Virus record (IMG/VR): IMGVR_UViG_3300044611_002466
Coordinates: 1 to 64,000 of that record
Direction: 5' to 3' (one strand)
Length of the DNA stretch: 64,000 bases
DNA from: a virus
Both the position numbers and the translations under genes were made by a program. Of this stretch, positions 1-64,000 are shown piece after piece (within the stretch, counting starts at the first letter, position 1; each line of letters opens with the position of its first letter). A model generated the notes under the pieces. It made no database searches, had not been told where the DNA came from, and worked only from the letters and a program-made list of their open reading frames with translations.

Positions 1-27
1 TGCCCGGGCCGCCTCGCTGGGTCCTAC

Positions 28-1365
28 CTACACGCGCCGGCGCCGGCGCTGATTGTCCTCCGGCTCCTCGCGCCGACCGCCGCGGCCCGACCCGCGGGAC
101 GGGGGATCATCGTCCTCGTCATCATCGTCACGACGAGCCCCACGGCCCGACCCGCGCGGGACCTCCTCCTCCTTCGCGTCGGCGCCGTACCGCTTGTACT
201 TGTTCTCACCCTTCTCGGGCGGGAAGGGGTTCTGAATCCCCAGCTGCTTCGCCAAGTAGTCGTGGTCCCGCGGCGCGTGGATCACCTCGAAGTCCCACTG
301 CGAGGTGGCCTGCTTCCGGATGTCCTGGTCCTCGGTGAAGACCCAGCACCCATTCTCGTCGACCTTCGGGTAGTACTCCTTCCCGTCCTTCTCGAACTCG
401 ATCAGGAATCCCCCGTTGCGGAGGCGGTACTGGTCCAGGGGGATGATCTTCTTGACGACGATGTGGGTCCCGGTCCCCTCGCCTTCTTTCCGCACGCGCG
501 CGACCACATCGAACGCGCTCAGCGGCTCAGGACGCTTGCACCCGTTGCAGATGTTCTCAGGCACCGGGACGGCGACGTGGCCGCAGCTCCTGCAGCGCTC
601 GCGGGAGCTGCCGAACGCGACGATCTCGCGCGGACCCATGTCGTCCCGCTCGACATCCGCCAAGAGCTCTTCACAGCTCTCGCAGATGAAGGCGACCGGC
701 GTGAGGTCTCCGCCACAGCGACAGAACTTCGCCGCATCCGCGTCGATCTGCGCCAGGTCATCGCGGTGCCCGGCGCCGACCTCGATGAACCGCTTCTGGT
801 ACTGGCGTACCGTGCCGTCCTCGATGAGGCCGTCCAGGTCGGCCATGATGCGCTTGATGTCGGAGGGCTTCTGGACGGCCTCCCAGACCATCACGGGCTT
901 GCCGCGCTTCTCACCCTCATCGTGCTTCACCACCTTCCCGTCCTTCACCAGCGGGACGAGCTCGTACAGACCGAACTGCAGGATGTTGAAGCTGAAATCA
1001 TCTTTCAGCCCGACGCGCTTGTCGCCCTCCGCCTGGCTCTTGCACCCCAGGCAGTTCTCCTTGCCCGCATTCAACCCGCACCTGGTCGTGAGGAAGGACC
1101 CCTTCCCCGACGGCTTGAGCTTGATGTGGTGCATCCCGCAGGTATGGAAGTGGGCCAGCCGCGGCTGACCGGTCGCCTCGTCGATGTCCGCCGGGTTGGG
1201 GTACGCCCCCCGGGTGAGAAGGATGTCTTCCTCCTCGGCCTTGGGGATGTCGTACCGATCCCGCCACGATCCTCGCCAGCCGGCGCCAGCGCCAGCCTTA
1301 CGCGATTTTCCGTCAAGCACGCTGCGGCGCAGGCCCACAGCCACAGCTTTAGGAGCAGTGCTCAT
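28..1365 (-). CDS. Zinc-ribbon protein of the replication module, possible ssDNA-binding protein
   Basis: Protein of 445 residues with three cysteine clusters: a C/H-rich N-terminal stretch with CGMHH and CLGC (residues 75-110), then CRCGG..CESC and CRSCG..CNGC pairs in the middle. The last 60 residues are a disordered tail rich in Gly-Arg and Asp ending in a run of Arg. It is the last gene seen of the replication unit and its start overlaps the primase stop by 17 bases. Position and the Asp-rich tail resemble phage single-strand binding proteins, but I recognise no OB-fold motif, so that role is inference. The Arg/Asp tail could equally serve as a protein-docking arm. Confidence 0.6.
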   Translation of the reverse strand: MSTAPKAVAVGLRRSVLDGKSRKAGAGAGWRGSWRDRYDIPKAEEEDILLTRGAYPNPADIDEATGQPRLAHFHTCGMHHIKLKPSGKGSFLTTRCGLNAGKENCLGCKSQAEGDKRVGLKDDFSFNILQFGLYELVPLVKDGKVVKHDEGEKRGKPVMVWEAVQKPSDIKRIMADLDGLIEDGTVRQYQKRFIEVGAGHRDDLAQIDADAAKFCRCGGDLTPVAFICESCEELLADVERDDMGPREIVAFGSSRERCRSCGHVAVPVPENICNGCKRPEPLSAFDVVARVRKEGEGTGTHIVVKKIIPLDQYRLRNGGFLIEFEKDGKEYYPKVDENGCWVFTEDQDIRKQATSQWDFEVIHAPRDHDYLAKQLGIQNPFPPEKGENKYKRYGADAKEEEVPRGSGRGARRDDDDEDDDPPSRGSGRGGRREEPEDNQRRRRRV

Positions 1366-2356
1366 GTCGTTGTTTCCACCTTCGTAGTGAAAGAGGCCTC
1401 TCGAGGGCCTCGGTTAGCTCATCAGCGGTCAGATCGTCGGGTTGAAGATCGACCTCCGGGAGGGGGTAGCGCATGACAGCTACATCCTGCCCGCGGAGCT
1501 TATATCCAATCTTGGCCGTTCCTACACGGCCCCAGTGGTCATTATCTCCGCACAGAACGATTCGGACCCCGAGCCTCTCGAGGAACATCTGCTGGACGTC
1601 CGAGATCCCAGTCCCCATGAGAGCCACGGTGTTGTAGTAGCCGTGCTGAACGAGCCACAGCGCGGCCTTGTAGCCCTCCGTGACATACACAGGCCCAGCG
1701 TCTCTTCGGTGGTAGAGGGCCGCGTAGACCCGCTCCCAGCGCCAGCAGAACTGTCGGTTGTTGAAGTGGTACCCGCGGAACCCCAAGTCCACGAGCTCCC
1801 GCTCGTAGACCATGTACTTGCCGCCTGACCCTCCACCGTTGGGCTTCCCAACGATACCGGCGAGCATCCCGTGCAGGTCCCGGATGGCGTACGTGGTGCG
1901 GTCCAGCTTCGTGTCGACGCCCACATCATTGTCCAGGAGAACCTGCTCGTCGAATCCGGCACGCAGCAGCTCCTGGGGCACGTACGCATAGAGACCCAGG
2001 AGCTTCTCTGGTAACGGGTAGTCCGTCATGAAGGCGCCGGCCGCGGCTGCGAGGACACTCGCCGGTGACTTCTTGCGCGTCAGGGCCAGGTGAGGACGCA
2101 GCCTCTCCATGGTGCGTTCGATGTACTGCTCGGACCTCCGCAGCTTCTTGAGCAGCTGAGGAAGCCCGCCTGCGCCGCAACCCGCGAAGCAGTGCCACTG
2201 CCCGGTGGCGGCGTTGAAGCTGAACGAGGGAGTGGACCTCCCCCGCTCCTCCCCGTGAATCGGACAGAACCCGATCCAGTTGTCCCCCGCGCCCTGCCGA
2301 AGTCCGTCTATCAGGGTAGAGGCTGTGGCCAGAACAGGGCCCTGTGCCGCCGTCAT
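1349..2356 (-). CDS. DnaG-type DNA primase (CHC2 zinc finger and Toprim)
   Basis: Protein of 335 residues that would make RNA primers for phage replication. Residues C31, H34, C56 and C60 form a CHC2 zinc finger (the last pair is spaced by three residues rather than the usual two). A Toprim core follows, with VYVTEG near residue 230 (catalytic Glu) and VLCGDND near 268 (acidic Mg-binding pair). It is shorter than bacterial DnaG and lacks a recognisable C-terminal helicase-binding domain. It lies between the DnaB-type helicase (4-base gap upstream) and the zinc-ribbon protein, which fits a co-transcribed primosome operon. Confidence 0.9.
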   Translation of the reverse strand: MTAAQGPVLATASTLIDGLRQGAGDNWIGFCPIHGEERGRSTPSFSFNAATGQWHCFAGCGAGGLPQLLKKLRRSEQYIERTMERLRPHLALTRKKSPASVLAAAAGAFMTDYPLPEKLLGLYAYVPQELLRAGFDEQVLLDNDVGVDTKLDRTTYAIRDLHGMLAGIVGKPNGGGSGGKYMVYERELVDLGFRGYHFNNRQFCWRWERVYAALYHRRDAGPVYVTEGYKAALWLVQHGYYNTVALMGTGISDVQQMFLERLGVRIVLCGDNDHWGRVGTAKIGYKLRGQDVAVMRYPLPEVDLQPDDLTADELTEALERPLSLRRWKQRHEHCS

Positions 2357-2359
2357 GAC

Positions 2360-3790
2360 TCAGCTGATCCTCGGACTGCTGACTTTCTTCCGTTTCGGCG
2401 ACGCGCTAAACGCTCCGGCCGCCTGTGTGGGCGCTGCTCCGCCTCCACCACCGGAGCGACTTTCGTTGGCGTCATGGTCCTGCTTGTCCTTCAGGAAGGC
2501 CGCCACATCCACGGTCGACTGCAGCAGGCTGAAGTTCTTCCCGGGCCACGCGTTGATCACGAACGGGTTCAAGACCGCGTCCCGTGTACCGGGGAACGTG
2601 AACATGATCTTGGGCTTGCCCGTCGCCAAGTCCATGGCCTTGAACACCCGCATGAGGAGGTCGGTGTCTTGACCGATCGCGTCCGCGTACCCAACCTCAT
2701 CGGTGTCCTGCCCGTCAGTCTTCGAGGCTGATCGATTTGCCTGTGTCGTCCCGATGACAGGCACCGCCAGGGACTGGGCCATACCCTTCAGGTCGGACGA
2801 GATGTTGCTGACCTGCTTCCACTCTCGACTACGCTGGTTCGTGCGTCCGTCCCGCATCAGGTAGAACCCATCTACGACGATGAGATCCGCCCCAAAACGC
2901 TCGGCCTCTGCCGCCAAAATGTCGACGGTAGCACCCTTGGTCCCGCTGCTCAGCTTCCGATCGCTGAGGAAAGTCATCGCCGCCTTCTTCCCTCCCACGG
3001 CAGCAGACTTCTCCCAGTCCCCGAGTCCCTCGAGGGTGTTGAAGTACAGCTCCTCATCGGCGGGGGACAGTGTCCCGCTCTTGGCCTCCTCGTAGTCCAC
3101 CTGGGCGATGATGGAGGCCGCACGGCGGGCGAGGATGTTGTCCGACATCTCCTTCGAGTAGACGAGTACTCGATACCCGGACTGGTAGGCATGACACGCA
3201 ATCGCGAGGGCCACCCAGGTCTTCATCTGCTTCGGACGGGCGTAGATGACGATGAAGTCCTCCGGCTGCATCCCCGCGGTCGCCTTGTTCAGAGGCGCCC
3301 ACGGGAACGGCAGTCCGGTGATGCCGTCAGCCTGCTGCATCCTGTCGTAGTCCTCCCGCAGCTTGCTCGCCGCGGTCGACATCAACAGGTGCTTGCTATC
3401 ACTGCCCTGAAGCGACAGCTCCCTCAGCTGAGGGAGGTACGCCCCGAGGATCACCTGGGGGTCCTCTCCCTCGTCGAGGAGCTTGTCGATCTCCTCAACG
3501 CTGGCTCGGATCCCGGCCTTCACGTTGTTGTCGAGCACCTCCTTCGCGAGCGCCTCGATGGAGTCGCGCGACGGGCAGTAGTCGAACTCGGGGAAGTACC
3601 GACGGACGCGTGCCAGACTCGGGACCGATCCGCCGGTATTCACGTCCGTGAACGCATCCGAGATCCAGCGGAAGATCTCCCGTGCCTCCTCCGTCTGGAG
3701 GTACGCGGCATTGAAGCCGCTTCGACGAAGCCCGGAGATGTCGTTGTCCCGGATGATGTTGGAGATCAGCTCGAGTTCTACGCTGGCCAT
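2360..3790 (-). CDS. DnaB-type replicative helicase with degenerate P-loop
   Basis: Protein of 476 residues with the N-terminal helical domain and RecA-like core of DnaB helicases. It should unwind the fork 5'-3' and partner the primase encoded next to it. The P-loop is ARPKQMKT (residues 184-191), so both usual glycines of GxxxxGKT are replaced while Lys-Thr remains. Walker B is LIVVDG (303-308). The arginine-finger region and a Gln-containing GTTQANR sensor near 350 are recognisable. The C-terminus is a Gly/Ala/Lys-rich disordered tail. The gene follows a small unknown gene by 2 bases. Family assignment is firm; the odd P-loop could affect nucleotide use. Confidence 0.88.
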   Translation of the reverse strand: MASVELELISNIIRDNDISGLRRSGFNAAYLQTEEAREIFRWISDAFTDVNTGGSVPSLARVRRYFPEFDYCPSRDSIEALAKEVLDNNVKAGIRASVEEIDKLLDEGEDPQVILGAYLPQLRELSLQGSDSKHLLMSTAASKLREDYDRMQQADGITGLPFPWAPLNKATAGMQPEDFIVIYARPKQMKTWVALAIACHAYQSGYRVLVYSKEMSDNILARRAASIIAQVDYEEAKSGTLSPADEELYFNTLEGLGDWEKSAAVGGKKAAMTFLSDRKLSSGTKGATVDILAAEAERFGADLIVVDGFYLMRDGRTNQRSREWKQVSNISSDLKGMAQSLAVPVIGTTQANRSASKTDGQDTDEVGYADAIGQDTDLLMRVFKAMDLATGKPKIMFTFPGTRDAVLNPFVINAWPGKNFSLLQSTVDVAAFLKDKQDHDANESRSGGGGGAAPTQAAGAFSASPKRKKVSSPRIS

Positions 3791-3792
3791 AC

Positions 3793-4098
3793 TTACAGCT
3801 CCTCCTCAGTCGCCGGATTCCGCTCGATAGGACGACCATCCCTCGCTGCCCGCTCGAGGATGGACTCCTCGACGTCAAGACCGGCCAGAGCGCTCAGATG
3901 GGCGCTCAGCGAGTACAGCAGGGCCTCGAGGTCCCGCTGTAGGTCCGCAGGCAGTTCAGGTACGATCGCCTTCTGCTCGGAGGCCAGCACGTAGCGGGTC
4001 CCCGCCGCCTCATCGACCGACACGATGTCGTAGTGCACGCAAGCACCGGCGGTGAGGTGCTTGTGGAAGCCTGTGGGTTGAATCTGCACTCTTGACAT
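3793..4098 (-). CDS. Unknown small protein of the replication operon
   Basis: About 101 residues, acidic, with Leu/Ala-rich helical segments in the second half (ADLQRDLEALLYSLSAHLS) and no motif I recognise. I chose the ATG at 4098 because an AGAGGA ribosome-binding site sits 6 bases before it; a TTG two codons upstream is possible. It ends 2 bases before the helicase start, so translation is probably coupled. Function unknown. Confidence 0.7.
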   Translation of the reverse strand: MSRVQIQPTGFHKHLTAGACVHYDIVSVDEAAGTRYVLASEQKAIVPELPADLQRDLEALLYSLSAHLSALAGLDVEESILERAARDGRPIERNPATEEEL

Positions 4099-4111
4099 GC
4101 ACAATCCTCTG

Positions 4112-4465
4112 CTACGATCGGTCCCTGCGGACCTTGTTACGAAGGGCGTAGACCTCCTCCACCGTCTCCAGCGCCTCGGAGGTGAACCGGACCGCGAGGG
4201 AAGACGCGATGTCCGCCGCGCGCGTCACGTCTACCTCGTGCTGGTTGCACGCCAAGCTCACAGAGCAGTGGGCGCTGAAGCCGCTGCCGAAGTCCTTGTC
4301 GGAGAGCTCGAAGGAGCACGTCACGCGCGCTGCCGCATCTCCGACCAGCTCACGAAGTTGGTCACGTCCCATGTCGAAATCCGTGTAGGTGAGGGGCCGG
4401 TCGAAATAGTGTGACTTGTCGGCGCCAATCTGAATGCGCCAATGCACAACTCCGAAGGAAGGCAC
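4112..4465 (-). CDS. Unknown small protein
   Basis: 117 residues starting at a GTG. Contains two Cys (CSVSLAC and CSFEL regions) and a predicted mixed alpha/beta composition; no family recognised. It sits 7 bases after the upstream gene. A second in-frame GTG at 4447 with a weak GGAG is an alternative start. Replication-operon membership suggests an early role, nothing more specific. Confidence 0.65.
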   Translation of the reverse strand: MPSFGVVHWRIQIGADKSHYFDRPLTYTDFDMGRDQLRELVGDAAARVTCSFELSDKDFGSGFSAHCSVSLACNQHEVDVTRAADIASSLAVRFTSEALETVEEVYALRNKVRRDRS

Positions 4466-4472
4466 GTGGTGT

Positions 4473-4937
4473 CTACTTCAACTCGGAGGGCAAAACGACC
4501 GCGGAAGTGCCGGCGGTCGTCGTGACGTAGCCCTCGTAGCGTGCGCGCTGCAGCGCCTGGAGCCGCGCGATCTGATGAGGCACCACCTCGTACTTGAGGA
4601 CGCCGATCTTGATGAGAAGGTCGATCTCGCCAGCCTGCGTGGCACGCTCGACGAGGCCCTCCGTGTCCACGGTCGTCTTCGAGGCAGCCCCCTTCACCAG
4701 GATGGCGTGGCCTCGCAGGAGGTGAGTTCCTGCGCCCAGGGCTGCCAGCGCTTTCTTGGCGACATCCTGCAGCCCGGGAAGCTCGGCACGTGCCTCATCG
4801 AGTGCTGCCATCACCTCGGGCATCTGCTCCCGAAGGCCGGTCTCGATGCTGAGGATGGTTTGCACGCAGGTGTCGAGCGCGGAAACCGCCCTTTTCGCGG
4901 CAGCCTCTGCGGCTGCCTTGTCAGTCGGTGCAGACAT
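4473..4937 (-). CDS. Unknown helical protein
   Basis: 154 residues, Ala/Leu/Glu-rich and likely mainly helical, with coiled-coil propensity in the first 60 residues. No catalytic motif is visible. It abuts the glycosylase-like gene (stop at 4938, start at 4937). Could be a structural or accessory factor of the replication unit; function not assigned. Confidence 0.7.
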   Translation of the reverse strand: MSAPTDKAAAEAAAKRAVSALDTCVQTILSIETGLREQMPEVMAALDEARAELPGLQDVAKKALAALGAGTHLLRGHAILVKGAASKTTVDTEGLVERATQAGEIDLLIKIGVLKYEVVPHQIARLQALQRARYEGYVTTTAGTSAVVLPSELK

Positions 4938-5681
4938 TCATGGCTCCAGAAAACTACGGTCGTAGTAGTCATTGAAGAGACGGTGGAGGAGTCCGAGGGC
5001 ATACTTCATGTCTTGGATCGTATCGTATGTCTTGCCCTGCTTCTTCTTGACCAGCCGCTGATCTCCTTCCTTTAGGAGATAGCCGGGGCACAGGATGGCG
5101 AGCATCGGGTACCGCACCAGAGCTCCCGTGACCGGACTGGGCACGGCGATGTCGAAGATGGTCCCGCGCTTCTCGGAGATGGCCACCGCCTTCCCGACCA
5201 ATGCGGATGCGGCAGTCTTGCCGGTCGCGACGATGAGCGCGGGATCTACCGCGTAAATCGTGCGGTGCAGCCTATCCGAACAGTTCTTGACCTCCACAGC
5301 AGACGGAGGCCTCCCGTCCGCCGTCTTGCAGAGGACCGCGTTCGTCCAGAACACGTGCGCGTCCAAGTACTGCCGCAGGAGCTCGAAGTAGGTCGAGTCC
5401 TCCCTGATGTTGGAGATTTCCGAGAGGTTGGGGTCGTCCGCCGCGGGCCAAGCTCGCGCGAGCACATCCATGAGCAGCTTCCCCGCGTCCCCCACGTGAG
5501 GGACCCCCTCATAGTCCTCTGCGGCCCCGGGCGCCTCACCGACGATGAGGATGTTCGCCCTGCTGCTGCCGCTCCCGAACACAACCTGCTCCCGGGACTT
5601 CACGAGGAGCTGGCACTTCTCGCACCCAGCGTAGGAACTCTCGAGCTCGAGAAGCGCCGTCCGCCCGCACGCGTGTGCCAT
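4938..5681 (-). CDS. Uracil-DNA-glycosylase-superfamily protein (family 4-like, Fe-S)
   Basis: 247 residues resembling family 4 uracil-DNA glycosylases. C20 and C23 with C118 and C134 match the four-Cys iron-sulfur ligand pattern. The motif GEAPG at 48-52 followed by a GVPHVGDAGKLL stretch is the uracil-pocket loop. The second catalytic loop, normally a HPS/HPA-type motif, reads LCPGYLL (C198-P199), so the usual His is missing. Either activity is altered or the protein has another role, such as a replication-associated UDG-like domain as in SPO1-type phage polymerases. Its place in the replication operon fits repair or fork processing. Confidence 0.82.
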   Translation of the reverse strand: MAHACGRTALLELESSYAGCEKCQLLVKSREQVVFGSGSSRANILIVGEAPGAAEDYEGVPHVGDAGKLLMDVLARAWPAADDPNLSEISNIREDSTYFELLRQYLDAHVFWTNAVLCKTADGRPPSAVEVKNCSDRLHRTIYAVDPALIVATGKTAASALVGKAVAISEKRGTIFDIAVPSPVTGALVRYPMLAILCPGYLLKEGDQRLVKKKQGKTYDTIQDMKYALGLLHRLFNDYYDRSFLEP

Positions 5682-5682
5682 G

Positions 5683-6081
5683 TCAGGAGTTCCCAGGGCG
5701 CTGACGCCCTGACATGCCGGGAAGGGAGAGGATGGAGGATCCCACCATTGCTCTGTCGATCTCCACCATGTCTTCGCATTCGCTGAGGTCGATGAACACG
5801 TCCACCCGCACGATGATCTTGATCGGCCCTCGGAAGGGCGCGATGTGCAGCGGCAGGAGGGTCATCTCGACCGTCCCGTCCCGCTGAGGGCGATGCTGTA
5901 CGACGAGCTCGTAGGCATCCCGCAGAGGGACGTACCCCGGTCCGAAACCCGAGGCCCCCATCGTGGCCTCCTGAGAGCTGTCCAGCCTGCCGGCGTAGTA
6001 GTGTGTGCCAGAACGGACCCCGATGAGGCCGACTACGCCCGCCACGTTCGAGGCGTCGATGTCGATGTCGACTTTGTCCAT
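5683..6081 (-). CDS. Unknown protein in replication operon
   Basis: 132 residues. The start at 6081 is chosen because an AAGGGGG ribosome-binding site lies just upstream. The N-terminus (MDKVDIDIDASNVAGVVGLIG) is beta-rich and acidic, and the C-terminus has beta-strand-like alternation. No family recognised. Its first 49 bases overlap the 3' end of the DEAH helicase gene in another frame, implying coupled translation. Confidence 0.7.
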   Translation of the reverse strand: MDKVDIDIDASNVAGVVGLIGVRSGTHYYAGRLDSSQEATMGASGFGPGYVPLRDAYELVVQHRPQRDGTVEMTLLPLHIAPFRGPIKIIVRVDVFIDLSECEDMVEIDRAMVGSSILSLPGMSGRQRPGNS

Positions 6082-7475
6082 GTGTCCCCCTTGATGACCC
6101 ATCCAGCCTTGCGGCACCACCTTAGGACGGACTGGAGCATCCCAAAGCTGTGATGAACTCCCCTGTCTGCGAACAAATCGACGACAGGGGACTGCTTCCC
6201 TTTAAGCGGGCGAAGAACGCGCCCGACTGACTGTACCCACTCTGTGGGCGCGTATGTGTCTACCGCTAAAGGCGTAACCATGACCAGGGCGCTGAGATCG
6301 GGCCGGTTGTAGTTCTCCTTTCCCACGTGCAGCGTGGCGACTACCACCGGGTAGCCATTGAGCTGCCTAAGACGCTCCTGTGCATCTTTCTCGTCCCCGG
6401 TGATTCCGCCGACAGAGACACCCGCATCCGAGAGCGCGCCGACAAGCGCGTACACGTGCTGCTTCGAGTGACTCAGCACGTATACCTTGTGCCCCTGCGC
6501 CAGGCGAGCCTTTACCACCCCGACGATCACGTCATTGCGCTCGGGCATGCTGCCCAGCTTCCCCCTCAACTTGGAGATGTTTGGCTGCCGCAGGACGTCG
6601 AGGATGTCCGGGTCGTCGTCCGCGAGCGCTACACCCGTCTCGTGAAGATGGATGGTCGGAACGAGGGAGTCCTCGGATGGGTCGTCATACAGGACCGGGC
6701 CGAGGTGGTAGAGCACGATGCCCTCGCATCGATCTCGTCGCTTGAGGGTCGCGGTCAGCCACAGGCGCCTGCCGGCCGTCAAGTCGGATCCCCTGGCGAA
6801 CCACTCCGCTGCTTGGTGATGCGCCTCGTCGTAGATGGTGAGGGCGAACCGAGAGTGGAAGTCGTCCGGGAGCTTCCCTGCCTCGGCGCGCTTCACGAGG
6901 GTCTGGATGGTCGAGAACACCACCCCGCGTGTGTAGTCGAGCCGGTCCCCGAGCACCCACCCGACGGGGCCCTCCATGTCGAACATCGTGCGCAGCTCGG
7001 CCTCCCAGTTGCGGAGGTGCGCCTCCTGGGCGGAGACGACCAACGTCGGCCCTGACATCATGCACGCGTAGCGCAGGCCGAGCACGGTCTTGCCCTTTCC
7101 GGTGTCGAGCCGAAGCCCTCCATCCACCCCGCCGGCGGCGGCTCGCTCCAAGGCGGCCCAGGCCCCGTGCTGGTTGGGCCGGAGTGCGAACCCCGGCTTG
7201 GGGCGAATCGTAGGAGCTACGAAAGCAGTCGGCCGGTGGTCGACCACCTGGTCAACCCCGAGGCGCTTCAGCGCGTCCCTGGTGAGATAGTTGCGCGGGA
7301 CCTCGAGGTGATGGGGGTGCCGTCGAACCAACGTGCGCGGCTCCAGCCCGACCTCGATCCCGAACGTGAGCGCCCTGAGCACCGGAGCCTCCTCCACGAG
7401 ACTCCTTGGGAGGAAGAGGGAGGCCCCGATGTACGCGACATCGGGCTCCAGAACGGGCAGGCGGAAGGTCGGCAA
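6033..7475 (-). CDS. Superfamily 2 DEAH-box helicase
   Basis: 480 residues with the ordered SF2 motifs: I (DTGKGKT, 124-130), Ia (TLVVSAQ), II (YDEAHH, 215-220), III (LTAT), and VI (QSVGRVLRP near 430). It resembles phage UvsW/Rad25-like helicases that remodel recombination and replication intermediates, though it could also act in DNA repair or defence evasion. The N-terminal 90 residues are an accessory domain. It lies immediately downstream of the first gene of this unit. Confidence 0.9.
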   Translation of the reverse strand: MPTFRLPVLEPDVAYIGASLFLPRSLVEEAPVLRALTFGIEVGLEPRTLVRRHPHHLEVPRNYLTRDALKRLGVDQVVDHRPTAFVAPTIRPKPGFALRPNQHGAWAALERAAAGGVDGGLRLDTGKGKTVLGLRYACMMSGPTLVVSAQEAHLRNWEAELRTMFDMEGPVGWVLGDRLDYTRGVVFSTIQTLVKRAEAGKLPDDFHSRFALTIYDEAHHQAAEWFARGSDLTAGRRLWLTATLKRRDRCEGIVLYHLGPVLYDDPSEDSLVPTIHLHETGVALADDDPDILDVLRQPNISKLRGKLGSMPERNDVIVGVVKARLAQGHKVYVLSHSKQHVYALVGALSDAGVSVGGITGDEKDAQERLRQLNGYPVVVATLHVGKENYNRPDLSALVMVTPLAVDTYAPTEWVQSVGRVLRPLKGKQSPVVDLFADRGVHHSFGMLQSVLRWCRKAGWVIKGDTWTKSTSTSTPRTWRA

Positions 7476-7931
7476 CTACTTGTCCCCGGTCTGCCTCGAG
7501 GAGGCAGGATCGTTCCGCGCAAAGAGCGCCCGGAAGGGGTCCTCGTAGGGCGCGCGAGGAATCTGGTCAACGGCAAAGACGGCCTCCACCAGGCCCGCCC
7601 GGAAGCCCGACAGGGTGCCGTTGAACATCAACGCCCCAAAGAACCCCATCGAAGAGGACTCACGCTCCACGAAGTCCTCTGGCTCGGGCCGAGCGGCGAA
7701 GGTATGCCCCGGGCCCCGTGCGCCCCCGGCCCTTCGGGCATCCGGAAGCTCCCGTCGATCGTCCCGTCGATCGTCTCGGCGGTCGTCCAGCTTGTTCTTC
7801 ACGAGGACGGAGCAGGTGGCCTCCCACCTACACCTGCGACAGGTGGGGTCATTGCGGTCGTAGTCCGCCGGGCTGCTGAAGCAGTTGGGCTTCCGGAGTG
7901 TCGATGTTGTATGCTGGTCTTCGTTCCGCAC
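7476..7931 (-). CDS. Cysteine-cluster protein with DDRR repeats, first gene of the replication unit
   Basis: 151 residues beginning at GTG 7931. Four Cys in a CFSSP..CRRC....C arrangement (residues 17-40) form a probable metal-binding or Fe-S knuckle, a pattern common in small phage zinc proteins. This is followed by a tandem DDRR repeat. It is the promoter-proximal gene of the leftward unit, 24 bases after a CATAAG element. Function unknown; a nucleic-acid-binding role is plausible from the knuckle. Confidence 0.7.
   Translation of the reverse strand: MRNEDQHTTSTLRKPNCFSSPADYDRNDPTCRRCRWEATCSVLVKNKLDDRRDDRRDDRRELPDARRAGGARGPGHTFAARPEPEDFVERESSSMGFFGALMFNGTLSGFRAGLVEAVFAVDQIPRAPYEDPFRALFARNDPASSRQTGDK
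7751..7786 (-). repeat. Three 12-bp tandem repeats encoding DDRR
   Basis: Two identical 12-base units followed by a third with three changes lie inside the first replication-unit gene and encode three copies of Asp-Asp-Arg-Arg. In-frame microsatellite-like repeat that may vary between isolates. Confidence 0.85.
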
Positions 7932-7954
7932 TTAGACTCCCTCGGGTTCTTCCC

Positions 7955-7960
7955 CTTATG
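7955..7960 (-). promoter_or_regulatory. CATAAG element, leftward replication unit
   Basis: On the minus strand reads CGGTCATAAGGGG, 24 bases before the first gene of the leftward unit. One of six identical elements found ahead of minus-strand units. Role as promoter or initiator is inferred from position and repetition. Confidence 0.5.
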
Positions 7961-7978
7961 ACCGCTGCACGTTAGGGG

Positions 7979-8008
7979 TTGAGCACTCGCCTTTAGCCCG
8001 GGTACAAT
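7979..8008 (+). promoter_or_regulatory. Possible sigma70-like promoter TTGAGC-18-TACAAT
   Basis: A -35-like TTGAGC and -10-like TACAAT separated by 18 bases occupy the divergent gap. The -10 overlaps the first possible ATG of the rightward gene (8007), so if this promoter is used that gene is either started further downstream (GTG 8119 or ATG 8122) or served by another promoter. Low certainty. Confidence 0.35.
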
Positions 8009-9038
8009 GATGCGCGTTCTCGACATTGCCGACGACAATGGTGCGCTTTTGCTGGCCCAGACTGGGGGCCTTCAGGGACTCGACCGGCACGTAAAGGAGG
8101 CCGCCTGGAGGGAGCCCGGGGTGATGCGCACGCGGGACTACGCGCTCCTCCTCGTCGACACGGACGGGAGGGAGCACGGAAAGTACGCCTGCTACGACCC
8201 GGGCAACACCCTGGTCTCCATGCTGTACCTCCAGAACGCGTACCCCCGGGACCTCAACCCGGCGGCGGCAAAGACGGCAGCCGCCACACTGGCGTCGCTG
8301 GCTGTGGACTGGGGCCTCCCGGTCCCGGAAGGGATCTCGAAGCTGGCCTCCATGGAGCTCTCGGAGGCGGACAGCAAGGACATCATCAGCACCCGGCGCG
8401 TTCGCTACAACCCGCCGAAGCTGGCCGACGCCCCGAAGGCCGCCCCCGGTCCCTTCGAGAAGGCGGCTTCCGCTCGACAGCGCTGGGCCGACCTTGACCC
8501 GTTCGAGCGTCGGGACGTCGCTCGAGAGCTCATCAAGGAGGCGGAGAGCGCCCCCCTCTACATCCCGACCCACTTCTACCAGTACGCGGGGGACCGCCTC
8601 AGCCCGAAGTTCGCAGCGTACATGCGGGAGCGGCAGGACTACACGAGCGACCCGGACGTCGTCGAGGGCTACAAGACCCTCGCGAAGATCGCCGCGGCTT
8701 GCGAGCCGGACAGCGTGGTGCAGTCGCTCTACGTCCTGGACGAGCTGGCTCATCTGCGCTGGGCCGGCGGTGATCGCTACGGGGAGACCCTCGCGGACCC
8801 GGTCCGCTGCGTCTACCACACGGACAAGGTCGCGGCCTACTCGTGGAACCACGGGGCCGAGGCCACGAACGAGAACGAGCTCTTCGTGTTCACCACGCAC
8901 CCTACCGCCGCCTCCCGGTTCCTCGGCGCCTTCACTCCGGAGGTCTGGCAGCGCTTCCGCGCCTCCCCCGTCTCCACCTTCCAGGCCATGCCCCTCGAGC
9001 AGAAGGTCCTGGTGTCTCGCATGGCGCGTGAGGTGTAG
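8007..9038 (+). CDS. Unknown protein, portal-cluster
   Basis: Up to 343 residues; start uncertain between ATG 8007/8010 (no visible ribosome-binding site) and ATG 8122 (preceded by GGAGGG). Codon use looks coding from the first ATG. Contains the recurring Lys-x-Ala peptide (VKEAA, SKLAS, EKAAS) shared with other virion-cluster proteins. No enzyme motif seen. It is followed after 2 bases by a zinc-ribbon gene and lies upstream of the portal, so a virion role is likely. Confidence 0.7.
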   Translation: MMRVLDIADDNGALLLAQTGGLQGLDRHVKEAAWREPGVMRTRDYALLLVDTDGREHGKYACYDPGNTLVSMLYLQNAYPRDLNPAAAKTAAATLASLAVDWGLPVPEGISKLASMELSEADSKDIISTRRVRYNPPKLADAPKAAPGPFEKAASARQRWADLDPFERRDVARELIKEAESAPLYIPTHFYQYAGDRLSPKFAAYMRERQDYTSDPDVVEGYKTLAKIAAACEPDSVVQSLYVLDELAHLRWAGGDRYGETLADPVRCVYHTDKVAAYSWNHGAEATNENELFVFTTHPTAASRFLGAFTPEVWQRFRASPVSTFQAMPLEQKVLVSRMAREV

Positions 9039-9040
9039 CG

Positions 9041-9829
9041 ATGGGGGAAGTCGAGGAGCTCATCAAGCTGCTTGCGGATCCGAAGGCACCGCCCCTCGCC
9101 CTCATGCGAGCGCTCACGCTTCGGTTCGGTGTTGAGTGGTTCTCGTGGGACTATGCCGCGCTGCGCATGACGCTCGAGCGCGAGCTCCATGTGCAGGTCT
9201 CCGCCCAGACGATGAGCAAGATCGCAGGCGGCGCTGCCATCGCGATGAGCGACGCCTTCTGGACCGACTGGGAGCACTTCCACTTCCTCGTCCAGGCCCT
9301 CAACGGGGCGGTGCCTGACCACAAGAACCACCAGGAGCTGTCCGTAGGCATGATGATGCGGGCGGTCCACGTCGCGCAGTCGATCCGAAAGGAGCTCGGA
9401 CGGCTCACGGAGATGGTGCCCTTCTCCGAGGAGGTCTCGCGCTACGTCGCCGCCCAGGCGCTGCAGGCAGGGGTCTGGTACCTGCCGCCTCCCCTGGAGT
9501 TTGCCGCCCACCATGCCAGCGGGCTGAGCTACCGCTGCAAGGACTGCGGCAACGTATCGGCGGTCTTCGTCGACGACGGCCTCTGCGATGTCTGCGTCCA
9601 CCGCTTCGACGTGAGTCAGCTCGGGGCGTGGGCGCCTGACCCAGAGGCGCTCGCCAAGGGCGTCGGCGGCAACATCGAGTTCTTCGAGAAGAACCCGACG
9701 GCCGCTGTCGTGCGCAGGCTCCAGGAGCTACACGACCACCCCGGTCGAACCCTTCAGGAGAGCCAAACGGACATCTGCACCGGGAAGATCCTCGCCGCGG
9801 TAGAGTACGCGCTTCAGGGTCACCCGTAG
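9041..9829 (+). CDS. Zinc-ribbon protein, portal-cluster
   Basis: 262 residues, largely helical, with one CKDCG...CDVC zinc ribbon at about residues 167-187. No other motif recognised. Gene is tightly packed (2-base gap upstream, 8-base gap downstream). A virion or packaging-associated role is suggested only by context with the portal gene. Confidence 0.72.
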   Translation: MGEVEELIKLLADPKAPPLALMRALTLRFGVEWFSWDYAALRMTLERELHVQVSAQTMSKIAGGAAIAMSDAFWTDWEHFHFLVQALNGAVPDHKNHQELSVGMMMRAVHVAQSIRKELGRLTEMVPFSEEVSRYVAAQALQAGVWYLPPPLEFAAHHASGLSYRCKDCGNVSAVFVDDGLCDVCVHRFDVSQLGAWAPDPEALAKGVGGNIEFFEKNPTAAVVRRLQELHDHPGRTLQESQTDICTGKILAAVEYALQGHP

Positions 9830-9837
9830 GAGCCAGC

Positions 9838-10431
9838 ATGTCAGAGCACCTCATGTACCTCGCCTGCTTTCGCGAGCTGGAGAAGTCCGCCGGGTTCGGT
9901 ACGCGCGCAGCCACATGGGCAGCTGGACACGCCGCGCAGGTGGGTGGTGCTGTGAAGAGCTTCGCCCACGACGTAGGCAGCTCCGCCCTGGGCACGGTGC
10001 GTCCCAGTGCCTGGAAGGCCGGGATTCAGGCCGGAAGGGCGGAGATGAAGAACGGTCCGCTGGCCGCGGGAATGACGGCGCTTGCGGTGCCTCTCACCGC
10101 GGCCGACGTCGTGCACACGATGCGGACGAAGGTGGACCCGGCGACGGGGAGGCAGCTCGGGCTTGGCGAGCGCGCTGCTGTGGCGGCCGGGCATGTGGGG
10201 TCCACGGTCGCTGGGATGCGCTACATGAACATGGCTGGGGGCGGCTTTGTCCGCGGCATCGGTGTTCAGGTAGGCGGCGGCATGATCACCGACGCGGTCA
10301 CCAGCCGGGCCGGGAGGGCAGTCGATAGCCTGGCTGCTCGAAGGTCCCCCAGTGCGGTGGGTGCTCTCGGCGGCTACGCTCACCCCGCGACCGCCGCTGG
10401 CGGGGCGCCAGTCGCCCGCGGAGTCTCATGA
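9838..10431 (+). CDS. Gly/Ala-rich protein, possible membrane-active virion protein
   Basis: 197 residues starting MSEHLMYLACFRELEKSAG, with the recurring K-x-A-G peptide at the N-terminus. The rest is rich in Gly and Ala with small-residue helices (GSTVAGMRYMNMAGGGFVRG) that could insert in membranes. It overlaps the portal start (ATGA arrangement at 10428). Similar small Gly/Ala-rich proteins recur elsewhere in the window. No function assigned. Confidence 0.68.
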   Translation: MSEHLMYLACFRELEKSAGFGTRAATWAAGHAAQVGGAVKSFAHDVGSSALGTVRPSAWKAGIQAGRAEMKNGPLAAGMTALAVPLTAADVVHTMRTKVDPATGRQLGLGERAAVAAGHVGSTVAGMRYMNMAGGGFVRGIGVQVGGGMITDAVTSRAGRAVDSLAARRSPSAVGALGGYAHPATAAGGAPVARGVS

Positions 10432-12521
10432 ACACCTCCACCGATAGTCCTCGTTCCCCTGGACGTACTACCGCCTCTTGGACGAGTCGCGGCTACGGTG
10501 TTCGGTATCCGTCGCCCTTTTTCGACGTCGCACAGCAGTTCCTCCCGGAGAACGTGCACCAGCTGCATCTCTGGTGCCGGTTCTACTTCCTGACGAACCC
10601 GGTCATCAACGTCGCCTGCCAGAAGATGGCGGAGTACCCCGTCACGCCGCTCGTGTGGGAGACCGACGACAGCGAGCTCAAGGCGCTCTACACCAACCTG
10701 GAGGCCCACCTCCGTCTCCGGCAGTTTCAGGTCGAGATCGGGCTCGACTACAACGTCTACGGGAACGCCTTCGCCAGCGTGTTCTTCCAGCTGGAGAAGT
10801 ACCTGGTGTGCAAGAACTGCAGGGAGCGGTACCGTGCGTCGAAGAACCGCAGCAGGTACACGTGGAAGAACGGGCGATTCTTCCTAACCTGTGGCCTATG
10901 CAAGACGCAGGACTACGCCGACCAAGCCGACACCTACCCGCGTAACGTACGCGGGGCCCGTCTCGTACGGTGGAACCCCGAGAACATCGAGATCAAGCAC
11001 AACGAGGTCACCGGCACCAGCCGCTACTACTACCGCCTCCCGCGCAGCGTCACGAACGACGTCCGCCTCGGGGACCCCGAGACGATCGAGACCCTCCCGC
11101 ACCAGTTCCTCGAGGCGGCGCGGACCGGCCGCGTGCTGCTGTTCCACCCCGACAACTTCTTTCACCTCAAGCGCCCGACCATCGCCCAGAAGGATCAAGG
11201 GTGGGGCTCCCCGCTGATCTTCCCGCTCCTAAAAGATGCCTTCTACCTGCAAGTCATGAAGAAGGCGCAGGAGAGCCTGCTGCTTGAGCATGTGGTGCCG
11301 CTGCGGATCGTCTTCCCTGGACCGACCACCGGAGGCAACGACGGGCCTTTCGGTGCGTACAACCTGTCCAACTGGAAGCAGAAGATCGACACCGAGCTGG
11401 CCATGTGGAAGCGGGACCACAACTACATCCCGATCATGCCGATGAACATCGGGTTCCAGCAGATCGGCGGGCAGGCCAAGGCACTCATCCTGCACCAGGA
11501 GTTCCGCATCCACGCAGAGCAGATGCTCGCGGGCGCCGGCATCCCGGTGGAGTTCGTGTACGGCGGACTCCAGTGGAGCTCCTCGAACACCTCACTGCGT
11601 GCGCTGGAGAACACGTTCCTCGGCTACAACATCGAGCGCTTCAACCTCACGCGCTTCGTTGTCGACAAGGTCGCGGCGCACATGGGCTGGAGGACCTGCC
11701 CGTTCCGCTTCGAGAAGTTCCGCATGGCGGACGACCTCCAGCGGGCCATGTTCTACCTCCAGCTCAACCAGGCAGAGAAGGTCTCGGACCAGCGCCTGCT
11801 CGAGGAGGTTGGGGAGGACTGGGAGACCGAGAGCGAGCGCATCACGGGGGAGCGCGCGAAGAAGATCGATGCGCAGCGGAGGACGCAGCTGGCGACGGCC
11901 GAGATCCAAGGAGCCGCCCTGCTCCGAACCTCCCGCTACCAAGCCAAGGCGAACGAGCTGACGATGCTCGCTCAGAACAACGCGCAGATGCAGATCCAGA
12001 GCGACCAAGCCGCCGCCGGCATGGTCGCCGCACCAGGAGCACAGCCTGCAGGTGCGGCGCCCGGCGCAGCTGCTCCGCCCGCAGCAGAGGCGCCCGCCCA
12101 GGGCGACGCGGCCGCTGCGGGGCAAGACGGTGGTGCTCCCCCGCCCGTGGACCCCAACGCGGCGCTCCCAGAGGGCGGCCCTTCCGTGTACGCGGAGAAC
12201 GCGGGAGCTCCAAACGCATCCGCCGCCCCCACGGCGATGGGTGGGCTGGAGTCGCCCCTGCGCGTGGGTCAGGGAGGGATGGACCTTCGGTACATCGCAC
12301 AGCGCGCGGTGGCCTACCTACGCACGGTGGAGAGCCAGAACGGGAAGCAGGCCATGCTTCAGGAGCTCGGCAAGCTCCAGCTGGAGAACCCACCCGTCTA
12401 CCAGCTCGCCGTGCAGCTGCTGAACAACACCGGCGCGGTGGCAGACCCCCTAAACGCGACCACATCGCCCATCACTCCGAGATCCGCCTCGCAGCGGGAT
12501 GCCAGCCGTACCATAGGATGA
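10428..12521 (+). CDS. Portal protein with zinc-ribbon insertion
   Basis: 697 residues. The order of features fits a phage portal: an N-terminal stretch after VHQLHLWCRFYF, a long central body with QIGGQAKALILHQEF and GIPVEFVYGGLQWSSSNTS, a helical stem region, and an Ala/Pro/Gln-rich disordered C-terminus. It would form the dodecameric ring through which DNA enters. Unusually, a CKNC...CGLC zinc ribbon sits at residues 127-158. It overlaps the preceding gene by 4 bases. The terminase that should dock to it is encoded 29 kb away. Confidence 0.78.
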   Translation: MNTSTDSPRSPGRTTASWTSRGYGVRYPSPFFDVAQQFLPENVHQLHLWCRFYFLTNPVINVACQKMAEYPVTPLVWETDDSELKALYTNLEAHLRLRQFQVEIGLDYNVYGNAFASVFFQLEKYLVCKNCRERYRASKNRSRYTWKNGRFFLTCGLCKTQDYADQADTYPRNVRGARLVRWNPENIEIKHNEVTGTSRYYYRLPRSVTNDVRLGDPETIETLPHQFLEAARTGRVLLFHPDNFFHLKRPTIAQKDQGWGSPLIFPLLKDAFYLQVMKKAQESLLLEHVVPLRIVFPGPTTGGNDGPFGAYNLSNWKQKIDTELAMWKRDHNYIPIMPMNIGFQQIGGQAKALILHQEFRIHAEQMLAGAGIPVEFVYGGLQWSSSNTSLRALENTFLGYNIERFNLTRFVVDKVAAHMGWRTCPFRFEKFRMADDLQRAMFYLQLNQAEKVSDQRLLEEVGEDWETESERITGERAKKIDAQRRTQLATAEIQGAALLRTSRYQAKANELTMLAQNNAQMQIQSDQAAAGMVAAPGAQPAGAAPGAAAPPAAEAPAQGDAAAAGQDGGAPPPVDPNAALPEGGPSVYAENAGAPNASAAPTAMGGLESPLRVGQGGMDLRYIAQRAVAYLRTVESQNGKQAMLQELGKLQLENPPVYQLAVQLLNNTGAVADPLNATTSPITPRSASQRDASRTIG

Positions 12522-12524
12522 CCC

Positions 12525-13373
12525 ATGTTCAAGACCGCCAGTGAGGTGTACGAGACCTACGAGCGCGCCCGTATTGCGTTCGAGAAACAGGCCTACGGGG
12601 AGGCCGAGCACGCGGAGCTGGCGGGCATGGCCTCCAGGGCAGTGGGGAAGGGCGCGCCATCTCCCGCGGTAGCTGGGACGATCCAGAAGGGCGCGCTGAA
12701 GGTCGACCAGGGGATTCGGCATCCCTGGCTGCCGCACACCGACCCCCTACACTCCTTCCCGGGCTCGCAGACCAAGGCCATGGTCGGAAGAAATGTCGTG
12801 CAGAAGCAGGACATGGCAGTCCGCGACATCTCCAAGTCCATCGCTACGCGAGGGTCTCCCCTGTCCGGCGCACGGGCACATCGGGGTCTGATGAATCTGG
12901 GCGAGGGCCACCATCAGATGATGGACATCAGCGCGCACACGGACAAGCCAGCACTGGAGGGCAAAGCCTCTCGCCTGCGCGGAGCCCTGAAGGGGCGCGA
13001 GGTTGGGTACGGTGGCGGTGTGGTCTCAGGGCGCGAGCACGGACACTCCGGGTTGACGCGCGAAGGCACGACGCTGCACGCTGACCTCGATCGTCTGCGC
13101 CCTGACTCGTCTGCTGTGGATCGCCAGGCGATTGCGCGGTCGGAGCGTTTCGGGGCGACCGTGGCTAAAAAAGTGGAGGCGCGCCTGGTCTCGCACCACG
13201 GCATGCACCCGACCGAGGCAGCCGAGCACGCCTCTCACTTCTTCCAGCAGATGCACGCCCCGAGCCGCCCCAGCCAGTTGGTCGGGGAGGCATCGAGGAC
13301 GGCACGCTACTTGGGTGGCGAGGTCTCCCGCGCCGGCTCTGCCGTACGCGGAGTACTCTCTCGCTTGCGCTGA
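12525..13373 (+). CDS. Unknown His/Ala-rich protein downstream of portal
   Basis: 282 residues beginning MFKTASEVYETYERARIAF, again carrying the K-x-A-S peptide at the very N-terminus and an EKQAYGE copy soon after. The middle is rich in His (GEGHHQMMDISAH, HHGMHPTEAAEHASH). No enzyme motif recognised. Three bases separate it from the portal gene. Probable virion component. Confidence 0.68.
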   Translation: MFKTASEVYETYERARIAFEKQAYGEAEHAELAGMASRAVGKGAPSPAVAGTIQKGALKVDQGIRHPWLPHTDPLHSFPGSQTKAMVGRNVVQKQDMAVRDISKSIATRGSPLSGARAHRGLMNLGEGHHQMMDISAHTDKPALEGKASRLRGALKGREVGYGGGVVSGREHGHSGLTREGTTLHADLDRLRPDSSAVDRQAIARSERFGATVAKKVEARLVSHHGMHPTEAAEHASHFFQQMHAPSRPSQLVGEASRTARYLGGEVSRAGSAVRGVLSRLR

Positions 13374-13444
13374 CAAACTGCGCGCGCCGTCTTGATGGGC
13401 GACGTCGTGAAGAACCATAGGAACGTCATGATGTTGTTGAGCAT
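13307..13444 (-). CDS. Small hydrophobic-start protein on the minus strand
   Basis: A 45-residue frame starting MLNNIMTFLWFFTTSPIKTA with a hydrophobic first 15 residues and a basic, disordered remainder. It has a strong AAGGAGG...GAGGTGAAC leader before ATG and a CATAAG element 16 bases upstream. Its last 67 bases run antisense to the end of the plus-strand gene ending at 13373. A tiny membrane-associated protein is plausible; reality rests on the leader and codon pattern. Confidence 0.5.
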   Translation of the reverse strand: MLNNIMTFLWFFTTSPIKTARAVCQRKRESTPRTAEPARETSPPK

Positions 13445-13459
13445 GTTCACCTCAACCTC

Positions 13460-13465
13460 CTTATG
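13460..13465 (-). promoter_or_regulatory. CATAAG element before the 45-residue gene
   Basis: Minus strand reads CGGTCATAAGGAGG, 16 bases before the ATG at 13444 and partly merged with its ribosome-binding site. If it were a classical -10, almost no leader would remain, so it may overlap the transcription start. Confidence 0.5.
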
Positions 13466-13473
13466 ACCGAAAC

Positions 13474-13494
13474 GGACCCCCTTACGAGGGGACC
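13474..13494 (-). terminator. Possible hairpin at the end of a minus-strand gene
   Basis: A CCCCT/AGGGG stem with a four-base loop, flanked by partly pairing GG/CC, overlaps the TAA stop of the gene ending at 13482. No U-tract, so a weak terminator candidate only. Confidence 0.3.
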
Positions 13495-13880
13495 GCCAGC
13501 ATCAGGACGGAGCTCGGCGTACCGCACGCGTCGCACTCCCCGTCTTTCCAGTAGGGCTGCACCTTGAACCCCCGAGTGCACGTCGAGCACACCCACACGT
13601 AGTCGGGCGCCCGGTCTTCCAGCTCGCTCAGAAGCAGCTGGCACTTTCCGCAGTCGACGTCTCCGCACATCCCCCCGCGGTTGTACCGTCCGGCTGGCAG
13701 CAGTACTCGCACGCTCCTGGTGCTGCGCTCGAGCAGCACACAGAACGCGAAGAGTCCACCCTCTCCTGGGAGCGTGGGGTCAACGCGCGGCGCCGACCGC
13801 TCCAGGGGCTCGTGCAGCCCTGTCTGGCCCCGAAGTCTTCGTAGAGGTGAGCCCTCGCGGGCTCTACGCGCGGGCACCAT
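13482..13880 (-). CDS. Small zinc-ribbon protein
   Basis: 132 residues with three Cys groups near the C-terminus: CGDVDCGKC, CSTC and CDAC, probably one or two zinc ribbons. The start at 13880 overlaps the upstream stop in a TGATG arrangement with a GAGGGG site; a shorter form beginning at the ATG at 13670 would contain only the zinc part. Could be a small DNA- or protein-binding regulator. Function unknown. Confidence 0.6.
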   Translation of the reverse strand: MVPARRAREGSPLRRLRGQTGLHEPLERSAPRVDPTLPGEGGLFAFCVLLERSTRSVRVLLPAGRYNRGGMCGDVDCGKCQLLLSELEDRAPDYVWVCSTCTRGFKVQPYWKDGECDACGTPSSVLMLAVPS

Positions 13881-13983
13881 CACCCCTCGTCCAGTGGTGG
13901 TGCATCGCCGCCCCGCATTCGACCACGAACCGTGCCGCGCCCGCCACAAAGGCGAACAGCAGCATCCACATCGTCGGACTCAT
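13864..13983 (-). CDS. Candidate overlapping small membrane protein
   Basis: A 39-residue frame starting MSPTMWMLLFAFVAGAARF, overlapping the 79-residue gene in another frame. Its codons are more GC-rich at third positions than those of the overlapping frame over the same bases, and the peptide has one clear hydrophobic span. An in-frame TAG lies directly before its ATG. Real or not is uncertain; overlapping small membrane genes are typical of phage lysis or host-takeover functions. Confidence 0.35.
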   Translation of the reverse strand: MSPTMWMLLFAFVAGAARFVVECGAAMHHHWTRGDGARA

Positions 13984-14119
13984 CTACATCCCCGTGTTGG
14001 GTCCCGGTGGGACCAGAAACAGACTGCTCGACCAGCTGCGCGAACTGACACAGCTCGGTCCCCTGACTCGGCCTCGAACGGGGCGCCCTACGACGTCCCG
14101 TGGTAGGTTTGGAGTCCAT
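13880..14119 (-). CDS. Unknown small protein
   Basis: 79 residues starting at ATG 14119 after a GGAGGTGAAC leader that is nearly identical to the leader of the 45-residue gene at 13444. The N-terminus is Arg-rich, the C-terminus Gly/Arg/Asp-rich and low in complexity. A CATAAG element lies 17 bases upstream. The second half may be shared with another reading frame. Function unknown. Confidence 0.5.
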   Translation of the reverse strand: MDSKPTTGRRRAPRSRPSQGTELCQFAQLVEQSVSGPTGTQHGDVDESDDVDAAVRLCGGRGTVRGRMRGGDAPPLDEG

Positions 14120-14135
14120 GTTCACCTCCATCCCC

Positions 14136-14141
14136 CTTATG
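14136..14141 (-). promoter_or_regulatory. CATAAG element before the 79-residue gene
   Basis: Minus strand reads CCGGCATAAGGGGG, 17 bases before ATG 14119. It also lies just upstream, in the opposite sense, of the RNA polymerase gene. Confidence 0.5.
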
Positions 14142-14145
14142 CCGG

Positions 14146-17100
14146 ATGTGGAGCTCTTCTATGCCGAATCTGAACCCGGAAGCCGCCTTCGAGAGCTTGA
14201 AGGGTCAGGTGGCCGCGACCATCAAGGCGCAGTTCCCCTTCGAGGGGGCGGTGCGTCGGCTTGAGCTTGTCGACGTCGTCTTTGAGGAAAAGTCCGGCAA
14301 CGCAGGAGACCCGCACCACATCGACAACCTCGATGAGCAGCTCAAGGCCAGAACGACCGGGATGACGTGGGGCGTGCCCGTGCGCGGACGCCTGCGGCTC
14401 GTGGACAAGGCCTCCGGACACCTCATCGAGGAGGCGTCGGTCACCTTGGCGAAGCTCCCCAAGATCACCCGCAGGTACTCCTACCTCATCGACGGGCAGG
14501 AGCGGCAGCACGACAGCGTGTTCCGGTCCAAGTCTCGTGCCTACCACCGCATCGCCTCGAACGGCGACGTCCAGGCCCGCTGGAACTTGGCACGCGGGCA
14601 CGGGTTTGACCTGACGTATGACCCCGTGAAGGGGCGCATGATCATGACGATCGGAGACTCCAACATCCCGCTCTACTCCGTGCTGCACATCCTCAACGTA
14701 GGGGATGCCTCGATGGAGCGGGCTTGGGGTCCCGAGGTGTTCCGCGACAACCAGAAGGCCGCGAAGCTCGGGGACGTGGACAAGATCTACACCGCGCTGC
14801 GGCTGCGCATGGCAGACCGCTCTTCCGGCACTCCGGCCCAGCGGGCGGAGAAGATCCGGGAGTACTTCGCGACGGAGACGGAGGTGCTGCCGGACGCGAT
14901 GAAGGCGGCCTTCGGAAGGGAGTACTCCTCGGTCAACGGAGAGAACCTGCTCCTCTCGTCCACCCGCCTCCTGGACATCCAGAAAGGGCGCTCGAAGGAA
15001 GACCCTCCGGCACATGAGCTTCCCGACGACCGACAGGCGCTGTCCGCGAAGTACCTCGCGACCACCGAGGACTTCGTGATCGAGGCCCTCAGGAGCCACG
15101 AAGCGAGCCTTCGGAAGCAGGTACAGGACCGCATCGACAAGCCGGAGTACAGCATCAGCGACATCATGTCGCCGAACTCCTACGGGCGCGTCGTTCTCGC
15201 CCCGTTTCAGCACGCACAGCGCCCGGAGCAGACCAACCCGCTGCAGTTCCTTTCGGGGTACATGCGCACGACCATCCGCGGCAAGGAGTTCGGCGGCGTC
15301 GGCGGCGAGAAGATCAACCTCGACGTCGAGAAGGAGCTGAACCCGACGCACTTGGGGTTCATCGATCCCATCCAGACGCCGGAGGGGGAGGACACGGGCA
15401 TCGCCCTCAACCTCCCCCTCGGGATCTCTGTCACACGCGCGACCGCGCGACCAGGCTCGAAGAGCAGGGGCTCTCCCGGGCAGGAGATCCGGACGAAGGT
15501 CTACGACGTCAAGGCGCGTCAGACGGTGCTGGCGACCCCGGCGGAGCTCGAGCACGCCGTCGTCGCGTACCCGGACCAAGTACGCTGGACCGGCGGCCAT
15601 CCCGCGCCGATCGCGAACGAGGTCGTCTGCTACGACGAGCAGCGCAAGACCTCGAAGCGTCCGTGGGAGAAGGTGCGGTACGTGCTTCCATCTGCGAAGG
15701 CGCTCCTCTCCTTCAGCGCGAATCTGATCCCCTTCTTGCAGAACAACAACGGCAATCGAGCCATGATGGCGGCCAAGCAACAGGAGCAGGCCCTCGCTCT
15801 GGTGCGGCGCGAGGCCCCCCTCGTCCAGGTCAAGACGGACGGGGTCAACACGTTCGAGCAGGTCGTCGGGTCCTTCGTCACGCACACAGCCCCCGCGGCC
15901 GGCGTCGTGAAGCGAGTCGAGCCGGGCGCGGTTCACCTGCAGACCGAGGAAGGCCTCGTCCGCATCCCGATGTACAACCACTTTCCCCTCAACGGAGGGA
16001 AGAACTCCCTCCACTCCATTCCGGTGGTGAAGGCGGGTCAGGCGGTCCAGAAGGGCGAGCTCCTGGCGGACTCGAACTACACCAAGGATGGCGCCCTCGC
16101 GCTCGGCTCGAACCTGCGCGTCGCGTACGTGCCGTGGAAGGGTCTGACCTTCGAGGACGGCATCGTCGTGTCCGAGAGCGCGGCGAAGCGCATGTCCTCG
16201 GACCACATGCACGCGCTGGAGGTCACGGTCTACGCCAGCATGATCGGCGCCACTGAGGGATCGTTGTCCCGCTGGCGTGACTACGCGACCCCGCAGCGGA
16301 GCACCCCGGAGCACATCAGCAATCTGGACGCACGCGGGATCGTGCGGGAGGGCGCCGTTGTGCACAGCGGCGACGTCCTCGTCGCGATTCTTAGCCCCAG
16401 GCAGTCGAGCGAGTCAGACCAAGCAGCCGGCCTCATCCACAAGACACTGGCGAGGTCGTACCGGGACTCGTCCCTCGTCTGGGACCACGACTACTCCGGG
16501 AAGGTGGTCCGGGTGCTGGTCTCCGAGGCCATGAACCGGAAGCACATCACGGTGCACGTCACCACGGAGCAGCCCCTGGTCGTAGGGGACAAGCTGTCAG
16601 GGCGTCACGGCAACAAGGGGATCATCAGCCGCATCGTGCAGGACCACGAGATGCCACACACGGCGGACGGCGTCCCCGCCGACCTGCTGCTGAACCCAGC
16701 TGGCGTGCCGAGCCGTATGAACGTCGGCCAGGTCCTCGAGACTGCGGCGTCCAAGATCGCAGAGAAGACGGGCAAGCCGTACATCGTGGAGAACTTCGTC
16801 CCCGGGGTCGACTACTCGGCGAAGGTGACGGCGGAAATGCAGAAGCACGGGCTGTCGGACACGGAGGAGATGTTCGACCCCGTGACCAAGCGGTCCATCG
16901 GCCAGATCATGGTCGGGAAGCAGTACATGCTCAAGCTCCACCACCAGGTGGAGAAGAAGGCAACCGCGCGCTCGATGGAGAGCGGGTACACGCACACCGG
17001 CGAGGCGCCGAAGGGGTCCGGCATCCCCGGCGGCGGCCAGAAGATGGACATGTTGACGACGTACGCGATGCTCGCGCACGGAGCCAACCACAACCTCCGG

Positions 17101-20100
17101 GAGGCGTACACCTTCAAGAGCGACGGCGACCAGAACGCCGCCTGGGCCGCTGTGATCACGGGCAACCCGCTGCCCCCGCCGCAGCCCACTCGCGGGATGA
17201 GCCATTTCCAGAACTACCTTCGGGCGCTCGGCGTGAATGTCGAGAAGCGGAAGGACGACTACCAGCTCTCGCCCCTGACGGACATGCACCTGCTGGGCGA
17301 CGCGAAGCGAGGCCTGCGCGGGATCTCGAACGGCGAGATCAAGCTGCCCGAGAAGCTCAGCGTGGCGCGCGGGGCGCGCACCGTCGAGGAGCACGGCGGC
17401 TTGTTCGACCCTCGCGTCACCGGCGGCCTCCAGGGCAAGTTCTGGAGCCACGTGGAGTTGGCGGAGCGCATGCCGAGCCCACTCTTCGAGCCCGCGATCC
17501 AGACGTTGACCGGCCTGACCAAGAAGCAGTTCGACGCCATGGTGGGCGAGAAGGGCCTCGTAGACGGCAAGTCCGGGTTCCACACCATCATCGAACGGCT
17601 GGGGGCCATCAACGTCGACGAGGAGTTGAAGAAGGCCCAAGCCGAGGTCGGGAAGTCCGGCCGCGCGACGCTGAACCGCGCGATGAAGAAGGTGCGGTAC
17701 CTCGAAGCCCTCAAGGCGAACGGGCTGACGCCGCTCGAGGCGTACACCAACAAGTACCTACCGGTGCTACCCCCCTCTGTTCGACGGGTGTCGGTGGGCC
17801 TCGACGGGACCCAGGTCGTGGACGACCGGAATCCGCTGTACCTGGGCGTGGGACACGCCAACGGAATCCTGAAGGAGGCGAAGCCGTCGACGCCCCACGA
17901 GGACCTCCAGAAGGCGCGGGCGTCGCTCTACAGCAGCATCCGCTCGCTGCGGATGACCGGCATGACGACCAGCCCGGGGTCCGGAAAGCCGCGGCACATG
18001 CAGGGTCTGATGGAGCTCCTGTCAGGTAAGACCGAGGATCACGGAGCCCCCAAGGAGAGCTTCTTCCAAGAGGGGGTCCTTGCCCGGCGCCAGGACCTGT
18101 CGGGTCGGTCGACGATCGTACCCGAGCCGGCGCTCGGGCTTGACCAAGTCGGCGTGCCCCGTCAGATCGCTATGGAGATGTACAAGCCCTTCGTGGTGCG
18201 CGAGCTCGTGCGCGGCGGCAAGACCCCCATCGAGGCGTTGAAGTGGGCGAAGGAGAAGAAGGATCACCCGCAGGTGATGGACGCGCTCGAGCGGGCCGTG
18301 GCGGAGCGGCCGGTCTTCCTGAAGCGGGACCCGTCTCTGCACAAGTTCTCCATCATGGCCTTCCACCCGAAGATCGTAGAAGGCAGTGCTATCAAGATCC
18401 ATCCGCTGGTAACCGGGGGATTCAACGCCGACTTTGACGGGGACTGCTACTACGGTCAGGTCCTTGTTGACACCGAAGAGGGGGTGGATTACCACGAGGG
18501 CATGCCTCACTACCTCCGCGTGCCCGGCCAGAAGGTCATCCACATCCGCGACTTCCCCCGCATCGAGAGCACGCGCGTGGAGAAGGCATCCGGCGTCGTC
18601 GAGTACGACGTCCCCGCCGGCGTACGCGTTCCCGCGTGCTTCAGGGACGGCAACAGGCCCTGCATCGAGTCGTTCGAGGTGACGAAGTTCTCCGAGCACC
18701 CGGACTGCGAAGAGTGGGTGGTGAAGACGCGTGCCGGGCGCGAACTGCTCGTCTCCGAGGACCACAGCCTCGCGCTGCTGGACCCGGAGACTCTGGAGGT
18801 GTCCAAGGCTCCCGCGCGCGAGGCCGTAGGACAGTGCCTCCCGACTATGTTCCGCAGTGATGACGGAGAGGCGGCGGTTTACGACCTGCGCGAGTACCGA
18901 GGACCCAAGAGCAATCCGCTCCTGGACGTCGTCGAGGTCGGCAGGGAGGTCGCCTGGATGCTGGGCGTACTCGTCGGAGATGGCTGGGTGACACAGAAGA
19001 CGCCCGCCGTGGCGACCGTGAGCCTCTCGTTCGGAGACGATGGCGCGGACGTCGCGGTGGCATGGGAGGCGGCGGCCAGCAGGATCGCAGACGGCGCAGT
19101 CGGCTACACAGAGCTCCCGCACGAGTTCGAGGGCAAGAACTACACGTCGCACCGGTTGACGCTGAGCAACACTGGCTTCGCCAAGTGGATCGCGCCGATG
19201 ATCGGGCACAGCGCTCGTGGAAAGCACCTGCCCGAGGGCTACCTGCACTGGAATCGAGAGTCCCGGCGCGGGCTGTTCTGCGGGCTGCTGGACACGGACG
19301 GCTCTGTGAACTGGGCCGCCAGTGGGCGATTCTCCTGCTCCTTCACGACGACGTCGCAGCGCCTCGCGGAGGAGGTGCGTCTACTCGGCCTCACGCTGGG
19401 ACTCGCGGCTACGTTCACGGAGTTCGAGAACCGAGACCAACCTGCGTACATCCTGACGTTCTCGGTCAGCCAGGTGCAAGAGGCACGGTGGCTGAAGCTC
19501 GTGTCGGCGCGCAAGCAGGCTGCGCTCAGCAAGCTGCACAACGGTACTCGTCGCGCGCGCGGGCACACGGACTTCGTCCCGCTGCCCCCGAGAGCACGCG
19601 AAGAGCTGCTCGACCTGCTGCGGCAGGTCGGTGCGACCCGACGCGCGCCGAACAAGAACAAGCCTGCCTTCTCGCTGTACGTGGTCCTGAAGCGCGGGGA
19701 ACCCACGCTGTCCCGCGAGGCGTACGAGAGCCTGTGGTCGGTCCTCGATCCGACGCTCGACTACTCGGAGTACCTCAAGCGGTGGGTTTCCGTGTGCAAC
19801 GCCCCTGTGAGCTGGGACCTCGTCGAGTCCGCTGAGTTCACCGGCAAGCGCCGCACGATGTACGACATCACGGTGCCCGGTGCATGGACGTTCGCTACGG
19901 CAGACGGCGCCATCGTCTGGGACACGATGGCCCTCTACGTCCCGGTGTCCGCCGAGGCGGTGGAGGAGGCGCACAAGATGCTCCCCTCGAAGAACCTGTT
20001 CTCGCCCACCCACTTCGGTCTTCTTCCCGTCCCCGGCCAGGACTCTCTCCTGGGCATCTTCCAGGCGACGAAGTGGGGCACCGAGGTGAAGGTGCCAGAG

Positions 20101-23067
20101 GGCACCACTGCCGAGCGCGCGATGCAGATGATGCACGATGGGAAGCTCAAGCCGACCGACGTGATCCTCATCGACGGTAAGAAGACGACGGCGGGGCGGC
20201 TGTCGCTTGCCGCGCTCCTACCCGCCGCGATGCAGGGGAATGAGAAGCTCCTGCACGACTCGGCCTTCCGCCTCAACAAGGATGGGGTCGAGAAGATGCT
20301 CTCCACGGTGGCGCGGGACCACGACAAGGGCTTCGCCACCACAGTCGACGGGTGGAAGGATCTCGGGAACCACCTGTCCTACCTGAACGGCAGCTCCTTC
20401 TCCATCAACGACTTCCACGACGGCGTCGCCATGCGCGACCGCATCCTCGCGCCCTACGCTGCGCAGGAGAAGGCGCTCCACAACACCGCCATGTCGCCGA
20501 GGAGGCGGGACCAGAAGATCGTCGAGCTCTATCAGGGTGCGCAGGCGGAGCTGAAGCGCGTGGGCAAGGCCAAGTACGACGCGGGCGGCAACCGTGTCTG
20601 GGAATGGGCGGAGTCCGGCGCACGCGGCAACTGGAACCAGTTCGCCCAGCTGACGCTGGCGCCCGTCCTCGTCGAAGACTTCGCGCGGCGCACCGTTCCC
20701 ATCCCGATCACCAAGTCCTTCGGAGAGGGCCTCTCGGTGTCCGAGTACTGGGCGTCGATGCACGGCGCCCGCAAGGGCACCCTCGACCGCGCCCAGGGGA
20801 CGCGCGAGCCTGGCGCAGTCCAGAAGGACATCGTCAACACGACCATGGGGATCCAGGTCACCGCAGAAGACTGCGGGGCCACCGAAGGCAAGAAGATGGC
20901 GGTCGGACACAACGACATCGTCGGCAGGTTCCTCGCCCATGCAGTGAAGCTCGGGACCGTCGACGTCCACGCCGGCGAGCTCATCACGCCGGCCCTGGTC
21001 TCCCAAGCCCGGAATGCTGGCGTCGCGGAACTCGTGGTGCGCTCGCCGCTCTTCTGCAGAATGGGCAAGGGGGTGTGTGCGAAGTGCTACGGGCACAACG
21101 AACGCGGCGGCCTCCACGCAGTCGGCACGAACCTGGGCGTCATCGCAGGGCAGGCGCTCAGCGAGCCCATTACCCAGCTCGCGATGAAGTGCAGCGAAGG
21201 GGTGATCACGGACGGCGCTGGCGTGACCTGGGCCTTCGAGGACTACTTCGAGGCACACGGGCTCGAGGTGCCGGCGGCCGGAGAGGTGCGCACGAAGTCC
21301 ATAGTCGCGATGCTGCGCGACGGTCCCGCGCCCGCTGTGGTTGCGACGCGTCTGCAGTCGCATCTGCCGGACGACGAGATGGTCTTCATCAAGACACGCT
21401 CCGGGCACGTGATGGCGGTCCAGAAGAACCACCCGCTCTGGGTCTACGACGCCAACGGCAATGCCTTCGTGAAGGCGGCTGGCGCCCTCGAGCCCCGTGT
21501 CGACCGCTTGCGCGTGGACCGGGTCGCGATCGAGCGGCCGACGTGCGCCATGGCCCCGCTCGACCCGTACGCGATTGGGTTCTTCCTCGCCGAGGGGAGC
21601 ACTCGCTACGGCAACGGCACCCCGCGCTACGACGGTGTTGCGGTCGCGTCGGTCTTCTCCCAGCACGAGTCGTTCCAGAAGCATGAGCTCGTCACGCGCC
21701 TCCGCGCCATCAACGGGATCGGCACGGTCTCGTCTCACGAGAAGTGCGTCGAGGTCTACGACCCGGCGTTCGCAGCGTTAATGGCCAGCGTGGTCCGCGG
21801 GCGCAGCAGCTACACGAAGCGCCTGCAGCCGGGCTTCAATCTCTGGTACGAAGAGGAGCTGGTCCGCCTGCTCGCTGGCTGGATCGACGGCGACGGGACC
21901 GTGTTTGAGTCGAGCGGGGTGACCGTCGCCAAGATCTACACGTCCAGCTTCGTCGCCCTGCAGCAGCTCGAGATCATCTGTGCCAGGCTCAGGATCCGCT
22001 GCAGTGCCGGGTACGTCAGCCGCCCCGACGAGACCGTGAAGGTGAAGAGCCGACACGCCAACTTCTTCGCGGAGCTGCGGTTCAACGAGGACTCTCGTTG
22101 GGACGTCGGCAGCTGGTCCCTGCGCATGCGCGCGAAGGGCGAGGTGAAGTTCGCGAAGCACCGCTTCATCGACCACGACCTGGATCCGGTGCGGAAGGTC
22201 CAGGTCATGCCGAAGTGGATCACCCCGGTGTGGGACGTGAAGACGTCCTCGCAGGGATTCACGTGCGGCATGCTGCGCAACCACAACACCTTTCACACGG
22301 GAGGGGTCTCGAGTGCGGGGCAGTCCAGCGCCGTGGACTCGTTCAAGCGTGTGAAGCAGCTCTTCATGGTCCCCGGCAAGCTGCCAGACAAGGCGACCAT
22401 CGCCACGGTCGGCGGTACGATCGGGAAGATCGTCACCGACGCCCGCGGTGGCCTCACCGTCGACATCGAGGGCAAGGCCCATCGCGTCATCACAGGGCAC
22501 CTCCTCGACGGCATCAAGACCGGCGCAGTGGTGCACCGCGGTGACCCGATCTCCACGGGCCCCCTCGACCCGCACGAGCTCCTGGAGCACACCAAGAGCA
22601 TCGGGCGTACGCGGAACTACATCACGGACGAGGCCACCGCGGCGTACCAGGGCACCGTCCGCCAGCGGAACGTGGAGATGGTGGTGCGCGGGATGACCAA
22701 CCTCACGGAGGTCCACAACGCTCCTCCCGGCAGCCCGTGGCACCAGGGCGACCTGGCCCCGCTCTCCGCGGTGGACGAGCACAACGCCAACGCGACAGCG
22801 GAAGGACACGAGGTCATCTCGCACACGCCTACGCTGCGCGCGATGACGCTCGTTCCCCTGTCCGGGACCGAGGACTGGATGGCGCGGCTGAACTACCAGC
22901 GCCTCAAGGACACCTACACGGAAGGTGCTGCCCAGGGCTGGAAGTCCAACATCCACGACCATCCGATCCCCGGCCTTGCCCACGGCGCCGAGTTCGGGCT
23001 ACGTCCCCCCACGGCCCGCACACCGCCGCCAGCCACCGGGCGCACGACTGCACCAGCGCGAAGGTAG
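14146..23067 (+). CDS. Fused beta/beta-prime RNA polymerase with two inteins
   Basis: 2,973 residues (ATG 14161 is an alternative start). Beta part: THLGFIDPIQTPEGE (~402), the LIPFLQNNNGNRA rifampicin-region motif, GDKLSGRHGNKG (~815) and NPAGVPSRMNVGQ (~850). Fusion point about residue 1050, before SNGEIKLPE. Beta-prime part: LSGRSTIV, LKRDPSLHKF, the catalytic Mg motif NADFDGD (1427-1433), the Zn site CRMGKGVCAKC (~2304), the trigger-loop region SEPITQLAMK and TFHTGG, and the C-terminal DWMARLNYQRL. The N-terminal beta-prime zinc ribbon is missing. Inteins at 1434-1926 and 2349-2714 split the two active-site motifs; spliced length is about 2,114. It should transcribe phage genes. No alpha or sigma partner is seen. 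Six bases separate it from the spike gene. Confidence 0.97.
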   Translation: MWSSSMPNLNPEAAFESLKGQVAATIKAQFPFEGAVRRLELVDVVFEEKSGNAGDPHHIDNLDEQLKARTTGMTWGVPVRGRLRLVDKASGHLIEEASVTLAKLPKITRRYSYLIDGQERQHDSVFRSKSRAYHRIASNGDVQARWNLARGHGFDLTYDPVKGRMIMTIGDSNIPLYSVLHILNVGDASMERAWGPEVFRDNQKAAKLGDVDKIYTALRLRMADRSSGTPAQRAEKIREYFATETEVLPDAMKAAFGREYSSVNGENLLLSSTRLLDIQKGRSKEDPPAHELPDDRQALSAKYLATTEDFVIEALRSHEASLRKQVQDRIDKPEYSISDIMSPNSYGRVVLAPFQHAQRPEQTNPLQFLSGYMRTTIRGKEFGGVGGEKINLDVEKELNPTHLGFIDPIQTPEGEDTGIALNLPLGISVTRATARPGSKSRGSPGQEIRTKVYDVKARQTVLATPAELEHAVVAYPDQVRWTGGHPAPIANEVVCYDEQRKTSKRPWEKVRYVLPSAKALLSFSANLIPFLQNNNGNRAMMAAKQQEQALALVRREAPLVQVKTDGVNTFEQVVGSFVTHTAPAAGVVKRVEPGAVHLQTEEGLVRIPMYNHFPLNGGKNSLHSIPVVKAGQAVQKGELLADSNYTKDGALALGSNLRVAYVPWKGLTFEDGIVVSESAAKRMSSDHMHALEVTVYASMIGATEGSLSRWRDYATPQRSTPEHISNLDARGIVREGAVVHSGDVLVAILSPRQSSESDQAAGLIHKTLARSYRDSSLVWDHDYSGKVVRVLVSEAMNRKHITVHVTTEQPLVVGDKLSGRHGNKGIISRIVQDHEMPHTADGVPADLLLNPAGVPSRMNVGQVLETAASKIAEKTGKPYIVENFVPGVDYSAKVTAEMQKHGLSDTEEMFDPVTKRSIGQIMVGKQYMLKLHHQVEKKATARSMESGYTHTGEAPKGSGIPGGGQKMDMLTTYAMLAHGANHNLREAYTFKSDGDQNAAWAAVITGNPLPPPQPTRGMSHFQNYLRALGVNVEKRKDDYQLSPLTDMHLLGDAKRGLRGISNGEIKLPEKLSVARGARTVEEHGGLFDPRVTGGLQGKFWSHVELAERMPSPLFEPAIQTLTGLTKKQFDAMVGEKGLVDGKSGFHTIIERLGAINVDEELKKAQAEVGKSGRATLNRAMKKVRYLEALKANGLTPLEAYTNKYLPVLPPSVRRVSVGLDGTQVVDDRNPLYLGVGHANGILKEAKPSTPHEDLQKARASLYSSIRSLRMTGMTTSPGSGKPRHMQGLMELLSGKTEDHGAPKESFFQEGVLARRQDLSGRSTIVPEPALGLDQVGVPRQIAMEMYKPFVVRELVRGGKTPIEALKWAKEKKDHPQVMDALERAVAERPVFLKRDPSLHKFSIMAFHPKIVEGSAIKIHPLVTGGFNADFDGDCYYGQVLVDTEEGVDYHEGMPHYLRVPGQKVIHIRDFPRIESTRVEKASGVVEYDVPAGVRVPACFRDGNRPCIESFEVTKFSEHPDCEEWVVKTRAGRELLVSEDHSLALLDPETLEVSKAPAREAVGQCLPTMFRSDDGEAAVYDLREYRGPKSNPLLDVVEVGREVAWMLGVLVGDGWVTQKTPAVATVSLSFGDDGADVAVAWEAAASRIADGAVGYTELPHEFEGKNYTSHRLTLSNTGFAKWIAPMIGHSARGKHLPEGYLHWNRESRRGLFCGLLDTDGSVNWAASGRFSCSFTTTSQRLAEEVRLLGLTLGLAATFTEFENRDQPAYILTFSVSQVQEARWLKLVSARKQAALSKLHNGTRRARGHTDFVPLPPRAREELLDLLRQVGATRRAPNKNKPAFSLYVVLKRGEPTLSREAYESLWSVLDPTLDYSEYLKRWVSVCNAPVSWDLVESAEFTGKRRTMYDITVPGAWTFATADGAIVWDTMALYVPVSAEAVEEAHKMLPSKNLFSPTHFGLLPVPGQDSLLGIFQATKWGTEVKVPEGTTAERAMQMMHDGKLKPTDVILIDGKKTTAGRLSLAALLPAAMQGNEKLLHDSAFRLNKDGVEKMLSTVARDHDKGFATTVDGWKDLGNHLSYLNGSSFSINDFHDGVAMRDRILAPYAAQEKALHNTAMSPRRRDQKIVELYQGAQAELKRVGKAKYDAGGNRVWEWAESGARGNWNQFAQLTLAPVLVEDFARRTVPIPITKSFGEGLSVSEYWASMHGARKGTLDRAQGTREPGAVQKDIVNTTMGIQVTAEDCGATEGKKMAVGHNDIVGRFLAHAVKLGTVDVHAGELITPALVSQARNAGVAELVVRSPLFCRMGKGVCAKCYGHNERGGLHAVGTNLGVIAGQALSEPITQLAMKCSEGVITDGAGVTWAFEDYFEAHGLEVPAAGEVRTKSIVAMLRDGPAPAVVATRLQSHLPDDEMVFIKTRSGHVMAVQKNHPLWVYDANGNAFVKAAGALEPRVDRLRVDRVAIERPTCAMAPLDPYAIGFFLAEGSTRYGNGTPRYDGVAVASVFSQHESFQKHELVTRLRAINGIGTVSSHEKCVEVYDPAFAALMASVVRGRSSYTKRLQPGFNLWYEEELVRLLAGWIDGDGTVFESSGVTVAKIYTSSFVALQQLEIICARLRIRCSAGYVSRPDETVKVKSRHANFFAELRFNEDSRWDVGSWSLRMRAKGEVKFAKHRFIDHDLDPVRKVQVMPKWITPVWDVKTSSQGFTCGMLRNHNTFHTGGVSSAGQSSAVDSFKRVKQLFMVPGKLPDKATIATVGGTIGKIVTDARGGLTVDIEGKAHRVITGHLLDGIKTGAVVHRGDPISTGPLDPHELLEHTKSIGRTRNYITDEATAAYQGTVRQRNVEMVVRGMTNLTEVHNAPPGSPWHQGDLAPLSAVDEHNANATAEGHEVISHTPTLRAMTLVPLSGTEDWMARLNYQRLKDTYTEGAAQGWKSNIHDHPIPGLAHGAEFGLRPPTARTPPPATGRTTAPARR
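18445..19923 (+). mobile_element. Intein 1 with LAGLIDADG endonuclease, in NADFDGD motif
   Basis: 493 residues inserted directly after NADFDGD of beta-prime. It starts with Cys (CYYGQVLVDTEEG) and has a block-B-type TRAGRELLVSEDHSLAL. LAGLIDADG motifs are GVLVGDGW and CGLLDTDGSV. It ends GAWTFATADGAIVWD before Thr of TMALYVPVS, where bacterial beta-prime reads QMAVHVPLS. The last two residues are Trp-Asp instead of the usual His-Asn. Boundaries are supported by extein continuity on both sides. The endonuclease should home to intein-less copies of the same polymerase gene. Confidence 0.93.
21190..22287 (+). mobile_element. Intein 2 with LAGLIDADG endonuclease, at trigger-loop site
   Basis: 366 residues inserted between SEPITQLAMK and TFHTGG, a segment continuous in bacterial beta-prime (LTMRTFHTGG). 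Starts Cys (CSEGVITDG), block B TRSGHVMAVQKNHPLWV, LAGLIDADG motifs GFFLAEGS and LLAGWIDGDGTV, and ends VWDVKTSSQGFTCGMLRNHN with canonical His-Asn before a Thr. It looks splicing-competent and endonuclease-competent. Sequence is not obviously similar to intein 1 outside family motifs, so it was probably acquired independently. Confidence 0.95.
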
Positions 23068-23073
23068 GTAGGC

Positions 23074-24246
23074 ATGCCGACTACGAAGCAGGGGACGCAC
23101 AACCTCCCCAGCAAGGGCAAGACCACCGGCAGCAACGCCAAGACCCCTGCACTCATCCAGATGGGCAGGATCACCGAGGTCGACCCCCTCAGGTGGACCT
23201 GCGTCATCAAGACGGAGGGCAGCTCCGACAGCTCCAGGACCTTTAGGGACGTCCCGCTCGGCGGCCTGTACCTGCACCCGCTCGGCGAGGGCATCTACGC
23301 GATGCCTGAGGCGGGCGCGCTCGTGTGGGTGTGCAAGCCGAGTGAGGGGGACGCGGCGGCGTTCATCGTCAACTACCGTCCCTACCCGAGGCGGGACACC
23401 CTCACCTCGACGGAGGCCAACAAGCCCGCCGCCCCTGGCAACCGCCCTCGCATGAGCCCCGGGGACTACGCATTCCTCGGACGGGACCAGAACGGGCTCT
23501 TCGTCCGCCGCGGACAGCTGACGGAGGTCTTCGGGGGACCGCTCGCGCGGACGCTCTACCAGGGGCGCACCGGGACGATCCACTCCTTCGCGCAGGCCCT
23601 GAAGCTCGACGTGTTCGGCGGCTCTGTGCGATGGAACGTCGACCGTCCTGAGCTCGACCCCGACGGCCACCAGGGGACGCGGCTGGATCTGAAGGCGAAG
23701 GAGTTCGCCGACGACCGCTCCTACGCCCTACGTGTCAGGGCCGGAAAGCTCGACGCGAGCGCCCCCATCCAAGACCCAGTCCTTCAGCTGCAGGTCTTCA
23801 CGGATGGGGACGTGGCGGAGGAGAGCCTCGCCCAGGCGCTGTCTCTCACGGCGAACAAGGCCGGAGAGGTCGCGCTCTCCACGACGGGCAGCGTGCTGGT
23901 CGACGTTACAGCGGGCGGGGTGAGCGTGGCCTCCGTACGCGTCTCCAAGGACGGCGCGGTCGAGGTCACGGCAGCGAACGCGGTCACCGTGCGCGGCAGC
24001 GCGGTGACTCTTGCCGCCGGCAGCGCCCAGCTGAGTGTCACCGCGGCCGGTGTCTCCGCGGGGGCTTCCGCCGGCGACAAGCACAAGGTCTTGAAGGACC
24101 TGTCGTTCAGCACGGACACCGCAGCAGCCTGGGCGGAGGTGGCAGCGCTCTGCTCCGCGCTCGGCCTCCCGAGCACGAACATCGTCAAGCACATCGCCGC
24201 TCTGAACGCCGGAACGTACACAGCGTCGGCTCTGGAGACCGAGTAG
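23074..24246 (+). CDS. Baseplate spike / gp5-like central spike protein
   Basis: 390 residues. The first 130 look like an OB-fold domain of baseplate spike proteins (MGRITEVDPLRWTCVIKT, then GLYLHPLGEGIYAMPEAGA). The last 170 are regular Val/Thr/Ser-rich beta repeats (VLVDVTAGGVSVASVRVSKD and similar) as in triple-stranded beta-helix needles, ending in a short helical tail. It would tip the tail and pierce the host envelope on contraction. Lies 6 bases after the polymerase gene. No lysozyme domain is visible. Confidence 0.65.
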   Translation: MPTTKQGTHNLPSKGKTTGSNAKTPALIQMGRITEVDPLRWTCVIKTEGSSDSSRTFRDVPLGGLYLHPLGEGIYAMPEAGALVWVCKPSEGDAAAFIVNYRPYPRRDTLTSTEANKPAAPGNRPRMSPGDYAFLGRDQNGLFVRRGQLTEVFGGPLARTLYQGRTGTIHSFAQALKLDVFGGSVRWNVDRPELDPDGHQGTRLDLKAKEFADDRSYALRVRAGKLDASAPIQDPVLQLQVFTDGDVAEESLAQALSLTANKAGEVALSTTGSVLVDVTAGGVSVASVRVSKDGAVEVTAANAVTVRGSAVTLAAGSAQLSVTAAGVSAGASAGDKHKVLKDLSFSTDTAAAWAEVAALCSALGLPSTNIVKHIAALNAGTYTASALETE

Positions 24247-24762
24247 ATGCCCGTACAGCCCCACCTCCCAGACATCCGGGCGCGCATCTCGCGGCGGCTC
24301 AACCCGGAACGGCTGGCACGGGACGGGCTCCCTGAGCTCCTTGCGCAGGCTCTCTACGACGAGCTCACGACGAACCCGGGGCCCCAGGGACCTGCCGGCC
24401 CTACGGGAGCCGCCGGTCCGCAGGGAGCGGCAGGTCCTCAAGGCACGACAGGCCTCCAGGGCCCCCAGGGATCTCCGGGGAGTGCCGACCCCGCGCTCGA
24501 GATGGAGCTTGCATTCAAGGCCAGCAACGCGAGCAACTACAGGACCGCCTCCTACGACGAGCAGGGACAGCTCGTGGCGCTGGACATCTGGACATCGGCA
24601 GAGCTGACAGTCCAGCTCTTCAGCCGCAGCTTGACCTACACGGATGGCCGGCTTGTGACGTCGACCCTTGTGCGCACCTCGGACGGGGCCACCTTGACGC
24701 GCTCCTTCGAGTACACGGAAGACGGGGTGTGGAGCGGGGCGACCACGGTGTATACACCATGA
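24247..24762 (+). CDS. Collagen-like tail fibre or adaptor protein
   Basis: 171 residues. An N-terminal helical segment (PDIRARISRRLNPERLARDG) may attach to the baseplate. Residues about 43-78 are uninterrupted Gly-x-y triplets (GPQGPAGPTGAAGPQGAAG), a trimeric collagen-type stalk. A beta-rich C-terminal domain follows, repeating short strand-turn units. Starts at the ATG directly after the spike stop codon. Typical of short tail-fibre or adhesin components. Confidence 0.78.
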   Translation: MPVQPHLPDIRARISRRLNPERLARDGLPELLAQALYDELTTNPGPQGPAGPTGAAGPQGAAGPQGTTGLQGPQGSPGSADPALEMELAFKASNASNYRTASYDEQGQLVALDIWTSAELTVQLFSRSLTYTDGRLVTSTLVRTSDGATLTRSFEYTEDGVWSGATTVYTP

Positions 24763-24786
24763 CCTCCACGAGTTGAGGAGACACAC

Positions 24787-27700
24787 GTGGCGACCTTCGC
24801 GGTAAACGGCGGTGGAACAACCTTTTGGCACGACGCCGTCTACTCCACGCGTGCGGGTGGCGACACGTACAACCTGTCGCTGGGCTCGGTCTTGGTCGTG
24901 GATGGCGACTGTCGCTTCGGTCCCAACACGAGCGAGGCCGTAGGGCCCCCGTTGAACATCTCCATCGCGGCAGAGAGCGGTGGTGAGTTCCTGGTTGACG
25001 GGCGCGGCGTACGTCTCATCCCGTACGTGTCCGGGAGCGGAAACGTCCCAGCCGGGGGCACTGCGATCACGCAGGGGGCCGTCACGGGCTCGCTGCTTGG
25101 TGTGTGGAGCTCGATCAACACGGTCCCCACGGCCGCCGGCGCGTCGATGCCCGCGACGGGGTTCATCAAGGTCCGCCAAGTCAGCGGGGGCTCCTCCAGG
25201 TACGGAGGAGGGGCGCTCGGCGGCATCGCTGCGACTGCCGTGGGGGACACGGGGGCGTCGCTTACGCTCACGGTCGCGGCGTCCGGCAAGACGTTCACCC
25301 GCAGCGCTGGCAGCTTCATCTCGGACGGAATCAAGCTGGGCGACACGGTGGTCGTCAGCGGCTGCGTCAACGCGGGCAACAACGGCTCGTTCGTGGTGAC
25401 GGTGATCACCTCAACGGTGCTCACGTGCGCAGCGGCCGCCGGCTTGGTGGACGAGGTCGTCGGAGGGAGCGGGAGGGTGCTCTCCCAGACTTCGGACATC
25501 GCGGGGTGGATCGACTTCTCGTGTACTGACGCCGGCGCGATGACGGTACGCCGACTCGGGAAGCTCACGACTCGAGGGACTTGGTTCGACTTGGGGCTGA
25601 CCAGCGGGTCGAGAAATCAAACCCTGCCTCTGCCGACATCCGGGCAGACGGCATTTTGGATCAGCGGGGTCTGGATCGAGACCGCTCCCGAGAGCGGCGC
25701 GTTCGAGTACTGGCCCTGCCTGACCACGAACACCGGCGGAGGGTGGTCGACGGCCGCCCAGGGCACCGACGAGCGCTCTCGGGCGGTCATGTGCGATGCG
25801 GCGAACCAAGTCATCCGTATCGGGGCAGACGCGGCGGCAACAAGCATCGGCGAGCTGCCGTCCGCCGGGCGCCGTGTCGTGGTCCCCAACGTGTTCCTGA
25901 TGACGAACACCTCGGCCGCCAAGGCAGCAGCCTCCCTGCCGTCGTCGACCCTCGCTGCGCGCTTCGAGCTCATCACGACCGGCGCCGCCGTGATCGACAT
26001 GGAGTACGCAGAGTGCAACTGGTGCTGCGCGGTCTCGGCGACCAGCTTCACGCAATGCTACTCCTGCACGTTCACAAACGTCTCATTCGGGGACGCAGTG
26101 TTCTTGGGCGAGTGCGCGACGCCGGTGATCTGGAATGGCGGCGGGGTTAGCCCGGTCAACCCACTGGATCTCCCCGCGCTGACGTGCACCTCGTTGTACT
26201 ACGGGGGTGTGTTCACCGATTGTAAGTTCTGGCGTGGGGGCACCATCGGGGCTGCCGACTACTCCGTCAGTCTCACGTCCTGCACGGACGTCACGTTCGT
26301 TCGATGTCGCATAGGGCAGGCAACACTGGCATCGAATGCAACCAGCTACGCCTTGAGCGTCAACTCGTGCGTACGTTCGACGTTCACGTCGTGCTGGCTG
26401 ACGATGGGGGCCCTGCTTACCACCTCGAGTGCGACGTCGTGGACGACCACCACGTACCTCAATCGACATATCGGGACGACGGCCACGACTCCGTCGATCC
26501 ACTGCTTCACCCTTACGTCTCGCTGCTCCGACACGTTCATAGATGGGCTTGATTTTGGCGGGTTCACGAACGTACACCCGTACCCGGGTCTGCTCAGTGT
26601 GACAGCGAGCGATCAAACCGAGTTGCGGAATGTGGGCACAGCAGCCAGTCCACTGTCGCTCGGTAGCGCCAATCAGACGGGCGTTCTCGTAGCCTCCGGA
26701 GGCGGTTGCGACGGGATCATCCTGAAGCGGGTCTACACGCTGAACACGAGAACCGGACTCTACACCACGACGAGCTCCGACAAGGCTGTTGTACTTCAAA
26801 ACGTCTGGGGCGACGCAGCAGACAATCTTGGCGCCCAGTGGATCAACTGCATCCACAAGGGCTGTCGTGGGTTTGGAACTCCGGTGGTCGCGTACACGGA
26901 TGTGTACGATAACATCTTCTTCGACGTGTTCAACGCGTCGACGACTGGGAAGGTAGGGCTGTTCTTCAACGAGGCGACTGCGCGTGGGTACGCGGAGTAC
27001 GTCACCTTGGAGGGCACCGCGCGGTTCACGTCGACCGGGTCGATCTACATGCCGACCGCGGGGGACGCCGCCACCTTCGAGTGGCCGCACTACATCCTCG
27101 GCTTCACCGGCTTCTCGGCGGTAGAGAGCACACTGACCGGAGGTACCTCGGTCAGCACGCGCATGCGCGTGCAGTATCAACTCGACACGAACGGCGGCGC
27201 CGGGTACGGCACGCTCCAGAACCTGCTCTACAATCGACCGGGAGGAGGAGGTACCAACGGACAGTCCACGATCACGATGACCAGCACATCCGAGGTGGCT
27301 GTGGGGGATTACGTGTTCGGGACGAATGTCGGAACTGGAGCCCGCGTCACCGCCGTTAATAACGGAACAACGATCACGGTGAACGTCAGCAACAGCGGCA
27401 CCGTTTCCGGTACTCTAAGATTCAGCCACCTGCCGTATGAGACAGGCATCAGTGCGTCGGCGGGGTTCAGGCTAAAGGTGAAGATCAGTTGCGAGACAAC
27501 TGACGTTGTGAACAACAACATCAGCCTGTTTCATCTGCAGGGAAGCACGACAGATGACGCGGACGGCAACCAGCAGGCGTACCCGCTCGACGTGGTCGAC
27601 GTGGTGCTGTCTAATATCGTGGTCGGAAGCCGCTACTCGATCCTTCGGGCCGATGGAACGACTCTGCTGGCGTCCGGCACCGCCACAGGTACGACGGAGA

Positions 27701-27864
27701 CCGTCCCCGTGGAGTACCCCGGCGTGGCAGAGAACCTCGTGGTCCGCGCGCGAAAGTCGTCCTCCTCGACGAAGTACCTCCCCTTCGAGACCAGGGCTCC
27801 CGTGACCCGTACAGGCGGCGCCGCGGCCTTCATCCTGCAAGTCCTGGACACCCTGGCCGCGTAG
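24787..27864 (+). CDS. Long tail fibre / receptor-binding protein, beta-helix type
   Basis: 1,025 residues from a GTG preceded by GAGGAG. Gly/Ser/Thr-rich throughout with many short beta units; the middle shows parallel beta-helix-like rungs with repeated Cys-Thr/Ser turns (CTDVTFVRCRIG, CVRSTFTSCWL). The last 100 residues (NLVVRARKSSSSTKYLPFE) resemble the end of the fibre encoded at 27947. Probable host-recognition fibre, possibly with glycan-binding or depolymerase activity, though no catalytic residues are identifiable. Third-position GC is lower than in neighbours in places, consistent with module exchange. Confidence 0.7.
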   Translation: MATFAVNGGGTTFWHDAVYSTRAGGDTYNLSLGSVLVVDGDCRFGPNTSEAVGPPLNISIAAESGGEFLVDGRGVRLIPYVSGSGNVPAGGTAITQGAVTGSLLGVWSSINTVPTAAGASMPATGFIKVRQVSGGSSRYGGGALGGIAATAVGDTGASLTLTVAASGKTFTRSAGSFISDGIKLGDTVVVSGCVNAGNNGSFVVTVITSTVLTCAAAAGLVDEVVGGSGRVLSQTSDIAGWIDFSCTDAGAMTVRRLGKLTTRGTWFDLGLTSGSRNQTLPLPTSGQTAFWISGVWIETAPESGAFEYWPCLTTNTGGGWSTAAQGTDERSRAVMCDAANQVIRIGADAAATSIGELPSAGRRVVVPNVFLMTNTSAAKAAASLPSSTLAARFELITTGAAVIDMEYAECNWCCAVSATSFTQCYSCTFTNVSFGDAVFLGECATPVIWNGGGVSPVNPLDLPALTCTSLYYGGVFTDCKFWRGGTIGAADYSVSLTSCTDVTFVRCRIGQATLASNATSYALSVNSCVRSTFTSCWLTMGALLTTSSATSWTTTTYLNRHIGTTATTPSIHCFTLTSRCSDTFIDGLDFGGFTNVHPYPGLLSVTASDQTELRNVGTAASPLSLGSANQTGVLVASGGGCDGIILKRVYTLNTRTGLYTTTSSDKAVVLQNVWGDAADNLGAQWINCIHKGCRGFGTPVVAYTDVYDNIFFDVFNASTTGKVGLFFNEATARGYAEYVTLEGTARFTSTGSIYMPTAGDAATFEWPHYILGFTGFSAVESTLTGGTSVSTRMRVQYQLDTNGGAGYGTLQNLLYNRPGGGGTNGQSTITMTSTSEVAVGDYVFGTNVGTGARVTAVNNGTTITVNVSNSGTVSGTLRFSHLPYETGISASAGFRLKVKISCETTDVVNNNISLFHLQGSTTDDADGNQQAYPLDVVDVVLSNIVVGSRYSILRADGTTLLASGTATGTTETVPVEYPGVAENLVVRARKSSSSTKYLPFETRAPVTRTGGAAAFILQVLDTLAA

Positions 27865-27901
27865 GCACATCGCGCGGCTCGCCCACGCCCGTACGTCGGA
27901 G

Positions 27902-27907
27902 TATAGT
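27902..27907 (+). promoter_or_regulatory. Plus-strand -10-like element TATAGT
   Basis: TATAGT followed by CAGCGGG lies 40 bases before the fibre gene at 27947 in an 82-base gap. Matches the YAYARWN pattern seen ahead of other plus-strand units; no clear -35. Confidence 0.4.
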
Positions 27908-27946
27908 CAGCGGGTCCCGTCCAGCGAGCCCCCACCGGAGAACAAG

Positions 27947-30514
27947 ATGGCCATCGAAACTGATTTCACCATCGACCTGACGAACAAGCGCGTCTACCAC
28001 AGCTCGGGCACCACGGTGTACTCGGTGAACGCGCTGTACACGTTCTTGATGGACACCTTCGACGAGGAGGTCTACGCGTCGGAACCCGTGCCCATGTCGG
28101 CCCAGACTCCGACGGAGTACAGCTGGATCAACGGCTGGTTCATGGACGATGCCTCCCACCAGTACCTGTACGGCGGCGCGATCAAGACCGTCGGACTCTC
28201 CGGCGAAGTGCAGGTCATCACCTTGATCGCGAGCGGCTACACCAGCGCCATCGCCGGGGACATCGGGAAGGTCGTCACCGACGACGGCGGGAACACAGGC
28301 GCGCTGCTGGCCTACGACAACACCCTGCGGAAGTGGTGGGTCCGCTGGGACACCACGGTGGCCAGCTCGTCGGTCATGGCCATCGCCTCCGGTACCGGCG
28401 CCGGAACCTCGGTCGCCAGCGGGTCGGTGTCGGGCGAGGACCTCTTCTCGAACGTCTACACCCTCGGGACCATCGCGAGCGACCCCTACCCCCAGATCTA
28501 CGCCTACCAGAACGGGGCGCGGATCGCGGAGTGGTCGACGCTCTCGAACTGGAACCCCGGGCACATCGACGTCCTGCTCAAGGTCAAGGAGGCGGGCACC
28601 CTGATCGACTCCGGGCTCGTGACGATCGCCGCGCGGCAGGCCGGTGATTCGTTCAGCACCTACGCCGTCGATCTGTCCGGCGGCGGGCGCAACGCGGTCT
28701 CCCTCACGACCGCGACCGATCTGGGCGAGGCCACCGGCGAGCACTACCTCCTCTACGACGCGCAGTCGACCACGTTCGTCGTGAACGAGCGGATCAACGG
28801 CGCCACGAGCGGTGCGACTGCCGAAGTCGTCGCGGACTCGGATGCGGGCACCACCGGCGTCCTGACGCTCCGCAACGTGCGTGGCACGTTCGCCGACAAC
28901 GAGAACCTCCGATCCGGCGCCACGGTCCGAGCGGTCGCCAACGGCACCGTCGGCGACACCCTGCTCACCTACGACGCACAGAGCGCGAACTTCACGACGA
29001 TCGGGCAGGTCCTGACGGGCGGGACCTCCGGGGCGAAGCGCCTCCTGCGCGGCCAGCAGGACAACGGCACGTCGGGCTTCCTCGTCGGCCAGGTCAGCCC
29101 CTCCGTCACCGGGACCGGTCGGGATGCCTACTACAAGGCCTTCGTGAACGACGACGTGGTGACCGGGGCCTCCGAGGGCTCCTGCACGCTCAGCGCGGTG
29201 AGCACCACCCTCGTCTCCGGGTGGAGCGACATCACCGTCGCCTTCGTGAATGGCACGGCGACCCACGGGAGCATCACCGGGACGTTCATCCCCGGCGAAC
29301 GGATCACCTACACGGGCGGCGACGGCATCTTCCTGCTCGAGGCCGCCGGCACCGCGACCCTCGGGAACATGGCGCTCACGGCGATCAACGGGCTGGTGCT
29401 CACGGGCGACCTGTCCGGGGCGACCATGACGGCGAGCCAGAACCTGCAGACCGCGCACACCGTGGTCCGGGCCTTCGAGCAGCAGAGCACCTACCCCTAC
29501 GACGTGATCGTGGAGTGCGGGGAGATCTACAACGCCGGCCGGACCCTGGCGCAGGTCTACGAGTACCTGAAGTATCTGACCCATGATGGACAGCTCTTCC
29601 CCTTCTTTACCGTCGTCGCAGGTGTGATCACGCAGGTCAAGGGAGAAGACTACGATCAGGCGTACGCCGGCTACGCCCCGCTCGGCACGGCCCCCTTCGG
29701 GACCTTCGCGGGCGGGGTGCTGTTCGGGGCGCGCGGCGTCTGGTTCCAGGGGATGGCTTCGGGCCAGACCTACCAGGTCATCGACTCCGACGGCACGATG
29801 CGGGCGCCGTACGCGAGTGTCACCATCTCGGTCAGCGGCGTCGTGTCCGGCGACCGCGTGTCGGTGTTCCGTACCAGCGGCGGCGTGGTGGACGAGGCCA
29901 TCCTCTCGTCGCACGCCACGAGCAACGACGCGGGGGATGGTGTGTTCGACGTCACCGCCGCGATCCCCACCGACACCCCGGCCTCCGGAACGCTCCGTGT
30001 GGTCGATGGGGGTACGAAGCAGCGGTACCGGTACTCGAGCTGGTCGGGGACCGCGTTTACGCTCGCCGCTGCCCCGTCTGGTACCGCGGATGCCGGCTCG
30101 ACGTCGACGGTCCTCGAGGACGCGGCGAGCGATTTCGTGACCAACGCCCGAGTGGGCGACGTGATCCGCAACGTCACCGATGGAAGCAGCGGAGTGATCA
30201 CCGCCATCGGGGACGCGACCCATGTCACAGCCGTGCTGACCGGGGGAAGTGACAACTCCTGGCAGACCGGGGACACGTACGCCATCAACGTGCTCGATCG
30301 GAACTACGACGGCTCTGCCACGGCCTACGCGCCCTTCATCGACGAGACGGCGGCGGCGACGTCGGTGTCGAAGACCGTGCTCTACTCCTCCGCGCGCGAT
30401 GTGGTGGTGCGCGTCCGGAAGAAGGGCATCCTCCCCTTCGAGGTGTCCGGGTCGGTGTCCTCGTCCGGGCTGTCGGTGGTGGCGTCCCGGATCACGGACT
30501 CCATCGTCTCGTAA
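27947..30514 (+). CDS. Second long tail-fibre-type protein
   Basis: 855 residues, beta-rich with repeated modules of about 60 residues (VVTDDGGNTGALLAYDNTL; VVADSDAGTTGVLTLRNV; VIRNVTDGSSGVITAIGDA) that look related to each other. The C-terminal segment VVVRVRKKGILPFEV matches the end of the preceding fibre protein, suggesting a shared assembly or attachment domain. Starts at ATG 27947 after AACAAG with a GGAG site. Likely part of the tail-fibre network. Confidence 0.7.
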   Translation: MAIETDFTIDLTNKRVYHSSGTTVYSVNALYTFLMDTFDEEVYASEPVPMSAQTPTEYSWINGWFMDDASHQYLYGGAIKTVGLSGEVQVITLIASGYTSAIAGDIGKVVTDDGGNTGALLAYDNTLRKWWVRWDTTVASSSVMAIASGTGAGTSVASGSVSGEDLFSNVYTLGTIASDPYPQIYAYQNGARIAEWSTLSNWNPGHIDVLLKVKEAGTLIDSGLVTIAARQAGDSFSTYAVDLSGGGRNAVSLTTATDLGEATGEHYLLYDAQSTTFVVNERINGATSGATAEVVADSDAGTTGVLTLRNVRGTFADNENLRSGATVRAVANGTVGDTLLTYDAQSANFTTIGQVLTGGTSGAKRLLRGQQDNGTSGFLVGQVSPSVTGTGRDAYYKAFVNDDVVTGASEGSCTLSAVSTTLVSGWSDITVAFVNGTATHGSITGTFIPGERITYTGGDGIFLLEAAGTATLGNMALTAINGLVLTGDLSGATMTASQNLQTAHTVVRAFEQQSTYPYDVIVECGEIYNAGRTLAQVYEYLKYLTHDGQLFPFFTVVAGVITQVKGEDYDQAYAGYAPLGTAPFGTFAGGVLFGARGVWFQGMASGQTYQVIDSDGTMRAPYASVTISVSGVVSGDRVSVFRTSGGVVDEAILSSHATSNDAGDGVFDVTAAIPTDTPASGTLRVVDGGTKQRYRYSSWSGTAFTLAAAPSGTADAGSTSTVLEDAASDFVTNARVGDVIRNVTDGSSGVITAIGDATHVTAVLTGGSDNSWQTGDTYAINVLDRNYDGSATAYAPFIDETAAATSVSKTVLYSSARDVVVRVRKKGILPFEVSGSVSSSGLSVVASRITDSIVS

Positions 30515-30526
30515 GGAGGGAGCTTC

Positions 30527-31045
30527 GTGGCCACGATCACCTTCAACAAGCCGGACCGACGTATCGAGGTGGACTCTCTTGTCCGCCCGATCGTCGTCAC
30601 GGTCCAAGAGCTGGTTGATGGGATCCGTGACTACGAGAGCGAGCTCGTCAACATGGAGCTCCCGCGCATCGCTACCATCACCGGGAAGGACAATCTCGGT
30701 GGTGGGGCGTACACGGGCATCACGTTGCTGCTCCATGGGTGGACTGTGCGGTTCGCCGACCACCAAGGCCCGGACTTCACATGGGCCAGGGTGACCGGCG
30801 GAAACCTGCTCGCGGTCGACGAAGAAGGTGCCGCGGTGTCCGCCTTCACCCCGAGCGCCTTCACGTCGATCCAGTACGCGGCATCCACGGCCGCCTCGAT
30901 TCTCGATGTCTCGACGCAGAACCCCTGGGCGCTGCCCACGACCGGCAATCAAGAGTCCGGCACCATGGGCGGTAGTATGAAGGGCCTGGAGGACAACCTC
31001 GCTCGGGTTAAGCGAGACACCTCCATCATCCCCGCGCTCCTCTGA
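30527..31045 (+). CDS. Phage fibre-network structural protein (small)
   Basis: 172 residues from a GTG preceded by AAGGAGGG. The pattern ITFNKPDRRIEVDSLVRPIV, then GITLLLHGWTVRFADHQGP and NLLAVDEEGAAVSAF, resembles a recurrent small structural protein encoded beside fibre genes in many tailed phages. It probably bridges or caps fibres. Lies 12 bases after the second fibre gene. Confidence 0.6.
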   Translation: MATITFNKPDRRIEVDSLVRPIVVTVQELVDGIRDYESELVNMELPRIATITGKDNLGGGAYTGITLLLHGWTVRFADHQGPDFTWARVTGGNLLAVDEEGAAVSAFTPSAFTSIQYAASTAASILDVSTQNPWALPTTGNQESGTMGGSMKGLEDNLARVKRDTSIIPALL

Positions 31046-31049
31046 TCGC

Positions 31050-31057
31050 CATAGACT
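31050..31057 (+). promoter_or_regulatory. Plus-strand -10-like element CATAGACT
   Basis: Sits in the 46-base gap before the gene at 31092, 34 bases from its ATG. Weak match to the YAYARWN pattern; low certainty alone. Confidence 0.3.
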
Positions 31058-31091
31058 CTCTGCAGGGGCCGACCTGCGCCCGGAGTGCAAC

Positions 31092-33371
31092 ATGCCCTAC
31101 CACGCCACCCTCGAGCTACTCCTGCTGAAGGACCGCACGTCGGCCGACCTCGAGACGGTGAAGGTCGCGGCTGCCCTTGGTCGGGTGCCGGATGACGAAA
31201 AGAAGTGGCCTGCCCATGTGTTTTCGGAGCTCTGCAAGGAGCTCCCCTACCTGGCGCAGTACGACATCGAGATCGTGATCGATCGCATGGATCCCGAAGC
31301 CGGGGCGGCCCTGGGCTACGCGCAGATTCAGAACAAGACGCAGAGCCGTCCCCAGGAGGCAGCGGCAGCGGCGGGAAACGTGATCCGCGTCCCGATCATC
31401 ATCAAGGAGCGGAGGCTGCAGAAGTTCTACATCTTCGAGGCCGGCGGTCAGACCTACCCGATGGGAGAGGCGCGCATCCAGCAGGCGATGCTGAACCCCC
31501 TCATCTTCGACACGGACGCCACGAGAGCTCCCTCCTCCCCGAGCCTTCTCGACCAGATCTACCCTCCCGGCCAGCAGCGCACCGGGTTCGGGCGCGTGAC
31601 GGACGCCGGGGCGATGGGCCTCACGAAGCTCAATGACGCCCCCATCGAGGCGTACCACCAGTACCACAGGGTCTTGAACGAAGCCCGCGATGTGCGCGCT
31701 GCAGCCCTCCGCGGCGGAGCTGAGCCCGCAGCGGCGCACAAGGCCCTCCTGGGGCATTTGGCCGCCCACGGGTACCACACGAACGACAAGGGGAAGGTCC
31801 GCGTCCCGACGACACCTCCGTCGGCAACCCCGGGAGCCACTCCGACCGTCGGGTCTGCCGCCCGTACCGAGCTACGCCCGCCCCAGCCCCAGGCGGCGTC
31901 AGCCACAGCGGGGGCAGCGACCCACTCTACCTGGGTGGCCCCGCACCCAGCGGGCCAGACCGGGGCCTCTACTCGCTCTACCTGGGCAGGCCCGCACCCG
32001 GCTGCTGACGCCACGGGAACGCTCACCCGGGCCACCGAGGTAGTCCCCCGCCCTCCTGTGACCGCAGCGGCCGCTGCTCACGCTGCACCTGCTGCGCAGG
32101 CCGCTGTCCACGGTGCGCAGGCCGCTGCGGCACACCAAGCCCCGGCTGCCGGACGGGCAGCGGTGAACGGGGCGGGCGGCATCATGCGTCACCTCACGGG
32201 ACGCAACGCGCTCATTGCCGCCGGGGCCACCGGCGTCGTAGCGGGTGGAGGGCTGCTCGCTCACCACCTTCTGAAGCGGCCAGCACCGGCGCCAGCTCAG
32301 AAGAGCGCCGACGCGCCCATCCCGCTCTCGGCGGCGGCCGCTGGACTGCTGGGCGGCTACTATCCCGGCAAAGCATTGGCCGGGCACACCGCTGCGGGCA
32401 TCGCCCCGCATGGGTACAAGACCCGTGCTGACGACATTGCCCGCAAAGCTGCGATCGTCGCGGGACCGGCTGCCGGCATCCTGGCACTCGTCGCCGCGCG
32501 GAAGTACGGATTGACCAGGCGCCTGCAAGGCATGCACATGGACCACTTCCCCGCCGGACTCGTCGGAAACTCGGCGGAGGAGCGCGCCCTTCTGGGGTTC
32601 GCAGCTCCGACGCTCGCCGGCGGCCTTGGTACTGTTGCAGGCGGTGTTGCCACCGGGGCAGGCATCGGGGGTGTTGCGCGCGTGAAAGACATGTTGACGC
32701 GTCGTGCGGCAGAGAAGCAGGCGGAGCACACCCCAGCTCCGGACCCCGGCGTTGTGGCGTCGTCGCTGCAGCCCGTCCTGGCAGCGCTTCTTGCACTCCA
32801 TCAGTTCTACTTCTTCGCCCACTGGACCAGCCAGGGTGAGGGGTTCTACGGAGACCACCAGCTGTTCACGCGGCTGTACGAAGGTGCGCAGGAGGACTTC
32901 GACAGCGTCGCCGAGCGCCTCGTCGGACACGGTGGCAACCAGGCGCTGGACCCGGCGGCCATCTTCACCCAGGCCTCTGCGATGAGCGCGCAGTGGATCG
33001 GAGAGGGCGCCAGCATCCCCTCAGCCGCGCTCGTAGCGGAGCAGGCAGTGCAAGAGGCGTTGACGAACGCCTACGGCACGATGGACCAGAGCGGAGGCCT
33101 CTCGCTCGGCATCGACGACCTCCTCATGTCCCTGGCCAGCAGACACGAGGGCAACCAGTACCTGCTGAAGCAACGGGACCCCAGTGGTGGCGCCGTCGCG
33201 GCTCCGCCTCAGCAGCTCGAAGTTCCGGACGCGCCGGCTCCGCCCACGCAGGAGCCTGCTGCCGTAGCGGCCCCGCAAGAAGCACCGCCGGCAGCCCCCG
33301 CACCCGCCCAGCCCGGCGCACCAATCAAGACCGCCAGCCTCCGCTCCTTCTTCGCGAGGATCTCCGAATGA
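31092..33371 (+). CDS. Large multi-domain virion-type protein with Gly/Ala membrane-like core
   Basis: 759 residues. An N-terminal folded domain of about 200 residues is followed by a low-complexity Pro/Ala/His linker containing two copies of STW(V/A)(A/G)PHPA. Next come several Gly/Ala-rich hydrophobic stretches (ALIAAGATGVVAGGGLLAHH; LAGGLGTVAGGVATGAGI) and a helical C-terminal domain. Carries the recurring QKSAD, EKQAE and IKTAS peptides. The architecture suggests an internal virion protein or tape-measure-like membrane-interacting protein, but no family is recognised. Overlaps the next gene by ATGA. Confidence 0.65.
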   Translation: MPYHATLELLLLKDRTSADLETVKVAAALGRVPDDEKKWPAHVFSELCKELPYLAQYDIEIVIDRMDPEAGAALGYAQIQNKTQSRPQEAAAAAGNVIRVPIIIKERRLQKFYIFEAGGQTYPMGEARIQQAMLNPLIFDTDATRAPSSPSLLDQIYPPGQQRTGFGRVTDAGAMGLTKLNDAPIEAYHQYHRVLNEARDVRAAALRGGAEPAAAHKALLGHLAAHGYHTNDKGKVRVPTTPPSATPGATPTVGSAARTELRPPQPQAASATAGAATHSTWVAPHPAGQTGASTRSTWAGPHPAADATGTLTRATEVVPRPPVTAAAAAHAAPAAQAAVHGAQAAAAHQAPAAGRAAVNGAGGIMRHLTGRNALIAAGATGVVAGGGLLAHHLLKRPAPAPAQKSADAPIPLSAAAAGLLGGYYPGKALAGHTAAGIAPHGYKTRADDIARKAAIVAGPAAGILALVAARKYGLTRRLQGMHMDHFPAGLVGNSAEERALLGFAAPTLAGGLGTVAGGVATGAGIGGVARVKDMLTRRAAEKQAEHTPAPDPGVVASSLQPVLAALLALHQFYFFAHWTSQGEGFYGDHQLFTRLYEGAQEDFDSVAERLVGHGGNQALDPAAIFTQASAMSAQWIGEGASIPSAALVAEQAVQEALTNAYGTMDQSGGLSLGIDDLLMSLASRHEGNQYLLKQRDPSGGAVAAPPQQLEVPDAPAPPTQEPAAVAAPQEAPPAAPAPAQPGAPIKTASLRSFFARISE

Positions 33372-34882
33372 GTCTTCCCACCAAGATCGCCGGCAAGATC
33401 CGCCAGAGCGACTTCGACGTCTTCGAGGGCATCTTCAAGGAAGCGGCGGTCGCCGACCTGCTGCCTCAATGCCCCACGGTCCTCGCCGCGCTCAGCAAGA
33501 TCGCGTCGAAGGGGGTTGGCTCGCGCATCACGGTCGCCAGCGCCACCAAGCTCGCCGACCGCGACCGCTTCGACGTGATCCAGATCCGCCCGACGGAGTT
33601 CGGCTACCTGGTGAAGTGGGCGGCAGCGCCCGACGGGGTGGAGCCCCAGGAGAAGGAGCTGTCGGTGCCCCAGGCGCAGAAAGCCCTCCCTCCGGAGGCG
33701 CTGCAGGCGGCGGACCAGCAGGGCGTCGCCACCTTGACCGGTGTGCAGGCCGAGCCAGACCCGCTCATGGAGTCTCCGACGCCCATTGAAGGCTTTGGGA
33801 TGTACAAAGTGACCGACACCGCCGGTAACCAGGTGGTCGGGTACGTCATCCCCTCGCTCTTCGACCCCACCACCGGGCAGCCCACGCCCATGAAGCTGTT
33901 CGTGAATGGCAGCGCGTTCGCACTGCAGCCAGACATGGCCGGCGTGCTCGTCGGCGTCAGCTACAGCCTGCCCGAGGGTCCATCCGAGCCCCGCGGCATG
34001 GGCGTCTTCTACAAAACCGACGGACGTGGCATCATCGCCACCATTCCGTTCAACGTGGCGAACGCGGTCAGCGTGGAGGGCGTGCGGTACTACTCCGCGA
34101 CGACGATGGAAGGACAGCCCGTTCAGATCACTCCGAGCGAGGGCCTTGTACGTCCCATCGCTGCGGGCCCCGCCGAGATCGCGATGCCGCCGGACTACGT
34201 CTGGCTCCCGCTGAACGGGCAGATCCAGCTGCAGGGCGCGGGCGCGGACCCGATGCAGCAGGCCAAGACGGCCTCCGCCTCGAGCGCCGCCGTGATCCGT
34301 GCGTGGACCGACGGCCACGGGAACCTCCAGGGGGTACGGCTCAACGGGCCGGTGTTTGACAAGATCGGCTCCGGAGTCCACGACGTCCCGAACGCGCTGT
34401 TCTACCTCGCGGCGTCGGGTATGCCTCAGAACTTGGCGCTCGCCGTCATGGACAAGGCAGCCTCGGAGGGGACGGCGCAGTGCATGTACGGGCTGCGCCC
34501 ACTGTCCGTGCGCTCGGCCATCGTGAAGGAGGCGTTCGTGGACGCCTACGCGAAGCTCGGCACGCGCGGCTACGCGATCCCGAAGGCCCCCTGCCTCCTC
34601 AAGGAGGCCATGGCCATCGAGATGCACAAGGAGGCCAAGACCTTGGTCGGGGTCGACTCCCTGGACACCCTCCTCGCGGTGGGCTTCATCAACCAGGAGA
34701 ACATCCAGGACTTCGTCGACATGCTCCCCGCGCTCGAGGAGACCGCAAGCAAGCTGGCGAGCCTCACCTTCGCCGTGCAGATCGGCCTGCAGTCCGTACC
34801 GGAGTCGGCTGTCGTCCGCGCGATGACGTCGCTGGACGGCGTCATCACCGGCCTTCAGGGACTCAAGACCTACAAGCTCTGA
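33368..34882 (+). CDS. Unknown virion-cluster protein
   Basis: 504 residues starting in an ATGA overlap with the previous gene. Mixed beta-rich centre (GMYKVTDTAGNQVVGYVIPS; TDGRGIIATIPFN) and helical C-terminus. It holds the highest density of the recurring K-x-A peptide: KEAA, SKIAS, AKTAS, DKAAS, VKEAF, LKEAM, SKLAS. No enzyme motif. Probably a virion protein, perhaps packaged inside the head. Confidence 0.68.
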   Translation: MSLPTKIAGKIRQSDFDVFEGIFKEAAVADLLPQCPTVLAALSKIASKGVGSRITVASATKLADRDRFDVIQIRPTEFGYLVKWAAAPDGVEPQEKELSVPQAQKALPPEALQAADQQGVATLTGVQAEPDPLMESPTPIEGFGMYKVTDTAGNQVVGYVIPSLFDPTTGQPTPMKLFVNGSAFALQPDMAGVLVGVSYSLPEGPSEPRGMGVFYKTDGRGIIATIPFNVANAVSVEGVRYYSATTMEGQPVQITPSEGLVRPIAAGPAEIAMPPDYVWLPLNGQIQLQGAGADPMQQAKTASASSAAVIRAWTDGHGNLQGVRLNGPVFDKIGSGVHDVPNALFYLAASGMPQNLALAVMDKAASEGTAQCMYGLRPLSVRSAIVKEAFVDAYAKLGTRGYAIPKAPCLLKEAMAIEMHKEAKTLVGVDSLDTLLAVGFINQENIQDFVDMLPALEETASKLASLTFAVQIGLQSVPESAVVRAMTSLDGVITGLQGLKTYKL

Positions 34883-34889
34883 GGGGCGG

Positions 34890-35777
34890 ATGGCGGCCAA
34901 CGTCTTCATACACCCCGCGCATTATTACGCTCGGTACTTGGTTCTTCTCATGGACAACCCGTACAAGGAGTTGAACCCCGCGCTCGAACTCTGCGGACTC
35001 GCGGAGATGGACAAGCTGCAGCTCGAGCTGGCGGTCTCCGACATGGCGAGCCCGCCGCCGGACTTCCGTCCATGGGACCGGCAGCACGCGCCCTCCGTCA
35101 AATGGCTCCGCCAGAAGAAGGTCTACTCGCTGCTTCACCAGGACTCCGCGGCGGAGGGCATGTCGGCCATCGTCGCGCATCGGCGTATACGCGAGGCGAT
35201 CGAGCGCATGCTCATCGGCAACGTGAGCCACGCGGAGATCTCCTTCCACCTGAAGAGCCTCGGGTACTCCGTGGAGGAGGCAGCAGTCGCCGACTTCCGG
35301 CACTTCTTCTGGAACACAGAGATCATGGGGGGCGCCGACTGGGCGCACTACTTCCGCGAGGACGACCGCGGCCGGACGCGGGACTTGCAGGGCCAGTACG
35401 CCGCCGCGCGCATCTCCGGCCCCCAGTTCGCGCTCTATCGGTCCGGCATCAAGGTGGAGGTCGACCGGCGCAAGGTCCTGGAGGAGGTGCACGACGAGCT
35501 CTACCACACCTTCCTGGAGGTACGTGCGCTGCCTACCTCCGAGAAGAAGGTGGAGATGCTGTCCACCATCTCGCGCAGCCTCGTGAAGGTGACCGAGCGC
35601 ATCGAGGCTGGCGACAGCGCGCTGTCTGACGTGCTCCGGAAGTTCGAGAAGTTCCGGATGGCCTCGAACGCGGAGCCGCTGCCTACTATGCGGCAGCTTG
35701 CCCCCACGGGAACCGTGAGTGATAGGGGGAGGCGTGTACTCACCACCACGGCCGACAAGGAGCCCCATGCACAATAG
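34890..35777 (+). CDS. Unknown helical protein
   Basis: 295 residues, mainly helical, with a helix-turn-helix-like stretch (NVSHAEISFHLKSLGYSVEE) near residue 110 and aromatic-rich flanks. It could bind DNA, for example as a small terminase or packaging factor, but it is not next to the large terminase and no signature confirms this. Lies 7 bases after the preceding gene and overlaps the next by 11. Confidence 0.65.
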   Translation: MAANVFIHPAHYYARYLVLLMDNPYKELNPALELCGLAEMDKLQLELAVSDMASPPPDFRPWDRQHAPSVKWLRQKKVYSLLHQDSAAEGMSAIVAHRRIREAIERMLIGNVSHAEISFHLKSLGYSVEEAAVADFRHFFWNTEIMGGADWAHYFREDDRGRTRDLQGQYAAARISGPQFALYRSGIKVEVDRRKVLEEVHDELYHTFLEVRALPTSEKKVEMLSTISRSLVKVTERIEAGDSALSDVLRKFEKFRMASNAEPLPTMRQLAPTGTVSDRGRRVLTTTADKEPHAQ

Positions 35778-36192
35778 CCTCGCCACTGCCCCCGCCTCCA
35801 AAAGGGACTTGGTCGCCGCGTTCGCCGCGGGCGTGGAGACCTTCAAGCGCACTTCGCTCTCCCTGGACGTGAGGGAGACGCTGGAGGGGGAGTTCTGCAC
35901 CACCACCGCGGTGTTCAAGCCCAACGGCGACATCATCTTCCAGCTGTTCCCCGTGGACTTGAAGCAGCTCGGGGGGGATGAGAAGGGCCGGGCGTTGCTC
36001 AGCGAGCTCGTCGAGGTCTACTTCTCCGTCACGGACCGCTTCTCCGCCGACTGGGTGCCCGAGCTCAAGAGCTGGGCCCTCAAGGCTGGCGGCTTGGCGA
36101 ACGCGTTGAGCTACGACAAGACGCATCATGTCGACGGCTTCGCCACCTACGTCAATCAGGCGCTGGCCGACCTCAAGGGGATGGCATCGTGA
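35767..36192 (+). CDS. Unknown small protein
   Basis: 141 residues, alpha/beta, starting at ATG 35767 with an AAGGAG ribosome-binding site. Contains LEGEFCTTTAVFKPNGDIIF, a beta-hairpin-like start, then helices. No family recognised. Overlaps the next gene by four bases. Confidence 0.7.
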   Translation: MHNSLATAPASKRDLVAAFAAGVETFKRTSLSLDVRETLEGEFCTTTAVFKPNGDIIFQLFPVDLKQLGGDEKGRALLSELVEVYFSVTDRFSADWVPELKSWALKAGGLANALSYDKTHHVDGFATYVNQALADLKGMAS

Positions 36193-36593
36193 TCCGCTCG
36201 AACACCTTTCCCACCGCGTTCGCCCTGGCCTCCTGGATGCGTGACTCGGGCTACGGCCCGCAGGACATCACCATCACGGGCGGGCAGAACCAGTCCGGAC
36301 ACATCGACATCCTCTATGACGACGCGGACCCCACGGGCGTCGCGGCCGGCGCCGGCGCCGCGAATGTGGACCTTGCGGAGGGCGCCAGGCTGCAGCGCAT
36401 TCGCGTCTCCGCAACGGGCGGCAACACCACCCTGAACATCCTCGGGCTCGGCTCCTTCACCATCCTCAGCGGCGACACGTTCGAGATCGACTGGGAGGGG
36501 CGCTACGTCGGCACCGGAGTGGCCGCAGCAGAGAACCGCATCGCGATCGGCGCCAACAGCCTCTACTTCGTGAGCTGGCTGGATCGGAGTTAA
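36189..36593 (+). CDS. Unknown small beta-rich protein, last gene of the unit
   Basis: 134 residues starting at GTG 36189 within the previous stop codon. Beta-rich, Gly/Ala-rich (DITITGGQNQSGHIDILYDD; NILGLGSFTILSGDTFEID), suggestive of a virion decoration or fibre-associated fold. It ends the rightward unit in front of a strong hairpin. Confidence 0.68.
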   Translation: MIRSNTFPTAFALASWMRDSGYGPQDITITGGQNQSGHIDILYDDADPTGVAAGAGAANVDLAEGARLQRIRVSATGGNTTLNILGLGSFTILSGDTFEIDWEGRYVGTGVAAAENRIAIGANSLYFVSWLDRS

Positions 36594-36595
36594 AG

Positions 36596-36623
36596 GAACG
36601 GCCCCCTCAGGAGAGGGCCGTTC
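36596..36623. terminator. Bidirectional hairpin between converging units
   Basis: A 13-bp stem (GAACGGCCC on one arm, GGGCCGTTC on the other, one internal mismatch) with a two-base loop separates the rightward unit from RNase HII. It overlaps the RNase HII stop codon, so it can end transcription from both sides. Confidence 0.75.
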
Positions 36624-37230
36624 TGCATGCCTGCTCTCGGTGGTGCGGGGACATCCCGTACTTCCGGAGCGCGGCGATGTGCACGCTCGTCTGCTTGCCG
36701 CCCCCCGCGTACCCCATGTTGGAGTCCCAGCGGTACACCGGGAACTCCTGGTGCAGCTTCAGCATGAGGTCGTCGCGGTAGGTCTTCGCGATGATCGAAG
36801 CCGCAGCCACGAGCCAGAACTTCGAGTCCGCCTGGGGGATCACACGCTGATTGACCCTCCAGCTCAGACCTTCCACCCGGACGCTGCCGTCGACCACGAG
36901 CACGTTCAGCGGGGCCTCCCCCTCCACCACGTGCAGCGCCAGGAGCTTCGACCACCTCAGCGCGCCGCTGTAGCCCCGTCTGTCGATGTCCTCGGCGGAG
37001 ACCTCCCCGATGCCCACGGAGGCGCCCTGCTCCACGAGCCAGGGCATCAGCCGCCCCATGATCTCGGCCCTCTGCGCTGGCGTGGTCTTCTTCGAGTCCC
37101 GTACCCCCGGGACCGGCCACCACGCCTGAAAGTCGTCGAAGTTCGCCGGCGCGTCTACCGCGACAGCCACCGAGACCAGCGGGCCCGCGAGAGCTCCGTA
37201 CCCAACTTCGTCCAGGCCCGCGTACCTCAG
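36607..37230 (-). CDS. rnhB: Ribonuclease HII
   Basis: About 207 residues. All signature parts are present: GLDEVGYGALAGP near the start (catalytic Asp-Glu), VRDSKK, VVDGSVRVEG, DSKFWLVAAASIIAKTYRDD, and YRWDSNMGY. It removes ribonucleotides and RNA primers from DNA. The catalytic N-terminus is in frame only if translation begins upstream of the first GTG (37170); no ATG, GTG or TTG exists there, so the best start is CTG 37230, overlapping the upstream stop as CTGA. Very likely functional, with translational coupling to the preceding gene. Confidence 0.9.
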   Translation of the reverse strand: MRYAGLDEVGYGALAGPLVSVAVAVDAPANFDDFQAWWPVPGVRDSKKTTPAQRAEIMGRLMPWLVEQGASVGIGEVSAEDIDRRGYSGALRWSKLLALHVVEGEAPLNVLVVDGSVRVEGLSWRVNQRVIPQADSKFWLVAAASIIAKTYRDDLMLKLHQEFPVYRWDSNMGYAGGGKQTSVHIAALRKYGMSPHHREQACRTALS

Positions 37231-37433
37231 AGCACACCACCGGCCGCGGCGAACCCCACGCGGGCCACATCGAGCAGGCGTTCGCGTACCAGGCCTGCCG
37301 TGTGAATGACCTCTTCTGACATCCCGGCAGGGTGCTTGAGGACATCAATGGCGGTGTCAAACAGCACCCTGTCCGCCGGATGTAGCCAGTCGCGTGCATC
37401 ACGGGAGAGCCCCTTTTGCAGCTCGGGCGACAT
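37227..37433 (-). CDS. Unknown small helical protein
   Basis: 68 residues, helical (RDWLHPADRVLFDTAIDVLK). Starts at ATG 37433 overlapping the pentapeptide-gene stop (TGATG) with a GGAGGAG site. Ends in CTGA shared with the RNase HII start. Function unknown; may mainly serve coupled translation of RNase HII. Confidence 0.7.
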   Translation of the reverse strand: MSPELQKGLSRDARDWLHPADRVLFDTAIDVLKHPAGMSEEVIHTAGLVRERLLDVARVGFAAAGGVL

Positions 37434-38275
37434 CACTCCTCCCAGCGAGGAAAGGCCTCGCGGAACTCGTTGATACGCTCGGCGTCCCACGCGGGGCACC
37501 TCTCGTCCAGCACCATCTTCATGAGATCGTAGGGACGCAGACTCGGTCCGGGGATCCACAGGTCCTTGCTCTCGTAGAAATGAGCCGCTCTTCGGACCGA
37601 ACACTCCCCGTAGGGGCAGTCTCGTCCGGCACTCCAGCGATCGAATGCTGTGGGATCTGGATGACACGCGGCGTCAAACCGCATGAGTTCCAGCACCGTT
37701 TCGTCGCGAAGGGCGCCCCATCGAGCGAGGAGCATCATGGTGGGAGAGGGCAGCCGGGCCAAATCCAGGTTGGCGTTCTGGAGCCAAGCGTACTGAAGGG
37801 CAGTCTCGCCCAGGCTCGCCTGCCGAAGATTGGCGCCACGGAAGTCAGCCCAATCGGCACTGGCGAAGTCGAGACATGCGTTCTCCAGGTTGGCCCTGGC
37901 GAACTTAGCATATCTGAGATGAGCACCTGACAGGTCAGCCCCCGAAAGATCTGACCCAGTTAGGTCGGCATGCGACAGGTCGGCACCGGTGAACTTGGCA
38001 TGGCGCAGATCCGCGTCGCGCAGATCTGCGTACCTGAGGTTGGCTTCTATGAAGTCCGCACACTGGAGCACGGCGCCACGGAGGCTGATCTGATGTAGAT
38101 CTGCAGACTGACATACGAGTCGATCGGGCTGGCCATCGGCGCCGAGGCGGGCTGCGATGCTCGGCTTGGCGCCGAAGCCGTGCACGTGAGCGCCGTAGGT
38201 GTCACGCGCCCACGCGCAGTGACCGGGGTACCAGGTCAGATGTGCAAGGTGTTGTGGGATGGAACCGTTGTCCAT
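37433..38275 (-). CDS. Pentapeptide-repeat protein
   Basis: 280 residues. Residues about 55-170 are A(D/N)Lxx pentapeptide repeats (ANLRYADLRDADLRHAKF, ADLSHADLTGSDLSGADL), forming a right-handed quadrilateral beta-helix. Flanks are non-repeat; the C-terminal 100 residues contain CPYGEC and helices. Pentapeptide proteins often mimic DNA and bind gyrase or other nucleic-acid enzymes; here that is only a family-based possibility. It sits in a minus-strand accessory unit with RNase HII. Confidence 0.88.
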   Translation of the reverse strand: MDNGSIPQHLAHLTWYPGHCAWARDTYGAHVHGFGAKPSIAARLGADGQPDRLVCQSADLHQISLRGAVLQCADFIEANLRYADLRDADLRHAKFTGADLSHADLTGSDLSGADLSGAHLRYAKFARANLENACLDFASADWADFRGANLRQASLGETALQYAWLQNANLDLARLPSPTMMLLARWGALRDETVLELMRFDAACHPDPTAFDRWSAGRDCPYGECSVRRAAHFYESKDLWIPGPSLRPYDLMKMVLDERCPAWDAERINEFREAFPRWEE

Positions 38276-38308
38276 GTCAACCTCTGGTTCGAGGGAGTTT
38301 GATCTCTT

Positions 38309-38548
38309 TCAAGATGCTACACGCGGTAGGCTGGATCGAAGATCGGCCATAACTTCTTCATCTGAGCCTTGAAGTGCATCCGCAATCGCTGAATGTCGCG
38401 AAATACCGGACACCTCGTCCGCTGTAAGTCGAACACCAAGACCCCGCCGCGCTGCGCGCATTATCCGTCGGTATGCACGGCGAACAGTCATGACCTCCTG
38501 CTCGTACGGGGTCAGGCATTGCGCCTTCTGACGACCGGAGCGTGGCAT
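38309..38548 (-). CDS. Unknown small basic protein
   Basis: 79 residues, Arg-rich N-terminal half (VRRAYRRIMRAARRG) and an acidic end. Starts at ATG 38548. Could bind nucleic acid; no fold recognised. Lies in the accessory minus-strand unit. Confidence 0.6.
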   Translation of the reverse strand: MPRSGRQKAQCLTPYEQEVMTVRRAYRRIMRAARRGLGVRLTADEVSGISRHSAIADALQGSDEEVMADLRSSLPRVAS

Positions 38549-38556
38549 GGCTACGG

Positions 38557-38829
38557 CTACCTTCCCCGCCGGTGGCGCCGGTTGGCGGCGTCCATCTTGG
38601 CGCGGATCTGCTCGGGGGTCTCGCGCACCCGGAGTTTCAGAACGCCGACCGGATCGTCGCTGAGTAGGATCGAGGTGACGCCCTCGTCGGGGATGACGCC
38701 GACGATGATGGCGGGGTCCACGTAGGCGGGCCCGATGTCGCGCCATTCAGCAGGCGCGTCCATGATCTCTCGGTAGGCCCGTCCCGGGTGCGTCACAAAT
38801 TCGACGGCGGTGTATTTGATGAGGGCCAT
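38557..38829 (-). CDS. Unknown small protein
   Basis: 90 residues starting MALIKYTAVEFVTHPGRAY, beta-rich first half (VDPAIIVGVIPDEGVTSILL) and basic C-terminus. An AGGA site lies 8 bases before ATG 38829. Function unknown. Confidence 0.65.
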   Translation of the reverse strand: MALIKYTAVEFVTHPGRAYREIMDAPAEWRDIGPAYVDPAIIVGVIPDEGVTSILLSDDPVGVLKLRVRETPEQIRAKMDAANRRHRRGR

Positions 38830-38834
38830 GGTGA

Positions 38835-38981
38835 TCATCCTGTGGTGGTGGTGGCGCGCTCGGTGATGATGCGCTCGATGCTGTCGGGGGTCTCGGTGCG
38901 TACCAGACGGAGGCACTCGGAGTAGCTCCACCCGGTGCGCTGCTGGAGCGCGCGGGCTTCTCGTTGCGGCTTGGCTGCCAT
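38835..38981 (-). CDS. Very small Arg-rich protein
   Basis: 48 residues starting MAAKPQREARALQQRTGWSY. The ALQQRTGWSYSECLRLVR segment resembles a short helical motif found in small actinobacterial and phage proteins; function unknown. Ends just before the next small gene. Confidence 0.55.
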   Translation of the reverse strand: MAAKPQREARALQQRTGWSYSECLRLVRTETPDSIERIITERATTTTG

Positions 38982-39033
38982 GGTGTCTCCGAGGCCCCCG
39001 GCTACCAGAAGGCGGCCGGGAGCGGATGGATGG

Positions 39034-39171
39034 TCAGTTGAGCGTGCCGGCGCTGTCACCGGCGACGCCGGTCGCGCCGTCGAGAGGCCAGCCGCCGTTG
39101 CAGCCTTCGAGAGGGGCGATCTGGGACGGTGTGGATGCGGTTCCCGCCTTGAGACCGGTCTTGGCCTTCAT
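39034..39171 (-). CDS. 45-residue peptide gene
   Basis: Starts MKAKTGLKAGTASTPSQIAP and ends with a Gly/Asp-rich stretch containing one Cys (EGCNGGWPLDGATG). AAAGGAG lies 8 bases before the ATG, so translation is likely. No homology recognised; the short basic leader followed by a Gly/Ser/Asp-rich half recalls modified-peptide precursors but no modification enzyme is seen nearby. Confidence 0.5.
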   Translation of the reverse strand: MKAKTGLKAGTASTPSQIAPLEGCNGGWPLDGATGVAGDSAGTLN

Positions 39172-39260
39172 GATGTGTGCTCCTTTGTTCCCCGGGATGG
39201 GGCAGTCCCTCACCGCGCGTCATCGGTGAGGGACTGGCCAGCCCCGGGCGCTGGCGGTGG

Positions 39261-39761
39261 TTAGGCGGTCTGAAGGCTCTTGAGACGCGCCGCCGCCGCC
39301 TGCTCGGTCGCCTTGGCGGCTTTGAGGGCCGCCTCTGCCACGCGGAGACGGGGCAACGTCGTCGTCGGGTTCGCGCGCCACGCGAAACCGGCGGAGTTGT
39401 CCTCCTGCTCCGCCTTGAGGCGGGCGGAGTAGGCGCCCATGTACGCCTCCGCCGCCTCGATGGCGGCCATCTCGGTGTCCCAATCTCGCAGCGGCGCGCG
39501 GCCGCTGGAGAGGATGACCCCGTCTGGGGTACGGAGCTGCGCCTTTGGCCAGAAGCGAGACAGCCCGCCGAAGAAGTCGGCCGCGGCCAGCTCCTCCTCG
39601 GTGATCTCGATCACCGACGTACCGTCCGGCGGACCGGCCGCCATGTAGGTCGTGTCGCCGTCGTTGCAGGTGATGAACGACACGTCTGCGGAGTAGCGCC
39701 ACACAGAGAGGTTCTGAGGGCCGAAAACCGGCAAATAGCCCTGTCCTGGAACGTAGATCAT
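39261..39761 (-). CDS. Unknown protein with C-terminal coiled coil
   Basis: 166 residues from ATG 39761 (GGAG site six bases upstream; ATG 39773 is an alternative). Beta-rich N-terminus, then a long Ala/Lys/Glu helix (LRVAEAALKAAKATEQAAAA). Gene stands apart from its neighbours by about 90 bases each side. Function unknown. Confidence 0.65.
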   Translation of the reverse strand: MIYVPGQGYLPVFGPQNLSVWRYSADVSFITCNDGDTTYMAAGPPDGTSVIEITEEELAAADFFGGLSRFWPKAQLRTPDGVILSSGRAPLRDWDTEMAAIEAAEAYMGAYSARLKAEQEDNSAGFAWRANPTTTLPRLRVAEAALKAAKATEQAAAARLKSLQTA

Positions 39762-39868
39762 GGGGGACTCCATTCCCGGGTACGCCGGGCCGAATCTGTG
39801 AAGACACCAGTTGAATCCCCTGTCCCGGGGCTCGGCCGCGTCAGTGGGGACGTGGAACCCATGCGGCG

Positions 39869-40273
39869 TCAGGCCGCGGCGCAGTACCAGGGGGCGGGAA
39901 GCGGGAGGCGCACTTCCACGACATCCCAGCTTTCTCCGCCCGCGAGGGCTTGGAGGCGGGCGCGGTGGATGGGCAGGCGGGTGGCCGCGTCCTCCTGGTT
40001 CTTCGGGTTGACGTCGTTATCTGCCGTCCATGAGTCGAGACGGATCGATGCGGCCACCCGCTGCGCCTCCTGCGGCGCTCCATGGAAGATCACCTCCGGG
40101 GCCTTCGGATGGGGCCGCGTGAACGACCAGCCGTAGCTCTGCAGGAGCACCGCGTCGGCCAACGTGTCGGCCTGCTCTGAGGTGACCGCGTTGATGACCT
40201 CCTGGTTGGTGGGATGGCCGGTGACGCCAAGAACTGCACGAGAGCCGCCGGTCGAGGAGAAGAGAGACGACAT
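39869..40273 (-). CDS. Unknown protein
   Basis: 134 residues from ATG 40273 with a GGAG site. Contains VINAVTSEQADTLADAVLLQ, helical, and a beta-rich end (WDVVEVRLPLPAPW). No family recognised. Part of the accessory minus-strand unit. Confidence 0.65.
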   Translation of the reverse strand: MSSLFSSTGGSRAVLGVTGHPTNQEVINAVTSEQADTLADAVLLQSYGWSFTRPHPKAPEVIFHGAPQEAQRVAASIRLDSWTADNDVNPKNQEDAATRLPIHRARLQALAGGESWDVVEVRLPLPAPWYCAAA

Positions 40274-40318
40274 GATGTACTCCGTGTCCGCGTAGGACAG
40301 CGTGGTGTGTGGTTGCTT

Positions 40319-40672
40319 TTATTGTCTTCGAGGAAGCTGGTGCATCCGGGGGCTTGGACTTCTCAGCGAGTAGGGGTCTACCGCTGACTCCGGTCCAAGC
40401 CCCCGGATGAGTAGAAGGGCCGTCCAGCGAAACCGCGGATGTGCGATTCCGCTGGAGGCCACTGTGGCGTTGTTGACATCCGCCCACCCGACAAGGAGCT
40501 GTCGGATGAACCCGGACGTCACCGCCGTCCACGGAGCCGTGGCCGTGAGGACCAGGACCCATTGAAGCGGGTCCTCCCGAGGAACGAGCTCACTGCTCCG
40601 TAGGTCGCCGTCCAGCGCCCGGTTCGCCGACGCGGCGAACAGCGGTACCCAGGACAGCGACGGAGGACTCAC
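40319..40672 (-). CDS. Unknown protein, translationally coupled
   Basis: 117 residues starting at GTG 40672 in a GTGA overlap with the upstream stop. Beta-rich with hydrophobic strands (LQWVLVLTATAPWTAV). No family recognised and codon pattern is moderately convincing only. Confidence 0.5.
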   Translation of the reverse strand: MSPPSLSWVPLFAASANRALDGDLRSSELVPREDPLQWVLVLTATAPWTAVTSGFIRQLLVGWADVNNATVASSGIAHPRFRWTALLLIRGLGPESAVDPYSLRSPSPRMHQLPRRQ

Positions 40673-41439
40673 GTGCCGAGCTCGGCACGGAGCTCCACCA
40701 TGGGACGGGAGGGATCCACGAGCCCGGCGCCGCTCAGCGCGAGGCCCAGCTCGGTGTCCTCGTGGACCTCGAGGAGGGAGTAGTGGGGCGCTGGAGCATC
40801 CAACACCTCCAGTACTACCCGAGCCCCGATGCTGTGCCGACGGATCCGCTCATGCAGGAGCGGAACTGCCTCGCTGAGAGGGGCGTCGTCCGCGGCGAGC
40901 ACGCCCTCCTCGCAGCCCGGCGCCATCCACCGGACCGGGACCACGATGGAGGTCCGGCGCCCGCTCTCGGTCTCCTCGAACACCCGGGCCGCGAGGTACG
41001 GCGCCAGATGGAGTCGACCCCGCTCCGCATCCCACTCGAGGCCGATACCGCCCCCTACGAGACGACCCTCGACGACCACGCGCCCGGCCGTCTCGAAGAC
41101 ATCCCTGGGGGGCACCCAGAGGTGGTACTGGCGCAGGGGAGCGGGCGCCCCCGCCACACCAAACACGTGCCGACCCTGGACGCGCAGAGTTCCACCATCA
41201 ACGGGAAAGTCCCGCATCGTCGCGTTGATGACGTCCCGGGCGGACACCAGAGTGTCGTCTGACGACACGTAGGGGGCCTGGGCAGCCCACATGCGAGGCA
41301 CACCTCGCTCATCCAGCCCGCCGAGGACGGCCACAGCCGTCCAGTGCGCGGGGATCTTGACGTCTTCCCCGGCCGTCACGCTGGTGGGAGGGAGGTATCT
41401 CCCCTCGACCCCCACCACAAATGCCTTCCTCATCATCAT
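40669..41439 (-). CDS. Unknown protein, first gene of the accessory unit
   Basis: About 256 residues. The start lies among clustered codons GTG 41445, ATG 41439, 41436 and 41433; GAGG five bases before 41439 favours that one. Mixed alpha/beta with two hydrophobic-strand clusters (RTSIVVPVRWMAPG; GARVVLEVLDAPA). No domain recognised. A CATAAG element lies 38 bases upstream, so it heads the leftward unit ending with RNase HII. Confidence 0.7.
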   Translation of the reverse strand: MMMRKAFVVGVEGRYLPPTSVTAGEDVKIPAHWTAVAVLGGLDERGVPRMWAAQAPYVSSDDTLVSARDVINATMRDFPVDGGTLRVQGRHVFGVAGAPAPLRQYHLWVPPRDVFETAGRVVVEGRLVGGGIGLEWDAERGRLHLAPYLAARVFEETESGRRTSIVVPVRWMAPGCEEGVLAADDAPLSEAVPLLHERIRRHSIGARVVLEVLDAPAPHYSLLEVHEDTELGLALSGAGLVDPSRPMVELRAELGT

Positions 41440-41476
41440 TTTCACCTCGGATGCTGGCGAGAGATGCCAGTACCTT

Positions 41477-41482
41477 CTTATG
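41477..41482 (-). promoter_or_regulatory. CATAAG element, accessory leftward unit
   Basis: Minus strand reads TCGTCATAAGAAGG in the divergent gap between the accessory unit and the large terminase. Confidence 0.5.
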
Positions 41483-41490
41483 ACGAGAAG

Positions 41491-43284
41491 ATGAGTCCAT
41501 TTAACGCGTCGGACCCCCTAAGCAGCGCATCCGTGATCAGGCAGCCGTCGGAGGACCGCCTGCTCGAGGAGTACCCCAGCCCCTGGGACTTCGAGCCTCC
41601 GACGCCAGACGCCTCACCGTGGGAGTACGCGAACGCGCTGCAGGACGCCGAAGATCTGATCGAGGTCTCCCCGTCCCAGTTCGTCGAGACCTCGATCTTG
41701 ATGCCAGATGCGGTGTCGAAGACCCTCGTGCCCTTCGATTTCAAGGAGCGCCCGTACCTGCGCCACATCTATGACACGCCGAGCAAGCGCATCCTGTTGA
41801 TGTGCGCTCGGCAGGTCGAGAAGAGTACGACTCTGGGGAACCGGATCCTCGCAGTCTCCTGCATCATCCCGCACTTCCGCACGCTCTACGTGTCTCCGTC
41901 GGCACAGCAGACTCAGGAGTTCAGCAAGACGCGTATCCGCGAGCTGCTCGAGACCTCTTCCGACCTCCGAAGGTGGTTTCCGTCGCACATGACGGACAAC
42001 GTGTTTGAGAAGCGCGCGATCAACCGAAGCACCGTGACGCTGCGGTACGCCTTCTTGAACGCGGACCGCTGTCGCGGACTGCGCGCGGACCTGGTGGCGT
42101 TGGACGAGATCCAGCACATCCACCTCGAGAACATCCCCGTCATCGAAGAGGCCGCATCCCACTCCCCGTACCGGAACTTCATCTACTCGGGCACCCCGCT
42201 CACGCTCGACAACCCGATGGAGCACTACTGGTCGAACTTCTCCACGCAGAACGAGTGGGTGGTGCCGTGCGAGCGCCACGGGGTGCCGAGGGATCCCGGC
42301 TCCTGGCACTGGAACATCCTCGCAGAGGACAACATCGGAAAGTTGGGCCTTATCTGCGACAAGTGTGGCGGGAGAATCAACGCGGCGCACCCGAAGGCGC
42401 AGTGGGTGCCCATGGGCTCCCCCGACCCTACGTTGAGCATCTTCGAGGGGTACCGCATCCCCCAGTTGATGGTTCCGTGGATCGAGTGGAAGGACCTCTT
42501 CACGAAGTACATAAACTACCCGCGCGCGATGTTCTTCAACGAGTGCCTCGGGCTCTCGTTCGACAGTGGGCAGCGGCCGCTGTCGGCGGCCGACATCCAG
42601 GTGAACTGCGATGAGAGGCAGCGCCTCGGTCCCGAGGCCGTGAAGCTATGGCGCGAGAAGCTGGCCGGCGTCCCCCTCTACGGAGGCATCGACTGGGGGC
42701 AGGACAGCTCGAAGTCCTACACCGTGATGAAGGTCGGGGGCTACCTCGAGGGGAAGTTCCGCGTCATCTTCGCGCACCGCTTCGTGGGCGCCGAGTCGGA
42801 CATCCGCGCGCAGATGGACAAGATCTGCCGCATCATCGACACTTTCCAGCTCGCGCGAGTCGGTGTCGACTACGGGGGCGGGCTCCACCCGAACGACGAG
42901 CTCCTGCGGAAGTACGGATCGCAGCGCATCGTGCGCTTCCAGTACTCGACGCCCAGCGTCTACATGAAGTGGGACGCACAGCTGGGGCGCTACGTCATCC
43001 ACCGCTCGGAGGTGATGTCGGCGATCTTCAACGCCATCAAGCGCGGGAACGTCTTCCGCTTCCCATCCTGGAAGGACTTCGCTCAGCCGTTCGCGGCGGA
43101 CATGCTCTCGATCTTCTCGGAGTACAACGAGTTCATGCACATGACGCAGTACAAGAAGACCCCAAACAACACCGACGACTCGTTCCACGCGCTGTTGTTC
43201 ATGACGTGCGCCTCGATGCTGGACGTTCCCCGTCCGGACATCTTCGTCCCGAGTGCGATGATCGACCAGCGCTTGGCGGGCTAA
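41491..43284 (+). CDS. Terminase large subunit
   Basis: 597 residues (ATG 41464 is an alternative start; neither has a strong ribosome-binding site). ATPase: a P-loop ARQVEKST (106-113) that has Glu in place of the usual Gly before Lys, Walker B LVALDE (201-206). A Cys/His cluster (VPCERHG...CDKCGG) follows. Nuclease: DWGQDSSKS near 400, GVDYGG near 457 and NTDDSFHA near 560 supply the RNase-H-like acidic residues. It cuts concatemeric DNA and drives packaging through the portal. Encoded alone, between minus-strand units. Confidence 0.93.
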   Translation: MSPFNASDPLSSASVIRQPSEDRLLEEYPSPWDFEPPTPDASPWEYANALQDAEDLIEVSPSQFVETSILMPDAVSKTLVPFDFKERPYLRHIYDTPSKRILLMCARQVEKSTTLGNRILAVSCIIPHFRTLYVSPSAQQTQEFSKTRIRELLETSSDLRRWFPSHMTDNVFEKRAINRSTVTLRYAFLNADRCRGLRADLVALDEIQHIHLENIPVIEEAASHSPYRNFIYSGTPLTLDNPMEHYWSNFSTQNEWVVPCERHGVPRDPGSWHWNILAEDNIGKLGLICDKCGGRINAAHPKAQWVPMGSPDPTLSIFEGYRIPQLMVPWIEWKDLFTKYINYPRAMFFNECLGLSFDSGQRPLSAADIQVNCDERQRLGPEAVKLWREKLAGVPLYGGIDWGQDSSKSYTVMKVGGYLEGKFRVIFAHRFVGAESDIRAQMDKICRIIDTFQLARVGVDYGGGLHPNDELLRKYGSQRIVRFQYSTPSVYMKWDAQLGRYVIHRSEVMSAIFNAIKRGNVFRFPSWKDFAQPFAADMLSIFSEYNEFMHMTQYKKTPNNTDDSFHALLFMTCASMLDVPRPDIFVPSAMIDQRLAG

Positions 43285-43291
43285 AAGGGAA

Positions 43292-43319
43292 GCGGAGGGG
43301 GCTTGTGGCCCTCCCCCGC
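43292..43319 (+). terminator. Hairpin after the terminase gene
   Basis: GC-rich stem (GCGGAGGGGGC against GCCCTCCCCCGC with a bulge) eight bases after the terminase stop. No U-tract; could end transcription from either converging gene. Confidence 0.45.
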
Positions 43320-43344
43320 ACTCCCCCTCAGTCCGCCGACGGTC

Positions 43345-43788
43345 TCAGCCGGTCGCCTTCGCGTCCGACTCGACCTCCGCCTCGGCCTCCGCCACGACGG
43401 GCTTGTTCGCGGCGGCCACGAGGGACTCCGCGAACAGGCGAGCCTGTCGCTCGGTCTTGCCGTGGACCCCGGCGTGCATCTTCAGGAGCCCGGGATCCGC
43501 CAGCATGGCCGCCCCGAACTGCCCAAGCTGCCGGGAGTTCTCCTCATACAGGACCTTCGCGTCCTTGCCGAGGAACCGGAATCCGGCCTCCGTGACGAGC
43601 ACCACACACACGGCGGCACCGATGGCCACCTTCATGGACGCCGTGACCGGGACGCCCTTGATGTAGGTGGCGACGGCGGGGATGCCCCAGCCGACGATGG
43701 CGGCGGTCGCGGCGCCGGTGACTGCGGGGGCGCCGACGATCCCGAAAGCCTTCCGGCGGAACACATTCAGTCGGGTGATGAACTGCAT
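43345..43788 (-). CDS. Two-span small membrane protein
   Basis: 147 residues with two hydrophobic spans (about 18-43 and 49-75) and a charged helical C-terminus ending in Ala/Glu. The start at 43788 has AGAGG before it; an in-frame ATG at 43818 lacks a site. It could be a holin-like or host-membrane-targeting protein; topology alone cannot decide. A CATAAG element lies 51 bases upstream. Ends near the terminase hairpin. Confidence 0.7.
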   Translation of the reverse strand: MQFITRLNVFRRKAFGIVGAPAVTGAATAAIVGWGIPAVATYIKGVPVTASMKVAIGAAVCVVLVTEAGFRFLGKDAKVLYEENSRQLGQFGAAMLADPGLLKMHAGVHGKTERQARLFAESLVAAANKPVVAEAEAEVESDAKATG

Positions 43789-43838
43789 GAGCGTACCTCT
43801 TCTGGGTGTAGTTGACATGCGTGGGTGCTGTCACTGTT

Positions 43839-43844
43839 CTTATG
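43839..43844 (-). promoter_or_regulatory. CATAAG element before the membrane protein
   Basis: Minus strand reads TGGTCATAAGAAC. Directly follows the end of the upstream coiled-coil gene and its hairpin, so it marks a new unit. Confidence 0.5.
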
Positions 43845-43860
43845 ACCACTTTTCAGTGGT
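43845..43860 (-). terminator. Hairpin ACCACT-GAAA-AGTGGT
   Basis: Perfect 6-bp stem with a GAAA loop on the minus strand, right after the coiled-coil gene stop and touching the next CATAAG element. No U-tract; acts perhaps as terminator or as part of the promoter region. Confidence 0.5.
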
Positions 43861-43861
43861 T

Positions 43862-44341
43862 TTAGCACCACAGCTGGAGCAGGGGGGTCGCCCCGGCCTT
43901 CTGCGAAGAGTGCACGCGCACCTGCGCCGCCTCCGCCTGGTTCGCCCTGTGGTGCAGGTCCGTGACCTGTGCCGCCAGGACCCGAAGCAGCGCGCCTTCC
44001 TCGGCCCGCACCCGCCCCAGCTCATCCACCTCCTCCGTGAGGGCCTGGAGCTTGGCATCCCGGGCAACGAGCGCCTGTTCCAGCTCGTCCGCCTTCACCA
44101 GCACGTGCTGGCGTGCCTTGTACTCGGACGCGCTGTTCTCGAGCGCGGAGATCCGGCTGTCATGGCGAAGCAGCGCGGCGGCGCTTTCATGGCCAGCAGC
44201 CGGTACATCGGCCACGGGCGGTGTCACCGGAACGGGCGGCTTCGCGGGGGGCGGTGTCGGGGCAGTGCGTGTGACCACCGGACCACGTGCCACGCGATCC
44301 ACAGCGTCCGCTGCTGTGGTATCTCTGTTTGTCGTCGACAT
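43862..44341 (-). CDS. Coiled-coil protein with proline-rich N-terminus
   Basis: 159 residues from ATG 44341 (AGGAG site). N-terminal 45 residues are Pro/Ala/Val-rich and disordered; residues about 55-135 form a heptad-patterned coiled coil (KADELEQALVARDAKLQAL). Ends LLQLWC. Possibly a scaffold or regulator partner of the neighbouring membrane protein, but no function is known. A CATAAG element lies 31 bases upstream. Confidence 0.68.
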   Translation of the reverse strand: MSTTNRDTTAADAVDRVARGPVVTRTAPTPPPAKPPVPVTPPVADVPAAGHESAAALLRHDSRISALENSASEYKARQHVLVKADELEQALVARDAKLQALTEEVDELGRVRAEEGALLRVLAAQVTDLHHRANQAEAAQVRVHSSQKAGATPLLQLWC

Positions 44342-44371
44342 GAACACTCCTGGAATGCGACTTCCAGGGTT

Positions 44372-44377
44372 CTTATG
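44372..44377 (-). promoter_or_regulatory. CATAAG element before the coiled-coil gene
   Basis: Minus strand reads CAGACATAAGAACCC, between the regulator stop and the coiled-coil start. Confidence 0.5.
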
Positions 44378-44384
44378 TCTGCTT

Positions 44385-45107
44385 TTAGCGCTCCTTCTTT
44401 CGACGGACGCGCGAGAGGAGCGACTCCCGGATGGACGCCGGCGAGTCCAGCAACGACGCGCGCTTGAGCTCTCGGTCTGGATCTGCGTTGTACAGATCGT
44501 CGTAGCAGAGGGCCGCGACCCGAAGACGTCTTCGCCCTTCCGTGAGACGCCGGTGCATCATCTGGAGGTCCAGGTCGGTCTTGTACGAGGGATGCTCGTG
44601 CGTGTAGACGATGAGCGCAATGCAGAGGCGCAAGAACACGCTCCACGGGCGCGCACCGGGTACAGCCGCGGCGACCACCGCGAGGTCCTCCTCGTTGAGC
44701 TGGACGAAGAGCTCCGCCCACTGGGCGAGGGCGTCCACGGTCCAGCCCGTCTTCAGCAGGTCGGCGGTCGCCGCCTCGTGGATGGAGCGCGCAGTCGGAA
44801 CGTCGAGACGCAGCGGAACCTCGTGCATGTCCAGCACGCGCAACACCACGTCCATCTCTGAGCGCAGCCGGCGAAGGGCCGCCTTCAACTCCAGAACCTC
44901 CCCGCGACGCTCGAGGGGGGTCCGTACCGTCTGACGAAGGCGGTCCTTGCGGAGCTCCTCGACCTCGAGTGGTTGCAGCCACTTGCGGCGGCTGTTCGGC
45001 GACTTGGTGGTCGACAGCAGTCCCTGTGCGATGTAGCTCCGCACGGAGCGATGGGTAACTCCGAGGTGTCGTGCGGCTTCTTCGACCGACATCGCTGCTT
45101 CTGCCAT
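44385..45107 (-). CDS. MerR-like helix-turn-helix regulator
   Basis: 240 residues. Residues 6-30 (SVEEAARHLGVTHRSVRSYI) form a winged helix-turn-helix of the MerR/excisionase type, followed by basic wing residues and a coiled region, then a helical C-terminal domain. Probably binds DNA, possibly the surrounding promoters. It is the only minus-strand unit head without a CATAAG element, so it may be expressed differently from the rest. It faces the rightward gene at 45184 across a 76-base gap. Confidence 0.8.
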   Translation of the reverse strand: MAEAAMSVEEAARHLGVTHRSVRSYIAQGLLSTTKSPNSRRKWLQPLEVEELRKDRLRQTVRTPLERRGEVLELKAALRRLRSEMDVVLRVLDMHEVPLRLDVPTARSIHEAATADLLKTGWTVDALAQWAELFVQLNEEDLAVVAAAVPGARPWSVFLRLCIALIVYTHEHPSYKTDLDLQMMHRRLTEGRRRLRVAALCYDDLYNADPDRELKRASLLDSPASIRESLLSRVRRKKER

Positions 45108-45138
45108 GAACCCCCCGTGCGCGTTGCCGGAAAAGGGA

Positions 45139-45144
45139 TATACT
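45139..45144 (+). promoter_or_regulatory. Plus-strand -10-like element TATACT
   Basis: GGGATATACTCGG lies 40 bases before ATG 45184 in the regulator's divergent gap; the best -10 match in the window (TATAAT with one change) but without a -35. The same bases read GAGTATATCC on the minus strand. Confidence 0.45.
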
Positions 45145-45183
45145 CGGTCGGTACGCGTAACACGGCGCTGGGGTAACCACGAG

Positions 45184-46101
45184 ATGGCCCACTTCTACGA
45201 AGTGACAGAGCACTCCCTGCGGGACTTGTCCTCGCGGGCCGTTGCGCTTTGCCGCGGCTCGCATCCTGAAGGGCCGTGCTCTCCGACGGACGCCGTCATC
45301 AAGGTGGCATCCTCGTTCAGCGACGCACAGCTCACGAATGAGCACATCAAGCGCATTTGTGAGATGACGTACCACGGCATCTTCGAGCAGCGCTTCCAGG
45401 ACAGCACTGGCGGAGACCGGATGATCGCCTTCGACCCCCCTGATGCAGAGAAGGCGGCCAGCGCGCTGCGCGTGCGTCGCCTCGACTCCTTCGCGAAGGC
45501 GGCGTCGGCCTCCCCCGGGAGGGTGGAGACGGGGATGAACAAGAACGCGGATGCACCCCGCCGGCTCGGCCCCCCGGCCCTCACCAACGCGTTCAGCGCT
45601 GCCATGGGCACCTTCAAGGCAGACGAGACCGCGATGCGGAAGGAGGCGCTCTCCACACTTCGACACCTCCACGGGCAGTTGAAGGAGGCGACCGCGTCGC
45701 TTCAGGTCGAGGTCTCCACCGCCGACAGCTCCGAGAAGGTGGCCTTCCTGGACTTGCTCGATGGTGCCGTGCACGCCACCCGACAAGGGGCCACCGCGAC
45801 CGAGGTGACCTCGGTCTGTCTCGAGCTCGCCAAGCGGGCTGGGGTCGACGACGAGCTCGTGCTCTCAGGCCTCGCTACCGACCTGCTGCGCGGACTCGAC
45901 CAGCGTGGTGTCCTCCAGCGCGGGGAGAAGGTGGCCAGCCTGAGCGGCTTGTCCGCGAACACGCGCCACCCGCTGTGTGCGAAGGTGGAGAAGGTGGCCA
46001 GCCTCCGGGGCTACAAGCTCCACGGGGAGATCGCGCTACAGGACCTGCGCCAGCAGATGCACCGAGTGGACCAGGAGATGAAGGATGGCCGCTACCGGTA
46101 G
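45184..46101 (+). CDS. Unknown helical virion-cluster protein
   Basis: 305 residues, mainly helical. Contains five copies of the recurring peptide (EKAAS, AKAAS, EKVAF, EKVAS, EKVAS), the last two 23 residues apart, so there may be repeated processing or docking sites. The end overlaps the next gene by 17 bases. No enzyme motif. Likely prohead or virion component given location. Confidence 0.68.
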   Translation: MAHFYEVTEHSLRDLSSRAVALCRGSHPEGPCSPTDAVIKVASSFSDAQLTNEHIKRICEMTYHGIFEQRFQDSTGGDRMIAFDPPDAEKAASALRVRRLDSFAKAASASPGRVETGMNKNADAPRRLGPPALTNAFSAAMGTFKADETAMRKEALSTLRHLHGQLKEATASLQVEVSTADSSEKVAFLDLLDGAVHATRQGATATEVTSVCLELAKRAGVDDELVLSGLATDLLRGLDQRGVLQRGEKVASLSGLSANTRHPLCAKVEKVASLRGYKLHGEIALQDLRQQMHRVDQEMKDGRYR

Positions 46102-46369
46102 TGCCCCGCAGGGCCCCCTCACGGAGTGGGCAAAGTCCGCTGGTCTCATCTCCGACGGAGCCACCGCGGCCGGCCGCGGCTTGAGCGCGTTGGGCAAAGG
46201 CGTCTGGCGGGCCGCGGGCGTAGCAGCCCCTAACCCCATCGCACGTGCAGGACTCATCGGTGCGAGCGGCCTCGCCCTCAAGACGCAGGTCCCGCAGCTT
46301 GCCGGGCGTGCGACCCAGGACTACCACTACGCCCACGGTACCACTCCAGCTACGAGTCGAGGATTCTGA
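46085..46369 (+). CDS. Small Ala/Gly-rich protein
   Basis: 94 residues starting MAATGSAPQGPLTEWAKSAG, with one AKSAG peptide and a small-residue hydrophobic middle (GVAAPNPIARAGLIGASGLAL). AAGG precedes the ATG. Stop overlaps the next start (TGATG). Possibly membrane-associated virion protein. Confidence 0.65.
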   Translation: MAATGSAPQGPLTEWAKSAGLISDGATAAGRGLSALGKGVWRAAGVAAPNPIARAGLIGASGLALKTQVPQLAGRATQDYHYAHGTTPATSRGF

Positions 46370-47358
46370 TGGATGCTGCGCTCATCATTGCTTTGGACGG
46401 GGCTTTCGACGAGGGCCGAGGTGGTGCGGCTGAGGTTGCCCGTACCATGAAGTTGGCTGGCATGTTGGGGCTGCAGAAGGAGGCGCTCAATCTCCCGCCC
46501 AGCGTGATGAACGCCCTCGGCAAGCTCGCGCCTTCCGACACGACGCGCAGCGCCGTCATCAACGGGCTCGCGACCAGCGGCGCGATCGGGGCAGCGGGGC
46601 TGGGCACCCGCGCCCTCTTCTCCGGAGCGCGCGCCTTGGGGGAGCGCTTCTCCAAGAAGAAGGACCTCGAGAAGATCCTGGAGACCTTCCCCCGTCTGAA
46701 GGAGTACCCGCGGGCAGAGGTGGAGCTGGCGTACAACTCCATCAGGCACATGAACCCGCACATCGCGGCCGACCCCCTCGCCGGCGGCTCCCTCCTCGGG
46801 CAGGTGTTGCGTCAACGCGACTCGTTGGACCCGAAGACGATGCGAATGGAGGTCGACCTCGCGGGGAACCTGTTGCGCCTCCGTCCCGAGGACCAGCACA
46901 TCGGAGAGGAGATCGTGCGCGACGCCGTGAGCACCGGCATGGCCATGGGGTTCCAAGAGGCCGCCAAAACGCGCGATCGTCAGATGGCGGAGGCATTTCA
47001 GCGCGCCGAGAACAAGCAGAACCGCGACGCTGCGACGGACGCGCAGACGCGTCAGCTGCGCGCCCAGGGCGGCCAGGCGCAGGCCAGCCTGAACCTCAAG
47101 AAGCAGGAGATGGCCAACCGCGCCAAGGAGATGGCCGCCGCGCGTGCAGCGGCCGAGCGGGACTCGAAGACCGAACACGGACGTCGCGTCTCCCTTGCTG
47201 AGCAGATGCAGAAGTTTCAGCGCGACGAGAACATCGACAGCCACGAGAGGCAGGATCGACGCGAGGGCATCAAGGCGACGTTGCGAGGCACCGTCCCCGG
47301 GCCGACCACTCCAACGCTCAATCAGATCCTCGCCAAATACCCCCACCTGCGCCCCTAA
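46369..47358 (+). CDS. Unknown protein with helical/coiled C-terminus
   Basis: 329 residues. Gly/Ala-rich segment at about 60-85, then helical domain, then a long Lys/Arg/Gln/Ala-rich coiled coil (residues 200-300, e.g. LKKQEMANRAKEMAAARA). Architecture fits a scaffold or internal structural protein. The next gene begins immediately after its stop. Confidence 0.68.
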   Translation: MDAALIIALDGAFDEGRGGAAEVARTMKLAGMLGLQKEALNLPPSVMNALGKLAPSDTTRSAVINGLATSGAIGAAGLGTRALFSGARALGERFSKKKDLEKILETFPRLKEYPRAEVELAYNSIRHMNPHIAADPLAGGSLLGQVLRQRDSLDPKTMRMEVDLAGNLLRLRPEDQHIGEEIVRDAVSTGMAMGFQEAAKTRDRQMAEAFQRAENKQNRDAATDAQTRQLRAQGGQAQASLNLKKQEMANRAKEMAAARAAAERDSKTEHGRRVSLAEQMQKFQRDENIDSHERQDRREGIKATLRGTVPGPTTPTLNQILAKYPHLRP

Positions 47359-49248
47359 ATGGACAAGTACTTCCAGCTCCACGGGAAGGTCGCCGATGGG
47401 CGCCCGCTGATTCACCTGGTGGAACCCGGCTCGAGGTATGGGGCGGGCGAGTCTGCTGGCCTGCAGAAGGTCGCCAACGGGGAGCATCTGCCTGAGGTGC
47501 TGGAGCTCATCGAGGCCATCCAGCCACAGCCGGATCGCATCTACCTCGTAAACAGCGCACTCGGCGCCGGCGAGTACGTGGGCTTCAACCTGCGCGGTGA
47601 CTGGTTCGGGGAGAAGGGCCTGCTCCACACCCCGCCAGGGTGGGATCGGATCCCGGTGTGGGATGTGGAGGCGCGGCGACGCGCGGCGAGTGCGACTGCG
47701 CAGGCCGGAGAGTGGGGCTCCCTGGCGTGGGGCTACCCCACGTTCATGAACGCACACCGGTTTCGCCACCATGTGAACAAGGACCCAGAGAGGGCGTACG
47801 GCTACGTTCTCGGGGCGTTCTGGGACGCACGCATGCACCGCGTGGTCCTGGTCTCCGAGCTGGTCCGCGACATGTGCATGCGCCTGGGCGCAGTGGATCT
47901 CTACGATCGCATCGCTGGCGGGGAGTTCCCCGATACCTCGATGGGCGCGAAGGTGCCGTACGATCGCTGCTCGATCTGCAACCACTACGCACGCTCGCCC
48001 GCAGAGTACTGCCTCCACGTACGTCAGGGCGCACCGCCCCCCTACGGAATGCGTTCGATCCTCCGCGACGGACGCATGTGCGGCGTCTACAACGACTACC
48101 CGCGGTTCTTCGATGACTCGTTCGTCTTCGTGGGGGCGGAGCGGTCGGCCAAGATGCTGGCCAACATCACCTCGCGACTGCGAGGCTCCTACCCCTACAC
48201 GAACCAGCTGTACCAACCGGGGGCGTTCGTCTCGACACGAGACGCCACCGCCGCTGCCGTCACGTCCCCCCTTGATGAGCGCAGCGAGGGGCTGGGCCTC
48301 GCCGTGGCCCGCGTCCTCAACTCCAGGGTACGGGGACCGACGGAAGGTCGAGTGGGTGAGGCCATCTCGCAGGCGCTGTCCGCCTTCCCGACGAAGGACG
48401 ACGCCGAAGCAAAGGCTCTTCGGCATGCCGAGGAGTCCCTGCGTCGACGAGCCGCAGTCACGGATGGCACAGTCTCGGAGGATGAATACAGGTTCTGGGA
48501 GGGCAATGCCTCCAAGGACCTGACCATCACGCACGGGGTAACTACCGCGCAGAGGGACCGGGCGATTGCCCTTCTGCGCTCCCGGATGGATCAGAGCGTC
48601 GAGAAGGTCGGAACGCTGGCAAAATGGGCCACTTTGACGAAGCGGCTGTCCGTACCGAGCGCGGCCCAAAGCGCCCTCCTTCGGGATCATGTGGGCCGGC
48701 TGTCGCCCGTGCTGCCGCAGCAGGTGTACGACGCGTGCAGCTCCTCGGTGCCTGGCATGTGGGGCGGACTGTCCGACCTGTCTGCGCTCGGCGTCGTCCT
48801 TCGTCCGGAGGAGTTCCAGCAGTGTGCGCTGCGTGGAATGGGCGAGGACGCGCTGCAGGAGCGCTGCACGCGGGAGGGACTTCGCTTTCAGAGCACCCCG
48901 CGGGACCCCTACCACGAGCCCCGCTGGATTCCATCCGACCCAAGACCGGGCAATCTACAGCTCCTGACGCGGGCCCTGGGCGCGATGGTTCGGGAGCGCT
49001 CGTTTGCCCCCGCCGTTGTGCAGATGCGCATCCAGGCACCCCCGCCCACTCGAGCCGACAATCCAGGAACCGCCCTGGATCACCCGATCTTGAATCAGGT
49101 GTCTCAGCTGTATAATGACTACCGGATGGGGCTGTTGACGCGGAGCATCCCCCAGGGGTATGTATCGGTGGACGTCCACAGCGCGGGTAAGACCGCTTCG
49201 ACAGCAGAGGCAGTCTCCACTCTCCTCTTCCATCTTGCGTACTGGTAG
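47359..49248 (+). CDS. Probable prohead maturation protease with zinc knuckle
   Basis: 629 residues. The central region resembles prohead core/maturation proteases of large phages: SALGAGEYVGFNLRGDWF, then TFMNAHRFRHHVNKDPERAY (candidate catalytic His), WDARMHRVVLV, and FPDTSMGAKVPYDRCSIC (candidate Ser) with a second Cys pair in YCLHV. The C-terminal 350 residues are helical and unassigned. It would cleave scaffold and head proteins during maturation. Assignment is by motif pattern, not a full catalytic triad, and its place just before candidate core, decoration and capsid genes agrees. Confidence 0.55.
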   Translation: MDKYFQLHGKVADGRPLIHLVEPGSRYGAGESAGLQKVANGEHLPEVLELIEAIQPQPDRIYLVNSALGAGEYVGFNLRGDWFGEKGLLHTPPGWDRIPVWDVEARRRAASATAQAGEWGSLAWGYPTFMNAHRFRHHVNKDPERAYGYVLGAFWDARMHRVVLVSELVRDMCMRLGAVDLYDRIAGGEFPDTSMGAKVPYDRCSICNHYARSPAEYCLHVRQGAPPPYGMRSILRDGRMCGVYNDYPRFFDDSFVFVGAERSAKMLANITSRLRGSYPYTNQLYQPGAFVSTRDATAAAVTSPLDERSEGLGLAVARVLNSRVRGPTEGRVGEAISQALSAFPTKDDAEAKALRHAEESLRRRAAVTDGTVSEDEYRFWEGNASKDLTITHGVTTAQRDRAIALLRSRMDQSVEKVGTLAKWATLTKRLSVPSAAQSALLRDHVGRLSPVLPQQVYDACSSSVPGMWGGLSDLSALGVVLRPEEFQQCALRGMGEDALQERCTREGLRFQSTPRDPYHEPRWIPSDPRPGNLQLLTRALGAMVRERSFAPAVVQMRIQAPPPTRADNPGTALDHPILNQVSQLYNDYRMGLLTRSIPQGYVSVDVHSAGKTASTAEAVSTLLFHLAYW

Positions 49249-49256
49249 GTAGCCAC

Positions 49257-49262
49257 CATAGT
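49257..49262 (+). promoter_or_regulatory. Plus-strand -10-like element CATAGT
   Basis: Lies 45 bases before ATG 49307 in a 58-base gap. Matches the YAYARWN pattern. Confidence 0.35.
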
Positions 49263-49306
49263 GGCGATAGAAGCCCTCCTCTCTGCGAACACCTCGGAGC
49301 TCCCAG

Positions 49307-50377
49307 ATGAACCCCCTCAGCCAGGCCCTCGAGCAGCACAACATCACCCCCGAGGACCTGGAGAAGGCCGCAGGTGTGCGGATCTTCCAGAAGGTCGCGG
49401 CCGCCGAGGGCATCGACCTCGCCCAGCTCTCCGATGCGCAGATCGAGGAGCTCTTCGCCCACTTCGAGGCCAGCGTCCTTCCGGAGATCGTCGGCGGCGA
49501 GCCCAGCACCGAGGCCAAGGTGGCATCCCTGAGCCAGGAGGAAGTCTTCGACCTCTTCGACAAGCAGGCCGCCGCTGAGGGCCTCGATCTCTCCGACGCC
49601 TCCGAAGAGCAGCTCGTCGCCGCCCTCGGGTACTTCATGGAGAACGTCCTCCCGGCGATGGCCGAGAACGGCTTCGAGCCCGTCGGCGCGGAGAAGAGCG
49701 CGGAGGCCGAGGAGGCCCAGGCCAAGCTCGCCGAGGCCGACATCCTCGGCCGGCAGATGGCGCGCGGCTACATGGACGAGATCGGCAAGATCGCGGGAGC
49801 GGGGGACGCAGCCAAGGCCCTCCTCTCGCGCGGCGCGGCCGCTGTTCGCCAGGGCGGCCACCTGCTCAGCGGGAAGAAGCTCCAGGGTGCCGGTGCCGCT
49901 GCTCTCGGCGCCGGAACGGCCGCTCTCGGTGCCGGTGGTGCGGCCCTCGGCGCCAAGAAGCTGATGGGCAGCAAGAAGGAGGCCGGTGCCCCCGCCCCCG
50001 CCATCTCGCTCAGCGCCGAGGACGTCGAGATCCTGCAGCAGCTCTCGGAGTCCGGGGACCTCGCCGGCCTGCAGAAGGCGGCCGGCATCATCAAGAACGC
50101 GGCCGCGGCGCAGATCGGCTCCGCCAAGCCCGGCATCGGCGAACGCATCCGGGGCGCCGCGTCGCGGGGCGTCGCCCTTGCGCGGGCGCACCCTCGGGCC
50201 GCTGCCGGTATCGCGGTCGGCGGCGCCGCCGCCACCGGTGGCGCCGCCGCCCTCGCTCATCGCATGAAGTCGAAGTCCACGGAGAAGGACGCCAGCGCCG
50301 CCCTTGATGTCCTGGTCGAGGAGCGCGCCGCGGAGCTCGCCTCGGGCTGGCTCACCGACAACGGCTACGGCTCGTAG
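49307..50377 (+). CDS. Core/scaffold candidate with duplicated helical domain
   Basis: 356 residues. Residues about 28-60 (QKVAAAEGIDLAQLSDAQIE...) and 84-116 (DKQAAAEGLDLSDASEEQLV...) are two copies of one 35-residue acidic helical unit. Then an Ala/Gly-rich stretch with three 7-residue repeats, further helices, a hydrophobic Ala/Gly span near 300 and a basic segment. Many copies of the K-x-A peptide. Acidic helical composition and position before the capsid genes suggest a prohead core or scaffold protein. Confidence 0.6.
   Translation: MNPLSQALEQHNITPEDLEKAAGVRIFQKVAAAEGIDLAQLSDAQIEELFAHFEASVLPEIVGGEPSTEAKVASLSQEEVFDLFDKQAAAEGLDLSDASEEQLVAALGYFMENVLPAMAENGFEPVGAEKSAEAEEAQAKLAEADILGRQMARGYMDEIGKIAGAGDAAKALLSRGAAAVRQGGHLLSGKKLQGAGAAALGAGTAALGAGGAALGAKKLMGSKKEAGAPAPAISLSAEDVEILQQLSESGDLAGLQKAAGIIKNAAAAQIGSAKPGIGERIRGAASRGVALARAHPRAAAGIAVGGAAATGGAAALAHRMKSKSTEKDASAALDVLVEERAAELASGWLTDNGYGS
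49892..49954 (+). repeat. Three 21-bp tandem repeats encoding GAAALGA-type units
   Basis: Three adjoining 21-base units within the core/scaffold candidate encode near-identical Ala/Gly/Leu heptapeptides ending in Leu-Gly-Ala. Looks like a local duplication preserved in frame. Confidence 0.85.
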
Positions 50378-50379
50378 TG

Positions 50380-50580
50380 ATGCTGCCGCTGTCACAGCTG
50401 AGGGTGTTTGCGGGGGAGGTGGGCAAGCTCGCCGGACTCACCACGCACCCAGCCGTGGCAGCGGGCGCAACAAAGCGGTTGCTGGGTTCGACCCCCTCCG
50501 CGCCTACGTCAGGGCTCGCGCAGACGGCCAAGATCACATCTCCCGCGGCCCTCGTTGCTCCTCCCAACACCTTCGCCTGA
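50380..50580 (+). CDS. Unknown small protein
   Basis: 66 residues from ATG 50380, immediately after the preceding stop codon, with no clear ribosome-binding site (coupled translation is possible). Contains a hydrophobic first 20 residues and an Ala/Thr/Pro-rich end. Modest coding evidence. Confidence 0.5.
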   Translation: MLPLSQLRVFAGEVGKLAGLTTHPAVAAGATKRLLGSTPSAPTSGLAQTAKITSPAALVAPPNTFA

Positions 50581-50590
50581 GGCGTCCGTC

Positions 50591-51841
50591 ATGTCCGTAC
50601 AGCAAATCGTCAACGAGGCCCTGCAGCGCGCACGCTCCACGGCCGGAGGCGGTACCGGTACCGCTGCCACCAAGACCGCTTCGGCCGAGGACGCCCTGAT
50701 CAAGACGGCGCATCAGCTGGCGGACGCCAACGAATGGATCGCGCTCAGTGCGGCCGACGACGGCACCGCTGGCGGACGAGCCCGCCGAGGGCTCGTCGAG
50801 AACTTCTTCAAGAGTGCCGGAGGCGAGAAGGTCCCCGGCCCGGTGCAGAGCGAGTCTCCCACCGGCACCCAGGCGGTGCCTCCGCAGTCTGGCGCGAAGA
50901 AGATCCTGCCGCTCGGCAAGGCCAGCGGTGACTCCCCGGAGGAGTCGGGTGCGCCGACCGGCACCCAGGCCACTCTGGACCAGACCGGCACCAAGAAGGC
51001 CGGCATGACGCTGCTGGACGCGATCACCAAGAGCGCGGACACGTCGGCCATTCCCGGCCCCAAGCAGAGTGTGGCCGGCGAGAACGCCGCGGCCCCGCCG
51101 CCGAAGAACGAGAACACCAACATCGGTGCCCTTCGCTCTGCTGAGGGAATGGTCTCCATGACGCGGAGGGAGGCGAAGGCCCCCACGCGAGATCGCCTGA
51201 AGCAGCTCTTCGCCCACGCCGGAGACACCGGCCCCTCGAGCGCCGCGGCCCAGGCCGCCTTCCCCAACGCCTACGCCAAGGGAGGGATGAAGGAGGCAGC
51301 CGCCGACCCGCGTGACGCGATCGACGACAAGCTGCTCGGTGAGTCCAAAGCCTCCATGCGGGAAAGCGGCATCAAGGCCGTGAACACGGCCGGTCATGCC
51401 GGTCGTGGGGCGGTCCATGGTGCCTTGGGCGGGGCCGCTGGCGGAATCCTGGCTGGCAGTGGCGTCGGTCTTGGCGTTGGCGCCCTTGGCGGCGCCCTCT
51501 CCCAGGGCGCTCGTGCACGTGGCGGTCTGGGCAGTCGTCTTGCCGGCGCTGGCCTCGGGGCCCTTGTCGGCGGGGCCGCCGGCGGGGTCACTGGAGGCAT
51601 GATCGGTGCCGTGCCCGGGGGCCTTGCGGGCGGTATCTCTGGCGGCATCAGCGGGCATCGAGCCGGTCAGCGAGAGCAGCGCGCCATGGATGCCGCCGAA
51701 GCCGCTCACGAGAAGCTCGATGCACGCGAGAAGAAGGCCTCCGTCTCCGACTACGCCAAGCTCGCCTCCCTCGCGGAATCTGGTAGCCTCGGTGACGCGG
51801 CTCGAGAGCTGATCCGCTTCGCGGATGGCCTCGTCACCTGA
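50591..51841 (+). CDS. Internal virion protein candidate with glycine-zipper segment
   Basis: 416 residues from ATG 50591. First half is disordered, with repeated (T/P)GTQA and SGA/GAP segments and the recurring K-x-A peptide (TKTAS, FKSAG, TKSAD, MKEAA). Residues about 270-355 are a long glycine-zipper hydrophobic region (GGAAGGILAGSGVGLGVGAL and more) that could insert into membranes. C-terminal end has KKASVSDYAKLASLAES. Suggests a packaged, membrane-active protein; function not proven. Confidence 0.68.
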   Translation: MSVQQIVNEALQRARSTAGGGTGTAATKTASAEDALIKTAHQLADANEWIALSAADDGTAGGRARRGLVENFFKSAGGEKVPGPVQSESPTGTQAVPPQSGAKKILPLGKASGDSPEESGAPTGTQATLDQTGTKKAGMTLLDAITKSADTSAIPGPKQSVAGENAAAPPPKNENTNIGALRSAEGMVSMTRREAKAPTRDRLKQLFAHAGDTGPSSAAAQAAFPNAYAKGGMKEAAADPRDAIDDKLLGESKASMRESGIKAVNTAGHAGRGAVHGALGGAAGGILAGSGVGLGVGALGGALSQGARARGGLGSRLAGAGLGALVGGAAGGVTGGMIGAVPGGLAGGISGGISGHRAGQREQRAMDAAEAAHEKLDAREKKASVSDYAKLASLAESGSLGDAARELIRFADGLVT

Positions 51842-52074
51842 TGCTGTCCCAACTCCTCCAGACCATCGAGAAGCGCGCGGGTACGGACCCCCAGGCTGCT
51901 GCGTTTCGCGCGCTCTCGGTACTCCCCAAGGCGGCGTCGGCCGATGATCTCTCCGTGGAGACGGACGAGGAGGGACGGGCACGCCGAGTGGGAGAGTTCT
52001 TGCGCCGACGCAACTCGAGCGGGCTGTTGAACGGTTCCGCCTCCCCCACACCCCCGAAGGACACCGCTCCATGA
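51841..52074 (+). CDS. Unknown small protein
   Basis: 77 residues starting in a TGATG overlap. Contains LPKAASADDL, a K-x-A-S copy, and an Arg-rich middle. Overlaps the next gene by ATGA. Probably part of the virion or prohead unit. Confidence 0.65.
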   Translation: MLSQLLQTIEKRAGTDPQAAAFRALSVLPKAASADDLSVETDEEGRARRVGEFLRRRNSSGLLNGSASPTPPKDTAP

Positions 52075-52445
52075 GTTCCGAAGTAGACGGCGTCACCGCC
52101 GTTGCCGCGCAGTCGGCAACCGTGCTGCGTCAGCTGGCGACCAAGTGCGCCTCCCAGGCTGTCGAGCTCACTGCCCTTCGCGAGAAGGTGGCGAATCAGG
52201 ACCGTGCGGAAGAGATCCGCGGTCTTGCGAGGGAGATGGAGGCACGCGGGCTGTCCCCCGAGCTTGCGATGGACGAGAAGATCGCGGCCATCTCGAAGTA
52301 CCCCGACCTCACCCTGGTGCGTGAGTCGATCAAGCTCGCCGGCGGTGGTCGTCTCGACATGGCGCGGGTGGAAGAGTCCTCAACCCCTTCCACCGCCGGC
52401 GCCGACAACGAGTTCGTCCAGTACTGCCTCGGGTACCAATCCTGA
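52071..52445 (+). CDS. Unknown small helical protein
   Basis: 124 residues, helical with coiled-coil-like start (VLRQLATKCASQAVELTALREKV omitted beyond this point) and an end rich in Ser/Thr/Gly. Last gene before a promoter-like gap ahead of the decoration and capsid genes. Confidence 0.65.
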   Translation: MSSEVDGVTAVAAQSATVLRQLATKCASQAVELTALREKVANQDRAEEIRGLAREMEARGLSPELAMDEKIAAISKYPDLTLVRESIKLAGGGRLDMARVEESSTPSTAGADNEFVQYCLGYQS

Positions 52446-52450
52446 ATCCT

Positions 52451-52479
52451 TCAAGCTCCCACGACCCTGCGTTACAGTA
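52451..52479 (+). promoter_or_regulatory. Promoter candidate TTCAAG-17-TACAGT before capsid genes
   Basis: A -35-like TTCAAG and -10-like TACAGT with a 17-base spacer lie 25 bases before ATG 52505. Best-formed plus-strand promoter in the virion region and placed before the genes expected to be most highly expressed. Confidence 0.5.
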
Positions 52480-52504
52480 GGGACAGCCCCTTCGCGAGGA
52501 CACC

Positions 52505-53041
52505 ATGGCCGGAAAGTACATCACCATCATCAACCCCGGATACTCTGCGCTCTTCACGCGGGACCTGCCGTACTTGGCTGGCTCTGGCGAGAGCGCGAGC
52601 ATCAACCCCTTCAGCCCCTCGGACAGCCGTGCGCTGGTCGAAGGCGAGTGGCTCGAGCTCGTCGCGTCCGGCACCGCCAACAAGTACACCCGCGGCGGCA
52701 ACAACGTGGTGACCACCCCCGACACCCCCGACGGTGAGGGCACCGTCCCCGCCTTCCTCTACTTCATGGAGGAGGGACGCTACGACGCGCAGGTGTCGGG
52801 CCAGGCGCACTGTATCCGGGGCCCCGGGCTGTTCGAGTTCCGCACCAAGCTGTGCCGCTCCGCCGGCCTGTCCATCAACTCCAAGGTCTCCGTGTGGGAC
52901 TGGGACGGCGGTGGTTCGAGCCCCGGCGCCTACGGCTGCGTGCGGCGCGCGCTCGCGATCCACAGCGCCGGTTGGTCGGTGGGCCGCGTCTCGCGGATCT
53001 ACGGCACCAACGACATCTCCGTCATCTACGGCATGCAGTAG
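52505..53041 (+). CDS. Head decoration / capsid cement protein candidate
   Basis: 178 residues, beta-rich and Gly/Ser-rich, encoded directly before the major capsid candidate and after a good promoter. Its size and location are typical of head decoration proteins. Contains two Cys (HCIRGPG and KLCRSAG). No family recognised with certainty. Confidence 0.55.
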   Translation: MAGKYITIINPGYSALFTRDLPYLAGSGESASINPFSPSDSRALVEGEWLELVASGTANKYTRGGNNVVTTPDTPDGEGTVPAFLYFMEEGRYDAQVSGQAHCIRGPGLFEFRTKLCRSAGLSINSKVSVWDWDGGGSSPGAYGCVRRALAIHSAGWSVGRVSRIYGTNDISVIYGMQ

Positions 53042-53100
53042 GATTCGCTGCAACATGCGGTACCAGCACCCCTCCATCCTGATCCCCTGAGGACACCACC

Positions 53101-54267
53101 ATGAGCATGATCGAAGGCGCTGGCTCCGCCGGAGCCATGAATGCCGGCTTCATTGAGCGGCTCGAAAGCGACGGGGCGACCAAGTGCGCCGCGCAGAGCC
53201 TCAACTTCATCCGGGACCGCATCCGCGAAGGGTGCTTCACGGACATGATCATCCCGAACGAGCGTGTCGTGCGCGGCGATCTGCAGCGCTCCACCGAGCA
53301 CGACGGCCTCGTGCGGATCGTGGACATCGAGCCCGGCTCCCGGGCGATGGCGTGCACCTTCCGCGGGCAGCCCGAGACCACCTACGTCTCCGGCAAGCGC
53401 TTCGCGATCGGCTTCTCCACCGTCTCGAGTCTCAAGTTCGAGATCGTCGAACAGGAGCTCATGGCCTACGAGATGCCGGTGACGCGCATCATGGAGGAGA
53501 ACTCCCTCAAGGACATGGTGGAGGTCAAGGACCGCACCTTCCTGGGCCACACCGAGACCTCCGTGGAGGCCATGCAGGAGGAGGCCAACGGCTCCGTTGT
53601 CGGCTTCAACACCAGCAACGTGAACGCGGGAACCTGTCTCGAAGTCTCGAAGGTCAAGGGGTCCATGGCCCTCCAGATGGCCTCCGACAACTTCGTCGTC
53701 AAGGCGATCCAGCGCCCGGACATCGTCAAGATCAAGCGCCTCCTGAAGCGCGTGATCACCGACGGCTCCGGGAACATGGTCCGGCGTGGCCGCCTGCGCC
53801 CCGAGGTCATGCTCGCCTGCGAGTCGGACATCGACGAGTTCGACTCCTGGACGCACGAGGACCTGGGCTCCAAGCTGCAGTCCGAGACCATGGTGGACGG
53901 CTGGAGCTACGCCAAGGCGATCGGCCTGCGCATCGTGAAGACGATCAAGAACGACCTCCTCCGGGAAGGGAACATCTACGTCTTCACCAGCGCGCAGTAC
54001 TTCGGCCGGAACTATACGTTGAATGACGTGAAGTTCTACATCGACAAGGTCGCGAACCGCATCTCGTGGCAGGCGTGGATGGACATCGGCATGGGCATCG
54101 CGAACATCGCCTCGGTGGTGAAGCTCGAGCTCTACTCCGGGTCCGTCACCACCGGAGACACCGACAGCGGCTACGCCGCTGCCATCCCGGTGGAGATCGA
54201 AGACATGGGCGGGGTGAACAACAAGGTGGCCGAGGGCCTCACCTTCCCGCACATCTCCCTCTACTGA
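53101..54267 (+). CDS. Major capsid protein (probable HK97 fold)
   Basis: 388 residues, no low-complexity regions, highly codon-biased. N-terminal helical arm (FIERLESDGATKCAAQSLNFIRDRIREG), beta-rich core (FAIGFSTVSSLKFEIV), long central helix (SLKDMVEVKDR), and C-terminal KLELYSGSVTT. Size, position after the decoration candidate and a perfect terminator just downstream fit the most abundant virion protein. Fold is inferred, not shown. Confidence 0.75.
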   Translation: MSMIEGAGSAGAMNAGFIERLESDGATKCAAQSLNFIRDRIREGCFTDMIIPNERVVRGDLQRSTEHDGLVRIVDIEPGSRAMACTFRGQPETTYVSGKRFAIGFSTVSSLKFEIVEQELMAYEMPVTRIMEENSLKDMVEVKDRTFLGHTETSVEAMQEEANGSVVGFNTSNVNAGTCLEVSKVKGSMALQMASDNFVVKAIQRPDIVKIKRLLKRVITDGSGNMVRRGRLRPEVMLACESDIDEFDSWTHEDLGSKLQSETMVDGWSYAKAIGLRIVKTIKNDLLREGNIYVFTSAQYFGRNYTLNDVKFYIDKVANRISWQAWMDIGMGIANIASVVKLELYSGSVTTGDTDSGYAAAIPVEIEDMGGVNNKVAEGLTFPHISLY

Positions 54268-54282
54268 GGACGGTCGGGGTGG

Positions 54283-54319
54283 AAGGGCCTGGTGCGTTGC
54301 GCCAGGCCCTTCGTGTTTT
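54283..54319 (+). terminator. Strong intrinsic terminator after capsid gene
   Basis: AAGGGCCTGG and CCAGGCCCTT form a perfect 10-bp stem with a nine-base loop, followed by CGTGTTTT. The best rho-independent terminator in the window, as expected after the capsid gene. Confidence 0.92.
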
Positions 54320-54366
54320 AGCGAGACGCCCGACATCTCCCACATGCCCGCACCGAACCGCCGGGC

Positions 54367-54372
54367 TACAAT
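54367..54372 (+). promoter_or_regulatory. Plus-strand -10-like element TACAAT
   Basis: GGGCTACAATCGCG lies 21 bases before ATG 54393, just after the capsid terminator. Restarts transcription for the neck/tail unit. No -35 found. Confidence 0.45.
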
Positions 54373-54392
54373 CGCGTGACTGGAGCCACCAC

Positions 54393-55154
54393 ATGCGCTT
54401 GCTTGCCATCAACACGTTCGCGGACCCGAGCACGGCGCACATCCGCCGGCGGTTCCCAGGAAAGGTCCTGGGACGGCCTGTGATCAACACGCTGCCGCTG
54501 GCTTCAGGAGGGCGCCGCGTCCTGCCCGTGGAGATGCTCACGGAGAGTGTCGTCGCGCAGCTCGAGTACTTGGTCTCCATCGGGAACATCAAGGTCGTCG
54601 AGCTGGGAGCGCGCACTCCCGTCAACTTCGCCGAACTTCGGCGACGGCTGCGTCTCCCGCCGGCGCCGAGCTCCGAATCGTCGACTCCCGCGTCCCCTGA
54701 CCCTGCAGTTCCCCCGGAGAGTCTCGAGGAGTCGACGATCTCTCCCAAGGTGTTGTCGGTCGAGGAGGAGTGCAGCTACTGCCATGAGCCCTTCCCCGTC
54801 CCCGTCGAGCTGCATCACGCTGCAGAGGAGTGTGTGCCGACGGAGCAGACCGAAGCGGCACCTCCCGTAGACCTCGACCTGGTGCTGGCCGTCATCGAGA
54901 CCGCCCCGCCGGTCCCTCCTCCGGCCGAGCCAGAGCCCGGACCGGGGGAGACGTTCGTGCTCCCCGGGGACATCGACGGGCTCATCCGCGGCGCCAAGAA
55001 CAAGGCCCTCGTGGCGATTCTCGCCATCTTCGGGAAGTCCGGCGCCGGCAAGAGCAAGCTCGCTCTTGTGTCGGAGGTGTCCGAGGTGCTCAGCGGGGAC
55101 CCGGATCCCCTTCTCGCCAACCGCGCTGTCGCGCTCCTGCGTTCGAGGGACTGA
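54393..55154 (+). CDS. Unknown protein with zinc knuckle and P-loop-like end
   Basis: 253 residues from ATG 54393 (GGAG site). N-terminal folded part, a Pro/Glu/Ser-rich linker, a CSYCHE...HHAAEEC zinc knuckle, another linker, then GKSGAGKS near residue 217 in the last 50 residues. A matching Walker B is absent, so the P-loop may be accidental. Possible head-tail joining protein by location. Function unknown. Confidence 0.65.
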   Translation: MRLLAINTFADPSTAHIRRRFPGKVLGRPVINTLPLASGGRRVLPVEMLTESVVAQLEYLVSIGNIKVVELGARTPVNFAELRRRLRLPPAPSSESSTPASPDPAVPPESLEESTISPKVLSVEEECSYCHEPFPVPVELHHAAEECVPTEQTEAAPPVDLDLVLAVIETAPPVPPPAEPEPGPGETFVLPGDIDGLIRGAKNKALVAILAIFGKSGAGKSKLALVSEVSEVLSGDPDPLLANRAVALLRSRD

Positions 55155-55157
55155 GCC

Positions 55158-55637
55158 ATGCGGATCTCGATCCACAACATCTCTGACCGACCCAACACCC
55201 CCGGAGGGCCGGTGTCCATCAACCTGGGCGGGGTCAAGCTGCGCCCCGGTCAGTGTGTGCTGGTTGACGACTCTGTACTGAACCAGAAGCATCGCGACCT
55301 CCACGGCACCCGCTTGTGGTTCGGGGAGCTTCCGGATCGCTTTGTGCGTACGAGTCGCGCAGCGTTGCGACTTGCCCGAGAGGATGCGGCCCCGTCCAAC
55401 GCGCTCGACCTCGTCGGGGCTCGCGCGTACCTCGAGGGCTGCTCGCTTGAGGACCTGCTCACGATGGCCCAGGCGTGCTCCCCTCCTGTCGATCTTCGCC
55501 CAGGGCTCACGAAGGCGGCCGCCCTCTCCCGCCTCAGCCGTGCGCTCTTCCAGGCGGAGCGGGAGCTTGACCCGGAGACGTTCTTCTGGCTCGGTCGTTG
55601 GACCAGCACCCGCAGTGGCTTCATCCCGCGGGAGTAG
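55158..55637 (+). CDS. Unknown neck-region protein
   Basis: 159 residues. First 35 are beta-rich (GGPVSINLGGVKLRPGQCVL), then helical with LTKAAALSRLSRALFQ. Four bases follow the previous stop (55154 to 55158). Position between capsid and tail genes suggests a head-completion or neck role. Confidence 0.65.
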   Translation: MRISIHNISDRPNTPGGPVSINLGGVKLRPGQCVLVDDSVLNQKHRDLHGTRLWFGELPDRFVRTSRAALRLAREDAAPSNALDLVGARAYLEGCSLEDLLTMAQACSPPVDLRPGLTKAAALSRLSRALFQAERELDPETFFWLGRWTSTRSGFIPRE

Positions 55638-55641
55638 ACAC

Positions 55642-56130
55642 ATGACCCCCCTCCCCGAGGAATCGGCTCGAATGAACGAGATGATCGCCTATGTACGGTT
55701 GTACATGCGCGACTTCCCGGAGCTGAATCGCCTGACGCAGGGCCATGAGAGCTCCCCGCGCATGATCGCGTGGGCGATCATCGACGCCCTCGACGACTGG
55801 AACACGACCCCACCCTTCCTCGGAGACTGCACCCTCGCGAGCTTCCCATCCAAGCACCTGCTCTGTCGCGGTGCGGCCATCTCGCTGCTCGAAGGAGTGG
55901 CGATGCTCCAGATGCGGAACCAGCTCTCGTTCAGCGACGGGGGCATCACGGTGTCCGTAAACGACAAGGCGCCGCAGCTCATGCAGTGGTTGTCCATGAT
56001 GAAGGCGACCTACGAGGACAAGAAAGTCAAGGTGAAGTCCTCCCAGAACGTCGAGATGGCCATGGGTGGGAGCGGGCACCACTCCGAGTACTCCGCGATC
56101 AACGGCTCGTACCTGATGGGCATGAACTGA
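55642..56130 (+). CDS. Unknown neck-region protein
   Basis: 162 residues from ATG 55642. Compact alpha-rich protein with hydrophobic core segments (RMIAWAIIDALDDW; GAAISLLEGVAMLQM) and an end reading HHSEYSAINGSYLMGMN. No family recognised, but the mix resembles small head-tail connector proteins. Followed directly by a membrane-like Gly/Ala-rich gene. Confidence 0.65.
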   Translation: MTPLPEESARMNEMIAYVRLYMRDFPELNRLTQGHESSPRMIAWAIIDALDDWNTTPPFLGDCTLASFPSKHLLCRGAAISLLEGVAMLQMRNQLSFSDGGITVSVNDKAPQLMQWLSMMKATYEDKKVKVKSSQNVEMAMGGSGHHSEYSAINGSYLMGMN

Positions 56131-56131
56131 C

Positions 56132-56902
56132 ATGGAGACCCCCTGGACCACCCGAGTCTCGCTCGAGCACCGCATCGCTGCGGCCGACCTGTGGATGGAG
56201 TTCACGGGCCGCAAGAATGCGTCCGCCCCGGGGTCCATCAAGGAAGCAAACGGCGACATGGTCGCGGACCAGAAGGCGCCCAGCCGCGGCCTCGGGGCCC
56301 CGGCACGCGGAGCTCTCGCCGGAGGGGTAACGGGTGCGGGTCTCGCGGGGGTCGCGACGCACTACGCCAACAAGGGACTTGCGGCGGGAGCTCCACGCAT
56401 CTCGCGTGGCTTGGCTGCGCTCGGAGGCGGGACTGTTGGCGCGGGGGTTGGGGCTACGCTCGGGGCGGGCTACCTCATCCACAAGGCGATGAAGGCACAC
56501 ACTGACGCGTCGACGAAGACAGGATCCGCCGCCGAGTCGATGCTCGTGTACCTGCGCTCCCACCCGCGTGCCGCCGCCGCCGTTGGCGCCGCCCTGCTTG
56601 CCACGCCAGCAGCGGCAGGGGGGTACCTCCACGAGAAGGCCCGGCACACGGCCGGCGGAGGCGGGAAGAGCAAGTACGAGATCGACAACGCCCTGGAGCT
56701 GGAGAAGCACCGAGCTCACACGGAGCACGCGGGCACGGACTCCGCCGTGTCGAAGTTGAAGGAGAAGTACCTGCGCATGAAGGAGCGAGCAGGGGTGGAG
56801 GCACGGGAAGATCCTCGCCGCGCTGCTCTCTACGGGGCTCTGCCGTACGGACTGCTCGCGGGGACGACTGGCGCCACGCTCGTACCCCGGCTGCTTCGGT
56901 GA
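56132..56902 (+). CDS. Gly/Ala-rich protein with membrane-like segments
   Basis: 256 residues. Three small-residue hydrophobic stretches (GALAGGVTGAGLAGVATHY; GGGTVGAGVGATLGAGYLIH; AAAVGAALLATPAAAGGYLH) separated by charged loops, then a charged helix. Related in style to the other glycine-zipper proteins here. Overlaps the next start (GTGA). Function unknown. Confidence 0.65.
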   Translation: METPWTTRVSLEHRIAAADLWMEFTGRKNASAPGSIKEANGDMVADQKAPSRGLGAPARGALAGGVTGAGLAGVATHYANKGLAAGAPRISRGLAALGGGTVGAGVGATLGAGYLIHKAMKAHTDASTKTGSAAESMLVYLRSHPRAAAAVGAALLATPAAAGGYLHEKARHTAGGGGKSKYEIDNALELEKHRAHTEHAGTDSAVSKLKEKYLRMKERAGVEAREDPRRAALYGALPYGLLAGTTGATLVPRLLR

Positions 56903-57789
56903 GGTTCACCGGCCTACAGGTATCCGGCTTCAGCCGGCGCTATCACGACATCGACTGGGAGATCGCGCCCACCCACGATGACATGCAGGAGTGGGAGTTC
57001 TTCGTCGAGCGCTCCGAGTCCGAGGCGGGGCCCTGGCTCACCATCGCCGGCCCCATCATCGACCGCTACTACGTGCGGGACAACACGACTCCGCAGATCT
57101 CCATCAACCGCACGCTCTTCTACCGAGTGCGCGCAGAGAACCGCTCCCGCGGCCTCAACGCGGTCTCCCCCGTAGCGGATCGCGAGGGGTCTCCGGACCT
57201 CATCGCGGTTGAGATTGCGAGCCTGGAGCACCTCCTCTTCACGGAGTTTACCGGGACGCGCTCGTGGCTGTTCACCCGGCGTACGTTCGGGCAGCGATGT
57301 CCGCAGTGCTGGGACGATGTCCTCTCCAAGGTCACCGACGACTCGTGCCCCACGTGCTTCCGAACGGGCTTCTCTGGGGGGTACCACTACCCGATCGAGT
57401 TTTACGCCCAGTTTGACCGGAGCCCGTCGGTCGAGAACCTGACCACGTTCGACCACCACCAGCTGAACACGCAGACGTTTCGGTGCACGGCTTCTCCGAA
57501 GATCACGCCGTCATCGCTGATCATCGACCACAAGAACCAGCGGTTTCGGGTGATCGCGGTCTCATGTACGTCGCGCCTCGGTGTTGGTGTGCACCAGGAA
57601 GTGCAGGTAGCGCAGCTCCAGCCCGGCTCGATCGAGGACGCCATTGAGCTGAAGGTCGAACACCGTGGGCTGGCGCTGGCTGGGCCACGGAACTACACAA
57701 ACCCGCAGAACGTAGAGGCTGCAGGCTCCTCGGCCAACTCGCCGGAGCTGGACGCGCTACTGGCGGGCTACGGGTACAGCGATGCGTGA
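56899..57789 (+). CDS. Virion protein with Ig-like domain and zinc ribbon
   Basis: 296 residues from GTG 56899. First 90 residues look like a fibronectin-type-III/Ig-like domain (DWEIAPTHDDMQEWEFFVER). Then RTFGQRCPQCWDDVLSKVTD with DSCPTCFRTGFSGGY forms a zinc ribbon; this RTFGxRCxxCWD pattern recurs in neck/tail genes of many environmental phages. The rest is beta-rich. Probably a structural connector or tail protein; no known role for the ribbon. Confidence 0.65.
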   Translation: MRFTGLQVSGFSRRYHDIDWEIAPTHDDMQEWEFFVERSESEAGPWLTIAGPIIDRYYVRDNTTPQISINRTLFYRVRAENRSRGLNAVSPVADREGSPDLIAVEIASLEHLLFTEFTGTRSWLFTRRTFGQRCPQCWDDVLSKVTDDSCPTCFRTGFSGGYHYPIEFYAQFDRSPSVENLTTFDHHQLNTQTFRCTASPKITPSSLIIDHKNQRFRVIAVSCTSRLGVGVHQEVQVAQLQPGSIEDAIELKVEHRGLALAGPRNYTNPQNVEAAGSSANSPELDALLAGYGYSDA

Positions 57790-58210
57790 CAACGAGCTCC
57801 TCGATCGGATGCGCGACCAGCCTGGGTACAAGAAGTACCAGGAGGCCGCCGCGAAGACCCCGCGCTCGCAGTACCCGTGGGGGACGCTCCTCGCCAACGT
57901 GGGAGGGATCGCAGTCGCGCATACGGCCGGGTACGTCAGCGCCGGTGCGCTCGCCTCGCTCCTCGCGTCGTCCCGTGTGGGGGAGCGCTTCGCGCGGCTC
58001 CCCCACACGACGCAGCTCAACGCCATCGCACACGCGGTCTCGATCGCAGGCTCCGTCGGGGTGGTTGCATCCGGCTTGGCGCGCATCGCGGGGCAGCTAC
58101 GAGTCGCCGAGGAGATCTCCCGCATGGAGAAGGAGCGCGCGGCGGCGTCGAGTGAGAAGGTCGCCTCGGTCTACTTCGTGTACGAGCAGGCGCTCCGAGC
58201 GCTCCAGTGA
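57782..58210 (+). CDS. Small two-span Gly/Ala membrane-like protein
   Basis: 142 residues with two hydrophobic segments (LANVGGIAVAHTAGYVSAGA; SIAGSVGVVASGLARIAGQL) and a helical tail containing SEKVAS. Overlaps both neighbours. Fits the recurrent family style of small, membrane-associated virion-cluster proteins. Confidence 0.65.
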   Translation: MRDNELLDRMRDQPGYKKYQEAAAKTPRSQYPWGTLLANVGGIAVAHTAGYVSAGALASLLASSRVGERFARLPHTTQLNAIAHAVSIAGSVGVVASGLARIAGQLRVAEEISRMEKERAAASSEKVASVYFVYEQALRALQ

Positions 58211-59013
58211 GTACCGTAGCGACCAGGTCCAAGCGGGTTCCTCTGGATCTCGGGTCGAGTCCGTTGGTGTACGCACAACGGCTGTACGTGCAGTTCCTGC
58301 AGGGGCTGTGCAACTTCAACGAGAAGGGGTGCCTGCACTGGGAACCGGACGAGGATCTCACGGAGATCGTGATCCGGTCCGAAGCCCCCATCAACATGAA
58401 GAACGTCGGAAAGCGGCCCGTCATTGCCGTGATCATGGGGCCGACGCAGTACCAAGGCCTCGGCGTCGACCAGATGCAGAGCATGTCGCTGAACTCTGAG
58501 AAGCGCGTCTATACGGACCTTCTTAGCGGACACCTTGTGGTTTACTGCCTCGCCGAGAACGACGTGGTGGCCCAGTGGATCGCGCACATGGTCGTCCACG
58601 GGACGCGTACGAACCGACGACTGCTCGAGGGTGCCGGCGGCTTCCACCAAATATCCCGCCCCGCTCCTTCTCTTAACCCTCCAAGCCCGCCAGGGGCCTT
58701 GGTCGTTGGAGATCCCGCCGGGCTCGTCATGGTGCAGGTCAACGAGCCCTTCTCCTTGCAATGGACGTGGTCCACCGAGCCGTCCGCACCCAGCCACGAG
58801 CGGTCGCTGGACATGATTACGAGCGGCCCGCGCGCGAGCTCCTACCCGTACGCTTCCCACAAGACGCTGGAACGGGTAGAGTTGGCGATGTCGGCCGCCC
58901 CCGTCACGCTCCGTCGAATCTCGGGAGCGGTGAGCACTACCGAGACCATCCTCAACGGCATAGACGACCTCCAGGTCGTACACGCTTCCACCAGTACTGA
59001 CGAGGCTCGATAA
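58207..59013 (+). CDS. Tail terminator / connector candidate
   Basis: 268 residues from GTG or ATG-like start GTGAGTACC at 58207. The region VIAVIMGPTQYQGLGVDQMQ with LLSGHLVVYCLAENDVVAQW resembles small tail-completion proteins found just upstream of sheath genes. The C-terminal third is Pro/Ser-rich. Three bases separate it from the sheath gene. Moderate support only. Confidence 0.5.
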   Translation: MSTVATRSKRVPLDLGSSPLVYAQRLYVQFLQGLCNFNEKGCLHWEPDEDLTEIVIRSEAPINMKNVGKRPVIAVIMGPTQYQGLGVDQMQSMSLNSEKRVYTDLLSGHLVVYCLAENDVVAQWIAHMVVHGTRTNRRLLEGAGGFHQISRPAPSLNPPSPPGALVVGDPAGLVMVQVNEPFSLQWTWSTEPSAPSHERSLDMITSGPRASSYPYASHKTLERVELAMSAAPVTLRRISGAVSTTETILNGIDDLQVVHASTSTDEAR

Positions 59014-59016
59014 CCC

Positions 59017-62000
59017 ATGGCATCCGAAAACCGCGTTGGTGTGGAAGTCACGCAGACCATCTCCGAGAAGGCCACCGTCCCCGTCCTGCCCTCGCTGGTT
59101 CCGGCGGTGGTCGGGGTGTGTCGCCAGATCGTGGAGACCACAGACAAGGACGGCGCCCTGAGCGCGGATGCCAAGTACCCGAGCGGTCGGTACAACCAGG
59201 CATCGTTGTACATCCCGCAGGCAGACTTCCCCAACCCGCGAGACAACATCGACGAGCTCAACATCGACGAGGGCACTGTCGGTGTCTCCCTCTACTTCGG
59301 TGGTCAGCTGCGCGAGCTCGACCGCGGAAGCAACGACGCCTACGGGTCGGCGCTGCTCAAGCTGGTGAACCTGAGCCGCGCTGCTGCCTTCCAGACGTCC
59401 GAGGAAGCCAGCTTCGCGTTCGACGCGACGGTGGGGAACCCCATCACGATCGCCTTCGACGTGGTGAACCCGGAGAACGTGTCCTCGGACATCACGATCA
59501 CCTTTGTGGGGACGCTGACGGTGTCCGAGGTGGTCGCCCGCTTCAACGAGGTCGTCGGAGCGACCGTCGCCACCGTCGTGGGTAGTGTCATGCAGGTGAC
59601 CTCCCCGACGTTCGGTGCGACCTCCAGCATCACGGTGCGCGCGGGCTCTTCGGCCTTGCCGATCCTCTTCGGGTCGTCCTTCAGTGCAGAGCTCGAGCAC
59701 CGCGTCGTCGGGGCCGGTTTCCACGGCCAGGACGACGCAGACGGCGACCTTGTCACTCCCTGGATCGAGTTCTCCCGCGGTGGCTACTTCACGAAGGACT
59801 CGAGCGGGGTGACCACGACCGTGTCCTCGTTCCCGGTGTCGCCGACGTCCAACGTGATGTGGGTGGGCCAGGTGGACCTCGACGGCACCTTCAACACCGC
59901 GAAGGCCGCCGCCGTCTCCTACACAGGCACGTCCGCTACCGTGCCCCTGCGTGCTGCGACCGCATCGATCCCCGGGGACCAGATGTGGGCCGGCGGTGCC
60001 CAGGTCGGCAGCGGCGAGATCATCAAGGTCGAGGCCAGTCGGTTCAAGATCGGCAAGCTCAACAACTCGCTGTCGACCTTCGATGAAGACGGCGCCCCGG
60101 TGAACCGCGTCTACGACACGGTCGAGGTGAACACCGAGAACCACGGGACGCCGTTCGCCCCCAAGTACGCCTATTTCCGGGCCCTCGGGCTTGCCTACGG
60201 GAGCATCACCCCGGAGGGCGAGGCCGCCACTCTCACAGGTGGGAACGCGGGCCTGGATGAGCGCCCTGCCATCGTCCAGAGCTCGACGGACATCACGTTC
60301 CCGCTGAGCCCCGCCAGCCTCACCCTCAACTTCCAGGTCACCGAGGATGGGATCGAGGGAGACGAGGTGACCTACACGTTCGCCGGCGGCCCCTACGCCA
60401 ACATCGCTGCGCTGGTGGCGCTGCTCGCCGCCGCCGACGAGTTCAGCCAGATCACCGTCGGCAACCAGGGGAATCGGCTCGTGCTCAGCACCACGAAGAG
60501 TGGTGCGGATCAGAGCATCTCGATCAAGACGACGGGTACCGCGAACACCGCGCTCAAGTTCTCCACCTCCGCTGCGACTGCCGATGTCGGCAAGGACGTC
60601 GAGTTCGCCACGCAGGCGGTGCTGGAGAGCGACGTCTTCGCGCTCCCGATGGCGGCGGAGACGTCGCTCGTGTTCGGGCTCACGGTCGAGGACTCGAAGG
60701 GCGTTCACACCGTGACGTCGGACGCGGTGACCCTCGCGTCTGTCACCAACTTCACGACGCTCATCGACGCGATCTGCGAGGCCTTCGGCTCGGCCAACGG
60801 CACCACGGACCCGACCATCTACGATGGCGGCATCGCCATCGCGACGCTGAGTTCCTCCGGCGGGACCGACACCACGGGCACGCTCACGATCACCACGATC
60901 GAGGGCGGCAGTGCCGTGTCTCTGGAGTTGCTGGCTGTCGATGAGACGGACGGGTGGCGCTTCCTTGGTTTCCACGACGACACCGGCGGTACCTCCGCGG
61001 TGCTCGACTCGGGCGGCGGCGTCACGGACTTCGTCGACCTCGCCGGCCTCTGGGTGATCGCCGGCACCAGCGGCTTCAGCCTGGAGATCATCGGCGGCGT
61101 GAACGCCTTCTCCGTGGCGGACATCACCATCCCGGCGGCGACCTACGATGCGACCCAGCTGGCGACCGCGATGCAGGTCGCCATTCGGACCGCCATCGGC
61201 GGCAGCGCGACTGTCACGGTCGCGTGGGTCGACGCTGGGTACTTCCTGGTCACCGCACCTGGTGCGTCGGACATCACCATCGCCCCGCGGGGAGCTGGGA
61301 CGGATCGCAGCGCGTCGATCTTCGGGAGCGCCCCGGTCGGCGCGGCCACCACCTGGACCGGCTCTGCGCCCACGCAGACCCGACTCACGATCGAGCTGAC
61401 CGTCGCCTACAACGGCACCGAGGACGTCATCACCGGCCTCGCCACCTACGCGATGGCCGCCGCGGCAGACGCAGAGGCGCTTGCAGAGCTGCTCAACGCG
61501 TCGACCGACTTCTCCGGGCACACCGTCGCGGGAGAGCGGCTGGTGGAGTGGTTCTCCGCCGACAACGACGTGGTGTCCGTCCGCTCTATCAAGGGCGGTG
61601 CCCTCGCCTCCATCGAGTACGCGGCTGCGCAGCCCGGTCTTGTGGCCATCGGCTTCGACGCCGGCGGTCTGAGCGACAACGGCGCAGCGCTGGGCGGCAA
61701 CTCCGACAGCATCGGAGAGGACGGCCTGAAGAGCACCGCGCTGCTCTTCAGCCTCGACGACAATCCGTACGAGTACGAGATCACCTTCGACAGCAACTCC
61801 CTCATGGACGCCATCGGTCTCATCAACGAGGCCGTCGACGGCTCTGACGACGTGGCCACCGAGGGTGAGGGCGTGCTCGTGTTGACGAGCTTGCTCGCTG
61901 GCGCGGCGAGCAAGGTCTCCATCAACTCCGAGGATGGCAGCGCGGCGGCTGTTCTCGGCCTCTCGGGCACCGACGAGGGCGCCGGCCGGCCGAACCCCGA

Positions 62001-63504
62001 CTTCTACCTGGACGGGGACGGCGCGATCCACGTCGGCCCGAACATCCTGCGCAACAAGAGCTCCGGCATCCCGTTCTCGCTCGCGTCGGCGCTCGCAGAC
62101 ATCTACGTGTCGTACACCGCGCTGCGTAGCGATGTGACCGCCTCCGCGGTGGCCCCGTCGCTGCTGGCCTTCAGCGACGTCGCCACTCTGGAAGCCAGCA
62201 TCGGTCCCATCAGCACCAACAACCCCCTGGCGTTGGGCACCTTCCTCGCCATGGTCAACTGCCCGACCTACCAAGTCAGCGCGCTCGGTGTCGACGAGGC
62301 GAGTGCGGCGGCCCCGTTCGGTACCCTGGATGGCTGGAGCCGCGCGATCGGGTTCCTGGAGAGCAAGGAGATCTACGCGCTGGCTCCGCTCACCGATGAC
62401 GAGTACGTCCAGGGGCTCCTGGCCACTCACGTGCTCGCGATGAGCGCCCCGACTGAGCGCGGTGAGCGCATCCTGCTCATCTGGCAGCCCATCCCCTCGC
62501 GGGCGGACACCATCACGGTGTCCAGCGGGGAGGACGGCGCGACGAACGGGACGAGCAACTCCTTCACCCTCGGGTCGAACCCGAACTCCGACCTCCTCGC
62601 CAACGACATCGACCCGACCGATGCGATCGAGGTGAGCGAGAACCTCTACCTCGAGCTGGTGGTCGCCAGTTCCGGTGCCACGGAGCTGCGGCGCTACTCG
62701 GTGTCGGAGGTCAATGGCGTGGTCCTCACGCTGCGCACGACCTTCGCCACCGACGAGAACGTGGATGGGTTCTTCACGACGGCGACGCTCAGCGAGGATC
62801 TCTCCGCGGTCGACTACTCGCTGAAGATCCGCGGGGCCGAGCTGCTCATCGCCGGGACCGCCATCCCCGACCTCTCGGCGCGAGCCGCCGCGGCCGCCTC
62901 GGCGGCAACCCCGTACGCCAGCAGGCGTGTCTACCTGCTGGCCTGCGAGGCGGTCGACACCAGCATCGACGGCGTGACGCAGAAGGTCGAGGGCTTCTAC
63001 GCCGCCGCGGCGGTGGCGGGCATGGTTGCCCAGCAGGCCCCGCAGCAGCCCTTCACCCACTTCCCGATTGGCGGAATCGGGAAGGTGTACGGCACCGATG
63101 ACACGTACAGCGAGCGACAGCTCGACGTCGTCGCGGACGGTGGCAGGTACGTGCTGGTGAACATGGGAGGCGCGGTGGTCTCCCGCAAGCAGCTCTCGAC
63201 CTCCACCACCAGCATCCAGAGCATGGAGATGTCGATCACCCGTGCGATCGACTACCTCGCCAAGGCCCTTCGCCTGACCCTCCGGGTCTTCATCGGGCGT
63301 TCCAACATCTCGTCCGGCTTCCTGGACCAGGTCACGATGGCGATCGAGGGGGCCCTCGACTACCACGAGAACCAGAAGGTGGTCAACAAGGCGGAGCTCA
63401 AGGAGCTCCTTCAGGATGAGAACCGCCCCGACACCGTGATCATCGAGGTGGAGGTCGAAGTGGCCTACCCCTGCAACAAGATCAAGGTCACCATCGTCTC
63501 CTGA
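59017..63504 (+). CDS. Tail sheath protein, unusually long (1,495 residues)
   Basis: The C-terminal ~480 residues carry the conserved sheath core: AAPFGTLDGWSRAIGFLESK, AVEGFYAAAAVAGMVAQQAP-type stretch (VEGFYAAAAVAGMVAQQAP), NMGGAVVSRKQLSTSTTSIQ, and AIDYLAKALRLTLRVFIGRS near the end. The N-terminal ~100 residues match sheath starts. In between lie six beta-rich modules of about 90-130 residues with IN/AIN-type helices. Typical sheaths are 350-700 residues, so these insertions make it about two to three times longer. It forms the contractile tube cover; the insertions probably decorate its surface. Confidence 0.85.
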   Translation: MASENRVGVEVTQTISEKATVPVLPSLVPAVVGVCRQIVETTDKDGALSADAKYPSGRYNQASLYIPQADFPNPRDNIDELNIDEGTVGVSLYFGGQLRELDRGSNDAYGSALLKLVNLSRAAAFQTSEEASFAFDATVGNPITIAFDVVNPENVSSDITITFVGTLTVSEVVARFNEVVGATVATVVGSVMQVTSPTFGATSSITVRAGSSALPILFGSSFSAELEHRVVGAGFHGQDDADGDLVTPWIEFSRGGYFTKDSSGVTTTVSSFPVSPTSNVMWVGQVDLDGTFNTAKAAAVSYTGTSATVPLRAATASIPGDQMWAGGAQVGSGEIIKVEASRFKIGKLNNSLSTFDEDGAPVNRVYDTVEVNTENHGTPFAPKYAYFRALGLAYGSITPEGEAATLTGGNAGLDERPAIVQSSTDITFPLSPASLTLNFQVTEDGIEGDEVTYTFAGGPYANIAALVALLAAADEFSQITVGNQGNRLVLSTTKSGADQSISIKTTGTANTALKFSTSAATADVGKDVEFATQAVLESDVFALPMAAETSLVFGLTVEDSKGVHTVTSDAVTLASVTNFTTLIDAICEAFGSANGTTDPTIYDGGIAIATLSSSGGTDTTGTLTITTIEGGSAVSLELLAVDETDGWRFLGFHDDTGGTSAVLDSGGGVTDFVDLAGLWVIAGTSGFSLEIIGGVNAFSVADITIPAATYDATQLATAMQVAIRTAIGGSATVTVAWVDAGYFLVTAPGASDITIAPRGAGTDRSASIFGSAPVGAATTWTGSAPTQTRLTIELTVAYNGTEDVITGLATYAMAAAADAEALAELLNASTDFSGHTVAGERLVEWFSADNDVVSVRSIKGGALASIEYAAAQPGLVAIGFDAGGLSDNGAALGGNSDSIGEDGLKSTALLFSLDDNPYEYEITFDSNSLMDAIGLINEAVDGSDDVATEGEGVLVLTSLLAGAASKVSINSEDGSAAAVLGLSGTDEGAGRPNPDFYLDGDGAIHVGPNILRNKSSGIPFSLASALADIYVSYTALRSDVTASAVAPSLLAFSDVATLEASIGPISTNNPLALGTFLAMVNCPTYQVSALGVDEASAAAPFGTLDGWSRAIGFLESKEIYALAPLTDDEYVQGLLATHVLAMSAPTERGERILLIWQPIPSRADTITVSSGEDGATNGTSNSFTLGSNPNSDLLANDIDPTDAIEVSENLYLELVVASSGATELRRYSVSEVNGVVLTLRTTFATDENVDGFFTTATLSEDLSAVDYSLKIRGAELLIAGTAIPDLSARAAAAASAATPYASRRVYLLACEAVDTSIDGVTQKVEGFYAAAAVAGMVAQQAPQQPFTHFPIGGIGKVYGTDDTYSERQLDVVADGGRYVLVNMGGAVVSRKQLSTSTTSIQSMEMSITRAIDYLAKALRLTLRVFIGRSNISSGFLDQVTMAIEGALDYHENQKVVNKAELKELLQDENRPDTVIIEVEVEVAYPCNKIKVTIVS

Positions 63505-63528
63505 CCCCCGACCCTCTGCGGAGCCCAC

Positions 63529-64000
63529 ATGTCGACCGTCGCGAAGTGCCTTTCCAACGCCCCCTCCTACACCCGGCGCTACGTGGACACGTTCGCCACG
63601 CCGAAGCACCGCACGTTCGACGCGCGTGATGCGATCCTCGGCGACGCCCTCCAGATCTCCGAGGAGCGGCCGGACAGCTACTACCCGATGATCACCGACC
63701 TCGCTGAGGAGATCGTCCTCCTGGCCTCGGCCTCTCCCCTCACCGGCCTCGTGATCTCCGGCGCGAACTTCGTCGGCGATGCAGTGCGAGCCTCCGGCAT
63801 CAGCGATGAAGACGGGACCGTCACCACCAAGGAGCTGACCTGGACCCGAGTGGTCCCCGGCGACGAGGACATCACGGTCACCATCGCCTCCTCGGGCGTG
63901 GCGAACAACACCGTGACCTGCTCGTGGAACCCCTCCACCCTGGTCCTCACCGTCACCCGCGGCACCACGGCCACCGCCGATGACGTGTTCACCGCGGTCA
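63529..64000 (+). CDS. Tail protein, partial (runs off the window edge)
   Basis: At least 157 residues from ATG 63529. Starts MSTVAKCLSNAPSYTRRYVD, then a beta-rich domain (VISGANFVGDAVRASGISDE; TVTTKELTWTRVVPG) resembling the modules inserted in the sheath. By position after the sheath it may be the tail tube or a second sheath-related protein; the window ends before its stop codon. Confidence 0.6.
   Translation, partial: MSTVAKCLSNAPSYTRRYVDTFATPKHRTFDARDAILGDALQISEERPDSYYPMITDLAEEIVLLASASPLTGLVISGANFVGDAVRASGISDEDGTVTTKELTWTRVVPGDEDITVTIASSGVANNTVTCSWNPSTLVLTVTRGTTATADDVFTAV

Follow-up and report, generated by a model that had tools for sequence, protein, structure and literature searches.

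The window analysed here is a stretch of 64,000 nucleotides, positions 1 to 64,000 of the IMG/VR virus record IMGVR_UViG_3300044611_002466 (188,230 bases). Its forward strand carries a tailed-phage RNA polymerase open reading frame (ORF) at 14146-23067, listed as 2973 codons without stop or frameshift. Pfam places Rpb2_3 and Rpb2_6 (beta), Rpb1_2 and Rpb1_5 (beta') and LAGLIDADG_3 on this one chain. Both domain sets, the NADFDGD motif and the trigger loop are present, and the predicted product is a bacterial-type multisubunit RNA polymerase with beta and beta' fused in a single chain. Translation probably starts at ATG 14161 rather than at ATG 14146, since GGAG lies 7 nt upstream of the former and relatives align from MPNLNPE. 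Families for sigma-70 region 2 and the alpha subunit were sought across the 188-kb record and none was found.

The portal protein gene (10428-12521, forward strand) lies two genes upstream of the polymerase gene and was recognized by 30% identity over 460 aa to the portal annotated in Salmonella phage Arash, whose portal and polymerase genes are likewise near each other. The order portal, one small gene, RNA polymerase is common to Arash (L010, 3941-10491), Vibrio phage D69 (L011, 1847-10965) and the window (10428-23067), which are distant phages; the polymerase may be part of the virion set. In Vibrio phage D181 (L009, 7914-13428) the gene for the N-terminal part of the polymerase is interrupted within beta, and a separate homing endonuclease gene lies in the gap; its close relative D69 differs. 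Two further proteins of the window were noted: a 759-aa structural-region protein (31092-33371), which towards its C-terminal end has a ferritin/Dps-like domain (Pfam E 3e-7; phrog_3636 E 2.5e-11), and a 1495-aa protein (59017-63504) whose tail sheath match is confined to the last ~170 residues.

The polymerase ORF resolves into three exteins and two inteins, all on the forward strand; in what follows a slash within a motif marks an intein boundary or the corresponding empty site, and L and G numbers are our own labels. The N-extein (14161-18444; PDB, Pfam and intein-free relatives) comprises beta and the N-terminal part of beta' and ends at the catalytic NADFDGD. Intein 1 (18445-19923; 493 aa, residues 1434-1926) is followed by a middle extein (19924-21189), a part of beta' that opens with TMALYVPV and reaches the beginning of the trigger loop, ITQLAMK. 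Intein 2 (21190-22287; 366 aa, residues 2349-2714) is followed by the C-extein (22288-23064), from the trigger-loop TFHTGG to the C terminus of beta'; the middle and C-terminal exteins are defined by PDB alignment and relatives. A preliminary description of this DNA had given a spliced product of 2114 residues, which is right when counted from the first ATG (14146); with the likely start at 14161 the precursor has 2968 residues and the spliced product 2109.

Alignment to cellular beta and beta' chains of the PDB is broken at D1433/T1927 and K2348/T2715; on both sides of each break bacterial beta' continues without a seam. In enterobacterial RpoC numbering, intein 1 is inserted directly after D464 (NADFDGD, 458-464) and intein 2 directly before the trigger-loop TFH, at R933/T934 (M932-R933-T934-F935-H936). 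All seven close IMG/VR relatives (L002-L008) encode the polymerase without inserts, and their empty sites are seamless. In the closest of them, L004 (90% identical overall), the empty sites read NADFDGD/TMALYVPVSAEAVEEAHK and ITQLAMK/TFHTGGVSSAGQ, and longer reads across them NADFDGDTMALYVPVSAEAVEEAHK and ITQLAMKTFHTGGVSSAGQ; these match the joined exteins of the window exactly, which fixes all four intein boundaries. The preliminary description had proposed two inteins with these boundaries, and the alignment breaks, the intein-free relatives and the intein motifs bear it out. It had also named the interrupted segments as the catalytic NADFDGD and the trigger loop, as PDB alignment and RpoC numbering confirm, and had held that the flanks rejoin into intact bacterial-type motifs, as they do in L004; the comparison that it proposed, with intein-less relatives, finds the same polymerase and the same motifs uninterrupted in L002-L008. 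Other phages carry, at the same codons, inserts that are homologous to those of the window over the full length (E 7e-35 with intein 1 and 2e-36 with intein 2), and the window's inserts are therefore not due to chance. In one intein-free relative (L005/L076, IMGVR_UViG_3300020193_000004) the polymerase ORF is split into 1078 and 1294 aa at residue 1038/1039, apparently by a frameshift or an assembly error.

Both inteins have the features of class 1. Position 1 is Cys (Cys or Ser in all alleles), block B has its His (VSEDH and QKNH) and block F its Asp (MYD and VWD), and the C-terminal Asn, for which Gln or Asp is allowed, precedes a Cys, Ser or Thr (VWD/T and NHN/T). Asp at position 4 of block F, together with Cys1, assigns both to class 1 and not to class 3, which is marked by a Trp-Cys-Thr triplet with an internal block F Cys. 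Block F/G reads MYDITVPGAWTFATADGAIVWD/T in intein 1, with a Trp-Asp end in place of His-Asn, and VWDVKTSSQGFTCGMLRNHN/T in intein 2. The penultimate His, usual but not obligatory, is present in intein 2 and is Trp in intein 1. The usual block-B Thr is missing from both inteins, and this, with the missing penultimate His and terminal Asn of intein 1, makes the predicted splicing efficiency uncertain. According to a review, the class-1 route is open to inteins that end in Asp (PMC4031507), and the penultimate His is often absent from phage inteins (PMC5050341).

Two LAGLIDADG homing endonuclease motifs, each with its acidic residue, are found in both inteins (LGVLVGDG and CGLLDTDG in intein 1, IGFFLAEG and AGWIDGDG in intein 2). 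The Pfam model LAGLIDADG_3, with a cut-off of 22.5 bits, scores 38 bits in intein 1 and 21.6 bits, just below the cut-off, in intein 2. Pfam Intein_splicing matches intein 1 below its curated cut-off (E 8e-5) and reports no match for intein 2, which is therefore identified by its homology to other trigger-loop inteins; the same model matches the trigger-loop intein loci L021 (E 2e-5) and L024 (E 4e-4). AlphaFold2 models built from 3- and 4-row alignments had pLDDT of 32 and 39 and were unusable for want of alignment depth. A PDB sequence search with both inteins found no intein, and viral contigs searched with each intein alone gave no close relatives. The phage collection gave weak endonuclease-level matches only; among these the phiTE helicase and 949 TerL inteins end in HN, not Asp.

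The catalytic-loop position (site 1) was scanned with the DNA pattern NADFDGD plus Cys, later widened to allow Ser. Allelic inteins were found in L013, L092, L096, L098, L099/L103, L100 and L108. L024, found through its trigger-loop intein, also has one, and L081 has a site-1 intein of a different type, ending THN/T. Nine of the ten distinct complete site-1 inteins, the window's included, end in Asp (eight of nine without the window): VWD in the window, L096, L099, L100 and L108, VYD in L092 and L098, VQD in L013 and VND in L024. This count leaves aside L020, L087, L090, L101, L105 and L107, in which an insert starts at the same codon and ends beyond the available sequence or frame. The +1 Thr or Cys nucleophile and the block residues needed for joining are conserved among the Asp-terminal alleles. 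By their sequences these are an allelic family, with Trp or Tyr mostly replacing the penultimate His; Asp-terminal inteins are atypical. Intein 1 is 42% identical to the site-1 intein of L108, and the flanking polymerase is likewise only 42% identical; the immediate donor of intein 1 is thus not in hand. LAGLIDADG motifs are unrecognizable in the site-1 inteins of L024, L096, L099 and L100, an expected late stage of the intein life cycle.

Several other matches to the site-1 scans were rejected. Of the three NADFDGD-plus-Cys matches in genome contigs only L020 is a polymerase, L018 and L019 being unrelated proteins; in L012, L089, L093-L095, L097 and L104 the polymerase has no intein, and the Cys or Ser behind the catalytic motif is its own natural residue. 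Search patterns derived from a first extein alignment were poor and recovered known loci only. In L081 (ORF at 7971, around residue 1371) the motif before the intein is NADFNGD, the middle catalytic Asp being replaced by Asn, which would mean either an inactive copy or a wrong base.

For the trigger loop (site 2) the pattern was HN/TFH(T/S)GG, which found inteins in L021, L023/L025 and L024. Trigger-loop inteins occur in four phage lineages besides the window's: G001, G003, G004/G006 and G005. G005 (L024) has a 3060-aa single polymerase chain with three inteins, in beta (GDKL/), at site 1 and in the trigger loop. G001 (L013) has its polymerase in several ORFs and also three inteins, one in beta, one at site 1 and an unrelated one in the trigger loop, ending CSN/T. 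G004/G006 combine a beta intein at TPE/ with a trigger-loop intein, and G003 has a trigger-loop intein only. Inteins thus occupy both active-site loops in three lineages (window, G001 and G005). The preliminary description had called two inteins in one phage polymerase chain unusual, which stands in part: G001 and G005 have both sites filled and a third intein in beta. The candidate G002 C33 proved to be an ordinary bacterial rpoC. The G003 phage (L052, L053; 193 kb) carries two different multisubunit polymerase sets, with the trigger-loop intein in one only.

The pattern scans for both sites selected for inteins and are unfit for estimating prevalence. A survey of 26 wider relatives used query search patterns in beta and hence has no bias towards beta' inteins; 24 of the 26 have no intein-sized insert, L081 has one at site 1 and L067 one at the beta TPE site. 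Ranked by ten-residue conservation along the chain, site 1 is at the 95th percentile and site 2 at the 97th. Inteins are known to favour highly conserved sites, where only precise removal works (PMC2814812).

The extein tree joins the window to L072, which is the L004 contig, as a pair with support 100/99 within an intein-free clade, and it forces at least three changes of state at site 1, the window's among them. The intein-bearing rows were picked for their inteins, so how they group in the rest of the tree carries little information. Given its position beside intein-free L004/L072, the window evidently acquired intein 1 recently, after the split from its 90%-identical relative. For intein 2 the distribution implies a gain after that divergence as well. 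Intein 2 is 23% identical to the trigger-loop intein of G004, versus 53% for the flanking polymerase, and 28% identical to that of G003, versus 24% for the polymerase. From these identities, the two trigger-loop inteins of the window's clade would have been gained separately or horizontally. Third-position identity to L004 is 0.95 over the 20 codons just downstream of site 1, versus 0.70 overall, and is not raised at site 2; the rise at site 1 is a weak hint of co-conversion, with no clear tract. The distribution of the inteins fits selfish homing into highly conserved sites.

The best explanation overall, and very probably the right one, is that two homing inteins invaded the fused beta-beta' gene and splice out after translation, the enzyme being inactive until then. 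The single-chain polymerase gene would have received two independent inteins of class 1, each with a LAGLIDADG endonuclease domain. After translation both would excise, by attack of Cys1, transfer to Thr+1 and finally cyclization of the C-terminal Asp (intein 1) or Asn (intein 2). Joining of the flanks would give an ordinary polymerase chain of ~2109 residues, most likely soon after translation. During co-infection the endonuclease would cut the matching conserved site of an intein-free relative, and repair would copy the intein in. By this route the inteins would persist and spread; the sites are nearly impossible to mutate or to delete imprecisely. The sequences themselves show the insert boundaries, the empty sites, the intein and endonuclease motifs, the recurrence at both sites and the recent gain; splicing, DNA cleavage and homing are inferred.

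That the unspliced enzyme is dead, as the preliminary description expected, can safely be presumed from the location of the inserts in catalytic loops. The preliminary description went further and suggested that splicing may delay the activity or be a control point. On such a reading slow or conditional splicing of one or both inteins would switch the polymerase on late or under a given condition, and this timing would be selected. Inserts in both catalytic loops do mean that splicing must gate activity, and two other phages are occupied at both sites. Intein 1 and its alleles have an unusual terminal pair, mostly aromatic-Asp; unusual penultimate residues in phage inteins can alter the splicing rate (PMC5050341), and conditional splicing has been reported for DnaB inteins (PMC6195587). 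The site-1 inteins of L024, L096, L099 and L100 are still in frame despite having no recognizable LAGLIDADG motif, but retention without an endonuclease is expected of any intein where only exact deletion is tolerated. A regulatory intein should be maintained in relatives that need the regulation, whereas none of the seven close relatives has either intein; these, and 24 of the 26 wider ones, must control the same enzyme without them. Each intein also looks like a recent gain, and keeps its paired LAGLIDADG motifs. A selected control point thus has no comparative support and looks quite improbable.

Cleavage in place of splicing would leave the mature polymerase in separate pieces, if the Asp-terminal intein 1 mainly cleaves. 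Phage polymerases are commonly split, with beta and beta' among several genes; that of G001 is in several ORFs, and the chains of Arash and D69 break ~85 residues past the catalytic motif. Asp-terminal inteins are also, as noted, atypical. The natural breaks of the relatives, however, lie outside the motif and never inside NADFDGD/T, Asp-terminal alleles conserve the +1 nucleophile and the block residues for joining, and class-1 splicing is possible for such inteins (PMC4031507); we consider this outcome very doubtful. Still less credence, almost none, is due to an assembly artefact or a pseudogene, that is, chimeric inserts or a decaying gene. The record is an unisolated metagenomic assembly and the polymerase ORF of its relative L005 is broken, but the window's 2973 codons run without stop or frameshift, the inserts are in frame, with the GC content of the gene (66%) and with intein motifs, and independent assemblies have the exact codon placement in common. 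Homing inteins that splice after translation thus remain the preferred reading.

The oldest precedent that we found is in Archaea, where the catalytic large subunit contains inteins, as it does here: Mja rPol A', Mja rPol A'' and Nph rPol A'' (PMC1635734), and halobacterial rpolA (PMC1635734, PMC4071816). The NCBIfam model NF011491 (intein-containing A'') aligns to RpoC until M932, whereas the intein-free TIGR02389 continues through TFHIGG, which puts the archaeal A'' intein at the window's trigger-loop site or at most one residue from it. Those genes belong to cells and encode A' and A'' apart, whereas the phage gene of the window joins beta and beta' in one chain. In Bodo saltans virus both large polymerase genes, polr2a and polr2b, contain inteins, with no active endonuclease (PMC5871332), and eukaryotic RPA2, RPB2 and RPC2 inteins lie at conserved positions near the active site (PMC1635734). 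These too are in large subunits, but of eukaryotic-type enzymes, and the RPA2, RPB2 and RPC2 inteins are in the second-largest subunit rather than in the catalytic Mg loop or trigger loop as in the window. In Zeta crAss-like phages the polymerase genes are disrupted, including within the DxDxD motif (PMC7886860). Those disruptions are described as stop codons or frameshifts in very divergent crAss-type polymerases, whereas the window has defined inteins at NADFDGD/T and, after Lys or Arg, before TFH in a bacterial-type chain. The Asp-terminal class-1 inteins of Amitai et al. (2004), as cited in PMC4031507, share the terminal Asp with the site-1 family; the site-1 inteins differ in being a whole allelic family at one site of phage RNA polymerases. 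In the open-access literature we found no paper on inteins at the catalytic or trigger loop of a phage beta-beta' chain, or on an Asp-terminal family there.

Inteins can break or inflate the annotation of phage polymerases. The site-1 Asp-ended family is a ready system for studying splicing without a His-Asn pair, and the intein-bearing alleles and their 90%-identical intein-free counterparts are a natural set for tests of homing, co-conversion and transcription timing. It is conceivable, though unlikely, that the site-1 inteins are an old distinct family whose conserved Asp end, mostly aromatic-Asp, uses an altered, slower C-terminal step suited to a place behind the catalytic Asp, and that in phages with a trigger-loop intein as well the two independent splicing events act as a timing gate; if so, maturation of the polymerase would time phage transcription. 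What the comparison of sequences describes is recurrent invasion of the active site of the polymerase, not a proven on/off switch: in phage polymerases of the bacterial type, inteins land repeatedly in the two most critical loops, in some cases in both together and with a third in beta.
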